From Isoptericola sp. BMS4 (GTDB lineage: Bacteria; Actinomycetota; Actinomycetes; Actinomycetales; Cellulomonadaceae), in the NCBI RefSeq assembly GCF_011634835.1, contig NZ_SIRP01000001.1:1449603-1513602 (forward strand): a stretch of 64,000 nt of DNA, read 5' to 3'. The notes under the pieces are model-generated. The model saw nothing but the letters and a program-made list of their open reading frames with translations, ran no database searches and had not been told where the DNA came from. The position numbers and the translations under genes are program-made. Each line of letters begins with the position of its first letter. Positions within the stretch are counted from its first letter, which is position 1. Positions 1-64,000 of this stretch are shown piece by piece.

Positions 1-285
1 ACTCAACCGCCTACTCTTGACAGCCTGACGACGCGTGTTGCGACGACCGCTTGAACCCGCCGCGCCTGCGAGTTGTCAGGTTCAGCGCGGTGTATACCTC
101 GCGCGGGGTCTGACAACTGGGGCGGGGGAGGTGTGGGATCGGTCACCCTGGACGCCGGTTTCTCGGCCGATGTTCCTGCCGTCTCGCGCAGCGGACTACC
201 CTGGACGCGGTGTCTTGACGTCGAGACATCGTTCGTGCCGGCCTCTGCCGACCCAGGGGCACAACCGATGGAAGGACGCAGCAGG
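1..285 (+). promoter_or_regulatory. Upstream region of sucC
   Basis: No convincing gene lies here; open frames in this stretch have no ribosome-binding site or recognisable protein. A TTGACA hexamer at 17-22 is -35-like but lacks a clear -10 partner. A 9-bp inverted repeat AGTTGTCAG (71-79) / CTGACAACT (110-118) encloses a TATACC at 93-98 and could be an operator or leader stem. The sucCD promoter must lie here or upstream; its exact position is not resolved. Confidence 0.4.
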
Positions 286-1455
286 GTGGACCTGTTCGAA
301 TACCAGGCTCGCGACATCTTCGAGAAGCACGGCGTGCCCGTGCTGGGCGGCGTCGTCGCGACGACGCCCGAGGAGGCTCGCGCGGGTGCTCAGGAGCTCG
401 GCGGCGGCACCGTCGTCGTCAAGGCCCAGGTGAAGACCGGGGGCCGCGGCAAGGCCGGCGGCGTCAAGCTGGCGCACTCGCCCGAGGAGGCGGAGCAGAA
501 GGCCGAGGAGATCCTCGGCATGGACATCAAGGGCCACACGGTGCACCGCGTGATGGTCGCCCAGGGCGCGAAGATCGCCGAGGAGTTCTACTTCTCCGTG
601 CTCCTGGACCGGTCGAACCGCAACTACCTCGCCATGTGCTCCGTCGAGGGCGGCATGGAGATCGAGCAGCTCGCCGTCGAGCGCCCGGAGGCCCTCGCCA
701 AGGTCGCGGTCGACCCCATCGTCGGCATCGACGAGGCCAAGGCCGCCGAGATCGTCGAGACGGCCGGCTTCGCCGACGACCTCAAGGCCCCGGTGGCCGA
801 CGTCATCCAGAAGCTCTGGACGGTCTTCACCGCCGAGGACGCGACCCTCGTCGAGGTCAACCCGCTGGTCCGCACCTCCGGCGGCGCGATCATCGCCCTC
901 GACGGCAAGGTCTCGCTCGACGACAACGCCTCCGAGGTCCGCCACCCCGACCACGAGGCGCTGGAGGACAAGGAGGCCGCCGACCCGCTCGAGGCCAAGG
1001 CCAAGGCCAACGGCCTCAACTACGTCAAGCTCGACGGCGAGGTCGGCATCATCGGCAACGGCGCGGGTCTCGTGATGAGCACCCTCGACGTCGTCGCCTA
1101 CGCCGGCGAGAAGCACGGCGACGTCAAGCCGGCCAACTTCCTCGACATCGGCGGCGGCGCGAACGCGAAGGTCATGGCGAACGGCCTCGACGTCATCCTG
1201 GGCGACCCGCAGGTCAAGAGCGTGTTCGTCAACGTCTTCGGCGGCATCACCGCGTGCGACGAGGTCGCCAAGGGCATCGTCGGCGCGCTGGAGATCCTCG
1301 GCGACGAGGCCACCAAGCCGCTCGTCGTGCGCCTGGACGGCAACAACGTGGACCTCGGGCGCTCCATCCTGCGCGAGGCGAACCACCCCCTCGTGACCCT
1401 GGCCGAGACGATGGACGGCGGCGCCGACAAGGCAGCCGAGCTGGCCAACGCCTGA
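286..1455 (+). CDS. sucC: Succinyl-CoA synthetase (ADP-forming) beta subunit
   Basis: SucC is the ATP-grasp beta subunit of the TCA-cycle enzyme that converts succinyl-CoA, ADP and phosphate to succinate, ATP and CoA. The protein opens [19 protein letters not shown], the family's usual N-terminus, and has an ATP-grasp half followed by a CoA-ligase half with [11 protein letters not shown] and [15 protein letters not shown] chose GTG 286 because AAGGA lies about 10 nt upstream and it gives 389 residues, the family's normal size. A longer in-frame start at 73 would add 71 residues unlike any SucC. sucD follows after 37 nt, so the two subunits are almost certainly cotranscribed. Confidence 0.97.
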
Positions 1456-1492
1456 TCGCCCCCGGACCGCAGAGAGTAGAGACCAGAACAGC

Positions 1493-2389
1493 ATGTCGAT
1501 CTACCTGAACTCCGACTCGAAGATCATCGTCCAGGGCATCACCGGCGGGATGGGTGCCAAGCACACCGCCCTGATGCTCGACTCGGGCGCGCAGATCGTG
1601 GGCGGCGTCAACGCCCGCAAGGCCGGCACGACGGTCGAGCACAAGGACCACGAGGGCAACGACGTCACGCTGCCCGTCTTCGGCACCGTCAAGGAGGCGA
1701 TGGCGGAGACCGGCGCGAACGTGTCGGTCCTGTTCGTCCCGCCGGCCTTCACCAAGGACGCCGCGATCGAGGCCATCGACGCCGAGATGCCGCTCATCGT
1801 CGTCATCACCGAGGGCGTGCCCGTCCAGGACTCCGCCGAGGTGTGGGCGTACCTGCAGGGCAAGAGCACCCGCATGATCGGCCCGAACTGCCCCGGCATC
1901 ATCACGCCCGGCGAGTCGCTCGCCGGCATCACCCCGCACACCATCACCGGCAAGGGCCCGATCGGACTCGTGTCGAAGTCGGGCACGCTGACCTACCAGA
2001 TGATGTACGAGCTGAAGGACCTCGGGTTCTCCACCGCCATCGGCATCGGCGGCGACCCGGTCATCGGCACCACGCACATCGACGCGCTCGAGGCCTTCGA
2101 GAACGACCCGGAGACCAAGGCGATCGTCATGATCGGCGAGATCGGCGGCGACGCCGAGGAGCGCGCGGCGGCATACATCTCCGAGCACGTGACCAAGCCG
2201 GTCGTCGGCTACGTCGCGGGCTTCACCGCCCCCGAGGGCAAGACGATGGGCCACGCGGGCGCCATCGTGTCCGGCTCCGCCGGCACCGCGCAGGCCAAGA
2301 AGGAGGCCCTCGAGGCCGTCGGCGTCAAGGTCGGCAAGACGCCGTCCGAGACCGCCTCCCTCATGCGCGAGATCCTGCAGGCGCTCTGA
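1493..2389 (+). CDS. sucD: Succinyl-CoA synthetase alpha subunit
   Basis: SucD binds CoA through an N-terminal Rossmann fold and carries the phosphohistidine that shuttles phosphate during succinyl-CoA synthesis. The 298-residue protein starts [18 protein letters not shown] and has the CoA-binding GMGAKH and [10 protein letters not shown] motifs. The active-site loop GHAGAIVSG puts the phosphorylated histidine at residue 254. It pairs with sucC, 37 nt upstream; an AGAGAGTAGAGA stretch before the ATG is the likely ribosome-binding site. Length and motifs are fully conserved. A hairpin pair follows the stop. Confidence 0.97.
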
Positions 2390-2401
2390 CGCCCCTCTGA
2401 C

Positions 2402-2464
2402 GCGGTCCGACCGCCTGCGGACCGCCCGACGGCGCCCGACCCCGCACCGGGGCCGGGCGCCGTC
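2402..2464 (+). terminator. Double hairpin after sucD
   Basis: Two consecutive stems lie between sucD and the next gene. GCGGTCCG (2402-2409) pairs with CGGACCGC (2418-2425). The larger stem GACGGCGCCCG (2428-2438) pairs with CGGGCGCCGTC (2454-2464), with an inner CCCC/GGGG. There is no T-tract, as is common for actinobacterial terminators. Confidence 0.75.
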
Positions 2465-2522
2465 TGCGTCCTCCCACGTGTGTCTGCGCGACCGGCCGCC
2501 GTTCGCGGGTGACCATGGGCGG

Positions 2523-3767
2523 GTGAGCGCACCCTCAGGCACGAACGCCGCCCGGCCCGGGCGCACCGTCGACGCCGCCGAGCGGCCCCCGCGCGGCGAA
2601 CGGTTCGCGGCCGTCACGTCCGGAGCGTGGGCGGCGCTGCAGGCGGTCGTCCTGTCGTACGCGGTCGTCGCGCTGCTCGCGGTCGTCGGCGTCCTCGGCG
2701 CCGCGCAGTCCCCGGACGCCGCGTGGACGTCGGCGCTCGGCGTCGCGACGTGGTTCTGGCTGCTCGGCCACGGGGTCCCCGTGGCCGCGGGCGGCGCGAC
2801 GGTCACCCTCGTACCGCTCGGCATCGGCGCGCTCGCGCTCTTCACCTCGTACGTGAGCACGAAGCGCTCGACGCTGCCCACCCTCGCCGGATGGGTCGGC
2901 TCGACGGTCACGTACACCCTCCTGACGGTGGTGCTGGCCGCGCTCGCCGGCGGCGCCCCCGACCCCACCACGAGCGTGGCGCCCGTGGTCGCCCTCGCGG
3001 GCCTCGGCGGGGCCGTCGTCGGCGGGGGAGGAGCCGCGCTGGGGCTGCTCGCCCAGCCGGACGGCCCGGAGCCCGTCCGTCCCGGCGGACGGATCGACCG
3101 CTGGGTGCCCGACGTGCTGCGTCTCGGCATGCGGGCCGCCGTCGTCGCGCTCGCGCTCCTCGTCGGCGCGGGCGCCCTGCTGACGCTGGTGTGGGTCGTC
3201 GCCGGCCGCGCGACGTCGGACGACATCGTCACCGGGCTCGACCCCGGCTGGATCGGTGGCGTCGTGCTGGCCGCCGCTCAGCTCGCGCTGCTGCCCAACC
3301 TCGTGGTGTGGGCCACGGCCTGGCTCGCCGGGCCCGGGTTCGCGGTCGGGCAGGGCACGGCCTTCGCCACCACCGGGACCGTCGCGGGTCCGCTGCCCGC
3401 GGTGCCGCTGCTCGCCGCGCTCCCGGGCCCCGACTGGGCGGGGCCGGCCGCCGTCGTGTGGGGTCCGGCGGTCGTGGTCGCGACCGGCGTCGTCGCGGGG
3501 GTGTTCGCGTGGCGGCGGCTCAACCCCGACGTCGTGCGCTGGCAGGACCTCTCCTGGGTGGTCGGCGGGCTCGTCGTCGTGACGGGCGTCATGACGGCGC
3601 TGCTGCAGTGGTGGGCCGGTGGCGCCGCGGGCTCGGGCCGGCTGTCCGACGTCGGCGCGTCGCCGTTCGTCACGGCCGGGGTGGTCGCCGCGGAGGTCGG
3701 CGCAGGGGCCGCGGCCGCGCTCGCGTGGGGGCACCTGGGGCTCTCGGAGCGTCTGCGCCGCCGGTAG
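2523..3767 (+). CDS. DUF6350 family multi-pass membrane protein
   Basis: This is an integral membrane protein of unknown function matching the DUF6350 (PerM-like) family that sits between sucD and purN in many actinobacteria. From GTG 2523 it has 414 residues, with a polar N-terminus (about 1-35) and roughly ten Ala/Val/Leu/Gly-rich helices. A conserved-looking segment GIGALALFTSYVSTKRST follows the second helix. An in-frame GTG at 2478 would add 15 residues; neither start has a strong ribosome-binding site. The stop lies 10 nt before purN's start. The family call rests on context plus topology. Confidence 0.75.
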   Translation: MSAPSGTNAARPGRTVDAAERPPRGERFAAVTSGAWAALQAVVLSYAVVALLAVVGVLGAAQSPDAAWTSALGVATWFWLLGHGVPVAAGGATVTLVPLGIGALALFTSYVSTKRSTLPTLAGWVGSTVTYTLLTVVLAALAGGAPDPTTSVAPVVALAGLGGAVVGGGGAALGLLAQPDGPEPVRPGGRIDRWVPDVLRLGMRAAVVALALLVGAGALLTLVWVVAGRATSDDIVTGLDPGWIGGVVLAAAQLALLPNLVVWATAWLAGPGFAVGQGTAFATTGTVAGPLPAVPLLAALPGPDWAGPAAVVWGPAVVVATGVVAGVFAWRRLNPDVVRWQDLSWVVGGLVVVTGVMTALLQWWAGGAAGSGRLSDVGASPFVTAGVVAAEVGAGAAAALAWGHLGLSERLRRR

Positions 3768-3777
3768 GGTGAGCGGC
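3765..3777 (+). promoter_or_regulatory. -10 element of a probable leaderless purN mRNA
   Basis: TAGGGT (3765-3770) overlaps the stop codon of the upstream gene and lies 7 nt before the purN GTG. This is the spacing expected if transcription starts at the start codon. No Shine-Dalgarno motif precedes that GTG. Confidence 0.5.
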
Positions 3778-4434
3778 GTGCAGACCCCGTCCGGCCACCC
3801 CGTCGCCGCCACCTCGCCGGAGTCCACCCGCCAGGCCCGGCTCGTCGTCCTCGCGTCCGGCGGGGGGTCGAACCTCGCCGCGCTGCTCGCCGCCCACGAC
3901 GACGTCGCCTATGGGGCGCGCGTCGTCGGCGTCGTCTCCGACAAGCCGGACGCCGGGGCGCTGACCCTCGCCCAGGACGCCGGGGTCGCGTCCGTCGTCG
4001 TCGCGCCGAAGGACTTCACCGACCGGGCGGCGTGGAACGACGGCGTCGCCGAGGCGGTGGCGGTCTTCCGGCCGGACTACGTGGTGCTCGCCGGGTTCAT
4101 GCGCATCCTGGCGCCGTCGTTCGTCGACCGGTTCGCGGGGCGGATCGTCAACACGCACCCGGCGCTGCTGCCGTCGTTCCCCGGCGCGCACGGCGTCCGC
4201 GACGCCCTGGCCCACGGGGTGCGGGTCACCGGCTGCACGGTGCACGTCGTGGACTCGGGCGTGGACACCGGCCCGATCATCGCCCAGGCGGCCGTGCCCG
4301 TGGCCGACGACGACGACGAGGCGTCGCTGCACGAACGGATCAAGGTGGCCGAGCGGGCGCTGCTCGTCGAGACCGTCGGCCGGGTCGCCCGCGAGGGCCT
4401 GCGGATCGAGGGTCGGCGCGCGATCGTCGGCTGA
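3778..4434 (+). CDS. purN: Phosphoribosylglycinamide formyltransferase (GAR transformylase 1)
   Basis: PurN transfers a formyl group from 10-formyl-tetrahydrofolate to GAR in step 3 of purine synthesis. The 218-residue protein has the N-terminal VVLASGGGSNLAALL phosphate-binding loop. The catalytic triad is N125 and H127 in NTHPALLPSFPG and D163 in DSGVDTGPI. It starts at GTG 3778, 10 nt after the DUF6350 stop, and was probably once adjacent to purH, which now lies 5.3 kb downstream. The first 19 residues are a variable extension before the conserved core. Confidence 0.95.
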   Translation: MQTPSGHPVAATSPESTRQARLVVLASGGGSNLAALLAAHDDVAYGARVVGVVSDKPDAGALTLAQDAGVASVVVAPKDFTDRAAWNDGVAEAVAVFRPDYVVLAGFMRILAPSFVDRFAGRIVNTHPALLPSFPGAHGVRDALAHGVRVTGCTVHVVDSGVDTGPIIAQAAVPVADDDDEASLHERIKVAERALLVETVGRVAREGLRIEGRRAIVG

Positions 4435-4511
4435 CCCCCAGCGGCCGCGCTCCCACCGACCCGACCCCGCGCCGCCGGAATACCCGGCACCGCGACGGCG
4501 CTGGCACGCAC

Positions 4512-5474
4512 GTGAGCGTCATCGACATCGCACGCCCCGCGTCACCTGTCCGGCACCGGCAGGCGACGGCCGCGCCGCCGGCCCTGACCGCCGACCCCGA
4601 CTGGCGGCTGTCCGGCATGCGCCGGGTCACGCTCGCCGACGGCGCGGTGCTCACGGACGGTGGCGGGCCCCGCTGGCTGCTGGTGCTGGAGGGCGCGGTC
4701 CGGCTCGAGACGGCGACGCGCACGGATCCCCTGGCCGCGGGCGACGCGGCGCTCGTGGCCGCGTGCACCGCGCACCGGGTCGTCGCCGCGGGCCGGGCGG
4801 TCGTCGTGGCGGCCGCGCTGCACGCGACCGACCGGCACGGGCTGCCCAGCCCGTTCGTCGTCCGGGGCTTCGCGACCCGGCATGCAGGGATCGCCGCCCT
4901 GGTGCGGGCGTGCCCCCTCGACGACGACGGGTGCGCCCGACCCGCGCTGTTCTCCGCGAGCTACGCCGGGCTCCTCGGCGCGGCGCTGACGGCCTCGTGG
5001 CTGGACGAGCGGCGCCCGGGCGACCCTGCCGCCGTGCCCGAGGGCGAGCGGGACCCCGTGGTGGCGGCGGTCCTGGCCGCGGTGCACGCGAGCCCGGGGG
5101 AGCCGTGGACCACCGAACGGATGGCTCGGGCCGTGCACCTGTCGCGCTCCGCGCTCGGCGAGCGGTTCCGCCGCACGCTCGGCCGTGGCCCGGTCGAGGT
5201 GCTGCGCGAGGCCAGGATGCGCGCGGCGCGCCAGCTGCTGCGCGACCCCGCGCGGCCGGTCGAGCACGTGGCGCACGCCGTGGGGTACGGGTCCACGGCC
5301 GCGTTCAGCCGGGCGTTCTCCGCCCACCACGGCCTCGGCCCGCAGGCCTGGCGCCGTGGGTCAGGCGCGGGGAGTGCGCACGACGGCGAAGGTGATCCCC
5401 GCCGCGACGGCCGCGGCGGCCCCGGCGAGCAGGGCGGCCGTCAGGCCGTACCGGTCCAGGAGCGCGCCTCCTGA
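4512..5474 (+). CDS. AraC family transcriptional regulator
   Basis: This is a 320-residue regulator with an N-terminal cupin-like sensor (about 35-180) and a C-terminal AraC double helix-turn-helix (about 190-285; WTTERMARAVHLSRSALGERFRR and the second-helix VAHAVGYGSTAAFSRAF). The start is GTG 4512; there is no strong Shine-Dalgarno. The final 38 residues after QAWRR are Gly/Arg-rich and run through 114 nt antisense to the 3' end of the convergent MFS gene, so they look like read-through of a lost stop rather than a folded domain. The neighbouring exporter is the likely target; the inducer is unknown. Confidence 0.85.
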   Translation: MSVIDIARPASPVRHRQATAAPPALTADPDWRLSGMRRVTLADGAVLTDGGGPRWLLVLEGAVRLETATRTDPLAAGDAALVAACTAHRVVAAGRAVVVAAALHATDRHGLPSPFVVRGFATRHAGIAALVRACPLDDDGCARPALFSASYAGLLGAALTASWLDERRPGDPAAVPEGERDPVVAAVLAAVHASPGEPWTTERMARAVHLSRSALGERFRRTLGRGPVEVLREARMRAARQLLRDPARPVEHVAHAVGYGSTAAFSRAFSAHHGLGPQAWRRGSGAGSAHDGEGDPRRDGRGGPGEQGGRQAVPVQERAS

Positions 5475-6554
5475 GGCCGCCCCCAGGGTGATCGCCACCT
5501 GGAACGCCGTGACCTGGAGCGCCAGCGCCGACTCGGTGCGCCGCGGCTCCGCTCGCGTCATCCACAGCTGCGTCGCGACCGGGACCATGTTGAACGCCAG
5601 GCCCCACAGCACGACCGCGACCGCGAGCACCGCCACCGTGGACGCGGCCGCCGTGAGCAGGAGGCTCGCGGCCAGCAGCAGCGGGCCGGTCGTCACGAGG
5701 AGCCGCAGACGGCCGGCGAGCCGCCCGGCGGTGAGGTTGCCGACCAGGCCGCCGGCGCCCCACGCGAGCAGGAGCCACGCGGTCGCCCCCGGTGCGACGT
5801 CGGCGACGGCGAGCCGGATGTAGGGGTAGGCGGCGAAGTTGCCGAACGCGACGAGGACGATCGCGGCCGCGCCGGCGACGAGGCGGCGGTTCGCGAGCGC
5901 CTCACGGAGCATCGTCAGGCCCGCGGACGGGGCGGGCGGCACCGACGGCAGCGTGCGTGCCAGGGCGACCGCGGCCAGGGCGGTGACCGCCGTGGCCGCC
6001 CCGAACACGGCGCGCCAGCCGATCCGGTCGCCGACGACGGAGGCCAGCGGGACGCCGGCGATCGTCGCGACCGTGACGCCCAGGGCGATGGCGGTGGAGA
6101 CCGCCGGCGCGCGGCCCGGTACGGCGCGGATGCCCGCGGCGAACGCGAAGGCCCAGTAGCCGGACAGCGCCACCCCGAGCAGGAGCCGGCCGACGAGCAG
6201 CACGGCGAAGCCCGGTGCGAGCGCCACGGCGAGGTTCGCGACGGCCGCGAGGACGAGCAGGCTCACCAGCACGGTGCGCCGGTCGGCCCGCGGCAGGACG
6301 ACGGCGATGCTCGGTGCGGTGAGCGCGCCGGCGACGGCGGTGACGGCGACGGCCAGGCCGGCGGTCCCCTCGCTGACTCCCACGTCGGCGGCCATGGCGG
6401 GCAGCACGCTGGCGGGCAGGAACTCGCTCGCGACGATCGCGGCGATGCCTGCCGCCAGTGCGACGACGGGGGTCCAGGACGGACGCGACTCGGGTCGGGC
6501 CGCTCCGGTGACGGACGGGGCGGGGGACGTGGTGGGCGGTGTGCTCTCGGCCAT
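5361..6554 (-). CDS. MFS transporter, DHA1-like small-molecule/drug exporter
   Basis: This 397-residue major facilitator protein has about twelve hydrophobic helices after a Pro/Ser-rich cytoplasmic N-terminus (1-28). The opening PVVALAAGIAAIVASEFLPASVLPAMA and the VGRLLLGVALSGYWAFA segment resemble the NepI/AraJ/Cmr-like DHA branch that exports nucleosides, sugars or drugs. The ATG at 6554 gives the normal length. It is convergent with the AraC gene, and their 3' ends overlap by 114 nt. Substrate cannot be deduced; an AraC neighbour is common for this subgroup. Confidence 0.85.
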   Translation of the reverse strand: MAESTPPTTSPAPSVTGAARPESRPSWTPVVALAAGIAAIVASEFLPASVLPAMAADVGVSEGTAGLAVAVTAVAGALTAPSIAVVLPRADRRTVLVSLLVLAAVANLAVALAPGFAVLLVGRLLLGVALSGYWAFAFAAGIRAVPGRAPAVSTAIALGVTVATIAGVPLASVVGDRIGWRAVFGAATAVTALAAVALARTLPSVPPAPSAGLTMLREALANRRLVAGAAAIVLVAFGNFAAYPYIRLAVADVAPGATAWLLLAWGAGGLVGNLTAGRLAGRLRLLVTTGPLLLAASLLLTAAASTVAVLAVAVVLWGLAFNMVPVATQLWMTRAEPRRTESALALQVTAFQVAITLGAASGGALLDRYGLTAALLAGAAAAVAAGITFAVVRTPRA

Positions 6555-6629
6555 GCGACCAGCGTCGGCGCGTGCCGCCGGCCGTGGTTGATCGATCGGC
6601 CGGGGCGGTTGACCGGACGGCCGGTCAGG

Positions 6630-7235
6630 TCAGCGCGCGGCGGCCTCGGAGCCACCGGTCGTGCCGGCGTCGTCCGTGTCCCGGTCGCCCCGGGGGTCGT
6701 CGCGGGGGGCCACGGCGAGCAGGGTCTGGTAGACCTCGCGCGCCACGTCGGGCTCCGCGCGGGAGTCGGCGAGGCTGCGGTCCGCCCACCGGGTGAGCAC
6801 CTCGGCGAGCTCGTGCACGAGGGTGGCTGCCTCGTCCCGGGTGAGCAGGAGCGTGGTGAGCATGAACGTGCGTCCGCCGCGCGCCGCCTCGTGGCTGGTG
6901 TGGGCGAAGACGTCGGACAGCCAGTCGATCGTGGGGCGCAGGATCAGCTCGGCGGCGTTCCCGGCGTCGGGTTTGACGTCGTAGCTCTGGGCGACGGGTG
7001 TCCAGACGCGGTCGCGCTTGTCCCGCGCGTGCTCCGGGGCCTCGGTGATCATCCCGGCCTTCGCGAGGACCCGGAGGTGGAAGCTCACCGAGTTGGCGGG
7101 CTCTCCGACGGCCCGGGCGAGGTCCGCGGCCCGGGCGTGCTCCATCACGGCGAGCTGCATGAGCAGCTTCTGGCGCAGGGGGTGCGCGATGGCGCGCAGC
7201 GCCGCCGGGTCGCTGACCTCCATGGACTCCCGCAC
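6630..7235 (-). CDS. ArsR-type winged-helix repressor
   Basis: This is a 201-residue regulator with an N-terminal ArsR/HTH_20 winged helix (about 8-75; LRAIAHPLRQKLLMQLAV, then the recognition region EPANSVSFHLRVLAKAGMI) and a C-terminal helical region (about 80-175) that may bind ligand or dimerise. The tail after 175 is polar. GTG 7235 lies 6 nt after a TAGGCT -10-like hexamer; ATG 7223 is an alternative start. It diverges from an MFS exporter, with palindromic sites between them, so autoregulation and repression of the exporter are likely. Confidence 0.88.
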   Translation of the reverse strand: MRESMEVSDPAALRAIAHPLRQKLLMQLAVMEHARAADLARAVGEPANSVSFHLRVLAKAGMITEAPEHARDKRDRVWTPVAQSYDVKPDAGNAAELILRPTIDWLSDVFAHTSHEAARGGRTFMLTTLLLTRDEAATLVHELAEVLTRWADRSLADSRAEPDVAREVYQTLLAVAPRDDPRGDRDTDDAGTTGGSEAAAR

Positions 7236-7265
7236 GGCACGAGCCTAGCAACGTCGCGCACGGGA

Positions 7266-7324
7266 GGTTGCGCAACCGACCATGCGCAATGACTATTGCG
7301 CAACAAGTGTTGCGGGTCTATCGT
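7266..7324 (+). promoter_or_regulatory. Divergent ArsR/MFS promoter with three palindromes
   Basis: Three palindromes overlap or adjoin in 49 nt. GGTTGCGCAACC (7266-7277) is perfect. TGCGCAAT-GACT-ATTGCGCA (7283-7302) is perfect with a 4-nt spacer. CGCAACA-AG-TGTTGCG (7299-7314) is perfect with a 2-nt spacer. All share the half-site TTGCGCAA or a close form. The rightward promoter TTGCGC (7296-7301) N17 TATCGT (7319-7324) is covered by the last two, and the MFS ATG follows 7 nt later. Operator use by the adjacent ArsR protein is inferred. Confidence 0.8.
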
Positions 7325-7331
7325 CTGGACC

Positions 7332-8696
7332 ATGACCACCGCATCCAGCGCGACCGACGGCCTCACCGGCCACGACGACCGCTCCACCGAGGGCGCCGAG
7401 GGCGCCGAAGGCACGGAGAACACGGCGAGCACCGAGGCCTCCGGCGACGCCGGGCCCTCGCCGCTGCGCCGCAACCGCCCCTACCTGCTGCTCATGACGG
7501 GGCTCACCGCGGACTCCGTCGGCGGCAGCGTCACGATGTTCGCGGTCCCGCTCGTCGCCCTGGCGCTCACGGGGTCGGCGACCGCCGCCGGCGTGATCGC
7601 CGCCGTCGGGAACCTCGGCGCCCTGCTGGCGACCCTGCCCGCCGGCGTGGTCGCCGACCGGGCCGACCGGCGGCGCCTCATCGTCACCAGCGCGGGCGTG
7701 GGCGCCCTGCTCTGGGGCTCCGTCGTGGTGGCCGGGGCGCTCGGCGCGCTGCGGCCGTGGCACCTCGCCGCCGCACTGTTCGGGGCCGCGGTGGCGCGCA
7801 CCTTCGTCGACCCCGCGGTGAGCGGCGCGTTCCGCGCGGTCGTCCCCGCCCCCCAGCTGCCCACGGCGTTCGCCGCGGCGCAGGGGAGGGACGCGGCGGC
7901 GGAGATGCTCGGGCGGCCGCTCGGCGGGGTCCTCTACGGCCTGGCCGCCGTCGTCCCCTTCGTCGGCGCCGCCGTCGGCCAGGCCGTCGCCGCGGTCTGC
8001 GCCTGGTGCGTCCGGGCCCCGCTGAACGGCGACCTCGCCGAGGCGCGACGGACCAGCCCTGTGGCCGCCCTGCGCGAAGGGCTGCGCTACGTCTGGTCGA
8101 TGCCGCTGTTCCGCGCCTGCCTGGGGCTCTTCGTCGTCATCAACGTCGCGCTCGGCGGCATCATGATCGGGATCAACCTCGAGCTGGCGCGCACTGGGAC
8201 GCCGCCGGTCCTCATCGGGGTGTTCAGCGCCGTCGCGGCCGGCGCGATGCTCGCGGGGTCGTTCCTGGCGCCGCTCCTGGTGCGCCGCCTGCGCCTGGCG
8301 GGCTCCACGCTGCTCGCCCTGGGCGTCCTCGTCGCCAGCCTCGCCGGGATGGCCGCGGCCCAGACCTATACGGCCTACGTGGTGCTCATCGGCGTCGGCG
8401 CGCTGCTGGTCCCGACCGTGAACTCGGCGCTCGCGGGCTACACGGCGGCCGTGACGCCGCCACGGCTGCAGGGCCGCCTGAGCTCCGTGCTGGGGCTGAG
8501 CGGGCTCGCGGCCGCCCCGCTCGCGCCGCTCGTGGGCGGCGCGCTCCTCGACGCAGGCGGCATCGGCGTCGTCCTGTGGGCCCTCGTCGTCCTCATGGCC
8601 GTCACGGTGGCCGCGCTGTGCGGCGTGCGCGCGCTGTGGCGGGTCGGCACCCCGGACACGTGGGCCGACGACGCGCTCACGGTGCCCGCCCCGTGA
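7332..8696 (+). CDS. MFS transporter, DHA3-like (EntS/MefA type) exporter
   Basis: This is a 454-residue major facilitator exporter. The first 48 residues are a Glu/Ser/Thr/Ala-rich hydrophilic tail containing the short repeat EGAEGAEG. About twelve helices follow. GVVADRADRRRLIV is the loop 2-3 signature of DHA3 drug and macrolide exporters, and GAFRAVVPAPQLPTAFAAAQ and LPTVNSALAGY-like segments also fit. ATG 7332 has no Shine-Dalgarno but sits 7 nt after TATCGT, so the mRNA may be leaderless. It is divergent from, and probably repressed by, the ArsR regulator. The substrate is unknown. Confidence 0.87.
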   Translation: MTTASSATDGLTGHDDRSTEGAEGAEGTENTASTEASGDAGPSPLRRNRPYLLLMTGLTADSVGGSVTMFAVPLVALALTGSATAAGVIAAVGNLGALLATLPAGVVADRADRRRLIVTSAGVGALLWGSVVVAGALGALRPWHLAAALFGAAVARTFVDPAVSGAFRAVVPAPQLPTAFAAAQGRDAAAEMLGRPLGGVLYGLAAVVPFVGAAVGQAVAAVCAWCVRAPLNGDLAEARRTSPVAALREGLRYVWSMPLFRACLGLFVVINVALGGIMIGINLELARTGTPPVLIGVFSAVAAGAMLAGSFLAPLLVRRLRLAGSTLLALGVLVASLAGMAAAQTYTAYVVLIGVGALLVPTVNSALAGYTAAVTPPRLQGRLSSVLGLSGLAAAPLAPLVGGALLDAGGIGVVLWALVVLMAVTVAALCGVRALWRVGTPDTWADDALTVPAP

Positions 8697-8697
8697 T

Positions 8698-8713
8698 CTC
8701 CCCGGGCGGGGAG
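8698..8713. terminator. Small hairpin between convergent genes
   Basis: CTCCCC-GGGC-GGGGAG lies in the 19-nt gap between the convergent MFS gene and the minus-strand unknown gene. It could serve either strand. Confidence 0.45.
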
Positions 8714-8715
8714 GT

Positions 8716-9528
8716 TCAGACCGAGCGCGGGTCGTCGACCCGGCGCCCGTCCAGGAGCACGACGACGTCGAGACCGTCCGGTGCGTGCGAGCGAGCGGTC
8801 CGCACGCGCTTCCAGGTGGCGTCGAGCTCGTCGCGGCTCGGGACTTCGACGACGACCCGGCGCCGGGCGCCGTCGAGGGAGAACCGGGGGTCCAGGTCGG
8901 CGAGCTCGGAGACGGCGGCGAGCTCCTCCCGCGCCACGTCCAGGTCGGAGAGCGTCTCCGCCGAGGCGAGCGGCCCCATCGAGCCGCCGGTGATCGTGAT
9001 CCCGGCGGGCACCAGGCCGCGGTGCTCGGCGAAGGTCTCGACCAGCGTCGTCGTCCACCCGAGCAGGTCGGTGTACGGGTGGGTCAGGTAGACCGTCACC
9101 CCGTGCGCCCGCGGGTCCCACTGGACCCACACGGCGGGCGTCGTGCGGTCGCCGGGGTACTCGTCGACGAGCCCCGCGCTCCCTGCCAGGACGAGGACGT
9201 CCACAGCGCGGGTGTCGGTCTTGTCGTCCTCGCCGTACACGGTCGTCTCGGCCGGGTCGAGGACCAGCTTCCACCTGCCCTCGCCCACGGCCGAGGACGC
9301 GGCCCGTGCCTGCTCGACGGTGACGCCCTCGGCCAGGCGGATCTCCTGCTCGAGGGGCCCGACGGTCACCTCGGCCACGCCCGGGAGCGCGCTGAGCTCG
9401 TCGTGCAGCCGCTGGTCCCGCACGGCGTCGGACGTGGACCAGCGGTGGACCGCCGTCCCCACGACGACGGCGATCACCGCGACGACGAAGATCGCCGCCA
9501 TCCGGTCCTGCTTCCTGTCGGCTCGCAT
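8716..9528 (-). CDS. Membrane-anchored protein of unknown function
   Basis: I do not recognise this 270-residue protein. It has a basic N-terminus (MRADRKQDR), one transmembrane helix at about 10-27, and a long soluble region presumably outside the membrane. That region has two similar alpha/beta stretches, including LHDELSALPGVAEVTVG and ARRRVVVEVPSRDELDATW, reminiscent of short secreted actinobacterial unknowns. There are no cysteines and no catalytic motif. TAACGT lies 6 nt before the ATG, suggesting a leaderless mRNA. It diverges from the purH riboswitch region and converges with the MFS gene. Confidence 0.75.
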   Translation of the reverse strand: MRADRKQDRMAAIFVVAVIAVVVGTAVHRWSTSDAVRDQRLHDELSALPGVAEVTVGPLEQEIRLAEGVTVEQARAASSAVGEGRWKLVLDPAETTVYGEDDKTDTRAVDVLVLAGSAGLVDEYPGDRTTPAVWVQWDPRAHGVTVYLTHPYTDLLGWTTTLVETFAEHRGLVPAGITITGGSMGPLASAETLSDLDVAREELAAVSELADLDPRFSLDGARRRVVVEVPSRDELDATWKRVRTARSHAPDGLDVVVLLDGRRVDDPRSV

Positions 9529-9596
9529 GCCGTCACGTTAGGGGGAGGCCGAGACCACGGGCCGAGGTTGTCCACAGGTGCCGGGGGAACGTTCGG

Positions 9597-9725
9597 TAGG
9601 ATCGGCGTGGCCGTGACTGGCGAAGGTGGAGTCACCACCGGGGAGCGGCCGACCCGACCCGTGCGCCCCGAGCCCGCGGGCCGGGCCACACCGTGCGCGC
9701 CGCCCGCCTGGGTGCCAGGGTTTCC
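9597..9725 (+). promoter_or_regulatory. ZTP (pfl) riboswitch controlling purH, with upstream -10 element
   Basis: The leader of purH contains the hallmark blocks of the ZTP/ZMP-sensing riboswitch in order: CCGTGACTGGCG (9611-9622), the hairpin GGTGGAGTCACCACC with GGGGAGC directly after (9625-9646), a variable linker, and CGCCTGGGTGCC (9705-9716), which forms the pseudoknot side. TAGGAT at 9597-9602 is a plausible -10 just before the aptamer. The purH ATG is 40 nt after the last block. This class is known upstream of purH and folate genes; ZMP is PurH's own substrate. Confidence 0.92.
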
Positions 9726-9755
9726 GCGAAGACACGCCTGCGAGGAGACCACCCG

Positions 9756-11378
9756 ATGTCCGGCATCCCCACCACTCCCGACGTCCGGCTCGCCGACGAC
9801 GCGCGCCGCCCCGTGCGACGCGCGCTGCTGAGCGTCTACGACAAGACCGGCCTGACCGAGCTCGCCGTCGCCCTGCACGCGGCCGGGGTCGAGCTCGTGT
9901 CCACCGGCTCCACCGCCGCACGGATCGCCGACGCCGGTGTGCCCGTCACCCGCGTCGAGGAGCTCACCGGGTTCCCCGAGTGCCTCGAGGGCCGCGTCAA
10001 GACGCTGCACCCGCGTGTGCACGCCGGCATCCTCGCCGACACGCGCAAGGCCGACCACCTCGACCAGCTCGCCGAGCTGGAGATCGACCCGTTCGAGCTC
10101 GTCGTCGTGAACCTCTACCCGTTCGCCGCGACCGTCGCGTCCGGCGCGGCGCCCGACGACGTCGTCGAGCAGATCGACATCGGGGGGCCGTCCATGGTGC
10201 GTGCGGCGGCGAAGAACCACCCGAGCGTCGCCGTCGTCGTCGACCCGGCCCGCTACGACGACGTCATCGCCGCCGTGACCGACGGCGGGTTCACCTTCGC
10301 CCAGCGCAAGCACCTCGCCGCCGCCGCGTTCGCGCACACCGCCCAGTACGACGTCGCCGTGTCCTCCTGGTTCGCCAGCGTCTACGCGCCCGACGAGGCC
10401 GCGCGGGAGACGGGCCTGCCGGCCGTCGCCGGTGCCGTGTTCGAGCGGACCGCGACGCTGCGGTACGGCGAGAACCCGCACCAGAGCGCCGCGCTGTACG
10501 GCCGCGCGGACCGGGCGACGGGGCTCGCGCAGGCCACGCAGCTGCACGGCAAGGCGATGAGCTACAACAACTACGTCGACGCCGACGCCGCCTGGCGGGC
10601 CGCGCACGACCACGACCGGCCCGCCGTCGCGATCATCAAGCACGCCAACCCGTGCGGCATCGCCGTCGGGGACGACGTCGCCCAGGCGCACGCCCGCGCC
10701 CACGCCACCGACCCCGTCTCCGCCTACGGCGGCGTCGTCGCCGCCAACCGGGTGGTCACCCAGGCCGCCGCGGAGCAGATCGCTCCGGTGTTCACGGAGG
10801 TCGTGGTGGCCCCCGGGTTCGAGCCCGAGGCCCTCGAGGTGCTCCAGGCCAAGAAGAACGTCCGCCTGCTCGTGGTCGACTCGCCGCCGGCCGCGGTCGC
10901 CGAGAACCGCCCGATCTCCGGCGGCATGCTCGTCCAGGAGGTCGACCGGTACCAGGCCGAGGGCGACGACCCGGCGTCGTGGACGCTCGCCGCCGGCGAG
11001 GCCGCCGACGAGGCCACCCTCGCCGACCTCGCCTTCGCGTGGAAGGCCGTGCGCGCCGCGAAGTCCAACGCCATCCTGCTCGCGGCCGACGGCGCCGCCG
11101 TCGGGATCGGCATGGGCCAGGTCAACCGCGTCGACTCGTGCCGCCTGTCCGTCGAGCGCGCCAACGCCCTCGCCGACGGCGCCGAGCGCGCCCGCGGCGC
11201 CGTCGCGGCCTCCGACGCGTTCTTCCCGTTCGCCGACGGCCTGCAGGTGCTCCTCGACGCGGGCGTGCGCGCCGTCGTGCAGCCCGGCGGGTCGATCCGG
11301 GACGCCGAGGTGATCGAGGCGGCGCAGGCCGCCGGCGTCACGATGTACTTCACCGGGACGCGGCACTTCGCGCACTGA
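9756..11378 (+). CDS. purH: Bifunctional AICAR formyltransferase / IMP cyclohydrolase
   Basis: PurH performs the last two steps of IMP synthesis: formylation of AICAR (ZMP) and ring closure. The 540-residue protein has the N-terminal IMP cyclohydrolase/MGS-like domain (about 20-165; [35 protein letters not shown]) and the C-terminal formyltransferase (about 175-540; [24 protein letters not shown] with the catalytic Lys-His pair, [10 protein letters not shown]). ATG 9756 follows GAGGAGA. It is controlled by the ZTP riboswitch just upstream. Length is normal. Confidence 0.97.
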
Positions 11379-11402
11379 CGTCGTTCTCCCGGCCCTCGGC
11401 GT

Positions 11403-11420
11403 CGCCCGGGCGGCCGGGCG
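11403..11420. terminator. Hairpin between convergent purH and flavoprotein gene
   Basis: CGCCCGG-GCGG-CCGGGCG is a 7-bp stem in the 50-nt space between the two convergent stop codons. It probably acts in both directions. Confidence 0.55.
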
Positions 11421-11428
11421 GGACAGGA

Positions 11429-12739
11429 TCAGCCTGCGACGGCGGTCTTGAGGCGGACCGTGGGGTCGGTGGCGCGCTCCAGGTCGAGGCGGAGAGCCTG
11501 GCCGCGGTTCATCAGCCGCCGCACGCCGCCGACGTCGCGGGGCGAGTCGACCAGCAGGACGGCCCGCACGGTCGCCACCCCGTCCGCGCTGTCCGCGACC
11601 GGGTCGAGGTACAGCGCCGCCCACGGGCCGTCGCCCGGCGCACCGCGCAGCAGCACGGGGGAGTCGGGCGCCGGCAGCCCGAGCAGCGCGAGGTCGTGCC
11701 CGAGCTGCTGGGAGAACACGTACGGCGCGTGGTGCGACCCGCCCTCGACACCCAGCATCGCCCGCGCGGTCGTGTCGGGGTCGTGGAGCGCCGCCGACCA
11801 GTGCCCGCCGGGCACCGTGCCGAAGACCGGGTGCGTGCGGGACGCGACGTCGCCCACCGCCCACACGCGCGGCTGCCCGGGCACCGAGCCGTCGCGACCC
11901 GTGTGCAGGCTGCCGCGCGCGTCCAGCGGCAGGGTGCCTTCCAGCCAGCGCGACGCCGGCCGCGCGCCGACCGCCGCGAGCACGAGGTCCGCCGGGACGT
12001 CCTCGCCGGAGGCCAGCGTCACTCCGTCGCGGCGCACCGCGGCCACCGGGGCGCCCGTGCGCAGGCGCACGCCCGCCGCCGTGTACCAGGGCTCCAGGTG
12101 GGTGCCGACGTCCGCGCCCAGCTGGCGGTGCAGCGGGCTCGGCGCCGCCTCGACCACGGTGACGTCCGCGCCGGCGCCCGCGGCCACGCCCGCGATCTCC
12201 GCGCCGATCCAGCCGGCGCCCACCACCACGAGCCGCAGCCCGGGCCGTGCGCGCAGCGCCGACCGCAGCCGCTCCGCGTCGGCGGCCGTGTGCAGGACGT
12301 CCGCGGCCTCCCAGCCGGCGGGGCGCAGCGGCTCGGACCCGACGGCGAGGACCACGGCGTCGGCGGCGTGCTCGCCGTCGGCGGTGGCCACGACGACGCC
12401 GTCGACGCCCGGGCGCAGGCCGGTGGCCGGGGAGGAGAGCCGGACGTCGTCCGCCAGCTTCTCCACGTCGACGCCGATGTCCTCGCTCAGCCACACGGGC
12501 TCCGGACGGGTCAGCAGCTCCTTGGACAGCGGCGGGCGGTCGTACGGCGGCACGCCCTCCGCCCCGAGGACGGTGACCCGGCCGTCGAAACCGTGCTCGC
12601 GCAGGCCCGCGACGGTCTGCGCGGCGGCCAGGCCGGCCCCGACGACGGTCACCGACCTCAGGTCGGGAGCCGGCGGGCGGGCCGGGGCGCGGTGCGACGT
12701 GTCGGGCGACGGCTGGGACGCGGTCCTGATGCTCACCAT
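11429..12739 (-). CDS. FAD-dependent NAD(P)H:ferredoxin/rubredoxin reductase-like oxidoreductase
   Basis: This 436-residue two-dinucleotide-binding flavoprotein belongs to the family that passes electrons from NAD(P)H to ferredoxins or rubredoxins. It has an N-terminal FAD motif VTVVGAGLAAAQTVAGLR (about 29-46), the PPYDRPPLSKELL signature of this class, an NAD motif VVVGAGWIGAEIAG (about 170), and VWAVGDVASR for FAD. A C-terminal reductase domain (about 315-436) is also present. I chose ATG 12739; an in-frame start 42 nt upstream would overlap the divergent promoter. No ferredoxin or P450 gene is nearby, so the partner is unknown. Confidence 0.88.
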   Translation of the reverse strand: MVSIRTASQPSPDTSHRAPARPPAPDLRSVTVVGAGLAAAQTVAGLREHGFDGRVTVLGAEGVPPYDRPPLSKELLTRPEPVWLSEDIGVDVEKLADDVRLSSPATGLRPGVDGVVVATADGEHAADAVVLAVGSEPLRPAGWEAADVLHTAADAERLRSALRARPGLRLVVVGAGWIGAEIAGVAAGAGADVTVVEAAPSPLHRQLGADVGTHLEPWYTAAGVRLRTGAPVAAVRRDGVTLASGEDVPADLVLAAVGARPASRWLEGTLPLDARGSLHTGRDGSVPGQPRVWAVGDVASRTHPVFGTVPGGHWSAALHDPDTTARAMLGVEGGSHHAPYVFSQQLGHDLALLGLPAPDSPVLLRGAPGDGPWAALYLDPVADSADGVATVRAVLLVDSPRDVGGVRRLMNRGQALRLDLERATDPTVRLKTAVAG

Positions 12740-12746
12740 CCGAGAG

Positions 12747-12760
12747 TAGGCTCGGCTCCC
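12747..12760 (+). promoter_or_regulatory. -10 element of a probable leaderless DUF3017 mRNA
   Basis: TAGGCT (12747-12752) is 8 nt before GTG 12761 and lies in the 21-nt gap between two divergent starts. There is no room for a conventional leader. Confidence 0.5.
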
Positions 12761-13108
12761 GTGGATCCCCGAGCGCAGCACGAACCGGCGGACCGAGACC
12801 CCGGGCCCGCGCAGGGCGGGGAAGCCGTCGGGACCCCCCCGCCCGGGCGCGTCGCCGGGCCCGACGCCACCGTCGTGGTGATGGTGGCGGGCATCGTCCT
12901 GGCCGTCGTGCTCGGGCTCCTCGTCGGCGCACGGCTCGGGACACTGACGATCGCCGTCACACTGGCCACCGCCGGTGTCTGGCGGGCGACGGCGCCCGCG
13001 GGGCCGCCCGGGCTCGTGGTCCGCAGCCGCGGGTTCGACGTCGTCACCTGCTGGGGGACGGCCGCCGTGATCGGTGTGCTGGCGGTCACCGCGCCCGGGC
13101 TGGGCTGA
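12761..13108 (+). CDS. DUF3017 family small membrane protein
   Basis: This is a 115-residue protein with a polar N-terminus (1-38, Pro/Gly/Glu-rich) and three closely packed hydrophobic helices (about 39-57, 61-76 and 95-113). Size, topology and position between purH and mdh match DUF3017, an actinobacterial family of unknown function usually found next to folD. No folD is present here. The start is GTG 12761, only 21 nt from the divergent flavoprotein start. A strong hairpin follows. Confidence 0.75.
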   Translation: MDPRAQHEPADRDPGPAQGGEAVGTPPPGRVAGPDATVVVMVAGIVLAVVLGLLVGARLGTLTIAVTLATAGVWRATAPAGPPGLVVRSRGFDVVTCWGTAAVIGVLAVTAPGLG

Positions 13109-13150
13109 GCCTCGGTCGGGCGACGGCGCGGCCCGACGAGTAGTGCACCG

Positions 13151-13178
13151 AGGGCCGGCTCCCGGGGGAGCCGGCCCT
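13151..13178. terminator. Perfect 13-bp hairpin terminator
   Basis: AGGGCCGGCTCCC and GGGAGCCGGCCCT are perfectly complementary and separated by 2 nt. They lie between the convergent DUF3017 and aquaporin genes, so the hairpin probably terminates both. Confidence 0.85.
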
Positions 13179-13206
13179 CGGCCGTGTCAGGGCGTGCCGC
13201 CGCGCG

Positions 13207-14331
13207 TCAGGACTTGGGGTCCTCGTCGGTCGTGTCCCGGTCGGTGGTGGCCGGCCGCTCGGTGGTGCCGTCGGTCGTGTCCTCGGCCACGTCGTCGGCC
13301 GTGTCGTCGCCCGCGTCGCCGGCGACGCCGTCGGTCGCGTCGTCCGCCGGCGTCGCGCCCTCGACCGGCGTCGCGTCCGCGTCCGTCCGCTGCGCGGCGT
13401 CCGGCTCGGCGCCGGCGTCGTCCCACTCGGGGGTGTCGGCGTCGCCGGGCGCGGTGACCGCGCCGTCGTCGACGACATCGTGCTGGTCCGCGGCGAGCAC
13501 CGCGACCGCCGGTACCGGCGAGAACGCCCGGTAGAACAGCGCCGCCAGCGCGGCACCGGCCAGCGGGGCGACCACGAACACCCACAGCTGACCCCACGTC
13601 CAGCCGCCACCGAAGACGGCGGACGCGAACGAGCGCGCCGGGTTCAGCGACCCGTTCGTCACGGGCCACGCGACCACGAGCATGGCCCCGAGCGTCAGGC
13701 CGATGACGACGGGGGAGTAGGAGACCGTGGTGCGCTTGCCGGTCACGCCGAGGATGACGGCGACGAAGACCGCCGTGACGATCACCTCGACGAGGACCGC
13801 CGACCACATCGTGAACTCGACCGGCGTGCCCCCCTGCTGCGCGGCCGACGCCGTCAGCGTGGCGGCGGGGGAGTGTGCGCCGAAACCGTTGGCGGTGCCC
13901 TGGAAGAACTCCGCCTTGGTGGTTGCCTGCGCGAAGGGCAGGACCGACTCGGGGATGATCGAGAACATCACGGCCGCGGCGGCGGTGCCGCCAACGAGCT
14001 GGGCGACCCAATACCATACGAGGTAGCGCCAGGGAGATCGGCCCGCGAGCGTCAGCCCGAACGTCACGGCCGGGTTGAAGTGCCCGCCGGAGATGCTCCC
14101 GACCGCGGCGATGGCGCCCATGACGAGGATGCCCCCCGCGAGCGCGACCGGGAGGATCTGGCCGCCGTTGAACAGGTTGAACGTGGCAGTGCCGACGATC
14201 CCCAGCACGAGGACGAAGGTGCCGAAGGCTTCTGCGGCGAGTCGGGCGAACAGGCCGTGCTCGGGCGTGTCGAGGGCCGCGTCGTCGGCGACCGCAGGCG
14301 TGCCGCCGGCGGCGGCGATGTCCTGGGACAT
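13207..14331 (-). CDS. Aquaporin / major intrinsic protein with acidic C-terminal tail
   Basis: This MIP channel for water or small neutral solutes has six helices and two half-helices. Both NPA signatures are intact: GGHFNPAVTFG (N86) and NGSLNPARSFA (N230). The second is followed by Arg, as in the selectivity filter. From about residue 281 to 374 the protein carries an unusual hydrophilic tail made almost only of Asp, Glu, Ala, Thr, Gly and Pro (DDATDGVAGDAGDDTADD and similar). ATG 14331 is preceded by AAGGAC. Aquaporin or glycerol specificity cannot be set from motifs alone. The gene diverges from mdh. Confidence 0.9.
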   Translation of the reverse strand: MSQDIAAAGGTPAVADDAALDTPEHGLFARLAAEAFGTFVLVLGIVGTATFNLFNGGQILPVALAGGILVMGAIAAVGSISGGHFNPAVTFGLTLAGRSPWRYLVWYWVAQLVGGTAAAAVMFSIIPESVLPFAQATTKAEFFQGTANGFGAHSPAATLTASAAQQGGTPVEFTMWSAVLVEVIVTAVFVAVILGVTGKRTTVSYSPVVIGLTLGAMLVVAWPVTNGSLNPARSFASAVFGGGWTWGQLWVFVVAPLAGAALAALFYRAFSPVPAVAVLAADQHDVVDDGAVTAPGDADTPEWDDAGAEPDAAQRTDADATPVEGATPADDATDGVAGDAGDDTADDVAEDTTDGTTERPATTDRDTTDEDPKS

Positions 14332-14333
14332 GA

Positions 14334-15572
<1,239 letters not shown>

Positions 15573-15711
15573 CCCTGCTTTGCTGACGGCGGTCCGGGTC
15601 CCGGTCTCGGTCGCTGTCACGGGGCGCCATCCTCTGCACCGTCGCGTCGTCATGCGGGCCCCGGATAAAGAGGGGCGGACTGTCGGTGGGGGTGCATAGG
15701 GTCGTCGGGCC

Positions 15712-18700
15712 ATGAACGACGCCCCCGCCGCTGAGCAGCCCCCTCGATCGCCCGACCCGACGACCGCCGACCCGTCCCGCCGGCTCGACTGGCGACGCCT
15801 GCGCGGGCCCGTCGCCGTCGTCGCGCTGCTCGCGCTCACCCTCGGGGCGGTCGGTGCCGCGCTCGGCACCGTCGTCGCGGGCCGGCTGGCCGACGACCCC
15901 ACGGGCGCGCTGCTGATGCTGCTCGCCGCGTGCGTCGTCGGGGGCGCCCTGTTCGACACCGCCGGCCAGGTGGTGTGGGCGGGCGTCGTCGACCGGGCCG
16001 AGGGCCGGCTGCGCGGCGACCTGCTCACGGCGGCGCTGCGCCAGCCGCTCACCACCCTCACCGAGCAGGCGGTGGGGGAGGTCCTCGACCGCGTCGACGA
16101 CGACACGCACGCCGTCGGCACCCTGGTGCGGCGCCAGCTCTGGGGCGCCGGCCGCACCGTCGTGGGCGTGGTGCCCATGTGGGTCGTGGCGGGTGTGACG
16201 TGGTGGCCCGCCTGGGTGCTGTTCCCGGTGCTCGCCGTCCTCGCGGGGCTCCTGGTCCGGCCCATGCTGGGGGAGATCGCGCGACGCAAGGTGATCGAGG
16301 AGATGGCCTGGACGGACCACGCCGCCGCGTTCGAGGAGTCGGTGGCCGCGCGCGACGACCTGCGCACGAGCCTCGGGCAGCCGTTCGCGATCCGGCGCCT
16401 CGCGCAGCGCTCGGCGCAGGTGCACCGCAAGTTCCTGGCCGTCGTGAGCGTCGAGTCGCGGATGCTGCGGCGTGCGGGACTCGTCCTCGCCGCCCTGCTC
16501 GCGGGTGTCGCGGTCGCCGGCGCCGCCGTGGCGGCAGAGGGCGGGATGCCCGTCGACCGGCTCGTGACGCTGTTCCTCGTCACGGCCATGTTCGTGGGGC
16601 AGGTCGACCAGCTCATCCACCACCTTCCCGACATCCAGGAGGGCCTCGGCGCCATCACCCGGATCCGTCAGATGCTGTCGGTCGAGCCGGAGCCCACCGG
16701 GGGCGACGCCGTCCCCGAGGCGCCCGTCGGGATCGACCTGCGCGACCTGCACTTCTCCTACGCGGAGGGCACGTTCGCGCTGCAGGGCGTGAACCTGCAC
16801 GTCCCCGCCGGCGAGACGGTCGCGCTCGTCGGGCGCACCGGCTCCGGCAAGTCCACCCTGGCCTCCCTGCTCTCGCGGGCCGTCGAGCCCGAGCGCGGCT
16901 CGGTGTTCGTCGGCGGCGCCGACGTGCGTGACCTCGACCTGCAGCAGCTGCGGGCGGCCGTCGGCGTCGTCACCCAGCGCACCGAGATCCTCGCCGGGAC
17001 CCTCGCGGAGAACATCGCGCTGTTCTCCGACGTGCCCCGCGAGGACGTCGAGGCCGCGGTGCGCGAGCTCCGCCTCGACGCGTGGGTGTCCGGGCTGCCG
17101 GCAGGGCTCGACACGCTGCTGGGCCCCGGCGGGACGACGCTGTCGGCGGGCGAGGAGCAGCTCGTGGCCTTCGCCCGGCTGCTCGTGCGCGACGTTCAGG
17201 TGGTGGTGCTCGACGAGGCCACCGCCCGCATGGACCCGCTGACGGAGCAGCGCGTCGTCGCCGCCTCCGAGCGGCTCCTCGCCGGGCGCACCGGCGTGCT
17301 CGTGGCGCACCGCCTCACGACCATCGAGCGTGCCGGCCTCGTCGCGGTGCTCGACCACGGCCGCGTCGTGCAGCAGGGCGTGCGCTCCCGCCTCGCGGAG
17401 GAGCCCGGCCCCTACCGGGACCTCCTGCGAGCCTCCGTCGCGCACGGCGGCACCGACGGCGTCCCGGCCTCGCGGGCGGCGACCGTCGAGGCCGGCGCGA
17501 GCGACGGTGGGGCCGGCGCCGTGGCGACCACCCTGCCGTCCCCGCCGCCGGCGGGAGAGTCCGCGGGGACGGCCTCGGACGGTACGCAGCACCACGCCGT
17601 CGGCGGCCACCGGCGCACCGGCGCGCCGCCCGAGCGCCCCGACCCGGGCGACGGACCCAGCCTGGCCCGGGGCGTGGTGCACGCCCTCGTCGTGCGGCCC
17701 GCGTGGGGCCTCGCCGGCGCGCTGCTGTTCCTCGCCGCCAGCCTCGTCGCCGCGCAGGGCGCGTTCACCGGCTTCCTCTGGGGGCACGCCGTCGAGGGCC
17801 TGGAGGCGGGCGGGTTCCCCACCGGGCTGCTCGTCGTGCTCGCGGTGCTGCTCCTCCTCGCTCCGCTGTGCCTCGCGTGGGCCCTGTACGTGTACCCGCG
17901 GTGGTGGGTCGAGGTGCTCCTGCGGGTCCGCATGGCGGTCATGACCGGGCAGACGCGCCAGCGCCGGCTGTCGTCCGCCCCTCCCGGCGAGATCGTGGCC
18001 CGGGCCATGGACTCCGACCGGTTCGTGCGCTACGCCGACCGGTGGGTGGACTTCGCCAACGGGATCGTGGTCTCCGGCGTCACCGCGCTGCTCAGCGGGT
18101 CGTGGCTGGCCGGGGCCGTGCTGCTCGCCGTGATGGTCGTGTCCGCGGCCGCGTCGGCCATCGGGCGGCCGATCGCCGGCCGCTCGGCGACGCGCTCCTC
18201 CGCGGCGCGGGCCCGCTTCGGGCGCGCCCTCGTCTCGGCGCTCGACTCGGCGCGCACCGTCAAGCTCGCCGCCCGCACCCCGCAGGTGCACGCCCACCTG
18301 CGCGACGTCGATGCCGGCCGCGTGCGCGCGGCGATCTTCGAGCACCGGGTGCAGGCTGCCCTCGACGGCGTGCCCATGATCATGGTGCAGCTCGGCGTCG
18401 TCGCCGCGTGGGCCGGCCTCCTCACCGGCACCTGGGGGCTGGCCACCGCGCTGCTCGTCGCGAACGCCGTCAACGGGTTCGGCTGGTTCGGCGTCGTCGC
18501 CGGGGCCGTCGTCACCGAGGCGCCCGGGACCCGGGCGTGGCAGCGCGCCACGAGCCGCTTCGCCGGCGGCACCGACCTCATGGACCTGCCGGAGGGCGTC
18601 GACCTGCTCACGGGCCAGGCGCCCGAGCCGGCGCCGGGAGAGCGCGAGCCGCTGGAGCGGCTGCGGCTCGACGGCGTCACGGCCGTGCACGACGACGGGA

Positions 18701-19332
18701 CGATCGGCGTCTCCGACGTGGACCTCGAGGTGCGGCGCGGCGAGCTCGTGCTGCTGCTCGGCCAGGTCGGCTCCGGCAAGTCGAGCCTGCTCTCCGCCCT
18801 GGCGGGGCTCATGGAGCACACGGGGCGGATCCGCTGGAACGGCACCGACGTCGCCGACGCCGAGACGTACCTGCGGCCCGGCCGTGTGGCGCACATCCGC
18901 CAGGTCCCGCGGGTGCTCTCCGGCACGTTCGCGGAGAACATCCGGCTCGACCACGACCGCCAGGTGGACGCCCCCGTCGCCGCCGCACGCCTCACCCTCG
19001 ACGTGCAGGATGCCGGCGGCCCCGACTCGCTCGTCGGCCACCGCGGGGTACGGCTGTCCGGCGGGCAGGTGCAACGCCTCGCGCTCGCGCGGGCCCTGGC
19101 CACCGACGCGGAGCTGCTGCTCGCGGACGACGTCTCCAGCGCGCTCGACGCCGCCACCGAGATCGAGCTGTGGGCGTCGCTGCGCGAGCGCGGCACCACG
19201 GTCGTCGGGTCCACGTCGAAGCACGCCGCGCTGTCGCGCGCCGACCGCGTGGTGGTCCTCGCCGACGGCGAGGTCGCCGACGTCGGCCCGTGGTCCGAGC
19301 TCGCGCCGCGGTGGGGGCACCTGGCGGGCTGA
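15712..19332 (+). CDS. Fused single-chain ABC exporter with one canonical and one degenerate ATP site
   Basis: This 1206-residue protein has the layout TMD-NBD-TMD-NBD, equivalent to a heterodimeric multidrug-type exporter in one chain. The first membrane domain is about 25-335, the first NBD 340-580, a Ser/Ala/Gly linker about 585-655, the second membrane domain 660-950 and the second NBD 960-1206. NBD1 has Walker A GRTGSGKST (374), an altered signature LSAGEEQ (477), Walker B with Glu502, and His533. NBD2 has Walker A GQVGSGKSS (1017), intact LSGGQ (1115), Walker B D1139 followed by Asp1140 instead of Glu, and His1171. ATG 15712 follows TAGGGT by 9 nt. The substrate is unknown. Confidence 0.92.
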   Translation: MNDAPAAEQPPRSPDPTTADPSRRLDWRRLRGPVAVVALLALTLGAVGAALGTVVAGRLADDPTGALLMLLAACVVGGALFDTAGQVVWAGVVDRAEGRLRGDLLTAALRQPLTTLTEQAVGEVLDRVDDDTHAVGTLVRRQLWGAGRTVVGVVPMWVVAGVTWWPAWVLFPVLAVLAGLLVRPMLGEIARRKVIEEMAWTDHAAAFEESVAARDDLRTSLGQPFAIRRLAQRSAQVHRKFLAVVSVESRMLRRAGLVLAALLAGVAVAGAAVAAEGGMPVDRLVTLFLVTAMFVGQVDQLIHHLPDIQEGLGAITRIRQMLSVEPEPTGGDAVPEAPVGIDLRDLHFSYAEGTFALQGVNLHVPAGETVALVGRTGSGKSTLASLLSRAVEPERGSVFVGGADVRDLDLQQLRAAVGVVTQRTEILAGTLAENIALFSDVPREDVEAAVRELRLDAWVSGLPAGLDTLLGPGGTTLSAGEEQLVAFARLLVRDVQVVVLDEATARMDPLTEQRVVAASERLLAGRTGVLVAHRLTTIERAGLVAVLDHGRVVQQGVRSRLAEEPGPYRDLLRASVAHGGTDGVPASRAATVEAGASDGGAGAVATTLPSPPPAGESAGTASDGTQHHAVGGHRRTGAPPERPDPGDGPSLARGVVHALVVRPAWGLAGALLFLAASLVAAQGAFTGFLWGHAVEGLEAGGFPTGLLVVLAVLLLLAPLCLAWALYVYPRWWVEVLLRVRMAVMTGQTRQRRLSSAPPGEIVARAMDSDRFVRYADRWVDFANGIVVSGVTALLSGSWLAGAVLLAVMVVSAAASAIGRPIAGRSATRSSAARARFGRALVSALDSARTVKLAARTPQVHAHLRDVDAGRVRAAIFEHRVQAALDGVPMIMVQLGVVAAWAGLLTGTWGLATALLVANAVNGFGWFGVVAGAVVTEAPGTRAWQRATSRFAGGTDLMDLPEGVDLLTGQAPEPAPGEREPLERLRLDGVTAVHDDGTIGVSDVDLEVRRGELVLLLGQVGSGKSSLLSALAGLMEHTGRIRWNGTDVADAETYLRPGRVAHIRQVPRVLSGTFAENIRLDHDRQVDAPVAAARLTLDVQDAGGPDSLVGHRGVRLSGGQVQRLALARALATDAELLLADDVSSALDAATEIELWASLRERGTTVVGSTSKHAALSRADRVVVLADGEVADVGPWSELAPRWGHLAG

Positions 19333-19689
19333 CTCCCGCTCGGGTTGCGGTCGGGTGGTTGCGGCCGGCCGGGTGAGGGGAGGCCGCGTCGCGAGGCACG
19401 CCATCCGCCGCTCGTTCCTCGCGGCTCCCGCCAGGCCCGTCCAGCCTCTCGACACGGCCTCCCCTCGCCCGGCCTCGTCGAACTGGTCACGGCCGGCTCC
19501 CCGATCCTGCCGAGGGCCCTGGATCCCGGGATCCCCAAGGATCCGGTCGCGCAGTCGGTGGGCGCCAGGCGGAGCCTTGCCATGGCTCGCCCCTGCCGTG
19601 CCCGTCGGCGGGGGATCGCTCGGCTCGTGTGCCAGTCTGTGACCGACGTGCGCACCGGTGGTCTCCCGTTCGACCCGAAGGACTGAGCC
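19333..19689. other. Gene-free stretch with long inverted repeat and BamHI-like palindrome
   Basis: No reading frame here has a ribosome-binding site or a recognisable product. It contains a 31-bp inverted repeat (19367-19474, listed separately) and the perfect 14-bp palindrome GGATCCCGGGATCC (19521-19534). The promoter of the small gene at 19690 should lie near its 3' end, but I see no confident hexamers. Confidence 0.5.
19367..19474. repeat. 31-bp inverted repeat with 46-nt loop
   Basis: Arms 19367-19397 and 19444-19474 are complementary at 28 of 31 positions, one mismatch being a possible G-T pair. The arm core reads GGGGAGGCCG against CGGCCTCCCC. The loop is Arg-codon-rich noise without an open frame. 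It may be a terminator of the ABC gene, whose stop is 35 nt away, or a mobile palindromic element (REP- or MITE-like). I saw no target duplication. Confidence 0.65.
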
Positions 19690-20007
19690 GTGCCTGACCG
19701 ACCCGAGATCGTCTGCCTCTGCGGCTCCGCCCGGTTCGCGGACGAGATGAGCGCGGTGAACCGTGACCTGGCCTTGGCGGGTGTCATCGTGGTCGCGCCG
19801 GCCGTCTTCCCGAGCGCCGACGACGCGAGCGGGCCGCTCACCGACGAGCAGAGGACTGCTCTGGGCTCCCTGCACCTGCGCAAGATCGACCTGGCCGACC
19901 GGGTCCTGGTGGTCAACCCCGGCGGGTACGTCGGGGAGTCCACGAGCAGGGAGATCGCCTACGCCCGGGCCACCGGCACGCCGGTCTCGTTCACCGATCC
20001 CGTCTGA
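19690..20007 (+). CDS. Nucleoside 2-deoxyribosyltransferase-like protein
   Basis: This small 105-residue protein resembles the nucleoside 2-deoxyribosyltransferase fold. It opens with IVCLCGSARFADEM, where the beta1 G-S-x-R motif sits. It also has KIDLADRVLVVNPGGYVGESTSREIAYA, where the G-x-S/T and the Glu of the S-R-E-I helix correspond to the active-site region. Family enzymes cleave or exchange nucleobases on deoxynucleosides. This one is shorter than well-studied members and may be a hypothetical Rossmann-like relative. GTG 19690 is the only sensible start; the gene stands alone. Confidence 0.75.
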   Translation: MPDRPEIVCLCGSARFADEMSAVNRDLALAGVIVVAPAVFPSADDASGPLTDEQRTALGSLHLRKIDLADRVLVVNPGGYVGESTSREIAYARATGTPVSFTDPV

Positions 20008-20185
20008 CCGGGCCGATCCGTCGTCGGCGCTGGCGTCGGGCCCGGCAGCGGGGCCCCACGCCTCGCTGCGGCGGCCGTGCTGTCCGATAACAGTCCGGCA
20101 CGGGCGGGAGCGCGCACGCCTGCGGGTGCCGCCGGCGTCGCCGGCCTCCGTTCGATCCTCCCCGGCGCGGTGCGCCCGGTCGAAC

Positions 20186-20217
20186 CCGTTGCTGCAAACT
20201 TGCAGCAACGGTACAGT
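20186..20217 (+). promoter_or_regulatory. LacI-family (MalR-like) operator and promoter of the amylopullulanase gene
   Basis: CCGTTGCTGCAA-AC-TTGCAGCAACGG (20186-20211) is a perfect 12-bp inverted repeat of the kind bound by LacI-family maltose regulators. It overlaps a consensus-spaced promoter: TTGCTG (20189-20194), 17 nt, TACAGT (20212-20217). Binding would therefore occlude RNA polymerase. No LacI gene adjoins; the regulator at 55969 is the closest candidate in the sugar loci but has a different-looking own site. Confidence 0.85.
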
Positions 20218-20263
20218 CGCGGCTGGTCGCGACCGGCGCGACCGGACGACGAAGGAGTCCTCC

Positions 20264-23200
20264 ATGCCACATCTCGACGGGCATCCCGACCGCCGGCGGA
20301 GCGGGAGCCGCGCCCGTACACGGCGCGCCGCCGCCTCGCTCACCGCCGTCGCGCTCGCCCTCCCCGCGGTCGCCGCCGGGCTGGGCGGCGTCTCGCTCCG
20401 CACGGCCCCGGCCGCCGCGGCGGCGGACCGCACCGCCACGCTCGTGGGCGACCTGCAGACCGAGCTCGGCTGCGCCGAGGACTGGGACCCCACCTGCGAG
20501 GCCACCACGCTGGCACCGGCGGGGGACGGCACGTTCACCTCGGAGCTCGACCTGCCCGCGGGCTCGTACGAGTACAAGGTCGCGCTCGACGGCGCGTGGG
20601 ACGAGGCCTACGGCCGGGATGGCACGAACGAGAACGCGCCTCTGGTGCTCGGGGGCGACGCGCGGGTGCGCGTCACGTACGACGACGCCACGCACCGGAT
20701 CGCGCTCACGCCGCTGGGGCTGGCGGGGGAGTACGACGACGCCGCGGACGCCGGCCTCGTCGTCCCGCCCGTGCGCCAGGCGGGCTCGGACGAGCGGTTC
20801 TACTTCGTCATGACGGACCGGTTCGCGAACGGCGACACGTCCAACGACACCGCGGGGCTCGGTGACGACCCGCTGGTCTCCGGGTTCGACCCCACGGACA
20901 AGGGCTTCTACCAAGGCGGTGACATCGCCGGCCTGCGGGACAAGCTCGACTACGTGGAGGGCCTGGGCACGACGGCGATCTGGCTCACGCCGTCGTTCAT
21001 GAACCGTCCCGTGCAGGGCAGCGGCGACGACGTCTCGGCCGGGTACCACGGCTACTGGATCACGGACTTCACGCGGATCGACCCGCACCTGGGCACGAAC
21101 GACGAGCTGCGCGCGCTGATCGACGACGCTCACGCGCGGGGCATCAAGGTCTACTTCGACATCATCACCAACCACACGGCGGACGTCATCGACTACGCCG
21201 AGGGCACCTACGACTACGTCGAGCAGGCCGACGCGCCGTACACCGACGCGGCCGGGAACGCCTTCGACCCCGCGGACCACGCCGGCACCGGCGACTTCCC
21301 CGAGCTCGACGCCGAGACGTCGTTCCCGTACACCCCGGTGATCGACCCCGCCGACGCAGACGTCAAGGTCCCCGCCTGGCTCAACGACCCGACGCTGTAC
21401 CACAACCGGGGCAACTCGACCTGGACGGGGGAGTCGGTCACCTACGGCGACTTCTCCGGCCTCGACGACCTCATGACCGAGCACCCCACCGTCGTGGGCG
21501 GGTTCGTCGACGTCTACACCGACTGGATCGACCTCGGCATCGACGGCTTCCGCATCGACACCGTCAAGCACGTCGACCGGGAGTTCTGGGAGACCTGGTC
21601 GGCGGAGGTGATGGACTACGCCCACACCGCGGGCAAGGACGACTTCTTCATGTTCGGCGAGGTGTACGACGCCGACGCCGCCAAGACGTCCCCGTACGTG
21701 CGCGACACCGACATGAGCTCCGTGCTCGACTTCGCCTTCCAGGCCGGCGCCACGAGCTACGCCGGCGGCAACAGCGCGCAGGGTCTCGCGCGGCTCTTCG
21801 CGAGCGACGACCGGTACACGACGCCGGACACCTCCGCGTCCGCGCTGCCGACGTTCCTCGGCAACCACGACATGGGCCGCGTCGGCTACATGCTCGCCAG
21901 CACCGACGACCCGCTGGCGCGCGACGAGCTCGCCCACGAGCTCATGTACCTCACCCGCGGCCAGCCCGTCGTCTACTACGGCGACGAGCAGGGCTTCGCC
22001 GGCACCGGCGGCGACAAGGACGCCCGGCAGACGCTCTTCGCCACCCAGGTCGACGAGTACGCGAACCAGCCGCTCGTCACCGGCGAGACCGCGGGCAGCC
22101 AGGACCGCTACGCCACGGACGCGCCGCTGTACACGCACATCGCGGACCTGGCGGCGCTGCGCGAGGCGAATCCCGCGCTCGCCACCGGCGCCCAGATCGA
22201 GCGGTACGCCGACGACGGCGCGGGCATCTACGCCTTCAGCCGCGTCGACCGCGACGAGAAGGTCGAGCACCTCGTCGCCCTCAACAACGCGTCGCAGGCA
22301 CGCGGGGCCACGTTCACGACCCTCACCCCGGGCGCCTCCTACGAGGTGCTGTACGGCGGCGGCGAGCCCGTGACGGCCGACGCCGAGGGCACCGTGACGC
22401 TGAGCGTCCCGGCGACCTCCGCCGTCGTGCTCCGCGCCGACCGCACCGTCGGCGCCGACACCGACGGCAGCATCGCCGTCGACGCCCCCGCCTCGGGCGC
22501 CGCCGTCACCGGCACCGCGCCCGTCGCCGCGTCCGTCGACGACGCCTGGGCGGAGACCTCCTTCGCCTGGCGCGAGGTCGGCACCGCCGACTGGCACGCC
22601 CTCGGCACCGCCGAGGACACCACGCCGCGCGTCTTCCACGACGTCGCCGGCCTGCCCGAGGGCACCCTCGTGGAGTACCGGGCCGTGACCGTCGACGCCG
22701 ACGGCGACCGCGCCGCCGCCTCGACGTTCGCCTCCGTGGGCGTCGACGTCTCCGGCGTGCCCGGCGACGAGGAGCCCCAGGCCGACATCGACATGGTCAC
22801 CGTGCCGGGCAACCACAACAGCGAGATGGGCTGCACCGGCGACTGGACGCCGGACTGCGAGGCAGCCCGCCTCACGCTCGGCGACGACGGCCTGTGGTCC
22901 GGCACCTTCGACCTCCCCGCCGGCGACTACGAGTACAAGGTCGCCGTCGGCGGGTCGTGGGACGTCAACTACGGCGTGGACGGCGAGCCCGGCGGCGCGA
23001 ACCTGCAGTACACGCACGGCGGCGGCCCCGTCACCTTCACCTGGGACCCGGACACCCACGTGGTGACCTCGTCCGCCGGGGGAGGCGGCCTGCCCGGCAC
23101 CGGGGACCAGGCGGTGCACTGGGTGCGCGAGGGACTGCTGCTCGCCCCCGGCGACCTGGGGGCGGGTGACTCGTGGACCCTCTGGACGGCGCCCGTCGGC

Positions 23201-25819
23201 GGACTCGAGGTGGTGGACGGCGAGGTCACGGGCCCGGACGGTACCCTGCCGGACGGCGCCGCCTCGTACGCGCTGGAGCCCGGCGGCGACGTGCCCGACG
23301 ACGTGGCCGAGGACTTCCCGGCGTTCGCGGACCACGCCACGCTGGTGCCGACGTCGGGCGGGGAACCGCTGGACCGCGAGACGGTCGAGGGCCTGCTCAC
23401 GGGCCAGCTCCTCGTGACGCGCACGGACGGCGACGCGCTCACCGCCGCGACGGGCGTGCAGCTCCCGGGCGTGCTCGACGACCTGTACGCCAAGGATGCC
23501 GCAGACCGTACGCTCGGCGTCACCGTGCACCCGAACCTGAAGTGGGCCTCGTTCGCGCTGTGGGCGCCGACGGCGCGCGACGTCGACCTGCTGGTCTGGC
23601 CCGAGGGCGCCGACCTGGCCGGCGACCCCGACACGTTCGCCATGGAGCGGCAGGACGACGGCGCGTGGACGCTCGACGGCAAGCGCGCCGCCAAGGACTA
23701 CCCGTGGGACGGGGCCCGGTACCGGTACGCGGTCGAGGTGTACGTGCCGAGCACCGGCCAGGTCGAGACGAACGTCGTGACCGACCCCTACGCGGTGGCG
23801 CTGACGACCGACTCGACGCACGCCGTCGTCGTCTCCCTCGTCGACAAGCGGTACCGGCCGAAGGTGTGGCGCACCACGCCGCAGCCCGTCGTCGAGCGGC
23901 CCGTGGACCAGACGATCTACGAGCTGCACGTGCGGGACTTCTCGGTCGCGGACACCACCGTCCCCGAGGACGAGCGCGGTACGTACCTGGCGTTCGCCGA
24001 GGACGGCTCGGACGGCATGACGCACCTGCGCGAGCTCGCCGACGCGGGGATGACGACGGTGCACCTGCTGCCGACGTTCGACATCGCGACGGTCCCCGAG
24101 GACCCGGCCGACCAGGAGACGCCGGGCGACCTGTCCGGGTTCGCCCCGGACTCGGACGAACAGCAGGCGGCCGTGGCCGAGGTGCAGGGTTCCGACCCGT
24201 TCAACTGGGGCTACGACCCGTACCACTTCACGGTGCCGGAGGGCTCGTACGCCGTCGACCGCGACGGCGGCGCCCGCGTGGCCGAGTTCCGCACGATGGT
24301 GGGCTCGCTGCACGACGCCGGGCTCCAGGTCGTGCTCGACCAGGTGTTCAACCACACCGCCGCCAGCGGCCAGGACGCGAAGAGCGTGCTCGACCGCGTG
24401 GTGCCCGGCTACTACCACCGGCTGAACTCCACCACGGGCGCGGTGGAGACGAGCACGTGCTGCCAGAACGTCGCGACCGAGCACGCGATGGCGGGCAAGC
24501 TCATGGTCGACTCCGTGGTGACGTGGGCGCGGGACTACAAGGTCGACGGGTTCCGGTTCGACCTCATGGGTCACCACTCCCGGGAGAACATGGAGGCGGT
24601 GCGGGCCGCGCTCGACGGGCTGACCCTGGAGGACGACGGCGTCGACGGCTCGGCCGTCTACCTGTACGGCGAGGGCTGGAACTTCGGCGAGGTCGCGAAC
24701 AACGCCCTGTTCACGCAGGCCACGCAGGGGCAGCTCGGCGGCACGGGCATCGGCACGTTCTCGGACCGGTTGCGTGACGCCGTGCACGGCGGGTCGCCCG
24801 TCGACGGCGCGTCCACGTTCACGCAGGGCTTCGGCACCGGGCTGTTCACCGACCCGAACGGCCGCGAGGCCTCGACCGGCGACCCCGGGTCGGTGAACGA
24901 CGGCGGCGACGACGAGGCGGCCGACCTGGCCCACCAGACGGACCTGGTCCGCCTGGGTCTGGCAGGCAACCTGCGGGACTTCGCGTTCACCACCGCCGAC
25001 GGCGAGGTCACGAAGGGCGAGGACCTCGACTACCGCGGCTCGCCCGCGGGGTACGCGGACTCCCCGGAGGAGGTCGTCACGTACGTCGACGCGCACGACA
25101 ACGAGACCCTGTTCGACCTGCTGACGCTCAAGCTGCCGCAGGCCACGTCGATGGACGACAGGGTGCGGATGAACACGGTCTCGCTGGCGACGACGGCGCT
25201 CGCTCAGACGCCCTCGTTCTGGCACGCGGGCACCGACCTGCTGCGGTCGAAGTCGCTGGACCGCAACTCCTACGACTCGGGGGACTGGTTCAACGCGATC
25301 GACTGGTCGGGCCAGGACAACGGGTTCGGTCGCGGGCTGCCGATGGCCGCGGACAACGAGGACACGTGGCCGGTGATGGCGCCGCTGCTCGCGGACGCGG
25401 CGCTCACGCCCGCGCCGGGTGACATCGCGACGGCGTCCGAGCAGGCGCGCGACCTGCTCCTGCTGCGCGGGTCGACGGACCTGTTCCGCCTCGGGTCCGC
25501 GGACCTCGTCGCCGACAAGGTGTCGTTCCCGGTCTCCGGCCCGGACGCGACGCCGGGTGTGATCGCGATGTCGATCGACGACACGGCGGGGGACACCGAC
25601 GTCGACCCGGACCTCGACGGCGTGCTCGCGGTCTTCAACGCCTCGCCCGAGGCGCAGACCGTGGACCTGCCGACGCTCGCCGGCCGCGAGTACGCGCTCT
25701 CGCCGGTCCAGGAGTCGGGACCCGACGACGTCGTCCGCGAGACCACGTGGGACACCGACGGCGGCGCCGTCACCGTCCCCGCGCGGACCGTCGCGGTGCT
25801 CGTCGACACGGCCGGCTGA
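20264..25819 (+). CDS. pulA: Secreted bifunctional alpha-amylase / pullulanase
   Basis: This 1851-residue exoenzyme attacks starch, with two GH13 modules for alpha-1,4 and alpha-1,6 bonds. Order: signal peptide (about 1-54); X25-type starch-binding module (56-150); GH13 amylase (180-720) with nucleophile D432, acid/base E466 and D536; an Fn3-like spacer; a second X25 module (843-940); a pullulanase-associated domain (from 947); a CBM48-like domain (from 1083); and GH13_14 pullulanase (1215-1750) with D1433, E1470 and D1612. ATG 20264 follows AAGGAG. There is no cell-wall anchor. It stands alone under its own operator. The two X25 modules share CxxDWxPxCEA. Confidence 0.95.
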   Translation: MPHLDGHPDRRRSGSRARTRRAAASLTAVALALPAVAAGLGGVSLRTAPAAAAADRTATLVGDLQTELGCAEDWDPTCEATTLAPAGDGTFTSELDLPAGSYEYKVALDGAWDEAYGRDGTNENAPLVLGGDARVRVTYDDATHRIALTPLGLAGEYDDAADAGLVVPPVRQAGSDERFYFVMTDRFANGDTSNDTAGLGDDPLVSGFDPTDKGFYQGGDIAGLRDKLDYVEGLGTTAIWLTPSFMNRPVQGSGDDVSAGYHGYWITDFTRIDPHLGTNDELRALIDDAHARGIKVYFDIITNHTADVIDYAEGTYDYVEQADAPYTDAAGNAFDPADHAGTGDFPELDAETSFPYTPVIDPADADVKVPAWLNDPTLYHNRGNSTWTGESVTYGDFSGLDDLMTEHPTVVGGFVDVYTDWIDLGIDGFRIDTVKHVDREFWETWSAEVMDYAHTAGKDDFFMFGEVYDADAAKTSPYVRDTDMSSVLDFAFQAGATSYAGGNSAQGLARLFASDDRYTTPDTSASALPTFLGNHDMGRVGYMLASTDDPLARDELAHELMYLTRGQPVVYYGDEQGFAGTGGDKDARQTLFATQVDEYANQPLVTGETAGSQDRYATDAPLYTHIADLAALREANPALATGAQIERYADDGAGIYAFSRVDRDEKVEHLVALNNASQARGATFTTLTPGASYEVLYGGGEPVTADAEGTVTLSVPATSAVVLRADRTVGADTDGSIAVDAPASGAAVTGTAPVAASVDDAWAETSFAWREVGTADWHALGTAEDTTPRVFHDVAGLPEGTLVEYRAVTVDADGDRAAASTFASVGVDVSGVPGDEEPQADIDMVTVPGNHNSEMGCTGDWTPDCEAARLTLGDDGLWSGTFDLPAGDYEYKVAVGGSWDVNYGVDGEPGGANLQYTHGGGPVTFTWDPDTHVVTSSAGGGGLPGTGDQAVHWVREGLLLAPGDLGAGDSWTLWTAPVGGLEVVDGEVTGPDGTLPDGAASYALEPGGDVPDDVAEDFPAFADHATLVPTSGGEPLDRETVEGLLTGQLLVTRTDGDALTAATGVQLPGVLDDLYAKDAADRTLGVTVHPNLKWASFALWAPTARDVDLLVWPEGADLAGDPDTFAMERQDDGAWTLDGKRAAKDYPWDGARYRYAVEVYVPSTGQVETNVVTDPYAVALTTDSTHAVVVSLVDKRYRPKVWRTTPQPVVERPVDQTIYELHVRDFSVADTTVPEDERGTYLAFAEDGSDGMTHLRELADAGMTTVHLLPTFDIATVPEDPADQETPGDLSGFAPDSDEQQAAVAEVQGSDPFNWGYDPYHFTVPEGSYAVDRDGGARVAEFRTMVGSLHDAGLQVVLDQVFNHTAASGQDAKSVLDRVVPGYYHRLNSTTGAVETSTCCQNVATEHAMAGKLMVDSVVTWARDYKVDGFRFDLMGHHSRENMEAVRAALDGLTLEDDGVDGSAVYLYGEGWNFGEVANNALFTQATQGQLGGTGIGTFSDRLRDAVHGGSPVDGASTFTQGFGTGLFTDPNGREASTGDPGSVNDGGDDEAADLAHQTDLVRLGLAGNLRDFAFTTADGEVTKGEDLDYRGSPAGYADSPEEVVTYVDAHDNETLFDLLTLKLPQATSMDDRVRMNTVSLATTALAQTPSFWHAGTDLLRSKSLDRNSYDSGDWFNAIDWSGQDNGFGRGLPMAADNEDTWPVMAPLLADAALTPAPGDIATASEQARDLLLLRGSTDLFRLGSADLVADKVSFPVSGPDATPGVIAMSIDDTAGDTDVDPDLDGVLAVFNASPEAQTVDLPTLAGREYALSPVQESGPDDVVRETTWDTDGGAVTVPARTVAVLVDTAG

Positions 25820-26249
25820 CGCCCGGCGCCCGCGTCCGAGGGCGAGGTCCCCGCGGGGGCCTCGCCCTCCGGTGTCCCGGGATCGGGGCGATGGGCAGTT
25901 TGGGTTCGGTGTGGGAGCGCTCACATCCTTGGAGTGTCTTCGGATCACGAACACGATGAACCGCCTGATCTGCCGGGCCTGCGGACGGCCAGGGCGCCCG
26001 GCGGCGCTCGGAGTCCTATGACCTGCGCCGTTGACATGTCGATGCGCCTGTCCTCACGGTGGCTGTCGGGGCATCGTGGCCGGATCGTTACGCGCGCAGC
26101 TTGCTCCGGCATTGACTTCGAGTCTCGAAGACAGCAAGGTGTACCGCGGTACCGGCTCCGAGCCGGCGCAACGGTCCAGCCCTCCGCGGGCGACGACGGT
26201 GACGATCGCCGCCGGGACCCTCGACGACGAGACGAGAAGGAGCGCGAGG
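25820..26249 (+). promoter_or_regulatory. Control region of the chvE-mmsAB sugar importer
   Basis: This 430-nt gap has no supported gene. TGGGAGCGCTCACA (25912-25925) is one base off the perfect palindrome found before the GH51 gene and resembles the araB site. A second operator-like repeat CTTCGAG-T-CTCGAAG (26116-26130) sits in the spacer of a promoter TTGACT (26112-26117) N17 CAAGGT (26135-26140). A perfect palindrome GTACCGCGGTAC follows at 26141-26152. A TTGACA also occurs at 26031-26036. Dual control by two different regulators is plausible. Confidence 0.7.
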
Positions 26250-27410
26250 ATGCGACTCGCCAAGAAGATGAGCGTGCTGGCCGCGGGTGCGGCGCTGACG
26301 CTGGGCCTGGCCGCCTGCGGCGGCTCGGGCGCCGGGGCCGGCGGCGGTGCCGAGGGCGGCGGCGCGGGGAACGGCGACGACGAGGTCAAGGTGGGCGTCG
26401 CGATGCCGACCCAGACCTACGAGCGCTGGATCCAGGACGGCAACAACGTCAAGGAGGGCCTGGAGGAGCTCGGCTACGACGTCGACCTGCAGTTCGCCAA
26501 CGACGACATCCCCACCCAGACCCAGCAGATCGACTCGATGATCACCGGCGGCGTGGACGCCCTCATCATCGCCTCGATCGACGGCACGGCCCTGACCAGC
26601 CAGCTCGACGCCGCGGCCGCCGCCAACATCCCGGTCATCGCGTACGACCGCCTCATCCGCGACAGCGAGAACGTCGACTTCTACGTGACGTTCGACAACT
26701 ACGAGGTCGGCGTCGCGCAGGGCAACGCCCTGCTGCGCGGCCTCGGCGTGATCGACGCGGACGGCGAGAAGACCGGCGAGAAGGGCCCGTTCAACATCGA
26801 GCTGTTCGCCGGGTCGCCCGACGACAACAACGCCGGCTTCTTCTTCGACGGCGCGATGGACACCCTCAAGCCGTACCTCGACGACGGCACGCTGAAGGTG
26901 CCCTCCGGCCAGACGAAGTTCGGCCAGGTCGCGACCCAGCGCTGGGAGCAGGAGACCGCGCAGAAGCGCATGGAGAACCTGCTGACCTCGACCTACAACG
27001 GCGGCACGAAGCTCGACGGCGTCCTGGCCCCGGCCGACCCGCTGTCGCGCGGCATCATCACCGCCCTGCAGGGCGTGGGCATGGGCCCGACCATCGAGAA
27101 GGGCCTGCCCGTCGTCACCGGCCAGGACGCCGAGATCGACTCGATCAAGCTGATCAACGACGGTGTCCAGTCCTCGACGATCTTCAAGGACACCCGCAAC
27201 CTCGCCGACGAGGCCGTGAAGGCCGCCCAGGCGTTCGTCGAGGGCGAGGAGCCCGACGCCAACGACACCGAGACGTACGACAACGGCGTCAAGGTCGTGC
27301 CGTCGCACCTGCTGCCCATCCAGACCGTGTTCAAGGAGGACATCAAGCCCGTCCTCGTCGACACGGACTACTACACGCAGGACGAGGTCGAGAAGGGCCA
27401 GACCGACTGA
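26250..27410 (+). CDS. chvE: Sugar-binding lipoprotein of a multiple-monosaccharide ABC importer
   Basis: This 386-residue periplasmic-binding-protein type I lipoprotein is of the ChvE class, which delivers arabinose, xylose, glucose or galactose to MmsA/MmsB. A signal peptide ends in the lipobox LAAC with Cys23, followed by a Gly/Ala linker. The mature lobe starts [19 protein letters not shown] and shows [21 protein letters not shown] and the [18 protein letters not shown] hinge region typical of ChvE. ATG 26250 follows AAGGAG. It is first gene of the operon with mmsA and mmsB. The neighbouring ara genes favour L-arabinose as the main substrate. Confidence 0.93.
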
Positions 27411-27426
27411 CCTGCACCCACACGGA

Positions 27427-27471
27427 CCGGCCCGCCCCGGGCCGCCACGACGGCGGCCGGGGGCGGGCCGG
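27427..27471 (+). terminator. Attenuator-like hairpin between binding-protein and ATPase genes
   Basis: A 20-bp stem (27427-27446 / 27452-27471) with one mismatch and a 5-nt loop begins 16 nt after the chvE stop. Such stems commonly protect or partially terminate the binding-protein mRNA so that it exceeds the membrane components. Confidence 0.7.
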
Positions 27472-27523
27472 CCCGGGCCGCTCCCGGCGGGGCGGCCCGT
27501 ACCCGAAGGAGGGACGAGGGCGC

Positions 27524-27570
27524 ATGCACGCACCCCACGTCATCAGGCGCGCACCCGGGGCGGTCGGGCG

Positions 27571-27574
<4 letters not shown>
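27524..27574 (+). CDS. Putative 16-residue leader peptide coupled to mmsA
   Basis: ATG 27524 is preceded by a strong Shine-Dalgarno, AAGGAGGG (27506-27513, 10-nt spacing). It opens a short frame [16 protein letters not shown] whose stop overlaps the mmsA start codon as ATGA (27571-27574). The mmsA ATG itself has no comparable ribosome-binding site, so ribosomes finishing this leader probably reinitiate on mmsA. Whether the peptide has any function is unknown; it may only be a translation relay. Confidence 0.6.
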
Positions 27575-29132
<1,558 letters not shown>

Positions 29133-29136
<4 letters not shown>

Positions 29137-30311
29137 ACGCCATCGCGTCAGCCCGGGACCTCATCACCCGGAACCTGCGCCAGAGCGGGATCCTGGTCGC
29201 GTTCGTCGCGATCGTCGCCGTGTTCGCCCTGCTCAACCCGATGTTCCTGTCGGCGACGAACCTCACGAACATCGTCCTGCAGTACACCTACATCCTCATC
29301 CTGGCGATCGGGATGGTGATGATCATCGTCGCCGGGCAGATCGACCTGTCCGTGGGCTCGGTGGTCGCCCTCACCGGGGCGGTGTCCGCCGTCGTGGTCG
29401 TGAAGAACGGCATGCCGTGGTGGGCGGGCGTGCTGGCCGCGCTCGTCGTCGGCCTCCTGGTCGGCGCCTGGCAGGGCTTCTGGGTCGCCTACGTCGGCAT
29501 CCCCGGCTTCATCGTCACCCTGGCCGGCATGCTGCTGTTCCGCGGCCTCACGTACGTCGTGCTCGACAACATCTCGATCTCGCCGTTCGGCAAGCCGTAC
29601 TACGACATCGCCAACGGCTTCCTCAACGGCCTGTTCGGCGGGTACGGGTACGACGTCTTCACCCTGGTGATCTTCGCGATCGGCGTGGTGGGCTACGCGG
29701 TGGCCCAGTGGCGCGGCCGCCAGAGCAAGATCTCCTACCACCAGTCCGTCGAGTCGATGCCCCTGTTCGTGGCCAAGCTCGTCGTGGTCGCCGCCGTCGT
29801 CATGTGGTTCGCGTACAAGCTCGCCACCTACCGTGGCCTGCCCGTCGTGCTGATCATCCTGGCGGTGCTGACCATCGGCTACACGCTCGTCACGCAGAAG
29901 TCCGTGTTCGGGCGGCACGTGTACGCCGTGGGCGGCAACCGGCACGCCGCCGAGCTGTCCGGCGTGAAGGTGCGGAAGGTCAACTTCTGGATCTTCGTCA
30001 ACATGGGGCTGCTCGCCGCCGTCGCGGGCGTCGTCTACTCCTCGCGCATGAACGCCGCCCAGCCGGGTGCCGGCAACATGTTCGAGCTCGACGCCATCGC
30101 GGCCTGCTTCATCGGCGGTGCCTCGACGTCCGGCGGTGTCGGCCGTGTCGGCGGCGCGATCATCGGTGGCCTCATCATGGCGGTCATCTCGAACGGCATG
30201 CAGCTCATGGGCGTGTCGACCTCGATCCAGCCGATCGTCAAGGGCCTCGTGCTGCTGCTGGCCGTGGCCTTCGACATCTACAACCGGCGCCGGGCCGCGG
30301 CACTGCGCTGA
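29133..30311 (+). CDS. mmsB: Permease subunit of multiple-monosaccharide ABC importer
   Basis: This 392-residue integral membrane protein of the CUT2 permease family (MmsB/GguB) has about ten helices. Recognisable segments are [37 protein letters not shown], the long loop after GYGYDVF typical of this subgroup, [19 protein letters not shown], and [23 protein letters not shown]. It works as a homodimer pore with the chvE lipoprotein and mmsA ATPase. It begins inside the mmsA stop (ATGA). A long hairpin follows the stop. Confidence 0.95.
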
Positions 30312-30329
30312 GCGGACCGGGGGAGCGTG

Positions 30330-30369
30330 CGGCGCGCGGGACGGTGGGCGACCACCGGCCCGCGCGCCG
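30330..30369 (+). terminator. Terminator hairpin after mmsB
   Basis: CGGCGCGCGGG (30330-30340) pairs with CCCGCGCGCCG (30359-30369). An inner CGGTGG/CCACCG stem makes a nearly continuous hairpin. It lies directly before the ROK promoter. Confidence 0.8.
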
Positions 30370-30377
30370 TCGCACCA

Positions 30378-30390
30378 TAGAATCCACGGC
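30378..30390 (+). promoter_or_regulatory. -10 element upstream of the ROK gene
   Basis: TAGAAT (30378-30383) is 7 nt before GTG 30391, an in-frame alternative start six codons before the ATG I chose. If the mRNA is leaderless, the GTG would be the true start. Confidence 0.5.
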
Positions 30391-30408
30391 GTGAGAGGAC
30401 GGGGACCG

Positions 30409-31605
30409 ATGGCGGGCTCGCAGTCCTCGTTGCGCGAGGCGAACCGCGCCCGGGTGGTCGACGCCGTGAAGCGGCACGGGGGCCTCACCCAGGTGGAGCT
30501 CACCGGTGCGACGGGGCTGTCCCCGGCGACCGTCTCGACGATCGTCAAGGAGCTCGTCGCCGCGGAGCTCGTCGAGGTCCGCGGCACCGTGCGCTCCGGG
30601 CGCCGGGCCCAGCTCGTCACGCTCGCCCACCGGGTCGGGCTCGTGGCGGGCGTCGTCGTCGGCGGCCGCGACCTGCGGGTCGCCGTGGCCGACGTCTCGC
30701 ACGAGGTGCTCGCCGAGCAGACGATGCCGCTGCCCGCCGAGCACCGCGCCGACACCAGCCTGGACCGCGCCGCCCTGCTGGTCGTGGACCTGCTCGACCG
30801 GGTCGGCGCCGACCTGTCCGAGCTGCTCGGCCTCGGCGTCGCCCTGCCCGCGCCCGTGGACGCGTCCTCGGGCGAGGTCACCGTCCGCGGGATCCTGCGC
30901 GGGTGGGACGGCGTGCCGGTCGCGCAGGTGCTGTCGAAGCGGCTGGCCCGCCCGGTGTTCGTGGACAACGACGCCAACCTGGGCGCGCTCGCCGAGAGCA
31001 CCACCGGCGCCGCCCGCGACGTCCACGACGCGATCTACGTGCGTGCCGGCCACGGCGTCGGCGCCGGCATCGTGCTCGGCGGGCGGGTGCACCGGGGCGT
31101 GGCGGGCACCGCCGGGGAGATCGGGCACGTGCAGGTCGACCCCGCGGGGCGGATCTGCTCCTGCGGCAGCCGCGGCTGCCTCGACACCGTCGTCGGGGAC
31201 GAGGCGCTGCTGGAGCCGCTGCGCACCAGCCACGGCCACCTGACGCTGCGCGACGTCGTGCGGTTGGCGGGCGAGGACGACCCGGGGTGTCGCGAGATCG
31301 TGGCCGACGCCGCTACGGTGGTCGGCGGCGTGCTGGCGGGGCTGGCGACGTCGTTCAACCCGCAGCTCGTCGTCGTCGGCGGCGCGCTGGCCTCCACGGG
31401 GGACGTGTTCCTGGCGCCGCTGCGCGAGGTGCTGCGACGCCGCACCGTGCTGCAGCAGGTCGCCGCGCCGCTGGAGGTGGTCCCCGCCGTGCACGGCACG
31501 CGCGCCGAGCTCGAGGGGGCGCTGGCGCTCGCGCTGCAGCACACCGACGTGTTCGAGACGAGAGACGACGCCGAGCCGGGACGGTTCGAGAAGGGAGAGC
31601 GGTGA
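30409..31605 (+). CDS. ROK family transcriptional regulator
   Basis: This is a 398-residue ROK (repressor, ORF, kinase) protein of the NagC/XylR regulator branch. It has an N-terminal winged helix (about 5-65; GGLTQVELTGATGLSPATVSTIVKEL) and a sugar-kinase-like fold (about 80-380). The fold carries VFVDNDANLGALAE, the GHGVGAGIVLGGRVHRGVAGTAGEIGH loop, and a Cys-rich zinc motif CSCGSRGCLD. ATG 30409 has AGAGGA about 10 nt upstream; GTG 30391 is the alternative for a leaderless mRNA. It lies between the MmsAB importer and an orphan ABC ATPase, with which it overlaps by 4 nt. Both suggest a sugar-transport regulator. Confidence 0.9.
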   Translation: MAGSQSSLREANRARVVDAVKRHGGLTQVELTGATGLSPATVSTIVKELVAAELVEVRGTVRSGRRAQLVTLAHRVGLVAGVVVGGRDLRVAVADVSHEVLAEQTMPLPAEHRADTSLDRAALLVVDLLDRVGADLSELLGLGVALPAPVDASSGEVTVRGILRGWDGVPVAQVLSKRLARPVFVDNDANLGALAESTTGAARDVHDAIYVRAGHGVGAGIVLGGRVHRGVAGTAGEIGHVQVDPAGRICSCGSRGCLDTVVGDEALLEPLRTSHGHLTLRDVVRLAGEDDPGCREIVADAATVVGGVLAGLATSFNPQLVVVGGALASTGDVFLAPLREVLRRRTVLQQVAAPLEVVPAVHGTRAELEGALALALQHTDVFETRDDAEPGRFEKGER

Positions 31606-32333
31606 ACGGGCGCACGCCCCTGCTCTCGCTGCGCGAGGTGAGCCGGTTCTTCGGTGCCGTGGAGGCGCTGGTCGACGTCGACCTCGACGTGCACGCCCAC
31701 GAGGTCGTGGCGCTCGTCGGGGACAACGGCGCGGGCAAGTCGACGCTGGCCCAGATCGTCGCGGGCGTCCTGACGCCCAGCTCCGGCCAGCTCGAGATCG
31801 ACGGGGAGCCCGTGACGATCTCCTCGCCCTCGGCCGCGAACCGGCTGGGCGTGGCGAGCGTCTTCCAGGACCTCGCGGTGGCGGAGAACCTCGACGTGAC
31901 CGCGAACGTGTACCTCGGCCAGGAGCTGAGCAGGCGCGGCTTCCTGCGCGAGGGCGAGATGGAGGAGACGACGCGGGACCTCCTGCGCCACCTCACCGTG
32001 CGGATCCCGTCCGTGCGCACGCCGCTCAGCCAGCTCTCCGCCGGTCAGCGGCAGGCCGTCGCCATCGCGCGCACCCTCATCGGCTCACCGCGGATCGTCG
32101 TGCTGGACGAGCCGACGGCGGCGCTGTCGGTGGCGCAGACGGCGGAGGTCCTCACGCACATCCAGAAGCTGCGCGACCTCGGGCTCGGCGTGATCCTCAT
32201 CAGCCACAACCTCAACGACGTGCGCGCCGTCGCCGACCGCGTCGAGGTGCTGCGGCACGGGCGCAACAACGGCTCGTTCGCCGCGACCGCCAGCCACGAG
32301 GAGATCCTCGCCGCGATCACCGGCGCCCCGTGA
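31602..32333 (+). CDS. Orphan single-domain sugar ABC ATPase
   Basis: This 243-residue single nucleotide-binding domain is of the CUT2 type, about half the length of MmsA. It has GDNGAGKST, the Q-loop FQDLAVAENLDVTANVYLGQ, signature LSAGQRQAVAIAR, Walker [12 protein letters not shown] and ISHNLNDV. All catalytic positions are present. GTG 31602 overlaps the ROK stop (GTGA), so it is coupled to the regulator. No permease or binding protein follows; a hairpin and a convergent gene do. It could serve a permease encoded elsewhere, such as MmsB, or resemble FrcA-type one-domain importers. Confidence 0.88.
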   Translation: MNGRTPLLSLREVSRFFGAVEALVDVDLDVHAHEVVALVGDNGAGKSTLAQIVAGVLTPSSGQLEIDGEPVTISSPSAANRLGVASVFQDLAVAENLDVTANVYLGQELSRRGFLREGEMEETTRDLLRHLTVRIPSVRTPLSQLSAGQRQAVAIARTLIGSPRIVVLDEPTAALSVAQTAEVLTHIQKLRDLGLGVILISHNLNDVRAVADRVEVLRHGRNNGSFAATASHEEILAAITGAP

Positions 32334-32338
32334 TCTGT

Positions 32339-32396
32339 TGTGGGTACGAGACACGCCGACGTGAGCGGGGCGATCTCGGCGTGTCTCGTACCCACA
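32339..32396. terminator. Perfect 21-bp hairpin between convergent genes
   Basis: Arms 32339-32359 and 32376-32396 (core GGGTACGAGACACGCC) are perfectly complementary across 21 bp with a 16-nt loop. The hairpin starts 5 nt after the ATPase stop and ends 20 nt before the purU stop. It is probably a bidirectional terminator. Confidence 0.85.
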
Positions 32397-32416
32397 GCGC
32401 CGACCGGGTGCCGGGT

Positions 32417-33331
32417 TCAGCGGAAGACGACGGTGCGACGCCCGTCAAGGAGCACGCGGTGCTCGGCGTGCCAGCGCACCGCGCGCGCCAGCGTGCGGCG
32501 CTCGACGTCCTCGCCGAGGGCGACGAGGTCGGCGACGTGGTGCGCGTGGTCGACGCGCTCGACGTCCTGCTCGATGATCGGGCCCTCGTCCAGGTCGCCG
32601 GTGACGTAGTGCGAGGTGGCGCCGATGAGCTTGACCCCGCGGTCGTGGGCCTGCGCGTAGGGCCGCGCGCCCTTGAACGACGGCAGGAACGAGTGGTGGA
32701 TGTTGATGACGCGCCCGGCCAGGTCGCGGCACAGGTCGTCCGAGAGGATCTGCATGTACCGGGCGAGCACCACGAGCTCGACGTCCAGGCCGGCGACGAG
32801 CTCGCGCAGCCGGGCCTCGGCCTCCGGCTTGGTGTCGCGGGTGACCGGCACGTGGTGGAACGGCTTGCCGTAGAACGCGGCGATGTCGGCGAGGTCGGGG
32901 TGGTTGCCCACCACGCCGACGACGTCGACGGGCATGCCCTGCGACCGCTCGCGGTACAGCAGGTCCTGCAGGCAGTGCGCGGCCCGGCTGACCAGGACGA
33001 GGGTGCGCATCCGGCGGCCCACCCGGTCGAGGTCCCACGTCATGCCGTAGCGCTCGGCGACGGGCCGCAGAGCGGCCTCGAGGCGGGCGCGGCCGGCCTC
33101 GGCGGCCACCTGCACCCGCATGAAGAACAGGCCCGAGGCCGGGTCGCCGAACTGCTGCGACTCGGTGATGTTCCCGTCCAGGCCGGCCAGCACGCCGGCG
33201 ACGGCGTGCACGATGCCGGGGCGGTCGGGGCAGGACAGCGTGAGGACCCACTCGGTCGGCCCGGCCGCCCCGGTCGTCGAGGGCGGGCCGTCGGGGGCGT
33301 GCGCGTCGGGTGAGGGCGGGGTCGTCGTCAC
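32417..33331 (-). CDS. purU: Formyltetrahydrofolate deformylase
   Basis: PurU hydrolyses 10-formyl-tetrahydrofolate to formate and tetrahydrofolate, balancing one-carbon pools and feeding formate to purine synthesis. The 304-residue protein has an N-terminal ACT domain (about 27-105; LTLSCPDRPGIVHAVAGVLAG) and a C-terminal hydrolase domain like PurN (about 110-304; VGVVGNHPDL, VINIHHSFLPSFKGA, GATSHYVTGDLDEGPIIEQD). GTG 33331 gives normal length; a palindrome CGTGCCCA-TTG-TGGGCACG (33331-33349) covers the start. It is on the opposite strand from all neighbours and is unrelated to the sugar genes. Confidence 0.95.
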   Translation of the reverse strand: MTTTPPSPDAHAPDGPPSTTGAAGPTEWVLTLSCPDRPGIVHAVAGVLAGLDGNITESQQFGDPASGLFFMRVQVAAEAGRARLEAALRPVAERYGMTWDLDRVGRRMRTLVLVSRAAHCLQDLLYRERSQGMPVDVVGVVGNHPDLADIAAFYGKPFHHVPVTRDTKPEAEARLRELVAGLDVELVVLARYMQILSDDLCRDLAGRVINIHHSFLPSFKGARPYAQAHDRGVKLIGATSHYVTGDLDEGPIIEQDVERVDHAHHVADLVALGEDVERRTLARAVRWHAEHRVLLDGRRTVVFR

Positions 33332-33428
33332 GTGCCCATTGTGGGCACGCGCGGGGCCGTCCGCCCCGGGCGTCCGCCACGTGGCCGGGGTTCGCGCGGA
33401 CCGGGCGACATTCTGCGACGATAGCCCC

Positions 33429-34040
33429 ATGAGCGACGCATCCGGCACCGACGCCACGGGTCCCGCGGAGGCGACCACCGAGTCGACGGACCAGTCCGAC
33501 CTGACGACGCGGGTCGCCCTGGTCGACGACGCGCACGCGGGCGAGCTGCTCACGCTGCGGCGCGCGGCGTTCGTCAGCGAGGCCCAGCTCTACGACGACC
33601 CGCACATCCCGCCGCTGACGCAGACCCTGCACGAGCTGCGCGACGACATGGCCCGCGACGACGTCGTGACGGTCGGCGCGTGGGAGGGGCACCGGCTGGT
33701 GGGCTCGCTGCGCCTGGAGATCGAGGGTGGCAAGGCCACGCTGGGGCGCCTCGCGGTGGCGCCCGACCAGGAGGGCCGGGGCATCGGCACGTCGCTGATG
33801 TTCGCGATCCTCAACTACCTGCCGGAGCAGGTCACGGAGATCTGGGCGTTCACCGGCAAGGACTCGAAGAAGAACCTGGCCATGTACACCAAGCACGGGT
33901 ACGAGGAGCAGTACGACCGTGCGGCGGGCAAGCTGACGCTCACGTACCTGCGGCGCGTGCTCGGCGAGGTCGACGCGCGGGGCGGGGCCTCGCACGGCGA
34001 CCCCGCGGCGTCGGTGCCGGCCGGCGACGACGCGCGCTGA
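33429..34040 (+). CDS. GNAT family N-acetyltransferase
   Basis: This is a 203-residue acetyl-CoA-dependent acetyltransferase. After a polar 25-residue N-terminus, the GNAT core (about 27-180) shows DDVVTVGAWEGHRLVGSLRLEIEGG, LGRLAVAPDQEGRGIGTSLM (motif A with the R/Q-x-x-G-x-G/A loop), and KNLAMYTKHGYEE (motif B). The acetyl acceptor is unknown; the C-terminal 20 residues are disordered-looking. ATG 33429 begins 97 nt from the divergent purU start. Its stop is one nucleotide before the LacI GTG, so the two are cotranscribed. Confidence 0.88.
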   Translation: MSDASGTDATGPAEATTESTDQSDLTTRVALVDDAHAGELLTLRRAAFVSEAQLYDDPHIPPLTQTLHELRDDMARDDVVTVGAWEGHRLVGSLRLEIEGGKATLGRLAVAPDQEGRGIGTSLMFAILNYLPEQVTEIWAFTGKDSKKNLAMYTKHGYEEQYDRAAGKLTLTYLRRVLGEVDARGGASHGDPAASVPAGDDAR

Positions 34041-34041
34041 G

Positions 34042-35118
34042 GTGACGTCAGGACGGGCGGGGGGCGGCGCGCGCGGACGGCGCCCGTCGATGGCGGACGT
34101 CGCCGCGGTGGCGGGCGTCTCCCACCAGACGGTGTCGCGCGTGCTCAACGACCACCCGAGCGTCCGCGGGGAGACGCGCGAGCGGGTGCTGGCCGCGATC
34201 GCGACCCTCGGGTACCGCCGCAACAGCGCGGCGCGGGCGCTGGCGACGGCGCGCTCGGCGACGCTGGGCGTGGTGACGACGGGGTCGCCGCTGTTCGGCC
34301 CGAGCAGCACGCTCATCGCCATCGAGGGCGCGGCCCGCGACCAGGGCTACTACGTGTCGGTCGCGACGCTGCGCCGCTACGACGCGGACGCGATGCACGA
34401 CGCGCTCGAGCACTTCATGGACCAGGGCGTCGAGGCGATCGTGGTGATCGCGCCGCAGCTGGACGTCGCTGCGGCGGTCGAGTCGTTCCGCGCCCCGGTC
34501 CCGGTCCTGGTCGTGGCGGCGCTGGAGGACCTGCCGGCGGACGCGGGCACGACGCCGTCGGGCCCGACGACGCTCTCGCTCGCGGTGGACCAGCGTGCGG
34601 GTGCGCGCACGGCGACCGAGCACCTGCTCGACCTGGGGCACCGCGACGTGCTGCACGTGGCGGGGCCCTCGGACTGGTTCGACGCGCTGGAGCGCGAGGC
34701 GGGGTGGCGCGAGGCGCTGACGGCGCGCGGCGTCGTCCCGGCGAGGCCGCGCCGGTGCTCCTGGTCCGCGGGCGACGGGTACGCCGCGGGCCGGGACCTG
34801 GCCGAGGCCGTGGCCGCGGGGGAGGGGCCGACGGCGGTGCTCGCCGGCAACGACCAGCTCGCCCTGGGACTGCTGCGCGCGTTCTGGGAGCGCGGGCTGT
34901 CGGTGCCCGACGACGTCTCGGTGGTCGGGTTCGACGACGTCGCCGGGTCGGCCTACTTCGTGCCGCCGCTGACCACCGTGCGGCAGCCGTTCGACGCGCT
35001 GGGCCGCCGGAGCGTCGCCATGGTGGTGGGCGCGCTGGCGGGGCAGCGGGTGCCGACCGAGCGCATCGCGCCGGAGCTCGTCGTGCGCTCGAGCACGGCC
35101 GCCCCGCCGGTGCACTGA
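34042..35118 (+). CDS. LacI family regulator, probable arabinose repressor
   Basis: This is a 358-residue LacI-type repressor. The helix-turn-helix is at about 16-65 (MADVAAVAGVSHQTVSRVLNDHP and the hinge NSAARALATARS). The sugar-binding periplasmic-type domain follows (about 70-345; GPSSTLIAIEGAARDQGYYV, LAVDQRAGARTATEHLLDLGHRDV, VLAGNDQLALGLLRAF, VPPLTTVRQPFDALG). The first 16 residues are a basic extension; an internal ATG at 34090 could be the start. It is 1 nt from the GNAT gene and directly upstream of araBDA, whose promoter carries a LacI-type palindrome. Close sequence likeness to the regulator at 39363 indicates paralogy. Confidence 0.9.
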   Translation: MTSGRAGGGARGRRPSMADVAAVAGVSHQTVSRVLNDHPSVRGETRERVLAAIATLGYRRNSAARALATARSATLGVVTTGSPLFGPSSTLIAIEGAARDQGYYVSVATLRRYDADAMHDALEHFMDQGVEAIVVIAPQLDVAAAVESFRAPVPVLVVAALEDLPADAGTTPSGPTTLSLAVDQRAGARTATEHLLDLGHRDVLHVAGPSDWFDALEREAGWREALTARGVVPARPRRCSWSAGDGYAAGRDLAEAVAAGEGPTAVLAGNDQLALGLLRAFWERGLSVPDDVSVVGFDDVAGSAYFVPPLTTVRQPFDALGRRSVAMVVGALAGQRVPTERIAPELVVRSSTAAPPVH

Positions 35119-35123
35119 CGTCG

Positions 35124-35175
35124 CGACTCGCCCGCCCGCCGCACCCACGTTTCGTTCGGCGGGTGGGTCGAGTTG
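35124..35175 (+). terminator. Imperfect hairpin after the LacI gene
   Basis: CGACTCGCCCGCCCGCCG (35124-35141) pairs with the stretch ending in GTCGAGTTG (35157-35175), with one bulge and two wobble pairs. It separates the LacI gene from the araB promoter and overlaps that promoter's -35. Confidence 0.5.
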
Positions 35176-35202
35176 GGTGCCACACCGTGTGAGCGCTAAC
35201 AT
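35173..35202 (+). promoter_or_regulatory. araBDA promoter with LacI-type operator
   Basis: TTGGGT (35173-35178), 18 nt, TAACAT (35197-35202) forms a plausible sigma-A promoter. TGTGAGCGCTAACA (35188-35201) is a 14-bp palindrome with one imperfect pair and overlaps the -10. It matches the GH51 operator in 13 of 14 bases. Confidence 0.82.
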
Positions 35203-35333
35203 CGGACGACGTCCGTACCATCGGGCACGCGCGGCCACTCCGGCGGCGCAGCCGGCGGCGGGTAGCCAGCGCCGCCCGGCGGACGAGACGGTCACGACAC
35301 GCCCCGGCCACGCCGGGAGAGGACGGAGCAACG

Positions 35334-36959
35334 ATGGTGCAGCAGGGCGCGCAGCCGGGCGACGCGACCGACGCCCGGGCGGCGATCGCGGCGGGGGACA
35401 CGACGCTGGGCATCGAGCTCGGCTCCACCAACATCAAGGCCAGCCTGATCGGGCCGGACCACACCCCGCTGGCCAGCGGGTCCTCCGCCTGGGAGAACGA
35501 GCTCTCCGGCGGCCTGTGGACGTACTCCCTGGACGCGGTGTGGGACGGGCTGCGGGCCTGCTTCGCCGCGCTGGTCGACGACGCCGAGCGGCGCCACGGC
35601 GTCCGCCCCACCACGTTCGGGGCGATCGGCGTGTCGGCCATGATGCACGGCTACCTCGCGTTCGACGCCGACGGGGAGCTGCTGGTGCCGTTCCGCACCT
35701 GGCGCAACACCAACACCGGCCCCGCCGCGGCCGAGCTCACGGAGCTCTTCGGGTACAATGTCCCGCTGCGCTGGTCCATCGCGCACCTGTACCAGGCGAT
35801 CCTCGACGACGAGCCGCACGTGCCGCAGGTCGCCTCCTTCACCACCCTGGCCGGCTACGTGCACCGGGCCCTGACCGGCCGCCACGTGCTCGGCGTCGGC
35901 GACGCCTCCGGCATGTTCCCCATCGACCCGGCCACCCGCGACTACGACCAGCGGATGCTCGGCCAGTTCCGGCACCTCGTCGCCGCCAAGCGCCCGGGCC
36001 TGCAGGTCGAGGGCCTGCTGCCGCAGGTGCTGCCCGCCGGCGCGGACGCCGGCCGGCTCACCGAGGCAGGCGCGGCGCTGCTCGACCCGACCGGCACCCT
36101 GCAGGCCGGGACCCCGCTGTGCCCGCCCGAGGGCGACGCCGGCACCGGGATGGTCGCGACCAACTCCGTGGCCCGCCGCACCGGGAACATCAGCGCGGGG
36201 ACCTCGATCTTCGCGATGGTCGTGCTGGAGAAGCCGCTCGCGAGCGTGCACCACGAGCTCGACCTCGTGACCACCCCCGCCGGAGACCTCGTCGCGATGG
36301 TGCACTGCAACAACGGCGCGAGCGAGCTCGACGCCTGGGCCGGCGTGTTCGGCGAGCTCGCGGCCGCCCTCGGCCACGAGGGCTCCGCGGACGACGTCTT
36401 CGGTGCCCTGTTCGCGGCCGCGCTCGACGGTGAGCCGGACGGCGGCGGCCTCCTGGCGTACAACTACCTGGCCGGCGAGCCGATCACCGGGCTCGACGAG
36501 GGCCGCCCCCTCCTCGTGCGCACCCCCGACAGCCGGCTGACGCTCGCCAACCTGATGCGCACCCAGATCTACGGCGCGTTCGGCACGCTCGCGCTCGGCA
36601 TGAAGGTCCTCCACGGCGAGGGCGTCGCCATCGACACGATGTTCGCCCACGGCGGCATGTTCCGCACCGCCGGCGTGGCGCAGCACCTGCTCGCCGCCGC
36701 CGTCGACGCGCCGGTCGCCGTCGGGCGCACGGCGTCCGAGGGCGGCGCCTGGGGCATCGCGGTGCTCGCCGCCTTCGCCCGCGCCGCCGCCGAGCATCCC
36801 GGCCTCGCCCTGGACGACTACCTCACCGACCGGGTGTTCGCCGACGCGGAGCTCGACGTCGCCCAGCCGGACCCGGCCGACGCCGCCGGCTTCGCCAACT
36901 ACCTCGAGCGCTACGGCGCCGGCCTCGCCGTCGAGCGCGCGGCGGCCGACGCCCTGTGA
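35334..36959 (+). CDS. araB: L-ribulokinase-like FGGY carbohydrate kinase
   Basis: This 541-residue FGGY kinase is the likely L-ribulokinase of the arabinose pathway (L-ribulose to L-ribulose 5-phosphate). Its N-terminal actin-like lobe begins TLGIELGSTNIKASLIG (ATP/phosphate loop, about 25-41). Other marks are GVSAMMHGYLAFD, FRTWRNTNTG, LGVGDASGMFPID and, in the C-terminal lobe, GNISAGTSIFAMVVLE and MFAHGGMFRTAG. The sequence is the actinobacterial type, not the E. coli AraB type, so assignment leans on araD and araA downstream. ATG 35334 has GGAG just upstream. It is the first gene of the araBDA operon. Confidence 0.9.
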   Translation: MVQQGAQPGDATDARAAIAAGDTTLGIELGSTNIKASLIGPDHTPLASGSSAWENELSGGLWTYSLDAVWDGLRACFAALVDDAERRHGVRPTTFGAIGVSAMMHGYLAFDADGELLVPFRTWRNTNTGPAAAELTELFGYNVPLRWSIAHLYQAILDDEPHVPQVASFTTLAGYVHRALTGRHVLGVGDASGMFPIDPATRDYDQRMLGQFRHLVAAKRPGLQVEGLLPQVLPAGADAGRLTEAGAALLDPTGTLQAGTPLCPPEGDAGTGMVATNSVARRTGNISAGTSIFAMVVLEKPLASVHHELDLVTTPAGDLVAMVHCNNGASELDAWAGVFGELAAALGHEGSADDVFGALFAAALDGEPDGGGLLAYNYLAGEPITGLDEGRPLLVRTPDSRLTLANLMRTQIYGAFGTLALGMKVLHGEGVAIDTMFAHGGMFRTAGVAQHLLAAAVDAPVAVGRTASEGGAWGIAVLAAFARAAAEHPGLALDDYLTDRVFADAELDVAQPDPADAAGFANYLERYGAGLAVERAAADAL

Positions 36960-36985
36960 CCCGCCACCACCTCCCAGGAGAACCG

Positions 36986-37681
36986 ATGAGCACCACCCAG
37001 GTCCCCGCCTCCCTGCGCGCGGCGGTCGACGCCGCCAAGGAGCGCGTCGCCGCCCTGCACGCCGAGCTGCCCCGCTGGGAGCTCGTCGTCTGGACCGCCG
37101 GCAACGTCTCCGAGCGGGTGAGCAACCCCGACGGCGAGGACCTGCTGGTCATCAAGCCGTCCGGCGTCGCCTACGACGACATCACGCCCGGGTCGATGGT
37201 CGTGTGCGACCTGGACGCGAACCTCGTCGAGGGCGACCGGTCGCCGTCGTCGGACACCGCCGCGCACGCCTACGTCTACCGCCACATGCCCGAGGTGGGC
37301 GGCGTCGTGCACACCCACTCCACCTACGCGACGGCGTGGGCCGCGCGAGGCGAGGCGATCCCCTGCGTGCTGACGATGATGGCCGACGAGTTCGGCGGCC
37401 CGATCCCCGTCGGCCCCTTCGCGATCATCGGCGACGACTCGATCGGCCGCGGCATCGTCGAGACGCTCAGCTCCTCGCGCAGCCCCGCGGTGCTCATGCA
37501 GAACCACGGACCCTTCACGATCGGCTCCGACGCCCGCGCCGCCGTCAAGGCCGCCGTGATGGCCGAGGAGGTCGCGCGCACGGTGCACGTCTCGCGCCAG
37601 CTCGGCGAGCCCCTGCCGATCGCCAGCGAGCACGTGGACTCGCTGTACGCGCGCTACCAGAACGTCTACGGCCAGCACTGA
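36986..37681 (+). CDS. araD: L-ribulose-5-phosphate 4-epimerase
   Basis: AraD converts L-ribulose 5-phosphate to D-xylulose 5-phosphate, the entry to the pentose phosphate or phosphoketolase route. This 231-residue class II aldolase-fold enzyme shows TAGNVSERV, IKPSGVAYDDITP, SSDTAAHAYVYRH (with the conserved acid region), the zinc-binding HTHSTYATAWA pair and the third histidine in QNHGPFTIG. ATG 36986 follows AGGAGA. It lies 26 nt after araB and 36 nt before araA in one operon. Length is normal. Confidence 0.95.
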   Translation: MSTTQVPASLRAAVDAAKERVAALHAELPRWELVVWTAGNVSERVSNPDGEDLLVIKPSGVAYDDITPGSMVVCDLDANLVEGDRSPSSDTAAHAYVYRHMPEVGGVVHTHSTYATAWAARGEAIPCVLTMMADEFGGPIPVGPFAIIGDDSIGRGIVETLSSSRSPAVLMQNHGPFTIGSDARAAVKAAVMAEEVARTVHVSRQLGEPLPIASEHVDSLYARYQNVYGQH

Positions 37682-37717
37682 GCCGGCGCCCGACCCCCGA
37701 GCACCCGAGAGGACACC

Positions 37718-39229
37718 ATGAGCAAGCCGTACGCCGACCGCGAGGTCTGGTTCTTCACCGGCAGCCAGGACCTGTACGGTCCCGAGACGCTGGAGCAGGT
37801 CGCCGAGCAGTCCCGAGAGGTCGCCCGCACGCTCGACGCGTCCGCCGACGTGCCCGTGCGGGTGGTGTGGAAGCCGGTGCTCAAGGACGCGGGCGCGATC
37901 CGCCGCGCCATGCTCGACGCGAACGCCGACGACCGGGTGCTCGGCGTCATCACCTGGATGCACACGTTCAGCCCGGCCAAGATGTGGATCTCCGGCCTGG
38001 ACGCCCTGCGCAAGCCGCTGCTGCACCTGCACACGCAGGCCAACGTCGAACTGCCGTGGGCGGACATCGACATGGACTTCATGAACCTCAACCAGGCGGC
38101 GCACGGCGACCGCGAGTACGCCTACCTGGCCACGCGCCTCGGCGTCGCGCGCACCACCGTCGTCGGGCACGTCTCCAACCCGGCCGTGACGCGGCGCGTC
38201 GGCACCTGGGTGCGCGGTGCCGCCGGCTGGGCCGCGACCCACGAGCTGACGCTCGTGCGCTTCGGCGACAACATGCGCAACGTCGCCGTCACCGAGGGGG
38301 ACAAGACGGAGGCGGAGCTGCGGTTCGGCGTCTCGGTCAACACCTGGGGCGTGAACGACCTGGTCGCGGCCGTGGAGGCCGTGGACGAGGCCGCCGTGGA
38401 CGCGCTCGTCGCGGAGTACGAGGACCTGTACGACGTCGCCCCCGAGCTGCGCGCCGGGGCCGAGCGGCACGAGTCGCTGCGCTACGCCGCGCGCCAGGAG
38501 ATCGCCATGGAGGCGTTCCTCGTCGAGCGGGGCGCCAAGGCCTTCACCACGAACTTCGAGGACCTCGGCGGACTGCGACAGCTCCCCGGGCTCGCCGTGC
38601 AGCGGCTCATGGGAAAGGGCTACGGCTTCGGGGCCGAGGGCGACTGGAAGACCGCCGTCCTCGTGCGCGCCGCGAAGGTCATGGGGGAGGGGCTGCCCGG
38701 CGGCGCCTCGCTCATGGAGGACTACACCTACGACCTCACCCCGGGGTCGGAGCTCATCCTCGGCGCCCACATGCTCGAGATCTGCCCCTCGCTGACGACG
38801 TCGACGCCCCGCGTGGAGATCCACCCGCTCGGCATCGGCGACCGCGAGGACCCGGTGCGCATGGTCTTCGACGCCGACGCCACCCCCGGCGCCGTCGTCG
38901 TGTCCCTGGCGGACATGCGCGACCGCTTCCGCCTCACCGCGAACGTCGTCGACGTCGTGCCGCCCACGCACGAGCTGCCGAAGCTGCCGGTGGCGCGGGC
39001 CGTCTGGTCCCCGCGACCGGACTTCACCACCTCGGCCGAGGCCTGGCTGACCGCCGGCGGGGCGCACCACACCGTGATGTCCACGGCGGCGGGCGTGGAG
39101 GCGTTCGAGGTCTTCGCGAACATCGCGCGCACCGAGCTGCTCGTCATCGACGAGGACACCACGCGCCGCGGCTTCGCGGACCAGGTGCGGTGGAATCAGG
39201 TGTACTACCGCGTGGCGCAGGGCCTGTGA
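37718..39229 (+). CDS. araA: L-arabinose isomerase
   Basis: AraA isomerises L-arabinose to L-ribulose, the first intracellular step. The 503-residue protein begins with [20 protein letters not shown], the signature of the family. The manganese ligands are conserved: Glu307 (EGDWK), Glu334 (LMEDYTYD), His351 ([10 protein letters not shown]) and the His450/His451 pair (GAHHTVMS). ATG 37718 follows GAGAGGA. It is the last gene of araB-araD-araA; a 15-bp hairpin follows 16 nt later. Confidence 0.97.
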
Positions 39230-39245
39230 GCCCGGTCGTCTGAGC

Positions 39246-39287
39246 CGTCAGGCTCTCGTGCCGGAATGCGCCCACGAGAGCCTGACG
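39246..39287 (+). terminator. Perfect 15-bp hairpin after araA
   Basis: CGTCAGGCTCTCGTG (39246-39260) and CACGAGAGCCTGACG (39273-39287) are perfectly complementary with a 12-nt loop. It closes the araBDA operon before the next LacI gene. Confidence 0.85.
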
Positions 39288-39362
39288 ACTCGCGGCGGCG
39301 GTAGGCTGGCGTCGCCTGCCGCCGGCCGGCAGCCCGGCGCACGAATCCGATGGAGGCTCTGC

Positions 39363-40385
39363 ATGGCGGGTCCCGGCGCCGACAAGCCGAACATCCGGCA
39401 GGTCGCGCAGCTCGCCGGCGTCTCGCACATGACCGTGTCGCGGGTGCTCAACGGCCACCCGCACATCCGCGAGGCCACCCGGGTCCGCGTCGAGGAGGCC
39501 ATCGAGGCGCTCGGCTACCGCCCGAACATGACGGCCCGGGCCCTCGCCACCCAGCGCAGCCGCCGCATCGGGGTGCTCGTGGAGAGCTCGGTGGAGTTCG
39601 GACCGACGAGCACCGTCCGCGCCGTCGAGTCCGCGGCCCGCGCCTCCGGGTACGTCGTCAGCTCCGTGCTCCTGCGCGCCGGTGAGGAGATCACCCCCCA
39701 GGAGGCGGTCGACCACCTCGTCGCGCAGGGCGTCGACGCGCTCTGCGTCGTGGCGCCGCGGTCGTCGTCGATCGCCGCGCTGCGCCGCATCGACGTCGGG
39801 GTGCCCGTGCTCGTCGTCAAGCCCGACGACGACCCGACCTTCCTCACGGTCACCGTCGACCAGCAGGCGGGGACGGCGCTCGCCGTCGACCACCTGGTCT
39901 CCCTCGGGCACCGGGACGTGCTGCACCTGGCCGGCCCGCTCGACTGGCTCGACGCCCGCACCCGCGAGCGGTCGTTCCACGCCCGGGCCAAGTCGTGGGG
40001 GCTCCGGGAGCGCCCCATCGTGGTCGGGGACTGGACGGCGGACTTCGCGTACGACTTCGCGCGGGGGATCCGCGAGCTCCCGGACTACACGGCCGTCTTC
40101 GTCGCGAACGACGACATGGCGGTGGGCCTCGTCCACGGGCTGCACGACCGCGGCTTCTCCGTCCCGGACGACCTCAGCGTCGTGGGCTTCGACGACATCC
40201 CGCTGGCCCGGCACGTCATCCCGCCGCTGACGACCGTGCGGCAGAACTTCCACGCCCTCGGCGTCTCGGTCGTCGACGTGCTCCGGGCCGCGATCGAGGA
40301 GCGCACGATCCCGACGGTGACGCGCATCCCGGCGGAGCTCGTCGCGCGGGCCTCCAGCGGGCCGCCGCGGAAGGCCGGCCGATGA
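39363..40385 (+). CDS. LacI family regulator, paralogue of the upstream ara repressor
   Basis: This is a 340-residue LacI-type regulator. Its helix-turn-helix is about 8-60 (NIRQVAQLAGVSHMTVSRVLNGHP; hinge NMTARALATQRSRR). The effector domain is about 65-330 (GPTSTVRAVESAARASGYVV, VTVDQQAGTALAVDHLVSLGHRDV, VFVANDDMAVGLVHGLHDRG, IPPLTTVRQNFHALG). Many phrases match the regulator at 34042. ATG 39363 has GGAGG 7 nt upstream; TAGGCT at 39302-39307 may be its -10. It overlaps the next ATPase gene by ATGA. It probably senses a furanose or arabinose and controls the ytfQ operon. Confidence 0.9.
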   Translation: MAGPGADKPNIRQVAQLAGVSHMTVSRVLNGHPHIREATRVRVEEAIEALGYRPNMTARALATQRSRRIGVLVESSVEFGPTSTVRAVESAARASGYVVSSVLLRAGEEITPQEAVDHLVAQGVDALCVVAPRSSSIAALRRIDVGVPVLVVKPDDDPTFLTVTVDQQAGTALAVDHLVSLGHRDVLHLAGPLDWLDARTRERSFHARAKSWGLRERPIVVGDWTADFAYDFARGIRELPDYTAVFVANDDMAVGLVHGLHDRGFSVPDDLSVVGFDDIPLARHVIPPLTTVRQNFHALGVSVVDVLRAAIEERTIPTVTRIPAELVARASSGPPRKAGR

Positions 40386-41923
40386 CGGCACGGGCAGCGG
40401 GGACGGCCGCCCCGGTCGTCGAGATGACGGGGATCACCGTGGAGCTCTCGGGCGTGCGGGTCCTCGACGACGTGGACCTGGTGCTGCGCCCGGGCGAGGT
40501 GCACGCGCTCATGGGGGAGAACGGCGCGGGCAAGTCGACCCTGATCGGGGCGCTGACGGGCACGGTGCCGATCCTGGCGGGCGAGGTCCTGGTCGGCGGC
40601 GAGGCCCGCACGCCGACGAGCGTCGCCCGGAGCCGGGCGGAGGGCATCGCGACCGTCTTCCAGGAGTCGCACCTGAGCCCGCACCTGACCGTCGCCGAGA
40701 ACGTCATGCTCGGCCACGAGGTGCGTCGCTGGTTCGGCATCGACTGGGCGCGGACCCGCCGGCGCGCGTCGGTCGCGCTCGCCACGCTGGGCCTCGAGGA
40801 CCTCGACCCGCGCGCCCCGCTGGACGCGCTGTCGCCCGCGACCAAGCAGCTCGTGGCGGTCGCGCGGGCGATCGTGCTGGGGCCGCGGGTGCTCGTGCTC
40901 GACGAGCCCACGTCGAGCCTGGACGCTGCCGAGGCGGCCCGGCTGCTCGGGGTGGTGCGCCGCCTGCGGGACTCCGGCGTCGCGGTGCTGTTCGTCTCGC
41001 ACTTCCTGGAGCAGGTGTTCGAGGTGAGCGACCGGATGACGGTGCTCCGCGGCGGCCGTGTCGTGGCGGAGTACCGGACGTCGCGGGTCGAGCGCGCCGA
41101 GCTGATCTCGAAGATGCTCGGGGAGGACATCGACGCGCTCCAGGCGCTGCACTCCCAGCGGCTCGCGCACCACTACTCCGGCTCGGGCGAGGTGACGCTG
41201 CGGGCGACCTCCCTCGGCCGGCGCGGGACGCTCGAGCCCACGGACGTCGACCTGTCGCGCGGCGAGGTCGTGGGGTTCGCCGGGCTGCGCGGCTCGGGGC
41301 GCACCGAGCTCGCCGGCCTGCTGAGCGGGGTGGAGCGCGCCGACCGCGGCGAGCTCTGGCTGAACGGCGCCCGCGTGCAGCTGCGCAGCCCGGGGGCGGC
41401 GCTGCGGCACCGGATCGCGATGTCGAGCGAGAACGTGCGCGACGACGGGATCGTCGCGGGGCTGACTGTGCGGGAGAACATCGTGCTGGCGCTCCAGGCG
41501 CTCCGGGGGTGGTCGCGCCCGCTGTCCCGCGGCGAGCAGGACGCGGTCGTCGAGACCTACCTCGAGGCCCTGCACCTGTCGCCCGACGACCTCGACCGCC
41601 CCGCGGGCGAGCTGTCGGGCGGCACGCAGCAGAAGGTCCTGCTGGCTCGGCTGCTGGCGACGCGGCCGCACGTCCTGATCCTCGACGAGCCGACGCGCGG
41701 CATCGACATCGCGGCCAAGCTCGACATCCAGCGCCGGGTCGCGCGGCTGGCGGGCGAGGGGGTCGCCGTCGTCTTCATCTCGGCCCAGCTCGAGGAGGTG
41801 GTGCGCCTGTCCGACCGCGTCGTGGTCCTCAAGGACCGAGAGAAGATCGGCGAGCTGAGCAACGGGCCCGGGGTCACGGTGGACACGATCGTCGAGATGA
41901 TCGCGGCGGACCTGGAGCCCTGA
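40382..41923 (+). CDS. Extra YtfR-type double-domain sugar ABC ATPase
   Basis: This 513-residue CUT2 ATPase is closely similar to the YtfR at 43252. Both share [14 protein letters not shown] and FVSHFLEQV with E-x-SDRMTVLR. NBD1 has GENGAGKST and VLVLDEPTSSLD, but its signature is LSPATKQ. NBD2 has the usual degenerate Walker A GLRGSGRTELA, an intact LSGGTQQKVLLAR and [12 protein letters not shown]. It starts inside the LacI stop (ATGA), has no binding protein or permease of its own, and precedes a complete ytfQ-R-T-yjfF operon that has its own ATPase. Function as a substitute or regulatory ATPase is inferred. Confidence 0.88.
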   Translation: MTARAAGTAAPVVEMTGITVELSGVRVLDDVDLVLRPGEVHALMGENGAGKSTLIGALTGTVPILAGEVLVGGEARTPTSVARSRAEGIATVFQESHLSPHLTVAENVMLGHEVRRWFGIDWARTRRRASVALATLGLEDLDPRAPLDALSPATKQLVAVARAIVLGPRVLVLDEPTSSLDAAEAARLLGVVRRLRDSGVAVLFVSHFLEQVFEVSDRMTVLRGGRVVAEYRTSRVERAELISKMLGEDIDALQALHSQRLAHHYSGSGEVTLRATSLGRRGTLEPTDVDLSRGEVVGFAGLRGSGRTELAGLLSGVERADRGELWLNGARVQLRSPGAALRHRIAMSSENVRDDGIVAGLTVRENIVLALQALRGWSRPLSRGEQDAVVETYLEALHLSPDDLDRPAGELSGGTQQKVLLARLLATRPHVLILDEPTRGIDIAAKLDIQRRVARLAGEGVAVVFISAQLEEVVRLSDRVVVLKDREKIGELSNGPGVTVDTIVEMIAADLEP

Positions 41924-42035
41924 CCTCCCGCGGGGCGCGGCCGACGGCGGCCCGCGCCCGCGGTCTCGCGACGCCGGGGCGGCGACGCGGGGCGAGTGTT
42001 ACGGGATCGTGACGTCGAATCCTGGCCGGGCTCTA

Positions 42036-42072
42036 TGTGACCGGTCACAGTTCCGCTATGTTAGCGGTCACA
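42036..42072 (+). promoter_or_regulatory. Tandem LacI-type operators and promoter of ytfQRT-yjfF
   Basis: TGTGACCGGTCACA (42036-42049) is a perfect 14-bp palindrome. TGTTAGCGGTCACA (42059-42072) follows with 23 nt between centres, two helical turns. A -10-like TATGTT (42057-42062) overlaps the second site. The second site joins a left half like the araB/GH51 operators to a right half like the first site. The ytfQ ATG is 77 nt downstream. Confidence 0.85.
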
Positions 42073-42148
42073 ACGACGTCTTGCCGGAGGGTCCGAGTCG
42101 ATCCACGGGCCGGCAGCAGCCGGTCGCCGGCGTCTCGAGGAGGAGATC

Positions 42149-43144
42149 ATGAGCAGGAACTTCCGACGCGCCTCAGCGGCGGTCCTCGCAGCCCTGACGG
42201 CGGCCTCGCTGGTCGCGTGCAGCAGCGAGCAGGCGCCGCAGAGCGCCAGCGGCGACGGCGGCGCGACCACCGACACCATCACCCTCGGCTTCTCGCAGGT
42301 GGGTGCCGAGTCCGGGTGGCGGGCGGCCAACACCAAGTCCATCCAGGACACGCTCACCGCGGAGAACGGCTTCGAGCTGAAGTTCTCCGACGCGCAGCAG
42401 AAGCAGGAGAACCAGATCCAGGCGATCCGGTCCTACATCCAGCAGCAGGTCGACGTCATCGCGTTCTCGCCGGTCGTCGAGTCCGGCTGGGACGCGGTGC
42501 TCGAGGAGGCCAAGTCCGCGGGCATCCCGGTCATCCTCACCGACCGTGCCGTCGACTCCGAGGACGAGACGCTCTACGAGTCGTTCATCGGCTCCGACTT
42601 CGTCGAGGAGGGCCACCGCGCGGGCGAGTGGGCCGTCGAGCAGTACGACGGCGAGGGGATGAAGATGGTGGAGCTCCAGGGCACCACCGGCTCCGCCCCC
42701 GCGATCGACCGCAAGGAGGGCTTCGCCTCGGCGATCGAGGGGTCCGACATCGAGGTCCTCGACTCCCAGACGGGCAACTTCACCCGCACCGAGGGCAAGC
42801 AGGTGATGGAGGGCTTCCTGCAGAAGTACGACGACATCGACCTCGTCTTCGCCCACAACGACGACATGGGCCTGGGCGCCATCGAGGCCATCGAGGCCGC
42901 GGGCAAGGTGCCGGGCGAGGACATCAAGATCATCACGATCGACGCGGTCAAGGACGGCATGCAGGCCCTGGCCGACGGCAAGATCAACTACATCGTCGAG
43001 TGCAACCCGCTGCTCGGCCCGGACCTCGCCGACGTGGCGACCAAGGTCGTCGCGGGTGAGGACGTCGAGAAGCGGATCGTCGTCGAGGACGCCGCGTTCG
43101 ACCAGGAGGGCGCCAAGGAGGCGCTGCCCGACCGTCAGTACTGA
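42149..43144 (+). CDS. ytfQ: Furanose-binding lipoprotein of a YtfQ-type ABC importer
   Basis: This 331-residue binding lipoprotein resembles YtfQ, which binds galactofuranose and related furanoses, including arabinofuranose. The lipobox SLVAC gives Cys24. The mature protein starts ITLGFSQVGAESGWRAANTKSIQ, the YtfQ hallmark, then has IRSYIQQQVDVIAFSPVVESGWD, VILTDRAVD, and FAHNDDMGLGAIEAIEAAGKVPG. ATG 42149 has GAGGAGGAG upstream. It leads a four-gene operon behind two LacI-type operators. Next to arabinan-degrading enzymes, L-arabinofuranose or arabino-oligosaccharides are plausible ligands. Confidence 0.93.
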   Translation: MSRNFRRASAAVLAALTAASLVACSSEQAPQSASGDGGATTDTITLGFSQVGAESGWRAANTKSIQDTLTAENGFELKFSDAQQKQENQIQAIRSYIQQQVDVIAFSPVVESGWDAVLEEAKSAGIPVILTDRAVDSEDETLYESFIGSDFVEEGHRAGEWAVEQYDGEGMKMVELQGTTGSAPAIDRKEGFASAIEGSDIEVLDSQTGNFTRTEGKQVMEGFLQKYDDIDLVFAHNDDMGLGAIEAIEAAGKVPGEDIKIITIDAVKDGMQALADGKINYIVECNPLLGPDLADVATKVVAGEDVEKRIVVEDAAFDQEGAKEALPDRQY

Positions 43145-43158
43145 CGGTCCCGTCCGAC

Positions 43159-43233
43159 GGCCGCCCGCCCTCGCGGCGGGCGGCCCCGAGACCCGCGGTG
43201 GGCGCGGCACGACCTCGCGCCGCGCCCACCGCG
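43159..43233 (+). terminator. Two hairpins between ytfQ and ytfR
   Basis: GGCCGCCCGCC (43159-43169) pairs with GGCGGGCGGCC (43175-43185). CGCGGTGGGCGCGGC (43194-43208) pairs with GCCGCGCCCACCGCG (43219-43233). Both stems are perfect. They lie at the same operon position as the chvE-mmsA stem and probably keep binding-protein mRNA in excess. Confidence 0.72.
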
Positions 43234-43251
43234 CCCCACGGAAGGTCAAGG

Positions 43252-44823
43252 ATGACGAGCTCGACCGCCGGCCCGGCCGGCAGCTCCCGGGGCGACGCCC
43301 CCGGCGCCGGGCGCCCCGTCGTCGAGATGACCGGGATCTCGATCGAGTTCCCGGGCGTCAAGGCGCTCGACGGGGTCGACCTCCGGCTCTTCGGAGGCGA
43401 GGTGCACGCCCTCATGGGCGAGAACGGCGCCGGGAAGTCCACCCTCATCAAGGCGCTCACGGGCGTCTACGGCATCGACGACGGCGAGATCCTCGTCGGC
43501 GGCGAGCCGCACCGGTTCTCCGGCCCGGGAGAGGCCCAGGCCGCGGGGATCGCGACCGTGTACCAGGAGGTCAACCTCTGCGAGAACCTCACGGTCGCGG
43601 AGAACATCATGCTGGGCCACGAGCCGCGCCGCCTCGGCGTGATCGACTGGCCCCGCACGCGCCGTCGCGCGGCCGAGCACCTGGCCACCATGGGCCTGGA
43701 CATCGACCCCGCGTCGTCGCTGGGCTCCCACTCGATCGCCGTGCAGCAACTGGTCGCCATCAGCCGCGCCATGGTGGTCGACGCCAAGGTGCTGATCCTC
43801 GACGAGCCCACCTCCAGCCTGGACGCGGACGAGGTCGCCCGGCTCTTCACCGTCGTGCGCCGCCTGCGCGACCAGGGGGTCGCGATCCTGTTCGTCTCGC
43901 ACTTCCTCGAGCAGGTCTACGAGATCTCCGACCGGATGACGGTGCTGCGCAACGGGGCCCGGGTGGGGGAGTACCCCACCGCCGAGCTCAGCCGCACCGA
44001 GCTGGTGTCGCGGATGATCGGCCGCTCGATGGAGGTGCTCGACGACCTGCAGGTGCGCACCGAGCACAGCGTCGACCCCACCGAGGGCACGCCGTTCGTG
44101 CGGGCGGTCGGGCTGGGGCGGCGCGGCTCGGTCCAGCCGTTCGACCTCGACGTCCACCCGGGCGAGGTGGTCGGCCTCGCCGGCCTGCTCGGCTCCGGGC
44201 GCACGGAGATGGCGCGCCTGCTCGCGGGCGCCGACCGGGCGGACTCGGGCACGCTGCACGTCAAGGGCGCACTGACCCGGCTGCGCTCCCCGCGGGCCGC
44301 GATCGCGCGCAAGGTCGCCTTCTCCTCCGAGGACCGCAAGGCGGAGGGCGTCGTCGGCGACCTCACGGTGCGCGAGAACATCGTGCTCGGTCTGCAGGCG
44401 GACCGCGGCTGGCTGCGCCGGCTGCCGGCCCGGCAGGTCGACGAGATCGTCGAGCGGTACGTCGCGGCGCTGAACATCCGGCCCGCGGACCCGGACGCCC
44501 TGCTGCGCAACCTCTCGGGCGGCAACCAGCAGAAGGTGCTGCTCGCGCGCTGGCTCGCCACGGCGCCGGAGCTGTTCATCCTCGACGAGCCGACCCGCGG
44601 CATCGACGTCGGTGCCAAGGCCGAGATCCAGCGGCTCGTCGCCGACCTGGCGGCGCGCGGGATGGCGGTGCTCTTCATCTCGGCCGAGCTCGAGGAGGTG
44701 GTGCGGCTCAGCCACCGCATCGCCGTGATGCGCGACCGGCACAAGGTCGCGGAGCTGACCAACACCGAGTCCGTCGGCGTCGACGACGTCGTCGAGCTCA
44801 TCGCGAGCGGAGGGGAACGCTGA
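43252..44823 (+). CDS. ytfR: ATPase subunit of YtfQRT-YjfF furanose importer
   Basis: This 523-residue duplicated CUT2 ATPase has NBD1 [34 protein letters not shown], a relaxed signature GSHSIAVQQLVAISRAM, and VLILDEPTSSLD. NBD2 has [29 protein letters not shown] and [16 protein letters not shown]. It powers the two permeases that follow. ATG 43252 follows GGAAGG; an upstream in-frame start is less likely because it lies inside a hairpin. The stop overlaps the ytfT start (TGATG). A close paralogue lies at 40382. Confidence 0.94.
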   Translation: MTSSTAGPAGSSRGDAPGAGRPVVEMTGISIEFPGVKALDGVDLRLFGGEVHALMGENGAGKSTLIKALTGVYGIDDGEILVGGEPHRFSGPGEAQAAGIATVYQEVNLCENLTVAENIMLGHEPRRLGVIDWPRTRRRAAEHLATMGLDIDPASSLGSHSIAVQQLVAISRAMVVDAKVLILDEPTSSLDADEVARLFTVVRRLRDQGVAILFVSHFLEQVYEISDRMTVLRNGARVGEYPTAELSRTELVSRMIGRSMEVLDDLQVRTEHSVDPTEGTPFVRAVGLGRRGSVQPFDLDVHPGEVVGLAGLLGSGRTEMARLLAGADRADSGTLHVKGALTRLRSPRAAIARKVAFSSEDRKAEGVVGDLTVRENIVLGLQADRGWLRRLPARQVDEIVERYVAALNIRPADPDALLRNLSGGNQQKVLLARWLATAPELFILDEPTRGIDVGAKAEIQRLVADLAARGMAVLFISAELEEVVRLSHRIAVMRDRHKVAELTNTESVGVDDVVELIASGGER

Positions 44824-45962
44824 TGTCCACACCTTCGCCGGCACCTTCGCCGGCACCGTCGGCGCGTACCGGTGCCGCGGGACGGTGGGGAGCCGTCCTG
44901 CGCCACCACCTGTTCTGGCCGGTGCTCGCGCTCGTCGTGCTCCTCGCGGTCAACACCGCCGTCCGGCCCGACTTCCTGTCCGTGTCGATCCTCGACGGGC
45001 ACCTCTTCGGCTCGCCGATCGACATCCTGCGCAACTGCGCCCCGCTCATGCTGGTCGCGCTGGGCATGTCGCTGGTGATCGCGACACGGGGCATCGACCT
45101 GTCGGTCGGCGCCGTCGTCGCGATCGCGGGCGCGGTCGCGCTGACCTTCATCGCGGGCTCGCCAGACCCGGAGTCCCCGACGACGGTGCTGCTGGCGGTC
45201 GGCCTGGCGCTCGCGCTGAGCCTCGCGCTGGGGGTGTGGAACGGCTTCCTCGTCTCCGTGCTCGGCATCCAGCCCATCATCGCGACCCTCATCCTCATGA
45301 CCGCGGGCCGCGGCGTGGCGATGCTGGTGACGCAGGGGCAGATCACCACGGTGAACAGTGCGCCGTTCAAGACGCTGGGCGCCGGCTACTGGTTCGGCCT
45401 GCCCGCCGCGACCCTGGTCGCGTTCGGCGTGTTCGGGCTGGTGGCGCTGCTGGTGCGCCGCACCGCGCTCGGCATGCTGGTCGAGGCGGTGGGCATCAAC
45501 CCGGCCGCGAGCCGGCTCGCGGGCGTGCAGGCGCGGACCATCGTGTGGACCGTGTTCGCCCTGTCGGGCCTGTTCTCCGGCCTGGCGGGCCTCATCCTGT
45601 CGTCGAACGTCATGGCGGCCGACGCGAACAACGCCGGCCTGTTCATCGAGCTCGACGCGATCCTGGCCGTCGTGATCGGCGGCACGTCCCTCGCCGGCGG
45701 CAAGTTCTCGCTCTCGGGCACCTTCGTCGGCGTGCTGATCATCGCGACCCTGTCCCTCACGGTGACCAACGTCGGCATCTCCCCGCTGGTCACGCCGCTG
45801 TTCAAGGCACTCGTGGTGGCCGCGGTGACCCTGCTCCAGTCGCCGGTGGTGCGGCGCCGGCTCGCCGAGCGCACGCGGCGCGGCGGTCGCCCGCCCCGCA
45901 CGGCGCCGGCCCCGCGGCCGGGGAAGCCCTCCGACACGACGACGAAGGCGGTGGCCCGATGA
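44823..45962 (+). CDS. ytfT: Permease subunit YtfT of furanose ABC importer
   Basis: This 379-residue CUT2 permease has about ten helices after a Pro/Ser/Ala-rich 20-residue N-terminus containing the short repeat PSPAPSPAPS. Segments LVALGMSLVIATRGIDLSVGAVVAIAGA, GIQPIIATLILMTAGRGVAMLVTQGQITTV and ELDAILAVVIGGTSLAGGKFSLSG are characteristic of YtfT. A 40-residue basic C-terminal tail is cytoplasmic. It pairs with YjfF to form a heterodimeric pore. It is coupled at both ends: TGATG with ytfR and ATGA with yjfF. Confidence 0.94.
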   Translation: MSTPSPAPSPAPSARTGAAGRWGAVLRHHLFWPVLALVVLLAVNTAVRPDFLSVSILDGHLFGSPIDILRNCAPLMLVALGMSLVIATRGIDLSVGAVVAIAGAVALTFIAGSPDPESPTTVLLAVGLALALSLALGVWNGFLVSVLGIQPIIATLILMTAGRGVAMLVTQGQITTVNSAPFKTLGAGYWFGLPAATLVAFGVFGLVALLVRRTALGMLVEAVGINPAASRLAGVQARTIVWTVFALSGLFSGLAGLILSSNVMAADANNAGLFIELDAILAVVIGGTSLAGGKFSLSGTFVGVLIIATLSLTVTNVGISPLVTPLFKALVVAAVTLLQSPVVRRRLAERTRRGGRPPRTAPAPRPGKPSDTTTKAVAR

Positions 45963-46981
45963 CGACCCTCGCATCCTCCCGCGACGCGGCCCCCGCACCC
46001 GGCGGCGGACCTGCCCGGCGGCGGCGCCTGCACGTCGACCGGCGGTACCTGCCGGTCCTCGGCACGGTCGTGGTGCTGGCGCTCCTGCTCGTGCTCGGCG
46101 GCGCGCGCTACGACAACTTCCTGTCCGTCGGCGTGCTGGCGAACCTCTTCATCAACAACTCGTTCCTCATCGTGCTGGCCGTGGGCATGACCTTCGTCAT
46201 CCTCACGGGCGGGATCGACCTGTCGGTCGGCTCGGTCGTCGCGCTGTCCAGCGTGACGGCGGCCTACCTGCTGCAGAGCGGCATGCCGGCGGGCGTCGTG
46301 ATCCCGCTGGTGGTGCTCGTGGGGTCGGTCATCGGGCTCCTCATGGGCCTGATGGTGCAGGTCTTCGAGGTGCAGCCGTTCATCGCGACCCTCGCGGGGA
46401 TGTTCTTCGCCCGGGGGCTGTGCTTCCTCATCGCCCCGGAGTCGATCCCGATCACGGACGAGTCGTTCGTCTCCCTCGCGGGCTGGGACACCTGGGTCGG
46501 GGGCCAGTGGCGGCTCACCATGAGTGTCGTCATCGCCCTGGTCGCGGTCGTCTTCGCGTTCTACCTGCTGCACTACACGCAGTTCGGGCGCACCGTGTAC
46601 GCGATCGGCGGTGGCGAGGCGTCGGCGCGGCTCATGGGTCTGCCCGTGACCCGCACCAAGGTGCTCGTGTACGTCGTCAGCGGCACCTGCGCCGGGCTCG
46701 GCGGCCTGCTGTTCGCGATGTTCTCCCGCTCGGGCTACTCGCTCACGGGGGTGGGCATGGAGCTCGACGCGATCGCGGCCGTCGTCATCGGCGGCACGCT
46801 CCTGACCGGCGGCACCGGGTTCGTCCTCGGCTCGGTGCTCGGCGTCCTGGTGCTGGGCCTGATCCAGACCATCATCACCTTCGAGGGCACCCTGAGCTCC
46901 TGGTGGACCAAGATCGTCATCGGCGTGCTGCTGCTGATCTTCGTGGTGCTCCAGCGGGTCCTCACCGTGCGGCGCTCCTAG
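45959..46981 (+). CDS. yjfF: Permease subunit YjfF of furanose ABC importer
   Basis: This 340-residue CUT2 permease is the second half of the furanose pore. It has a basic N-terminus (about 1-30), [53 protein letters not shown] (a YjfF-specific stretch), GRTVYAIGGGEASARLMGL and ELDAIAAVVIGGTLLTGGTGFVLGS. ATG 45959 overlaps the ytfT stop by ATGA. It ends the operon, and a 13-bp hairpin follows 10 nt after the stop. Confidence 0.95.
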   Translation: MTTLASSRDAAPAPGGGPARRRRLHVDRRYLPVLGTVVVLALLLVLGGARYDNFLSVGVLANLFINNSFLIVLAVGMTFVILTGGIDLSVGSVVALSSVTAAYLLQSGMPAGVVIPLVVLVGSVIGLLMGLMVQVFEVQPFIATLAGMFFARGLCFLIAPESIPITDESFVSLAGWDTWVGGQWRLTMSVVIALVAVVFAFYLLHYTQFGRTVYAIGGGEASARLMGLPVTRTKVLVYVVSGTCAGLGGLLFAMFSRSGYSLTGVGMELDAIAAVVIGGTLLTGGTGFVLGSVLGVLVLGLIQTIITFEGTLSSWWTKIVIGVLLLIFVVLQRVLTVRRS

Positions 46982-46990
46982 CGCCCGACC

Positions 46991-47019
46991 GGTCCGGCCC
47001 GCCCCCGGCGGGCCGGACC
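46991..47019 (+). terminator. Perfect 13-bp terminator hairpin after yjfF
   Basis: GGTCCGGCCCGCC (46991-47003) and GGCGGGCCGGACC (47007-47019) form a perfect stem with a 3-nt loop. It closes the furanose importer operon ahead of the GH51 gene's own operator. Confidence 0.85.
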
Positions 47020-47066
47020 CAACCCCCTGCCCGACCGACCGCGAGACCACGCCCGTCGCTCACGGA

Positions 47067-47080
47067 TGTGAGCGCTCACA
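47067..47080 (+). promoter_or_regulatory. LacI-type operator of the GH51 gene
   Basis: TGTGAGCGCTCACA is a perfect 14-bp palindrome 30 nt before the GH51 start codon. It differs by one base each from the araB site (35188) and the chvE-upstream site (25912). Confidence 0.85.
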
Positions 47081-47110
47081 CCGCGACATGCTCAGCGAGG
47101 AGCAGCCACG

Positions 47111-50100
47111 ATGTACAGAGCAGCACGACGATCGGCGCCACTGGCGCTGACGCTCGCCCTGGCGTTGCCGGCCTCGGCCGCCGCCGCCGTCCCCCCGCCC
47201 CCGACCCAGGCGCGCGCCGCGGTCCCGACCGCCGTCGACGTGGACGACGCCGACCACGCCGCCTACGTCTTCCCTTACTTCGCCGGCGAGGGGGCCGACG
47301 GCGAGAAGATCTACCTGGCCGTCAGCGAGTCCGACGACCCGACCACCTGGCACACCCTCAACGACGGCGATCCGATCCTCGAGTCCACCATGGGCACCGA
47401 GGGCCTTCGCGACCCGTTCCTGGCCCGCAACCCCGAGACCGGCACCTACTACCTGCTCGCCACGGACCTGAAGATCGCCGGGGGCGGGAACTTCGGCGAC
47501 GCTCAGGAGACCGGCAGCCGGTCGATGATGGTCTGGTCCTCGCCCGACCTGGTGAACTGGTCCGAGCAGCGCGAGATCGAGCTCGCGCCCACCAGCGCCG
47601 GCAACCTGTGGGCCCCCGAGGCGCACTGGGACGCCGAGGCCGAAGAGTTCGTCGTGTACTGGGCCTCCGCCCTCTACCCGGACGACGTCGCGCCCGAGGA
47701 CCGTGACATCAGCACGTCCTACCAGCGGATGATGGTCGCGACCACGCCCGACTTCACGCAGGGCAGCTTCTCCGAGCCCGAGGTGTGGATCGACATGCCC
47801 CGCGGCGACGGTCGCGGCATGATCGACTCCACGATCGCCGAGATCCCGGGGGAGAGCGGCAGCACCTACTACCGCTTCACCAAGGACGAGGCGGACATGA
47901 CGGTGCGCGAGGAGTCGTCCACCGACCTGCGCCTGACCCAGGGGGTCGCCGACGGTGACGGCTGGGACCTGGTCGCCGAGCACGTCGGCGTCGGGGAGCC
48001 CAACCCGTGGGGTGGCACCTTCACCGCCGGCGAGGGGCCGACGGTGTTCCCGTCCCTGACCGACGACTCCTGGTACATGATGATCGACCAGCCGTCGTAC
48101 CACGGCGGCGAGGGCTACATGCTGTTCCGGACGCCGGACCTGGCGTCCGGCGACTGGAGCTCGCTGCCCGAGGTCGAGCTGCCGAGCAACCCGCGCCACG
48201 GCACCGTGCTGCCGATCACCGCGGCCGAGCAGACGGCGGTCATCGAGGCGTACCAGCCCGAGCTGCTCGCCGAGGGCGTGACGCTGGACCGCTCGGAGCT
48301 CGCCCTCGAACCGGGCGCCACGAGGAGGCTCGAGGCGACGGTCACCCCCATCACCGCCGAGGACCGCACGGTCACCTGGTCGTCCGACGACGAGTCGGTG
48401 GCGACGGTCGACGCCGACGGTGTGGTCACCGCCGTCGCCGCGGGCACCGCCACGATCACGGCGGCCTCGGACGGCGGCCACGGCTCGGCGTCCGCGACGC
48501 TCACCGTCACCGCGCCCGCGCCGGCCCCGCTGCCGGACGGCGCCTGGGTCGACGACTTCGACGGCGCCGAGCTCGGCGCCCGGTGGACGATCGACCGCGA
48601 GGAGGCCTCCGCCTGGTCCCTGGGCGACGGGTCGCTGACCCTGCAGTCGCAGCCGGGGGACACCTACCAGGGCGACAACAACCACGAGAACGTGTTCCTC
48701 GTCGACGTGCCCGCGGGCGACTTCGTCGCGCAGACCTCCCTGGACGCCACCCCGACCGCGGACTTCCAGGGCGCGGGCATCATCGCCTGGAAGGGGACCG
48801 ACGACTACGTACGTACGGGCCTGACTCACGCGTCCGTCTTCGCCGACGGCCCCGTGGGCATCGAGACCGGCACCGAGACCGGGGCCGTGTACTCCTCGAC
48901 CTTCGCCGCCCGTGAGGGCTCCACCGGCGAGACGCTCCGGCTGGAGCGGACCGGGGACGACCTCACCGTCTCCGTGTGGGACGACGTGGACTGGACCCAG
49001 GTCGCCACGACCACGCTGGACGCCGACACCACGCAGATCGGGCTCTACGCCCTCGCCGCCGGGTCGGCCCCCAGCCACGAGGTGTCGTTCGACTACTTCG
49101 CGCTCGTCGAGCCGCAGGGCGCCGACGTCGTCCCGGAGGGCGAGTTCACCCTCGCCGGTGCCGAGGGCGGCTACGTCGTCGACGACGGCGGGCTCGCCCT
49201 CACCGACCAGCGGCCGCTGGACACGACGAGCTTCGTCGCGACCCCGGTCGACGGGTCGGGGGATGCCTCGCCCGTCACGCTCGCGACCGCCGGCGGCGAC
49301 CCGCTCGTGGTGAGCGGCGACCGGCTGACCGTCGGGGCGCAGGGCGACGAGGCCGCCGTCGTGCGCCTGCGCGACATCGGCGGGGGAGCCCTCGCCGTCC
49401 TCGTCGGCGACCGTGCGCTGGTCCCGGGGGCCGACGGCGCCCTCGTCCTGGGCGAGGCGGCCGACGCGGCCCGTCTCGTCGTCGTCCCAGTCTCGGTGAC
49501 CGAGCACGAGCTGACGATCGACACCGAGGCCGAGCGCACCGAGATGAGCGACGACCTCTACGGCGCGTTCTACGAGGACATCAACTACGCGGCCGACGGC
49601 GGCCTGTACGCCGAGCTGGTCCGCAACCGGTCCTTCGAGTTCTCTCATGCGGACAACGGCTCCTTCACCGGCCTGACCGCATGGAGCAAGGTCGGCGGCG
49701 GCGACATCACCGTCGAGTCCGAGCGGGACGAGTGGCTCAACGACTCCAACCGCTACTACCTGACCGTCGACTCCGACGGCAGCACGGGCGTGTCGAACTC
49801 CTCGTACAACGAGGGCGTCGCGGTCGCCGACGGCGCGTCGTACGACGCGTCGGTCTGGGCCCGCACCCCGGTGGCGCAGGACCTCACCGTGCGCGTGGTG
49901 TCCGCCGACGGCGGGACCACGTACGCGACCGGCACGGTCGCCGTCGACGGCTCGGACGAGTGGAAGCAGTACGAGACCACCCTGACCGTCACGGGCACGG
50001 CGAACGACGCCCGCTTCGAGGTCGTCTCGGGTGCCGAGGGCACGCTGCGCCTCGACATGGTGTCCCTGTTCCCGCAGGACACCTGGGTCGGTCCCGTCAA

Positions 50101-52258
50101 CGGCAGGAGCGTGCTGCGCAAGGACCTGGCCGAGATGGTCGAGGACCTGAACCCGAAGTTCCTGCGCTTCCCGGGAGGGTGCGTGACGAACGTCGGCACC
50201 TTCGACACGTACCTCGGCTCCGACGGCGAGGACCGTACGCGCACCTACCAGTGGAAGGAGACGATCGGGCCGGTCGAGGAGCGCCCGACCAACGGGAACT
50301 TCTGGGGCTACAACCAGTCCTACGGCATCGGGTACCTCGAGTACATGAAGTGGGCCGAGGACCTCGGCGCCACCCCGCTGCCCGTGGTGTCCGTGGGCGC
50401 CAACGGCTGCGGGTCGACCATCCCTGAGATGCACCCCGGCGACGCGAACTTCGACCGCTGGGTCGCCGACACGGTGGACCTCGTCGAGTTCGCCAAGGGC
50501 GACGTCGACACCGAGTGGGGCGCCGTGCGCGCCGAGCTCGGCCACCCGGAGCCGTTCGACCTGCGCTACATCGGGCTGGGGAACGAGGAGAACACCGACA
50601 CGTTCCAGGAGAACTTCCCGGCGTTCCGCGACGCGATCGAGGACGCCGCCGCCGACCACGGGTGGGACGTCACGATCATCTCCAACTCGGGTCCGGACGA
50701 CACCGGTGCCCGCTTCGACGAGCTGTGGGAGTTCAACCGCGACCAGGGCGTGGACATGGTCGACGAGCACTACTACAACGACCCGTCCTGGTTCCTGCAG
50801 AACTCCGAGCGGTACGACTCCTACGACCGCTCCGGTCCGCACGTGTTCCTCGGCGAGTACGCCTCGCGCGGCAACACCTGGGGCAACGCGCTGGCCGAGG
50901 CGGCGTACATGACCGGTCTGGAGCGCAACTCCGACGTCGTCGAGCTGGCCTCCTACGCGCCGATGTTCGCCAACGAGGACTACGTCCAGTGGTCCCCGGA
51001 CATGATGTGGTTCGACAACGACGAGTCCTGGGGCTCGGTGAACTACTGGAACCAGCGGCTGTTCATGAACAACGTCGGCGACGAGGTCGTGCCGAGCGAG
51101 CACTCCGGTCCGGCAGCGCCGGGCAACGGCCCGCTCGACGGCGGCGTCTTCCTGTCGACCTGGTCCACCCAGGCCGCCTACGACGACGTCGTGGTGACCG
51201 ACAACGACACCGGTGAGGTGCTGTTCTCCGACTCCTTCGAGGACGCCTCCAGCTGGTCGCCGGTGGCGGGCTCGTGGGCGGTCGAGGACGGCGAGTACGT
51301 CCAGTCCGGCTCGGCGAACGACGCCCGGTCGGTCCCGACGGACGGCTACGACGTCGACTGGTCGAACTACACGCTGGAGCTCGACGCCCGCAAGCTCTCC
51401 GGCGACGAGGGCTTCCTCGTCGGCTTCGCCGCCGGCGGTGCGGACGACTACTTCTGGTGGAACCTCGGCGGCTGGAACAACACCCGGTCGGTGCTCCAGC
51501 GTGCCGACGGCGGGTCCGCCGGCGAGGTCGTCGCCCTCGAGGGCGAGTCGGTCGAGACCGGCCAGGACTACCACGTCAAGGTCGTCGTCGAGGGTCGCAC
51601 CGTGGAGCTCTACCTGGACGGTGAGCTGCAGATGACCTACACCGAGCCGACCGAGAAGTCGCTCTACCAGGTCGTCACCCACGACGAGGAGACCGGCGAG
51701 CTGATCGTCAAGGTCGTCAACCCGGGAGCCTCGACCGCACGGACCGACGTGTCCGTCACCGGCGGGTTCGACGTGGCGCCCGAGGTGGCCGTCACCGAGA
51801 TGGTGGCCGACCCGTCGGCGACCAACACCAAGGCCGACAAGACGAACGTGGTCCCCGTCGACCGGACCTGGGACTCCGGAGCGGACGCGTTCACGTACGA
51901 CTTCCCGGCCCACTCGGTGACGTTCCTGAGGCTGGCGCCCGAGACCGGCGAGACCCCCAGCGCGGTGCGGGCGAGGATCCGGCCCGCGTCCGTGGTGCAG
52001 GGCACCTCGGCCCGGGTCGAGGCGACCGTCGTGGCCGCCGAGGGCGGCGGGTCGAAGGACCGCGGGACGGGCCGGGTCGAGGTCGAGGTGGACGGCGTGA
52101 CCGCCACGGGCACCCTGGCCGACGGCGAGGCCACCGTGCGGATCCCGACCGACGGCCTGGAGCCCGGGGAGCATCGGGTGACGGTCCGCTACCCGGGTGA
52201 CGCCACGTATGCGCCGAGCGAGGTGGTCAAGGACCTGACGGTCCGCGCCCCGAGGTAG
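47111..52258 (+). CDS. Giant secreted arabinan-active enzyme: GH43-like propeller plus GH51 alpha-L-arabinofuranosidase
   Basis: This is a 1715-residue exoenzyme. Order: signal peptide (about 1-27); five-blade GH43-like propeller (45-370; GLRDPFLARN, LWAPEAHWD, MIDSTIAEI); Big_2 Ig domain (390-470); beta-xylosidase-C-like lectin domain (477-665); an unassigned beta domain (677-792); and GH51 arabinofuranosidase starting LYGAFYEDINYAADGGLYAEL. A CBM4/9-like module (845-990) is inserted in GH51. Acid/base Glu1159 lies in LGNEEN and nucleophile Glu1249 in FLGEYAS. A LamG-like domain (1340-1516) sits before the GH51 C-terminal sandwich (1517-1620), and a final Ig-like domain ends the chain. There is no wall anchor. 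ATG 47111 follows GAGGAG. Confidence 0.9.
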   Translation: MYRAARRSAPLALTLALALPASAAAAVPPPPTQARAAVPTAVDVDDADHAAYVFPYFAGEGADGEKIYLAVSESDDPTTWHTLNDGDPILESTMGTEGLRDPFLARNPETGTYYLLATDLKIAGGGNFGDAQETGSRSMMVWSSPDLVNWSEQREIELAPTSAGNLWAPEAHWDAEAEEFVVYWASALYPDDVAPEDRDISTSYQRMMVATTPDFTQGSFSEPEVWIDMPRGDGRGMIDSTIAEIPGESGSTYYRFTKDEADMTVREESSTDLRLTQGVADGDGWDLVAEHVGVGEPNPWGGTFTAGEGPTVFPSLTDDSWYMMIDQPSYHGGEGYMLFRTPDLASGDWSSLPEVELPSNPRHGTVLPITAAEQTAVIEAYQPELLAEGVTLDRSELALEPGATRRLEATVTPITAEDRTVTWSSDDESVATVDADGVVTAVAAGTATITAASDGGHGSASATLTVTAPAPAPLPDGAWVDDFDGAELGARWTIDREEASAWSLGDGSLTLQSQPGDTYQGDNNHENVFLVDVPAGDFVAQTSLDATPTADFQGAGIIAWKGTDDYVRTGLTHASVFADGPVGIETGTETGAVYSSTFAAREGSTGETLRLERTGDDLTVSVWDDVDWTQVATTTLDADTTQIGLYALAAGSAPSHEVSFDYFALVEPQGADVVPEGEFTLAGAEGGYVVDDGGLALTDQRPLDTTSFVATPVDGSGDASPVTLATAGGDPLVVSGDRLTVGAQGDEAAVVRLRDIGGGALAVLVGDRALVPGADGALVLGEAADAARLVVVPVSVTEHELTIDTEAERTEMSDDLYGAFYEDINYAADGGLYAELVRNRSFEFSHADNGSFTGLTAWSKVGGGDITVESERDEWLNDSNRYYLTVDSDGSTGVSNSSYNEGVAVADGASYDASVWARTPVAQDLTVRVVSADGGTTYATGTVAVDGSDEWKQYETTLTVTGTANDARFEVVSGAEGTLRLDMVSLFPQDTWVGPVNGRSVLRKDLAEMVEDLNPKFLRFPGGCVTNVGTFDTYLGSDGEDRTRTYQWKETIGPVEERPTNGNFWGYNQSYGIGYLEYMKWAEDLGATPLPVVSVGANGCGSTIPEMHPGDANFDRWVADTVDLVEFAKGDVDTEWGAVRAELGHPEPFDLRYIGLGNEENTDTFQENFPAFRDAIEDAAADHGWDVTIISNSGPDDTGARFDELWEFNRDQGVDMVDEHYYNDPSWFLQNSERYDSYDRSGPHVFLGEYASRGNTWGNALAEAAYMTGLERNSDVVELASYAPMFANEDYVQWSPDMMWFDNDESWGSVNYWNQRLFMNNVGDEVVPSEHSGPAAPGNGPLDGGVFLSTWSTQAAYDDVVVTDNDTGEVLFSDSFEDASSWSPVAGSWAVEDGEYVQSGSANDARSVPTDGYDVDWSNYTLELDARKLSGDEGFLVGFAAGGADDYFWWNLGGWNNTRSVLQRADGGSAGEVVALEGESVETGQDYHVKVVVEGRTVELYLDGELQMTYTEPTEKSLYQVVTHDEETGELIVKVVNPGASTARTDVSVTGGFDVAPEVAVTEMVADPSATNTKADKTNVVPVDRTWDSGADAFTYDFPAHSVTFLRLAPETGETPSAVRARIRPASVVQGTSARVEATVVAAEGGGSKDRGTGRVEVEVDGVTATGTLADGEATVRIPTDGLEPGEHRVTVRYPGDATYAPSEVVKDLTVRAPR

Positions 52259-52270
52259 CACCACCACGCC

Positions 52271-52331
52271 GCCGACCGTCCTGGTTCTGTACGCAATCCG
52301 CTGGATTCCGTACAGAACCAGGACGGTCGGC
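52271..52331 (+). terminator. Near-perfect 29-bp hairpin after the GH51 gene
   Basis: Arms 52271-52299 and 52303-52331 pair at 28 of 29 positions around a 3-nt loop; the core is GGTTCTGTACG against CGTACAGAACC. It begins 13 nt after the GH51 stop. It is the longest uninterrupted stem in the window and lacks a T-tract. Confidence 0.85.
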
Positions 52332-52345
52332 AGACCACGGGCCAG

Positions 52346-52363
52346 GATGTTGACGTGAACATC
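52346..52363 (+). promoter_or_regulatory. LacI-type operator candidate of the second arabinan enzyme gene
   Basis: GATGTT-GACGTG-AACATC is a 6-bp inverted repeat around a near-palindromic centre, 36 nt before the ATG. The sequence differs from the TGTGAGCGCTCACA group, so a different regulator may act here. A TTGACG at 52350-52355 could be a -35. Confidence 0.5.
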
Positions 52364-52398
52364 TCGACCCACCGTTTCTCGACGAGGAGGACTCACCC

Positions 52399-55300
52399 AT
52401 GAACGGCACGACATCACGATCGCACCGACGGGCCGGGCCCGTGCGGCGGCGCTGGCAGGGCGCCGCCGTGGCCCTCGCGGTCGGGCTCCCGGCCGCGCTG
52501 GCGAGCATGCCCGCGTCCGCCGCACCGGCCCCGTCGTCGGGCACGACGTCCGACGCCACCACCACCGACGCGCAGGACGAGTACGCCGGCTACCTGTTCT
52601 CGTACTTCACCGGCGAGGGCACTGCCGACGGGGAGCAGGTCTACTTCGGTCTGAGCGAGGGCAACGACCCCCTGCACTACCGGCCGATCAACGACGGCGA
52701 GCCGGTGCTCACCTCCGACGTGGGCGACGACGGCGTCCGCGACCCGTTCATCATCCGCGACCCGCGCGACGGCTCGTTCTACCAGATCGCCACCGACCTG
52801 AAGGTCTACGGCAACGGGAACTGGGACGAGTTCCAGCGCCACGGCTCCCTGTCGATCGTCGTGTGGGAGTCGGACGACCTGGTGAGCTGGAGCGAGCCGC
52901 GCCTCGTGCAGGTCTCGCCCGAGAACGCCGGCAACACGTGGGCACCCGAGGCGTACTGGGATGACGAGCGCGGCGAGTTCGTCGTGTTCTGGGCCTCCAA
53001 GCTGTACGACGCCGACGACCCGGAGCACACCGGGAACCAGCACAACCGCATGATGTACGCGACCACGACGGACTTCCGGACCTTCTCGGAGGCGAAGGTC
53101 TGGATCGACCCGGGCTACTCCGTCATCGACTCCACCGTCATCAAGCACGACGACACGTACTACCGGTTCACCAAGGACGAGCGGAACAACACCTCGTCCA
53201 CGCCGTGCTCGAAGTTCATCACCGCCGAGAGGTCGACCGACCTGCGGTCGACGGACTACGACTTCATCGCCGACTGCATCGGCAAGGCGCGCGACGGCTC
53301 GCCGGGGATCAACCAGGGCGAGGGGCCGCTCGTCTTCAAGTCCAACACCGAGGAGAAGTGGTACCAGTTCATCGACGAGTTCGGCGGTCGCGGCTACGTG
53401 CCGTTCGAGACCACCGACCTGGACTCGGGCGAGTGGACGATGGCCACGGACTACCAGATGCCGGGCCGCCCGCGGCACGGCACCGTGCTGCCGGTGACAC
53501 AGGCCGAGTACGACCGGCTGCTGCGCCACTACCAGCCGGACGCCCTCGTCGAGTCCGTCGACCCCGTCGAGGCGACCACCCAGGTGCGGCGCGCCCCCGT
53601 GCTGCCCGGCGAGGTGGGCGTCACCTACGCGGACGGCTCGACCGGGACCACGGCCGTCACCTGGGACACCGTCGCCGAGGGCGACTACGCGCGGCCGGGG
53701 ACGTTCGAGGTCACCGGCACGCTGGCGGGCGGCGCGTCCGCCCGGGCCACCGCGACGGTGACCGTCCAGGCGCAGCGCATCCACGTGGAGTCGGTCTCCG
53801 TCGATCCTTCGCAGGTCGAGCTGTGGCAGGGCACCGAGGCCACCCTGGAGGCCACTGTCACGCCGGAGAACGCCTCGGACCGGCGGGTCCGGTGGGCTTC
53901 GCGCGACACCGACGTCGCGACCGTGGACGCCGACGGCACGGTGCACGCCGTCGCGCCCGGCACGGCCACGGTCGTGGCCGCGACGCACGGCCCGCACCGT
54001 GCCGAGGTCGCGGTGACGGTCACCGCCGAGCCGCCGGGCCTCGTGGCCCGCTACCCGCTGGACGAGACGTCCGGGACCGCGGCGGCCAACGCCGTCGCGG
54101 ACAGCCCGTTCGCCGCGGCGAGCCTGGAGAACGGGGCCGCGTTCACGGGCGACGGCGTCGCCCTCGACGGCGCGGACGACTACGTCGACCTGCCCGACCA
54201 CCTGCTGCGCGGGCTGACCGACGTCACCGTGGCGCTCGACGTGCGGATCGCGCCCGACCAGGGCACGCCGTACTTCGTCTACGGTCTCGGCAACTCCAGC
54301 GGGTCCAGCGGGGACGGGTACCTGTTCACCACCGGCAACGCCTACCGCACCTCGATCACCACGGGGAACTGGTCCGGCGAGCAGACCGTGACCGCCGGCC
54401 GCGACCTCGACCGCGGGGTGTGGACCCACCTGGCGTACACGCTGTCCGGCGACACCGCCGTGCTGTACGAGAACGGCGTCGAGGTGGCCCGGCAGACGGG
54501 CGTCACCGTCGACCCGGGCGACATCGGCGGCGGCGACACCGTGGCGAACTACCTCGGGCGGTCGCTGTACTCCGGCGACAAGCACCTCAAGGGCGACGTG
54601 CGGGACTTCCGCCTCTACGACCGGGCGCTGTCGGCCGCGGAGGTCGCCTCGTTCGGCGTGGACCACACCGCCGTGCGCGGCGCGGAGGCCGACGGCCTGG
54701 CCACCGGCGCGATCGTCGACGGCGAGACCTCCACGGTGACGCTCCCGGTCGAGCCGGCCACGGACGTCACGGCGCTCGCGCCGCGGCTCGACGTCTCCGC
54801 CGCGGCGACCGTGAGCCCGGCCAACGGCTCGACGCAGGACCTCACCGAGCCCGTGACGTACACGGTCACCGGCCCGGACGGGGAATCGCGGGACTGGACG
54901 GTGCGGGCCGTGGAGCTGCGCACCCCCGTGCTGCCCGGGTACAACGCCGACCCGAACATCGCCCAGTTCGGCGGCACGTTCTACCTGTACGCGACGAGCG
55001 ACGGGTTCGACGGCTGGGGCGGGCGCACGTTCTACGTCTGGACGTCAAAGAACCTGGTCGACTGGGAGCGCTCGGCCGAGCCGATCCTCACGCTCGACGG
55101 CGAGGACGGCGACGTGCCGTGGGCGACCGGCAACGCGTGGGCCCCGACGATCATCGAGCGGGACCAGAAGTACTACTTCTACTTCTCCGGCCACAACCCG
55201 GCCTACGGCCGCAAGACGATCGGCGTCGCGGTCGCGGACAGCCCCACCGGGCCGTTCGTCGCGGAGCCGGAGGCGATGATCACGAACGGCGAGGACGTGC

Positions 55301-55830
55301 ACTCGGGGCAGGCGATCGACCCGGCCGCGTTCGAGGACCCGGCCACGGGCACGTTCTACCTGTTCTGGGGCAACGGCGGCCCGTCGAACGGTCCCGTGAT
55401 GGCCGAGCTGAGCGACGACATGACGTCCGTCGTGCCGGGCAGCATCCGCCGGATCGAGGGGCTGCCCGACTTCCGTGAGGGTCTGTTCGTGAACTACCGC
55501 GACGGGAGGTACCACCTCACGTACTCCATCGACGACACCGGCTCGGAGAACTACCGCGTCGGGTACGCGACGTCCGACAGTGTCGACGGGCCGTGGACCT
55601 ACCAGGGTCTGCTGCTGGCCAAGGACGCGAGCCAGGGGATCCTCGGGACCGGGCACTCCTCGATCCTCAACGTGCAGGGCACCGACGACTGGTACATCGC
55701 GTACCACCGGTTCGCGATCCCCGACGGGAACGGCACCCACCGGGAGACGACGATCGACCGGCTCCACGTCGGCGACGACGGGCTGTTCCAGCCCGTGACG
55801 CCCACGCTCGGCGGGCCCGACCCCCGCTGA
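52399..55830 (+). CDS. Secreted multidomain enzyme with two GH43-type propellers
   Basis: This is a 1143-residue exoenzyme for arabinan or arabinoxylan side chains. Order: long Arg-rich signal peptide (about 1-42); GH43-like propeller (60-390; GVRDPFIIRD, TWAPEAYWD, VIDSTVIK), paralogous to the one in the preceding protein; Big_4-like Ig (400-455); Big_2 Ig (461-545); LamG (548-757); a short DUF5018-like stretch (781-835); and a C-terminal classical GH43 (843-1143). The C-terminal GH43 has base Asp851 in YNADPNI, Asp974 in QAIDPAAFED and acid Glu1027 in FREGLF. ATG 52399 follows GAGGAGG. Exact linkage specificity is not readable from sequence. Confidence 0.88.
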   Translation: MNGTTSRSHRRAGPVRRRWQGAAVALAVGLPAALASMPASAAPAPSSGTTSDATTTDAQDEYAGYLFSYFTGEGTADGEQVYFGLSEGNDPLHYRPINDGEPVLTSDVGDDGVRDPFIIRDPRDGSFYQIATDLKVYGNGNWDEFQRHGSLSIVVWESDDLVSWSEPRLVQVSPENAGNTWAPEAYWDDERGEFVVFWASKLYDADDPEHTGNQHNRMMYATTTDFRTFSEAKVWIDPGYSVIDSTVIKHDDTYYRFTKDERNNTSSTPCSKFITAERSTDLRSTDYDFIADCIGKARDGSPGINQGEGPLVFKSNTEEKWYQFIDEFGGRGYVPFETTDLDSGEWTMATDYQMPGRPRHGTVLPVTQAEYDRLLRHYQPDALVESVDPVEATTQVRRAPVLPGEVGVTYADGSTGTTAVTWDTVAEGDYARPGTFEVTGTLAGGASARATATVTVQAQRIHVESVSVDPSQVELWQGTEATLEATVTPENASDRRVRWASRDTDVATVDADGTVHAVAPGTATVVAATHGPHRAEVAVTVTAEPPGLVARYPLDETSGTAAANAVADSPFAAASLENGAAFTGDGVALDGADDYVDLPDHLLRGLTDVTVALDVRIAPDQGTPYFVYGLGNSSGSSGDGYLFTTGNAYRTSITTGNWSGEQTVTAGRDLDRGVWTHLAYTLSGDTAVLYENGVEVARQTGVTVDPGDIGGGDTVANYLGRSLYSGDKHLKGDVRDFRLYDRALSAAEVASFGVDHTAVRGAEADGLATGAIVDGETSTVTLPVEPATDVTALAPRLDVSAAATVSPANGSTQDLTEPVTYTVTGPDGESRDWTVRAVELRTPVLPGYNADPNIAQFGGTFYLYATSDGFDGWGGRTFYVWTSKNLVDWERSAEPILTLDGEDGDVPWATGNAWAPTIIERDQKYYFYFSGHNPAYGRKTIGVAVADSPTGPFVAEPEAMITNGEDVHSGQAIDPAAFEDPATGTFYLFWGNGGPSNGPVMAELSDDMTSVVPGSIRRIEGLPDFREGLFVNYRDGRYHLTYSIDDTGSENYRVGYATSDSVDGPWTYQGLLLAKDASQGILGTGHSSILNVQGTDDWYIAYHRFAIPDGNGTHRETTIDRLHVGDDGLFQPVTPTLGGPDPR

Positions 55831-55842
55831 GACCACCCGCAG

Positions 55843-55919
55843 CGACACCGAGCAGGCGGTCGACAGCGTGGCGGCCGGTTCTCGCCGCCATCACGCCGTC
55901 GACCGCCTGCTCGGCGTCG
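55843..55919 (+). terminator. Long hairpin after the GH43 gene
   Basis: Arms 55843-55864 and 55898-55919 pair at 21 of 22 positions (core GAGCAGGCGGTCGAC). An inner GTGGCGG/CCGCCAT stem extends the hairpin. It starts 12 nt after the stop codon and ends just before the LacI promoter. Confidence 0.82.
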
Positions 55920-55920
55920 T

Positions 55921-55961
55921 CACGCAAGTTCACGCAAGCGGCTTGCGTCCCGGGGTACAGT
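55921..55961 (+). promoter_or_regulatory. Autoregulatory operator and leaderless promoter of LacI gene
   Basis: ACGCAAGC-G-GCTTGCGT (55932-55948) is a perfect 8-bp inverted repeat, with an extra half-site CACGCAAG at 55921-55928. TACAGT (55956-55961) lies 7 nt before the LacI ATG, implying a leaderless transcript. The same half-site CTTGCGT recurs in the GH13 promoter at 57138. Confidence 0.75.
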
Positions 55962-55968
55962 CGAGGGC

Positions 55969-56985
55969 ATGTCGAGACGACTTGCGGATGTGGCGGCCAA
56001 GGTGGGCGTGAGCGAGGCGACGGTCAGCCGGGTGCTCAACGGCAAGCCGGGCGTCTCGCAGGCGACGCGTGACGCGGTGCTCACCGCGCTGGACGTGCTC
56101 GGGTACGAGCGGCCCACCAAGCTCCGCGGGGACCGCCCGCGCCTGGTCGGCCTCGTGCTGCCGGAGCTCGCCAACCCGATCTTCCCGGCGTTCGCCGAGG
56201 TGGTCGGCGGCGCCCTGGCGCAGCAGGGGTTCACCCCGGTGCTGTGCACGCGGACCGCGGGCGGCGTCTCCGAGGCCGAGTACGTGGACCTGCTCCTGGG
56301 GCAGCAGGTCTCCGGCGTGATCTTCGCCGGCGGCTTCTACGCGGAGCGGGACGCCGACCACGCCCACTACGAGCGGCTGGAGGCCCTGAGCCTGCCCGTC
56401 GTGCTGATCAACGCCTCGATCGAGAGCCTCGACTTCCCGCGGGTGTCGTGCGACGACCTGGTGGCGACCCAGCAGGCGCTGGAGCACCTCACGTCCATGG
56501 GGCACGCGCGCATCGGGCTCCTGCTGGGCCCGTCGGACCACGTGCCTTCGGAGCGCAAGCTCGAGGCGGCGCGCGGGTACGCCCGGCGGCACGGGCTCGA
56601 CCTGCCCGACGACCTCGTGGTGCACAGCCAGTACTCGCTGGAGAGCGGCCAGGCGGCGACCAACCGGCTGCTGGACGCCGGGGCGACGGCGGTGCTGTGC
56701 GCCTCGGACCCGCTCGCTCTCGGCGCGGTCCGGTCGGTGCGCCGTGCCGGGCTGCGCGTGCCCGCCGACGTCTCGGTGGTGGGCTACGACGACTCGGCGC
56801 TGATGAACTCGACGGACCCGGCCCTGACCACCGTGCGCCAGCCCATCGACGCGATGGGTCGAGCCGCCGTGGAGCTCCTGGCGGGGATGATCGCGGGCGT
56901 CACGGTGCCCCGCGACGAGCTGCTCTTCGAGCCGGAGCTGGTGGTGCGCCGGTCCACTGCCGCCGCGCCGCGCCCGGGCGGCTGA
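55969..56985 (+). CDS. LacI family regulator of the alpha-glucoside locus
   Basis: This is a 338-residue LacI-type repressor with a helix-turn-helix at about 3-52 (RLADVAAKVGVSEATVSRVLNGKPGVS) and an effector-binding domain at about 58-330 (LVGLVLPELANPIFPAFAEVVGG, LPVVLINASIESLDFPRVSCDD, LCASDPLALGAVRSVRRAG, PALTTVRQPIDAMG). It is distinct from the two ara-type LacI proteins. ATG 55969 needs no Shine-Dalgarno if leaderless. It is followed by a GH13 glucosidase and a sugar importer on the same strand. MalR-like control by maltose or isomaltose derivatives is inferred. Confidence 0.9.
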   Translation: MSRRLADVAAKVGVSEATVSRVLNGKPGVSQATRDAVLTALDVLGYERPTKLRGDRPRLVGLVLPELANPIFPAFAEVVGGALAQQGFTPVLCTRTAGGVSEAEYVDLLLGQQVSGVIFAGGFYAERDADHAHYERLEALSLPVVLINASIESLDFPRVSCDDLVATQQALEHLTSMGHARIGLLLGPSDHVPSERKLEAARGYARRHGLDLPDDLVVHSQYSLESGQAATNRLLDAGATAVLCASDPLALGAVRSVRRAGLRVPADVSVVGYDDSALMNSTDPALTTVRQPIDAMGRAAVELLAGMIAGVTVPRDELLFEPELVVRRSTAAAPRPGG

Positions 56986-57007
56986 CGCCGCGCGCGACCG
57001 AGGCGCC

Positions 57008-57048
57008 CGCAGGGGCCGGGCCGGCATCGTGCCGGCCCGGCCCCTGCG
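57008..57048 (+). terminator. Perfect 19-bp terminator hairpin after LacI
   Basis: Arms 57008-57026 and 57030-57048 (core GGGGCCGGGCCGGCA) are fully complementary around a 3-nt loop. It separates the LacI gene from the GH13 promoter. Confidence 0.88.
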
Positions 57049-57137
57049 TCGTGCCCGGGTGGTGCGACGGTTCCGCGCGTTCTCGACCCGATCACCTGCG
57101 GTGTCCTGTCTCGTTTCCGAACCGTAACAATCAAGTT

Positions 57138-57167
57138 CTTGCGTGGAACGCGTCGCTTCATTACTGT
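57138..57167 (+). promoter_or_regulatory. GH13 promoter with LacI half-site
   Basis: TTGCGT (57139-57144), 17 nt, TACTGT (57162-57167) is a well-spaced promoter. Its -35 lies in CTTGCGT, the half-site of the LacI gene's own operator. The GH13 start is 36 nt downstream. Confidence 0.78.
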
Positions 57168-57202
57168 CTCTCGTGTTCGACGACGACGAGAGGAGCTCAC
57201 CG

Positions 57203-58849
57203 GTGAGCGACGGGCACGACGCGGAGTGGTGGCGCAGCGCGGTGATCTACCAGGTCTACCCACGCTCGTTCGCCGACGGGAACGGTGACGGGACGGGCGA
57301 CCTGGCCGGCGTGCGGCAGCGGCTGGGCCATCTGCGTGACCTCGGGGTCGACGCGATCTGGTTCACCCCCTGGTACCGCTCACCGCTCGCCGACGGCGGC
57401 TACGACGTCGAGGACTACCGTGCGATCGACCCGGCGTTCGGCACGCTGACCGAGGCGGAGGCTCTGATCGCGGAGGCGCGCGAGCTCGGCCTGCGCACCA
57501 TCGTCGACGTCGTGCCGAACCACGTCTCGGACCGCCACCCGTGGTTCCGGGCCGCTCTCGCCGCCGGTCCGGGCTCGCCCGAGCGCGACCGCTTCTGGTT
57601 CCGCGCGGGCCGCGGCGCACGCGGCGACGAGATGCCCACCCGCTGGGTCTCCGACTTCCAGGGCAGCACCTGGACCCGGACCACGAACCCCGACGGCACA
57701 CCGGGGGAGTGGTACCTGCACCTGTTCACCCCCGAGCAGCCCGACCTCAACTGGGACCACCCCGACGTGCGCCGCGAGCACGAGGAGATCCTGCGGTTCT
57801 GGTTCGACCGCGGCGTCGCCGGCGTCCGGATCGACTCCGCGGCGCTGCCCGTCAAGGACCCCGCCCTGCCCGAGGTCCCCGAGGCCTGGGGGCCGGGGGA
57901 GCACCCGCACCTGGACCGCGACGGGCTGCACGACATCTACCGCTCCTGGCGTGCCGTCGCCGACTCCTACGACGAGCCGCGGGTGCTCGTCGGCGAGATC
58001 TGGCTCCCGGACGCCCGGCGGTTCGCGCGCTACCTGCGCGGCGACGAGATGCACACGGCGTTCAACTTCGACTTCATGACCCGTCCGTGGGACGCCAAGG
58101 AGCTGCGCGAGTCGATCCGCACCACCCTCGAGGCGCACGCCCCGGTCGGTGCGCCGCCCACCTGGGTGCTGTCCAACCACGACGTCACCCGCCCGGTCAC
58201 CCGCTACGGGCGCGAGGACAGCTCGTTCGACTTCGCGGCCAAGCGCTTCGGCACGCCCACCGACCTCGCCGTCGGCGGGCGTCGCGCCCGCGCGGCGGCG
58301 CTGCTCACCGGTGCCCTGCCGGGCGCCCTCTACCTCTACCAGGGTGACGAGCTCGGGCTGCCGGAGGTCGAGCTGCCCGTCGAGGCGATCCAGGATCCGA
58401 TGCACTTCCGCTCCGGCGGCGTCGACCCGGGCCGCGACGGCTGCCGCGTGCCCCTGCCCTGGGCACGGACCGGGTCGTCCTACGGCTTCGGGCCCGACGG
58501 CGGCGCGGCGCCGTGGCTGCCCCAGCCGGACGGCTGGGGGGACCTCTCCGTCGAGGCCCAGGAGGACGACCCGGTGTCGATGCTCGCGCTGTACCGCCGC
58601 ATGCTCGCCGTCCGGCGGTCGGAGCCGGGGCTGCGCGACGGCGACCTCGTCTGGCTCGACGCCGTGGCGGGTGCTCCCGTGCCCGCCCGCGCCCTCGCCT
58701 TCGCCCGGGGCGACGTCGCCTGCGTCGTCAACCTCGGGCCCGACCCCGTGCCGCTGCCGCAGGACGCCGACCTGCTGCTGCACAGCGGCGACCCGGCCAC
58801 CCGACCGACGTCGGTCCTGACCGACACGGCCGCCTGGGTCCGGTGGTGA
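57203..58849 (+). CDS. GH13 alpha-glucosidase / oligo-1,6-glucosidase-like
   Basis: This 548-residue cytoplasmic GH13 enzyme would cleave glucose from imported malto- or isomalto-oligosaccharides. It has no signal peptide. Motifs are WWRSAVIYQVYPRSFADGNGDGTGDLAGV, DVVPNHVSDRHPWF, GVRIDSAAL with nucleophile Asp211, VLVGEIW with acid/base Glu265 and LSNHDVTR with Asp327. The QPDLNWDHPDVR segment is typical of GH13_30-type glucosidases. GTG 57203 follows AGAGGAG with 8-nt spacing; a longer in-frame ATG at 57143 overlaps the promoter and is rejected. It is followed by the importer's binding protein after 97 nt. Confidence 0.93.
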   Translation: MSDGHDAEWWRSAVIYQVYPRSFADGNGDGTGDLAGVRQRLGHLRDLGVDAIWFTPWYRSPLADGGYDVEDYRAIDPAFGTLTEAEALIAEARELGLRTIVDVVPNHVSDRHPWFRAALAAGPGSPERDRFWFRAGRGARGDEMPTRWVSDFQGSTWTRTTNPDGTPGEWYLHLFTPEQPDLNWDHPDVRREHEEILRFWFDRGVAGVRIDSAALPVKDPALPEVPEAWGPGEHPHLDRDGLHDIYRSWRAVADSYDEPRVLVGEIWLPDARRFARYLRGDEMHTAFNFDFMTRPWDAKELRESIRTTLEAHAPVGAPPTWVLSNHDVTRPVTRYGREDSSFDFAAKRFGTPTDLAVGGRRARAAALLTGALPGALYLYQGDELGLPEVELPVEAIQDPMHFRSGGVDPGRDGCRVPLPWARTGSSYGFGPDGGAAPWLPQPDGWGDLSVEAQEDDPVSMLALYRRMLAVRRSEPGLRDGDLVWLDAVAGAPVPARALAFARGDVACVVNLGPDPVPLPQDADLLLHSGDPATRPTSVLTDTAAWVRW

Positions 58850-58867
58850 CGGGCTCCCGGCCCGCAC

Positions 58868-58906
58868 GACGATCCCGCATCACGACCCCGCATCACGATC
58901 CCGCAC
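58868..58906 (+). repeat. Three 13-nt tandem repeats
   Basis: GACGATCCCGCAT, CACGACCCCGCAT and CACGATCCCGCAC follow one another in the GH13-to-binding-protein gap. A degenerate fourth unit (AGTCCCGCAC) follows. Period 13 rules out coding use; function is unknown. Confidence 0.7.
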
Positions 58907-58946
58907 AGTCCCGCACCGTGACCGGTGCACCGACCAAGGAGCGACG

Positions 58947-60338
58947 ATGAAGTCCACACGCCACGCGATCGCCTGCACCGTCGCAGGCGCGACCGCGATC
59001 GCCCTGCTCGCCGGCTGCTCCGGCGACGACCCGCAGGGCGAGAGCACGAACGAGTCGGGCCGGGTGACCCTCAAGGTCGTCTCCCTGCTGCCCGGGTCCA
59101 CCGAGGAGGCGGTCGCCGCCTTCGAGGACCAGGTCGCCGAGTTCGAGGAGGAGCACCCCGACATCGACGTGGTGCCCGAGGAGTACGAGTGGAAGGCGAC
59201 CACGTTCGCCGCCCAGCTCGCCGGCGGCACGCTCCCCGACGTCTTCGAGATCCCCTTCACCGACGCCCAGGGTCTGGTGGAGAACGGCCAGCTCGCCGAC
59301 ATGGACGCCCAGTTCCGCTCCCTGCCCTACGCGGACGCGTTCAACCCCACGATCCTGGAGGCCGGCACGGGCGACGACGGGCACGTCTACGCCATCCCCG
59401 CCAAGAACGCGTACCCCGTGGCCCTGCACTACAACCGGAAGCTGTTCGCGTCCTCCGGGCTCGACCCGGAGCAGCCGCCGACGACCTGGGACGAAGTCCG
59501 CGCCGCCGCGAAGAAGATCGCCGACGCCCACCCCGGCGTCGCCGGGTTCGCCACCATGACGCAGAACAACACGGGCGGCTGGCAGCTCACCGCGCAGACC
59601 GTCGCCCGCGGCGGGCGCACCGTCGAGGTCGACGCCGACCAGCAGGCCACCGCCACGCTCGACGACGCGGGCGTGCGCGAGGCCCTGCGGTTCCTGCACG
59701 ACCTGCGCTGGGAGGACGACTCCATGGGCGCCAACTTCCTGCTCGACTGGGGGAGCATCAACCAGGAGTTCGCGGCCGGCCAGGTGGGCATGTTCACGTC
59801 GGGCTCCGACATCTACACCGCCCTGGTCCAGACGAACGACATCGACCCCGACAGCTACGGGCTGGCCCCGATCCCGCTCTCCGGCGACCCCGACGCGGCG
59901 ACGCTCACGGGCGGCACGCTGGCCGGCGTGCCCGCCTCGGTCGACGACACGGTCAAGGACGCCGCGATCGAGTGGATCGACTTCTACTACCTGAACAAGC
60001 TCGTCGACGAGGACCGAGCCGTCGCCGACGCCGAGACCCTCGTCGCGAACGACCAGCCCGTGGGGACGCCCGTGCTGCCGATGTTCTCGAAGGAGCAGTA
60101 CGAGCTGAACCAGGAATGGATCGCCGACTACGTGAACGTGCCGCTGGACCAGATGGCGGCGTTCACCGACGCGATGTTCGACCTGCCGCTGGCCGGTGAG
60201 CCGTCGCAGAAGACCCAGGAGGTCTACGCGCTGCTCGACCCGGTCGTCCAGGCCGTGCTCACCGACGAGGGCGCGGACATCGACGCGCTGCTCGCCGACG
60301 CGGACGCCCAGGCCCAGGCGCTGCTCGACCAGGGCTGA
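58947..60338 (+). CDS. Sugar-binding lipoprotein of a CUT1 ABC importer
   Basis: This is a 463-residue extracellular solute-binding lipoprotein, family 1 (MalE/CUT1 class), for an oligosaccharide. The signal peptide ends LLAGC with Cys24. The mature domain has VTLKVVSLLPGSTEEAVAAFEDQVAEFEEEHPDIDVV, AAQLAGGTLPDVFEIPF, YAIPAKNAYPVALHYNRKLF and GQVGMFTSGSD. ATG 58947 follows AAGGAGCG. Two permeases follow after a hairpin and short tandem repeats. Next to a GH13 glucosidase, an alpha-glucoside such as maltose, isomaltose or trehalose is the likely ligand; specificity is not visible in sequence. Confidence 0.92.
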   Translation: MKSTRHAIACTVAGATAIALLAGCSGDDPQGESTNESGRVTLKVVSLLPGSTEEAVAAFEDQVAEFEEEHPDIDVVPEEYEWKATTFAAQLAGGTLPDVFEIPFTDAQGLVENGQLADMDAQFRSLPYADAFNPTILEAGTGDDGHVYAIPAKNAYPVALHYNRKLFASSGLDPEQPPTTWDEVRAAAKKIADAHPGVAGFATMTQNNTGGWQLTAQTVARGGRTVEVDADQQATATLDDAGVREALRFLHDLRWEDDSMGANFLLDWGSINQEFAAGQVGMFTSGSDIYTALVQTNDIDPDSYGLAPIPLSGDPDAATLTGGTLAGVPASVDDTVKDAAIEWIDFYYLNKLVDEDRAVADAETLVANDQPVGTPVLPMFSKEQYELNQEWIADYVNVPLDQMAAFTDAMFDLPLAGEPSQKTQEVYALLDPVVQAVLTDEGADIDALLADADAQAQALLDQG

Positions 60339-60377
60339 TCCCCGGCCCGGGGCGTCGGCCGTCGGTCCACCCGCCCG

Positions 60378-60410
60378 CCGTGGCCGCGGCGACCACCGCC
60401 GCGGCCACGG
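60378..60410 (+). terminator. Perfect 14-bp hairpin after the binding-protein gene
   Basis: CCGTGGCCGCGGCG (60378-60391) and CGCCGCGGCCACGG (60397-60410) pair perfectly around a 5-nt loop. It occupies the same position as the hairpins in the other two importer operons and may set binding-protein excess. Confidence 0.75.
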
Positions 60411-60460
60411 TCCCGCCGTCACCCGCCGTCACCCGCCGTCACCCGCCGTCACCCGCCGTC
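60411..60460 (+). repeat. Five 10-nt tandem repeats before the permease gene
   Basis: ACCCGCCGTC is repeated four times exactly (60421-60460) after one variant copy TCCCGCCGTC (60411-60420). The array sits between the hairpin and the permease ribosome-binding site, and its length may vary between strains by slippage. Confidence 0.85.
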
Positions 60461-60477
60461 GAACCGGAGGCCGACAC

Positions 60478-61461
60478 GTGAGCCCCACCACCGCACCACC
60501 ACGCCGCGACGGCAGGGCGCCGTCGGACCCCCCGGCGCCTCGCCCCGCCCACGGGCCCCGGCGACGCCGAGGCCCGGCCGCCTGGCTGCGCGCCGGCGGC
60601 CTGAGCAACCTGGTCTTCCTGCTGCCGCTGCTGGTGATCTTCGGCGTCTTCTCGTGGTTCCCGATCGTGCGCGCGGTGATCATGAGTGTCCAGGAGACGA
60701 ACCTCGTCTCCGCCCCCGAGTTCGTCGGGCTGGAGAACTTCCGCCGCGTCCTGGCCGACCCGTTGCTGTGGACCGCCGTGCGCAACACGCTCTACTTCGC
60801 CTTCCTGGCCCTGCTGCTCGGCTACCCCGTGCCCCTCGTGGTCGCCGTGCTGATGCGCGAGGTCCGCCGGGCGCGAGGGCTGTACTCCGCCCTGGCCTAC
60901 CTGCCCGTCGTCGTCCCCCCGGTCGTCTCCGTCCTGCTCTGGAAGTTCTTCTACGACGCCTCGCCGTCGGGTGTGTTCAACACCATCCTCGGCTGGGTCG
61001 GTCTCGGGCCGTACCCGTGGCTCCAGGACGCCTCGTGGGCCATGCCGTCGTTGGTGCTGGCGGCCACGTGGGCGGGGGCCGGCGGCACCGTGATCATCTA
61101 CCTCGCCGCGCTCACCAGCGTCCCGACGGAGCTCTACGACGCCTCCGAGGTGGACGGCGCCGGGCTGTGGCGCAAGGTGTGGCACGTGACCATGCCGCAC
61201 CTGCGCGGCGTCCTGTTCATCACGCTGATCCTCCAGGTCATCGCCACCGCCCAGGTGTTCCTCGAGCCGTACCTGTTCACCGGCGGCGGTCCGAACAACG
61301 CGACCGTGACCGTGCTGCTGCTCGTCTACCGCTACGCCTTCCAGAACAGCCTCGGCGGGGACTACGGGGCCGCGACGGCGCTCTCGCTGCTGCTCGCCGC
61401 GGTCCTCGCGGTCCTGTCCGTCCTCTACTTCCGCCTCACCCGGTCCTGGAGCACCTCATGA
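60478..61461 (+). CDS. CUT1 ABC permease, MalF/UgpA type
   Basis: This is a 327-residue permease with six predicted helices after a Pro/Arg-rich 35-residue cytoplasmic N-terminus. It carries the EAA-loop sequence YDASEVDGAGLWRKVWHVTMPHL that contacts the ATPase, and the FTGGGPNNATVTVLLLVYRYAF end typical of MalF-class proteins. GTG 60478 has GGAGG 7 nt upstream. It forms a heterodimer with the next permease, which overlaps it by ATGA. The operon has no ATPase gene; a shared MsmX/MsiK-type ATPase elsewhere would be needed. Confidence 0.93.
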   Translation: MSPTTAPPRRDGRAPSDPPAPRPAHGPRRRRGPAAWLRAGGLSNLVFLLPLLVIFGVFSWFPIVRAVIMSVQETNLVSAPEFVGLENFRRVLADPLLWTAVRNTLYFAFLALLLGYPVPLVVAVLMREVRRARGLYSALAYLPVVVPPVVSVLLWKFFYDASPSGVFNTILGWVGLGPYPWLQDASWAMPSLVLAATWAGAGGTVIIYLAALTSVPTELYDASEVDGAGLWRKVWHVTMPHLRGVLFITLILQVIATAQVFLEPYLFTGGGPNNATVTVLLLVYRYAFQNSLGGDYGAATALSLLLAAVLAVLSVLYFRLTRSWSTS

Positions 61462-62441
61462 CCCTCTCCGACACGCGGGCCACGCCCGCGCAGGACGCCG
61501 CGGAGCGTGCTACGGCCACCGGCGCGCCGCTCGCGCGACGGCTCGGCCGACGGCGCCCCGCCGAGGCCGACCGCGGGGCCCTGTCGCCGTCCGACTGGCG
61601 CCGTCCGGCCGTCCGCCGGGGGATGGGTGGCGCCCACGTGCTGCTGCTCGCCCTGCTGGTCCTGGTCGGCCTGGGCCCGATGGTCCTGCTGGCCAAGTAC
61701 GCGATCACCCCCACCCAGGACATCCTGAGCACGCCGATGGCGGTGTTCCCGCACGGCGTCGCGTGGGAGAACCTGGAGCGCGCCTGGAACGACGTGCAGA
61801 TCAGCCGGTACTTCCTCAACACCGTCTGGCTCGCCGCCGGGTCGTGGGCGTCCCAGCTGCTGGTCGCGACGACCGGCGGGTACGCGCTGTCGGTGCTGCG
61901 GCCCCGGTACGGCAGGGTGGTCCAGGCGATGGTGCTGGCGACGATGTTCGTGCCCGCCGTAGTGCTGCTCGTCCCGCTGTACCTGACGATCCTCGACCCG
62001 CCGCTGCTCGGGCGGTCCCTGATCGACAGCCTCTGGGCCGTGTGGCTGCCCGCCGGCGCCAGCGCGTTCAACGTGCTGCTCGTGCAGCGGTTCTTCGACA
62101 ACCTGCCGCGGGAGGTGTTCGAGGCGGCACGGGTCGACGGGGCCGGTCCCTACCGGCTGTTCTGGTCCGTGGTGCTGCCCATGTCGCGGCCGATCATCGG
62201 TGTCGTGTCGGTGTTCGCGGTCATCGCGGCGTGGAAGGACTTCCTGTGGCCGCTGCTCGTGCTCAAGGACCCGGCGATCCAGCCGCTGTCGGTCCGGCTG
62301 CCGTCGATCGCGGCGTCCACCGACCTCGGCGTGTTCCTCGCGGCGCTCGCGATCGCCACGGTGATCCCGGTGGCCCTCTTCCTGGCGTTCCAGCGGCTCT
62401 TCCTGTCGGGCGCGGGGCTGGGGGGAGCCGTCAAGGGGTGA
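61458..62441 (+). CDS. CUT1 ABC permease, MalG/UgpE type
   Basis: This is a 327-residue permease with six helices after a long (about 55 residues) polar N-terminus. It has YFLNTVWLAAGSWASQLLVATTGGYALSVLRP, the EAA loop FEAARVDGAGPYRLFWSVVLPMSRP, and a MalG-like C-terminus LFLAFQRLFLSGAGLGGAVKG. ATG 61458 overlaps the upstream stop by ATGA, so the two pore subunits are co-translated. It is the last gene of the importer operon. Confidence 0.93.
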   Translation: MTLSDTRATPAQDAAERATATGAPLARRLGRRRPAEADRGALSPSDWRRPAVRRGMGGAHVLLLALLVLVGLGPMVLLAKYAITPTQDILSTPMAVFPHGVAWENLERAWNDVQISRYFLNTVWLAAGSWASQLLVATTGGYALSVLRPRYGRVVQAMVLATMFVPAVVLLVPLYLTILDPPLLGRSLIDSLWAVWLPAGASAFNVLLVQRFFDNLPREVFEAARVDGAGPYRLFWSVVLPMSRPIIGVVSVFAVIAAWKDFLWPLLVLKDPAIQPLSVRLPSIAASTDLGVFLAALAIATVIPVALFLAFQRLFLSGAGLGGAVKG

Positions 62442-62490
62442 ATTGTGGGTGAAAATCTCCACACGGGCTCCACGACATCGGCGCACAGCG

Positions 62491-62525
62491 TTGACTTCCG
62501 TGCCCCCGACCTGCTGACATATACC
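62491..62525 (+). promoter_or_regulatory. Putative promoter of the terminal membrane-protein gene
   Basis: TTGACT (62491-62496) is followed 18 nt later by TGACAT (62515-62520), next to TATACC (62520-62525). The region is AT-richer than its surroundings. GGAGG (62543-62547) and GTG 62553 follow. Confidence 0.5.
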
Positions 62526-62552
62526 TCTCATCCTGATATTTCGGAGGTCCAC

Positions 62553-63920
62553 GTGGGGAAGCAGGGCACGGCCGGAGCCGAAGAGGTCGTAGGCCGTCCG
62601 AGAGCCCGCTACCGCGGCCGTCACCTCCCGATGGTGGCGGTCGTGCTGGCGGCGTTCATCGCCACCGCGCTGGCGTACAGCGGCATGGTCCTGTTCGGGC
62701 TCGAGGTCGCGCACATGACGCCCATCGAGGCGTACGCGCTGGCGGGCTTCCTGGAGGTCAGCCTCGTCGCCGTCGCGCTCATGGCGCGCAACGCCGCGCT
62801 CGAGGCACGACCGTACGGCGTCCTGCTGACGCTGACCTGGATCCTGTCGGGCACCTCGGGTCTGTTCGCGGCGCTGCACGAGATCGCGGTGCCCAACGAG
62901 AGCACGCCGTACATGGTGGCGTTCCGCTTCGTGCCGCCGCTCGTCGCGGCGCTGATGTGGCACCTGGCGCTCGTGGGGGAGCGGCATCTCGTCACGGGGC
63001 ACACCCTCGACGAGCGCCGACGCGAGAGCCGCGTGCACCAGTACGTCACCGCCCTGGAGATGTGGCGCGACGCACGCCTCGACAGCTCGGGGAGCCGTCG
63101 CGGCATGCGCAAGATCCGCGAGATGCACCGGCGGCAGCGGGCGGCGCGCGACCGCGCTCTCAAGCTGCTCACCGTCGAGGACTTCGAGCGGCGCATGCAG
63201 GTCTGGGTCGAGCGGCTCGAGGCCGCCGAGCGTCACGGCAACCGGCTCGACACCATCGGCGCGAGCTCCGTCAAGCGCGGGGTTGCGCGGGGCGTGGCAG
63301 CCGCGGTCGTCGACGCCCGGGTCGACGAGGCCGTGGAGGCTGCCGCGGAGGCCGAGCGAGCCTCGGTGGTCCGGCGTGCCGAGGGCGAGCCGTTCGCCGA
63401 GACCTTCGAGTCCGCCCTGGCCGCCGACGCGGCGTCCGAGGGCGAGGGCGACGCCGAGGCGACCGAGCGCGACGAGACGGTGGAGGCCGACGACGCCGAC
63501 GTGACCGAGGCGTCCGCCGCCGAGGACACCGACGACGAGCAGGACGACACTGACACGGACGAGGCGGTCGCCGGGACCAGCGCCGCGACCTCCGCCGTCA
63601 TCGGCGACGACCCGATCTCCCGGGCCGAGCCGCTGCCGGAGACCGGGCACACGCGGCGCGTCGAGCTCTTCGACCTGGTCCGCCCCGAGGAGCGGACCTC
63701 GCCCTCCCTGGCCGAGCGGTGGGCCCGGACCGGCCCGAACAAGGCGTCGCGCGACGCGGAGCCCGCCCCGGTCACGTCCGGCGCGGGGACGCCCGCCGTC
63801 GACGAGTCCGGCGAGGAGACCTCCGAGCCCGAGCGGCGGACCGACGGGCTCGCCCGGGCCCGGATGACCCAGCGCGAGATCGCCAACCTGGTCTCGTCGT
63901 CGCGGTCCTCGGGTTCCTGA
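62553..63920 (+). CDS. DUF2637-like four-helix membrane protein with acidic tail
   Basis: This 455-residue protein of uncertain function has four helices (about 26-46, 57-77, 88-107, 120-140), then a basic helical, possibly coiled-coil region (145-225; RRRESRVHQYVTALEMWRDARLD, MRKIREMHRRQRAARDRAL). A very acidic low-complexity stretch (285-345) and a conserved-looking end ARMTQREIANLV follow. Topology and the ARPYGVLLTLTWILSGTSGLFAALHE region recall DUF2637 (SpdB-like) proteins of actinobacterial mobile elements, but no transfer genes adjoin. GTG 62553 with GGAGG is preferred over an in-frame GTG at 62445, which lies upstream of the promoter. Confidence 0.7.
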   Translation: MGKQGTAGAEEVVGRPRARYRGRHLPMVAVVLAAFIATALAYSGMVLFGLEVAHMTPIEAYALAGFLEVSLVAVALMARNAALEARPYGVLLTLTWILSGTSGLFAALHEIAVPNESTPYMVAFRFVPPLVAALMWHLALVGERHLVTGHTLDERRRESRVHQYVTALEMWRDARLDSSGSRRGMRKIREMHRRQRAARDRALKLLTVEDFERRMQVWVERLEAAERHGNRLDTIGASSVKRGVARGVAAAVVDARVDEAVEAAAEAERASVVRRAEGEPFAETFESALAADAASEGEGDAEATERDETVEADDADVTEASAAEDTDDEQDDTDTDEAVAGTSAATSAVIGDDPISRAEPLPETGHTRRVELFDLVRPEERTSPSLAERWARTGPNKASRDAEPAPVTSGAGTPAVDESGEETSEPERRTDGLARARMTQREIANLVSSSRSSGS

Positions 63921-63940
63921 CCCGACCGCACCACGAAGCA

Positions 63941-63978
63941 CCGCTGCCGGGCGTCGCGAGCGCGACGCCCGGCAGCGG
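63941..63978 (+). terminator. Perfect 18-bp terminator hairpin
   Basis: CCGCTGCCGGGCGTCGCG (63941-63958) and CGCGACGCCCGGCAGCGG (63961-63978) pair perfectly around a 2-nt loop, 20 nt after the last stop codon. The final 22 nt of the window show nothing else. Confidence 0.88.
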
Positions 63979-64000
63979 CGTGTCCGGGACCGGCTCGGCG

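Follow-up and report, generated by a model that had tools for sequence, protein, structure and literature searches.

The GH51 enzyme MgGH51 from Meripilus giganteus (6zps) has a 169-residue sandwich after a 36-residue strand, a cellohexaose soak gave no binding, and complexes have identified Glu429 as its nucleophile and Glu351 as its acid/base (PMC7604909). A survey of 13584 bacterial GH51 sequences counted 3362 with a CBM4-like domain (PMC9964162, in excerpt). GH51 subfamily 2 is described as often carrying an additional domain of 2.60.120.260 type at the N-terminus; the accessible part of the same paper also refers to a small group of GH51 enzymes that have CBM66, at a position not given there (PMC10461819). 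Termite gut clone G12 is a natural CBM4/GH51/GH43 hybrid that, when assayed, was active on pNP-Araf and inactive on pNP-Xylp; in the accessible text, its authors were unable to tell whether the GH43 unit acted at all (PMC3662619). For BlArafE (BLLJ_1850) of Bifidobacterium longum, sequential trimming of double-substituted arabinose is described (PMC8939339, in part), and the description of the GH43_22 enzyme BAD_1527/BaAbf43C supplies the roles of the acidic triad used below (PMC11264647, in excerpt). A CBM4-like insert in GH51 and a GH51/GH43/CBM4 hybrid, the latter published in 2013, are therefore already known.

In the window, meaning the whole 64,000-nucleotide stretch of Isoptericola sp. 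BMS4 DNA analysed here, an ORF at 47111-52258 (plus strand) with an ATG start encodes a protein of 1715 amino acids in one frame without internal stop. From the N-terminus, Pfam and NCBIfam matches place a GH43_22-like propeller, a Big_2 domain, a concanavalin-A-like domain, a domain we call X1, a twice-interrupted GH51 enzyme, and a Big_3_5 domain. The protein shares with MgGH51 the barrel, the sandwich, the CBM4-like domain after the N-terminal strand, and the catalytic residues, whereas the MgGH51 construct (6zps) has no second insert, propeller, or Ig domains (PMC7604909). Compared by description only, the G12 hybrid has the same fusion of GH51, CBM4, and GH43; its module order is variously written, and the accessible text describes no second insert (PMC3662619). 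Like the window protein, BlArafE combines two arabinofuranosidase units with LamG and Ig domains, but both of its units are GH43 (22 and 34) and it is membrane-anchored (PMC8939339), and it resembles the neighbouring gene at 52399-55830 more than the 1715-aa gene. BAD_1527/BaAbf43C represents the propeller's nearest named family and has the same kind of acidic triad, in an enzyme without GH51 (PMC11264647).

We consider it likely that this protein is a secreted enzyme in which a GH43_22-like and a GH51 arabinofuranosidase are tethered, with a structural CBM4-like insert, a CBM66-like insert that handles the sugar chain, and arabinose uptake encoded next door. As a two-enzyme alpha-L-arabinofuranosidase, probably exported, it would remove single L-arabinofuranose units from plant-polymer side chains with each of its heads, the propeller by inversion and the GH51 barrel with retention, both assigned from family; arabinan, arabinoxylan, and arabinogalactan are candidate substrates. 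A signal-peptide-like N-terminus, recognized by eye at residues 1-26 (47111..47188, plus strand), accords with secretion.

Whenever GC-rich DNA yields a large fused ORF, artefact has to be considered, in this case a misassembly or a wrong frame merging two genes; we found nothing in favour of it. This is almost certainly not what happened here: when 150 genomes from the family were searched, with at most three candidates scored in each, six genomes other than that of the window gave one-frame matches at 79–85% identity that begin at residue 1 or 16 and end at 1612-1618, short of the final Ig domain. Many more of these 150 genomes kept the GH51 part with both inserts behind a different front. 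We also scanned a genome collection (84,980 species) with two peptide patterns located outside the inserts and kept the best 80 of 179 relatives; among these, the order propeller, Big_2, ConA, X1, and GH51 recurs in 10 of 80 contigs. The layout is genuine, but it comes from a recognisable, fairly widespread family and is not a one-off. The original prediction had called it unusual; it proves less exceptional than that, as the CBM4-like insert is common, the second insert recurs in relatives, and a hybrid had already been published.

The GH51 enzyme is assembled from an N-terminal strand (residues 798-836, 49502..49618, plus strand), a barrel (995-1333, 50093..51109, plus strand), and a C-terminal sandwich (1519-1612, 51665..51946, plus strand), as delimited by PDB-chain alignment and, for the latter two, also by Pfam. 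ASD1_dom (PF22848) matched residues 1010-1251 at 2.3e-55 (188 bits, cut-off 22.2) and Alpha-L-AF_C (PF06964) matched 1252-1602 with 104 bits (cut-off 27). In a phmmer search against PDB, residues 14-527 of the MgGH51 chain (6zps) matched protein residues 813-1330 with 208 bits, and chain residues 534-623 weakly matched 1517-1607 (11 bits, E 0.52). By alignment to MgGH51, E1249 is the nucleophile and E1159 the acid/base, so that both catalytic glutamates that had been expected are located, and E822 (in the N-terminal strand), N1158, and Y1222 are also kept; all five residues are identical in 80/80 of the best 80 of 179 relatives. On this alignment and these profiles, the protein is predicted to be a GH51 arabinofuranosidase that releases arabinose. 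The CBM_4_9 match at 835-974, which we take to be a 2.60.120.260-type domain, would correspond to the additional N-terminal domain often present in GH51 subfamily 2.

Structural modelling was less informative for the barrel. For the GH51 part, AlphaFold run on a 12-sequence alignment gave a mean pLDDT of 58, with the barrel mostly below 50. Compared with PDB, this low-confidence model had GH51 chains as its leading matches by Z (3ug3, 14.4), but at an rmsd of about 10, and it also matched the sandwich of GH44 3ik2 over 122 residues at 2.5 (range 1-814). Given the poor barrel model, the nesting rests on the MgGH51 alignment, the gap in the Pfam profile, and relatives without the insert (L119-L121).

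The first insert is CBM4-like and spans residues 837-988 (49619..50074, plus strand), delimited by Pfam and PDB-chain alignment (PMC7604909), with the CBM_4_9 match at 2.1e-12. The second, LamG/CBM66-like, spans residues 1334-1518 (51110..51664, plus strand) by Pfam, PDB-chain alignment, and model, and contains a match to the LamG-type family 3keto-disac_hyd at 1378-1519 (6.6e-8). In the MgGH51 alignment, it appears as about 186 residues (approximately 1331-1516) between barrel and sandwich that are absent from MgGH51, where the corresponding point falls between chain residues 527 and 534. Within the single Alpha-L-AF_C match, profile positions 16-165, 150 in number, are stretched over the 351 residues 1252-1602, which indicates a large insertion. 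The alignments thus indicate a GH51 enzyme interrupted by two nested modules, as had been proposed from the sequence with borders at 845-990 and 1340-1516, within about 10 residues of those found here. The profile search recovered CBM_4_9 and LamG-type matches within GH51 and a C-terminal profile match stretched by an insertion; in the structure prediction, the second insert folded well, while the barrel, as described above, did not.

We favour the view that the CBM4-like insert would serve this GH51 branch structurally and would not be a sugar binder. The second insert reached pLDDT 71-92 per ten-residue block over model positions 551-710 (protein 1348-1507), and this model matched the CBM66 of a Bacillus levanase (4azz) with Z 13.5 and rmsd 2.2 Å over 133 aligned residues at 19% identity. 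Since levanase CBM66 chains were matched by sequence at E 0.25–0.28 only, we describe this module as CBM66-like in fold, as the model suggests, and do not file it as CBM66; sugar binding is putative. CBM66 modules bind fructan ends. In the open-access literature searched, we found no GH51 enzyme described as having its barrel and sandwich separated by a LamG or CBM66 module.

Conservation of the second insert was high. In best local alignments of the best 80 of 179 relatives, mean identity to the window protein was 78.1% for the barrel, 68.8% for the second insert, 56.4% for the CBM4-like domain, and 55.6% for the C-terminal sandwich; relative by relative, the second insert was better conserved than the sandwich in 74/80 and than the CBM4-like domain in 73/80. 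A W-W-N-x-G-G-W-x-N-x-R motif is among the 57 of 185 insert positions that are at least 95% identical in this set. This pattern is compatible with a sugar-handling role, and the CBM66-like insert, as a fixed part of the actinobacterial clade, would most likely hold or select the sugar chain. It is unlikely, in our estimate, that the module instead belongs to the GH51 active centre and is no accessory binder, shaping outer subsites and creating a new substrate choice, such as capped or doubly substituted arabinose. It is rather more doubtful that the GH51 unit of the clade differs in specificity from ordinary arabinofuranosidases with the second insert as the cause; the strong conservation of the insert and its resemblance to CBM66 in fold could be read that way, but the MgGH51 arabinose-contacting residues that we checked are kept in 80/80 of the best 80 of 179 relatives.

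Both inserts were present in 80/80 of the best 80 of 179 relatives, a figure that overstates insert frequency, as these were ranked by an insert-containing query. As a less biased count, the PF06964 profile over 396 Actinomycetota genomes gave 60 places in 39 genomes; seven of these have the second insert, namely that of the window and, by the insert profile, L122-L127, in a count made without inspection of the fragmentary rows G371, G470, and G336 and of a stop-bearing row (G395). A protein search, also of 396 Actinomycetota genomes (E 1e-20, at most two candidates scored per genome), matched nine, namely the window's own, six across both insert sites at 52–56% identity, and two ending at about query residue 541, short of the second site. 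Across 20 loci (L115-L134), the insert profile matched well in seven (L115, L122-L127) and partially in five (L116, L117, L130, L132, L133), five were unmatched despite long stretches at the site (L118, L128, L129, L131, L134), and three had no room for the insert (L119-L121). The Actinomycetota GH51 proteins L035-L115 and L122-L127 have CBM4-like and LamG/CBM66-type inserts at the same two sites as the window protein, most of them without a propeller. A distant Parabacteroides distasonis protein (L118, 29%) has a CBM4-like domain and, at the second site, a LamG-type stretch below the Pfam cut-off (20.4 vs 26.8 bits) that the insert profile did not match. Proteins from Hymenobacter, Bacteroides, and Monoglobus have the first insert only, that of Monoglobus below the Pfam cut-off. 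At two more of the 60 places, in the distant Actinomycetota GH51s L128 and L129, the second-insert site is occupied by about 230 residues unmatched by the insert profile, which may represent another kind of insert.

In front of the GH51 enzyme, a propeller, an Ig domain, and a lectin-like domain had been anticipated, and all three were found: the propeller at residues 45-385 (47243..48265, plus strand; NCBIfam, model, motif), Big_2 at 388-463 (48272..48499, plus strand; Pfam, 2.5e-18), and a GH43_C2/DUF1349 concanavalin-A-like domain at 481-664 (48551..49102, plus strand; Pfam and model fold comparison). Two further domains extend this list. A C-terminal Big_3_5 Ig-like domain occupies residues 1620-1715 (51968..52255, plus strand; Pfam match 1624-1711, 7.4e-13). 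The beta-rich domain X1 (669-795, about 127 residues; 49115..49495, plus strand) was recognized in the N-terminal model; it matched no Pfam family at E 5, and a PDB sequence search gave one match, at E 0.57. X1 is present in 58/80 of the best 80 of 179 relatives, and the strands predicted in the model could form a trefoil.

The propeller has its nearest NCBIfam match, over residues 50-381, in BAD_1527 (GH43_22), and we call it GH43_22-like only, since its 171 bits lie far below the equivalog cut-off of 500; GH43 activity is predicted, its exact specificity only tentatively so. D101, D239, and E308 are the likely base, pKa modulator, and acid, assigned by motif position and not by superposition. 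The N-terminal AlphaFold model (mean pLDDT 77.8) was better than that of the GH51 part, and its propeller matched single-domain GH43 chains with Z 19.2–20.7 and rmsd 3.2–3.6 over about 250 residues, among them 4qqs (Z 20.7, rmsd 3.3, 259 aligned). Chains of GH159 (7zei, Z 20.8) and GH62 (4o8n, Z 19.0) scored about as high, so the fold alone is no proof of GH43. We claim single-domain fold matches alone, because two-domain matches of the N-terminal model had an rmsd of 22–28.

The propeller might be a dead GH43 that only binds substrate and leaves all chemistry to GH51, a reading that can draw on the assayed GH51/GH43 hybrid, which acted on pNP-Araf only and whose authors could not separate a GH43 contribution, as far as the accessible text reports (PMC3662619). 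We regard this as improbable, as D101, D239, and E308 are conserved in 31/31 propeller-bearing relatives, over which propeller identity to the window protein averages 71% (among the best 80 of 179).

It had also been suggested that the layout positions polymer substrate between the two active sites. In its strictest form, this would be a rigid two-site machine in which nested modules and propeller hold one polymer chain between the sites. One chain does carry both catalytic sets, and in 14 of the 30 relatives with the propeller in front (among the best 80 of 179), the heads are joined by 2–20 residues, which would fix them close together there. However, the spacer measures 144 residues in one and 331–504 in the other 15 of these relatives, and 412 residues (386-797) in the window protein. 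A spacer that ranges from 2 to 504 residues does not keep a fixed geometry and speaks against a two-site clamp; the suggestion is not supported by this comparison, and we hold the rigid machine to be highly improbable. It is simpler to assume two exo-acting heads that are merely tethered, which fits the spacer lengths better: held on the same branched substrate, one head could clear substitutions left by the other.

GH43 was found in 31/80 of the best 80 of 179 relatives, 30 with it in front and one behind. To place the fusion, we used a tree of strand and barrel from 100 proteins, inferred by a quick method with SH-aLRT support only and leaving out L117 (split barrel match); its outgroup branches were long and came with warnings, and the tree is used only for the fusion's place inside the ingroup. 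All 31 N-terminal propeller fusions on it, counting the window protein, group as a single branch with SH-aLRT support of 96, and the nearest to the window protein are Isoptericola proteins. The fused label changes twice in all on this tree, the second time in Cellulomonas carbonis (L071). This protein (frame from 4761) lies in the same clade and has its GH43 at the C-terminal end; it is a separate, second fusion.

Among the genomes with an unfused GH51, 30/38 had a separate GH43_22-like match (44–61% identity) on the same contig, no further than about 22 kb away, by hand count among the matches listed, with G002 (unclear) and G113 (which may be a C-terminal fusion like L071) dropped and G085 (match on another contig) counted as a miss. 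As judged from these sequences, the separate matches nearby link the two fusion partners. Since the gene at 52399-55830 itself matches at 44%, some of them may be relatives of this neighbour and not of the propeller.

That neighbouring gene (52399..55830, plus strand; Pfam, NCBIfam) encodes a GH43_22-like unit, Big_4, Big_2, LamG, and a second GH43, a layout like that of BlArafE as given in the accessible part of PMC8939339. Upstream of the 1715-aa gene are genes for a YtfQ/YtfR/YjfF-like sugar ABC importer (42149..46981, plus strand; NCBIfam), of which the YjfF permease alone passes its cut-off (401 vs 363 bits), with YtfQ at 327 of 510 and YtfR at 663 of 850. Genes of LacI-family regulators lie upstream at 39258 and, beyond the downstream neighbour enzyme, at 55969. 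Together, this looks like an arabinose-polymer utilisation region, and the furanose-type importer would take up the freed arabinose.

A perfect palindrome, TGTGAGCGCTCACA, upstream of the 1715-aa gene at 47067..47080 (no strand assigned) is a candidate operator of LacI-family type. It had five matches at two or fewer mismatches in the window, against 0.21 expected from shuffles; only 47067-47080 is perfect, and near copies lie at 25912, 35188, 42036, and 42059. In our view, it resembles lac-type operators. A second, different perfect palindrome (52346-52363) precedes the neighbour enzyme gene; its number of matches, at the tolerance applied, was reached in 3 of 100 shuffles. The two palindromes may be operators for the LacI-family proteins encoded at 39258 and 55969. 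The intergenic segment 52271-52331 that separates the two enzyme genes contains a 29-bp inverted repeat whose arms are 97% complementary around a loop of 3 nt; as RNA, it folds at -55.6 kcal/mol with a z of -8.8. Strong folds also lie 3' of the gene in 31/31 fused relatives (-35.9 to -77.8 kcal/mol per 90 nt, without shuffle control), and we read the hairpin as a putative terminator or mRNA end. A repeat element was considered for it and rejected, as no second copy of the core occurs within one mismatch in the genome and others differ in 2–3 of 18 bases.

Elsewhere in the window, Pfam matches in the 2018-aa product of 19763-25819 predict an amylopullulanase-type enzyme: residues 348-806 match alpha-amylase, X25 is matched twice (best at 224-313), and everything from 1118 onwards is a pullulanase part. 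The 1206-aa ORF at 15712-19332 has two ABC-membrane and two ABC-ATPase stretches in a single chain (Pfam).

Our results, which establish no new principle and should be useful to specialists in carbohydrate-active enzymes, suggest that a retaining arabinofuranosidase tolerates two nested modules, one of them under tighter conservation than the C-terminal sandwich of the enzyme itself. They also define a clade in which a GH43 unit appears to have been attached and then retained at very different distances from the GH51 enzyme. Its members lend themselves to experiments on how tethering and nested lectin-type modules may contribute to the debranching of plant fibre.
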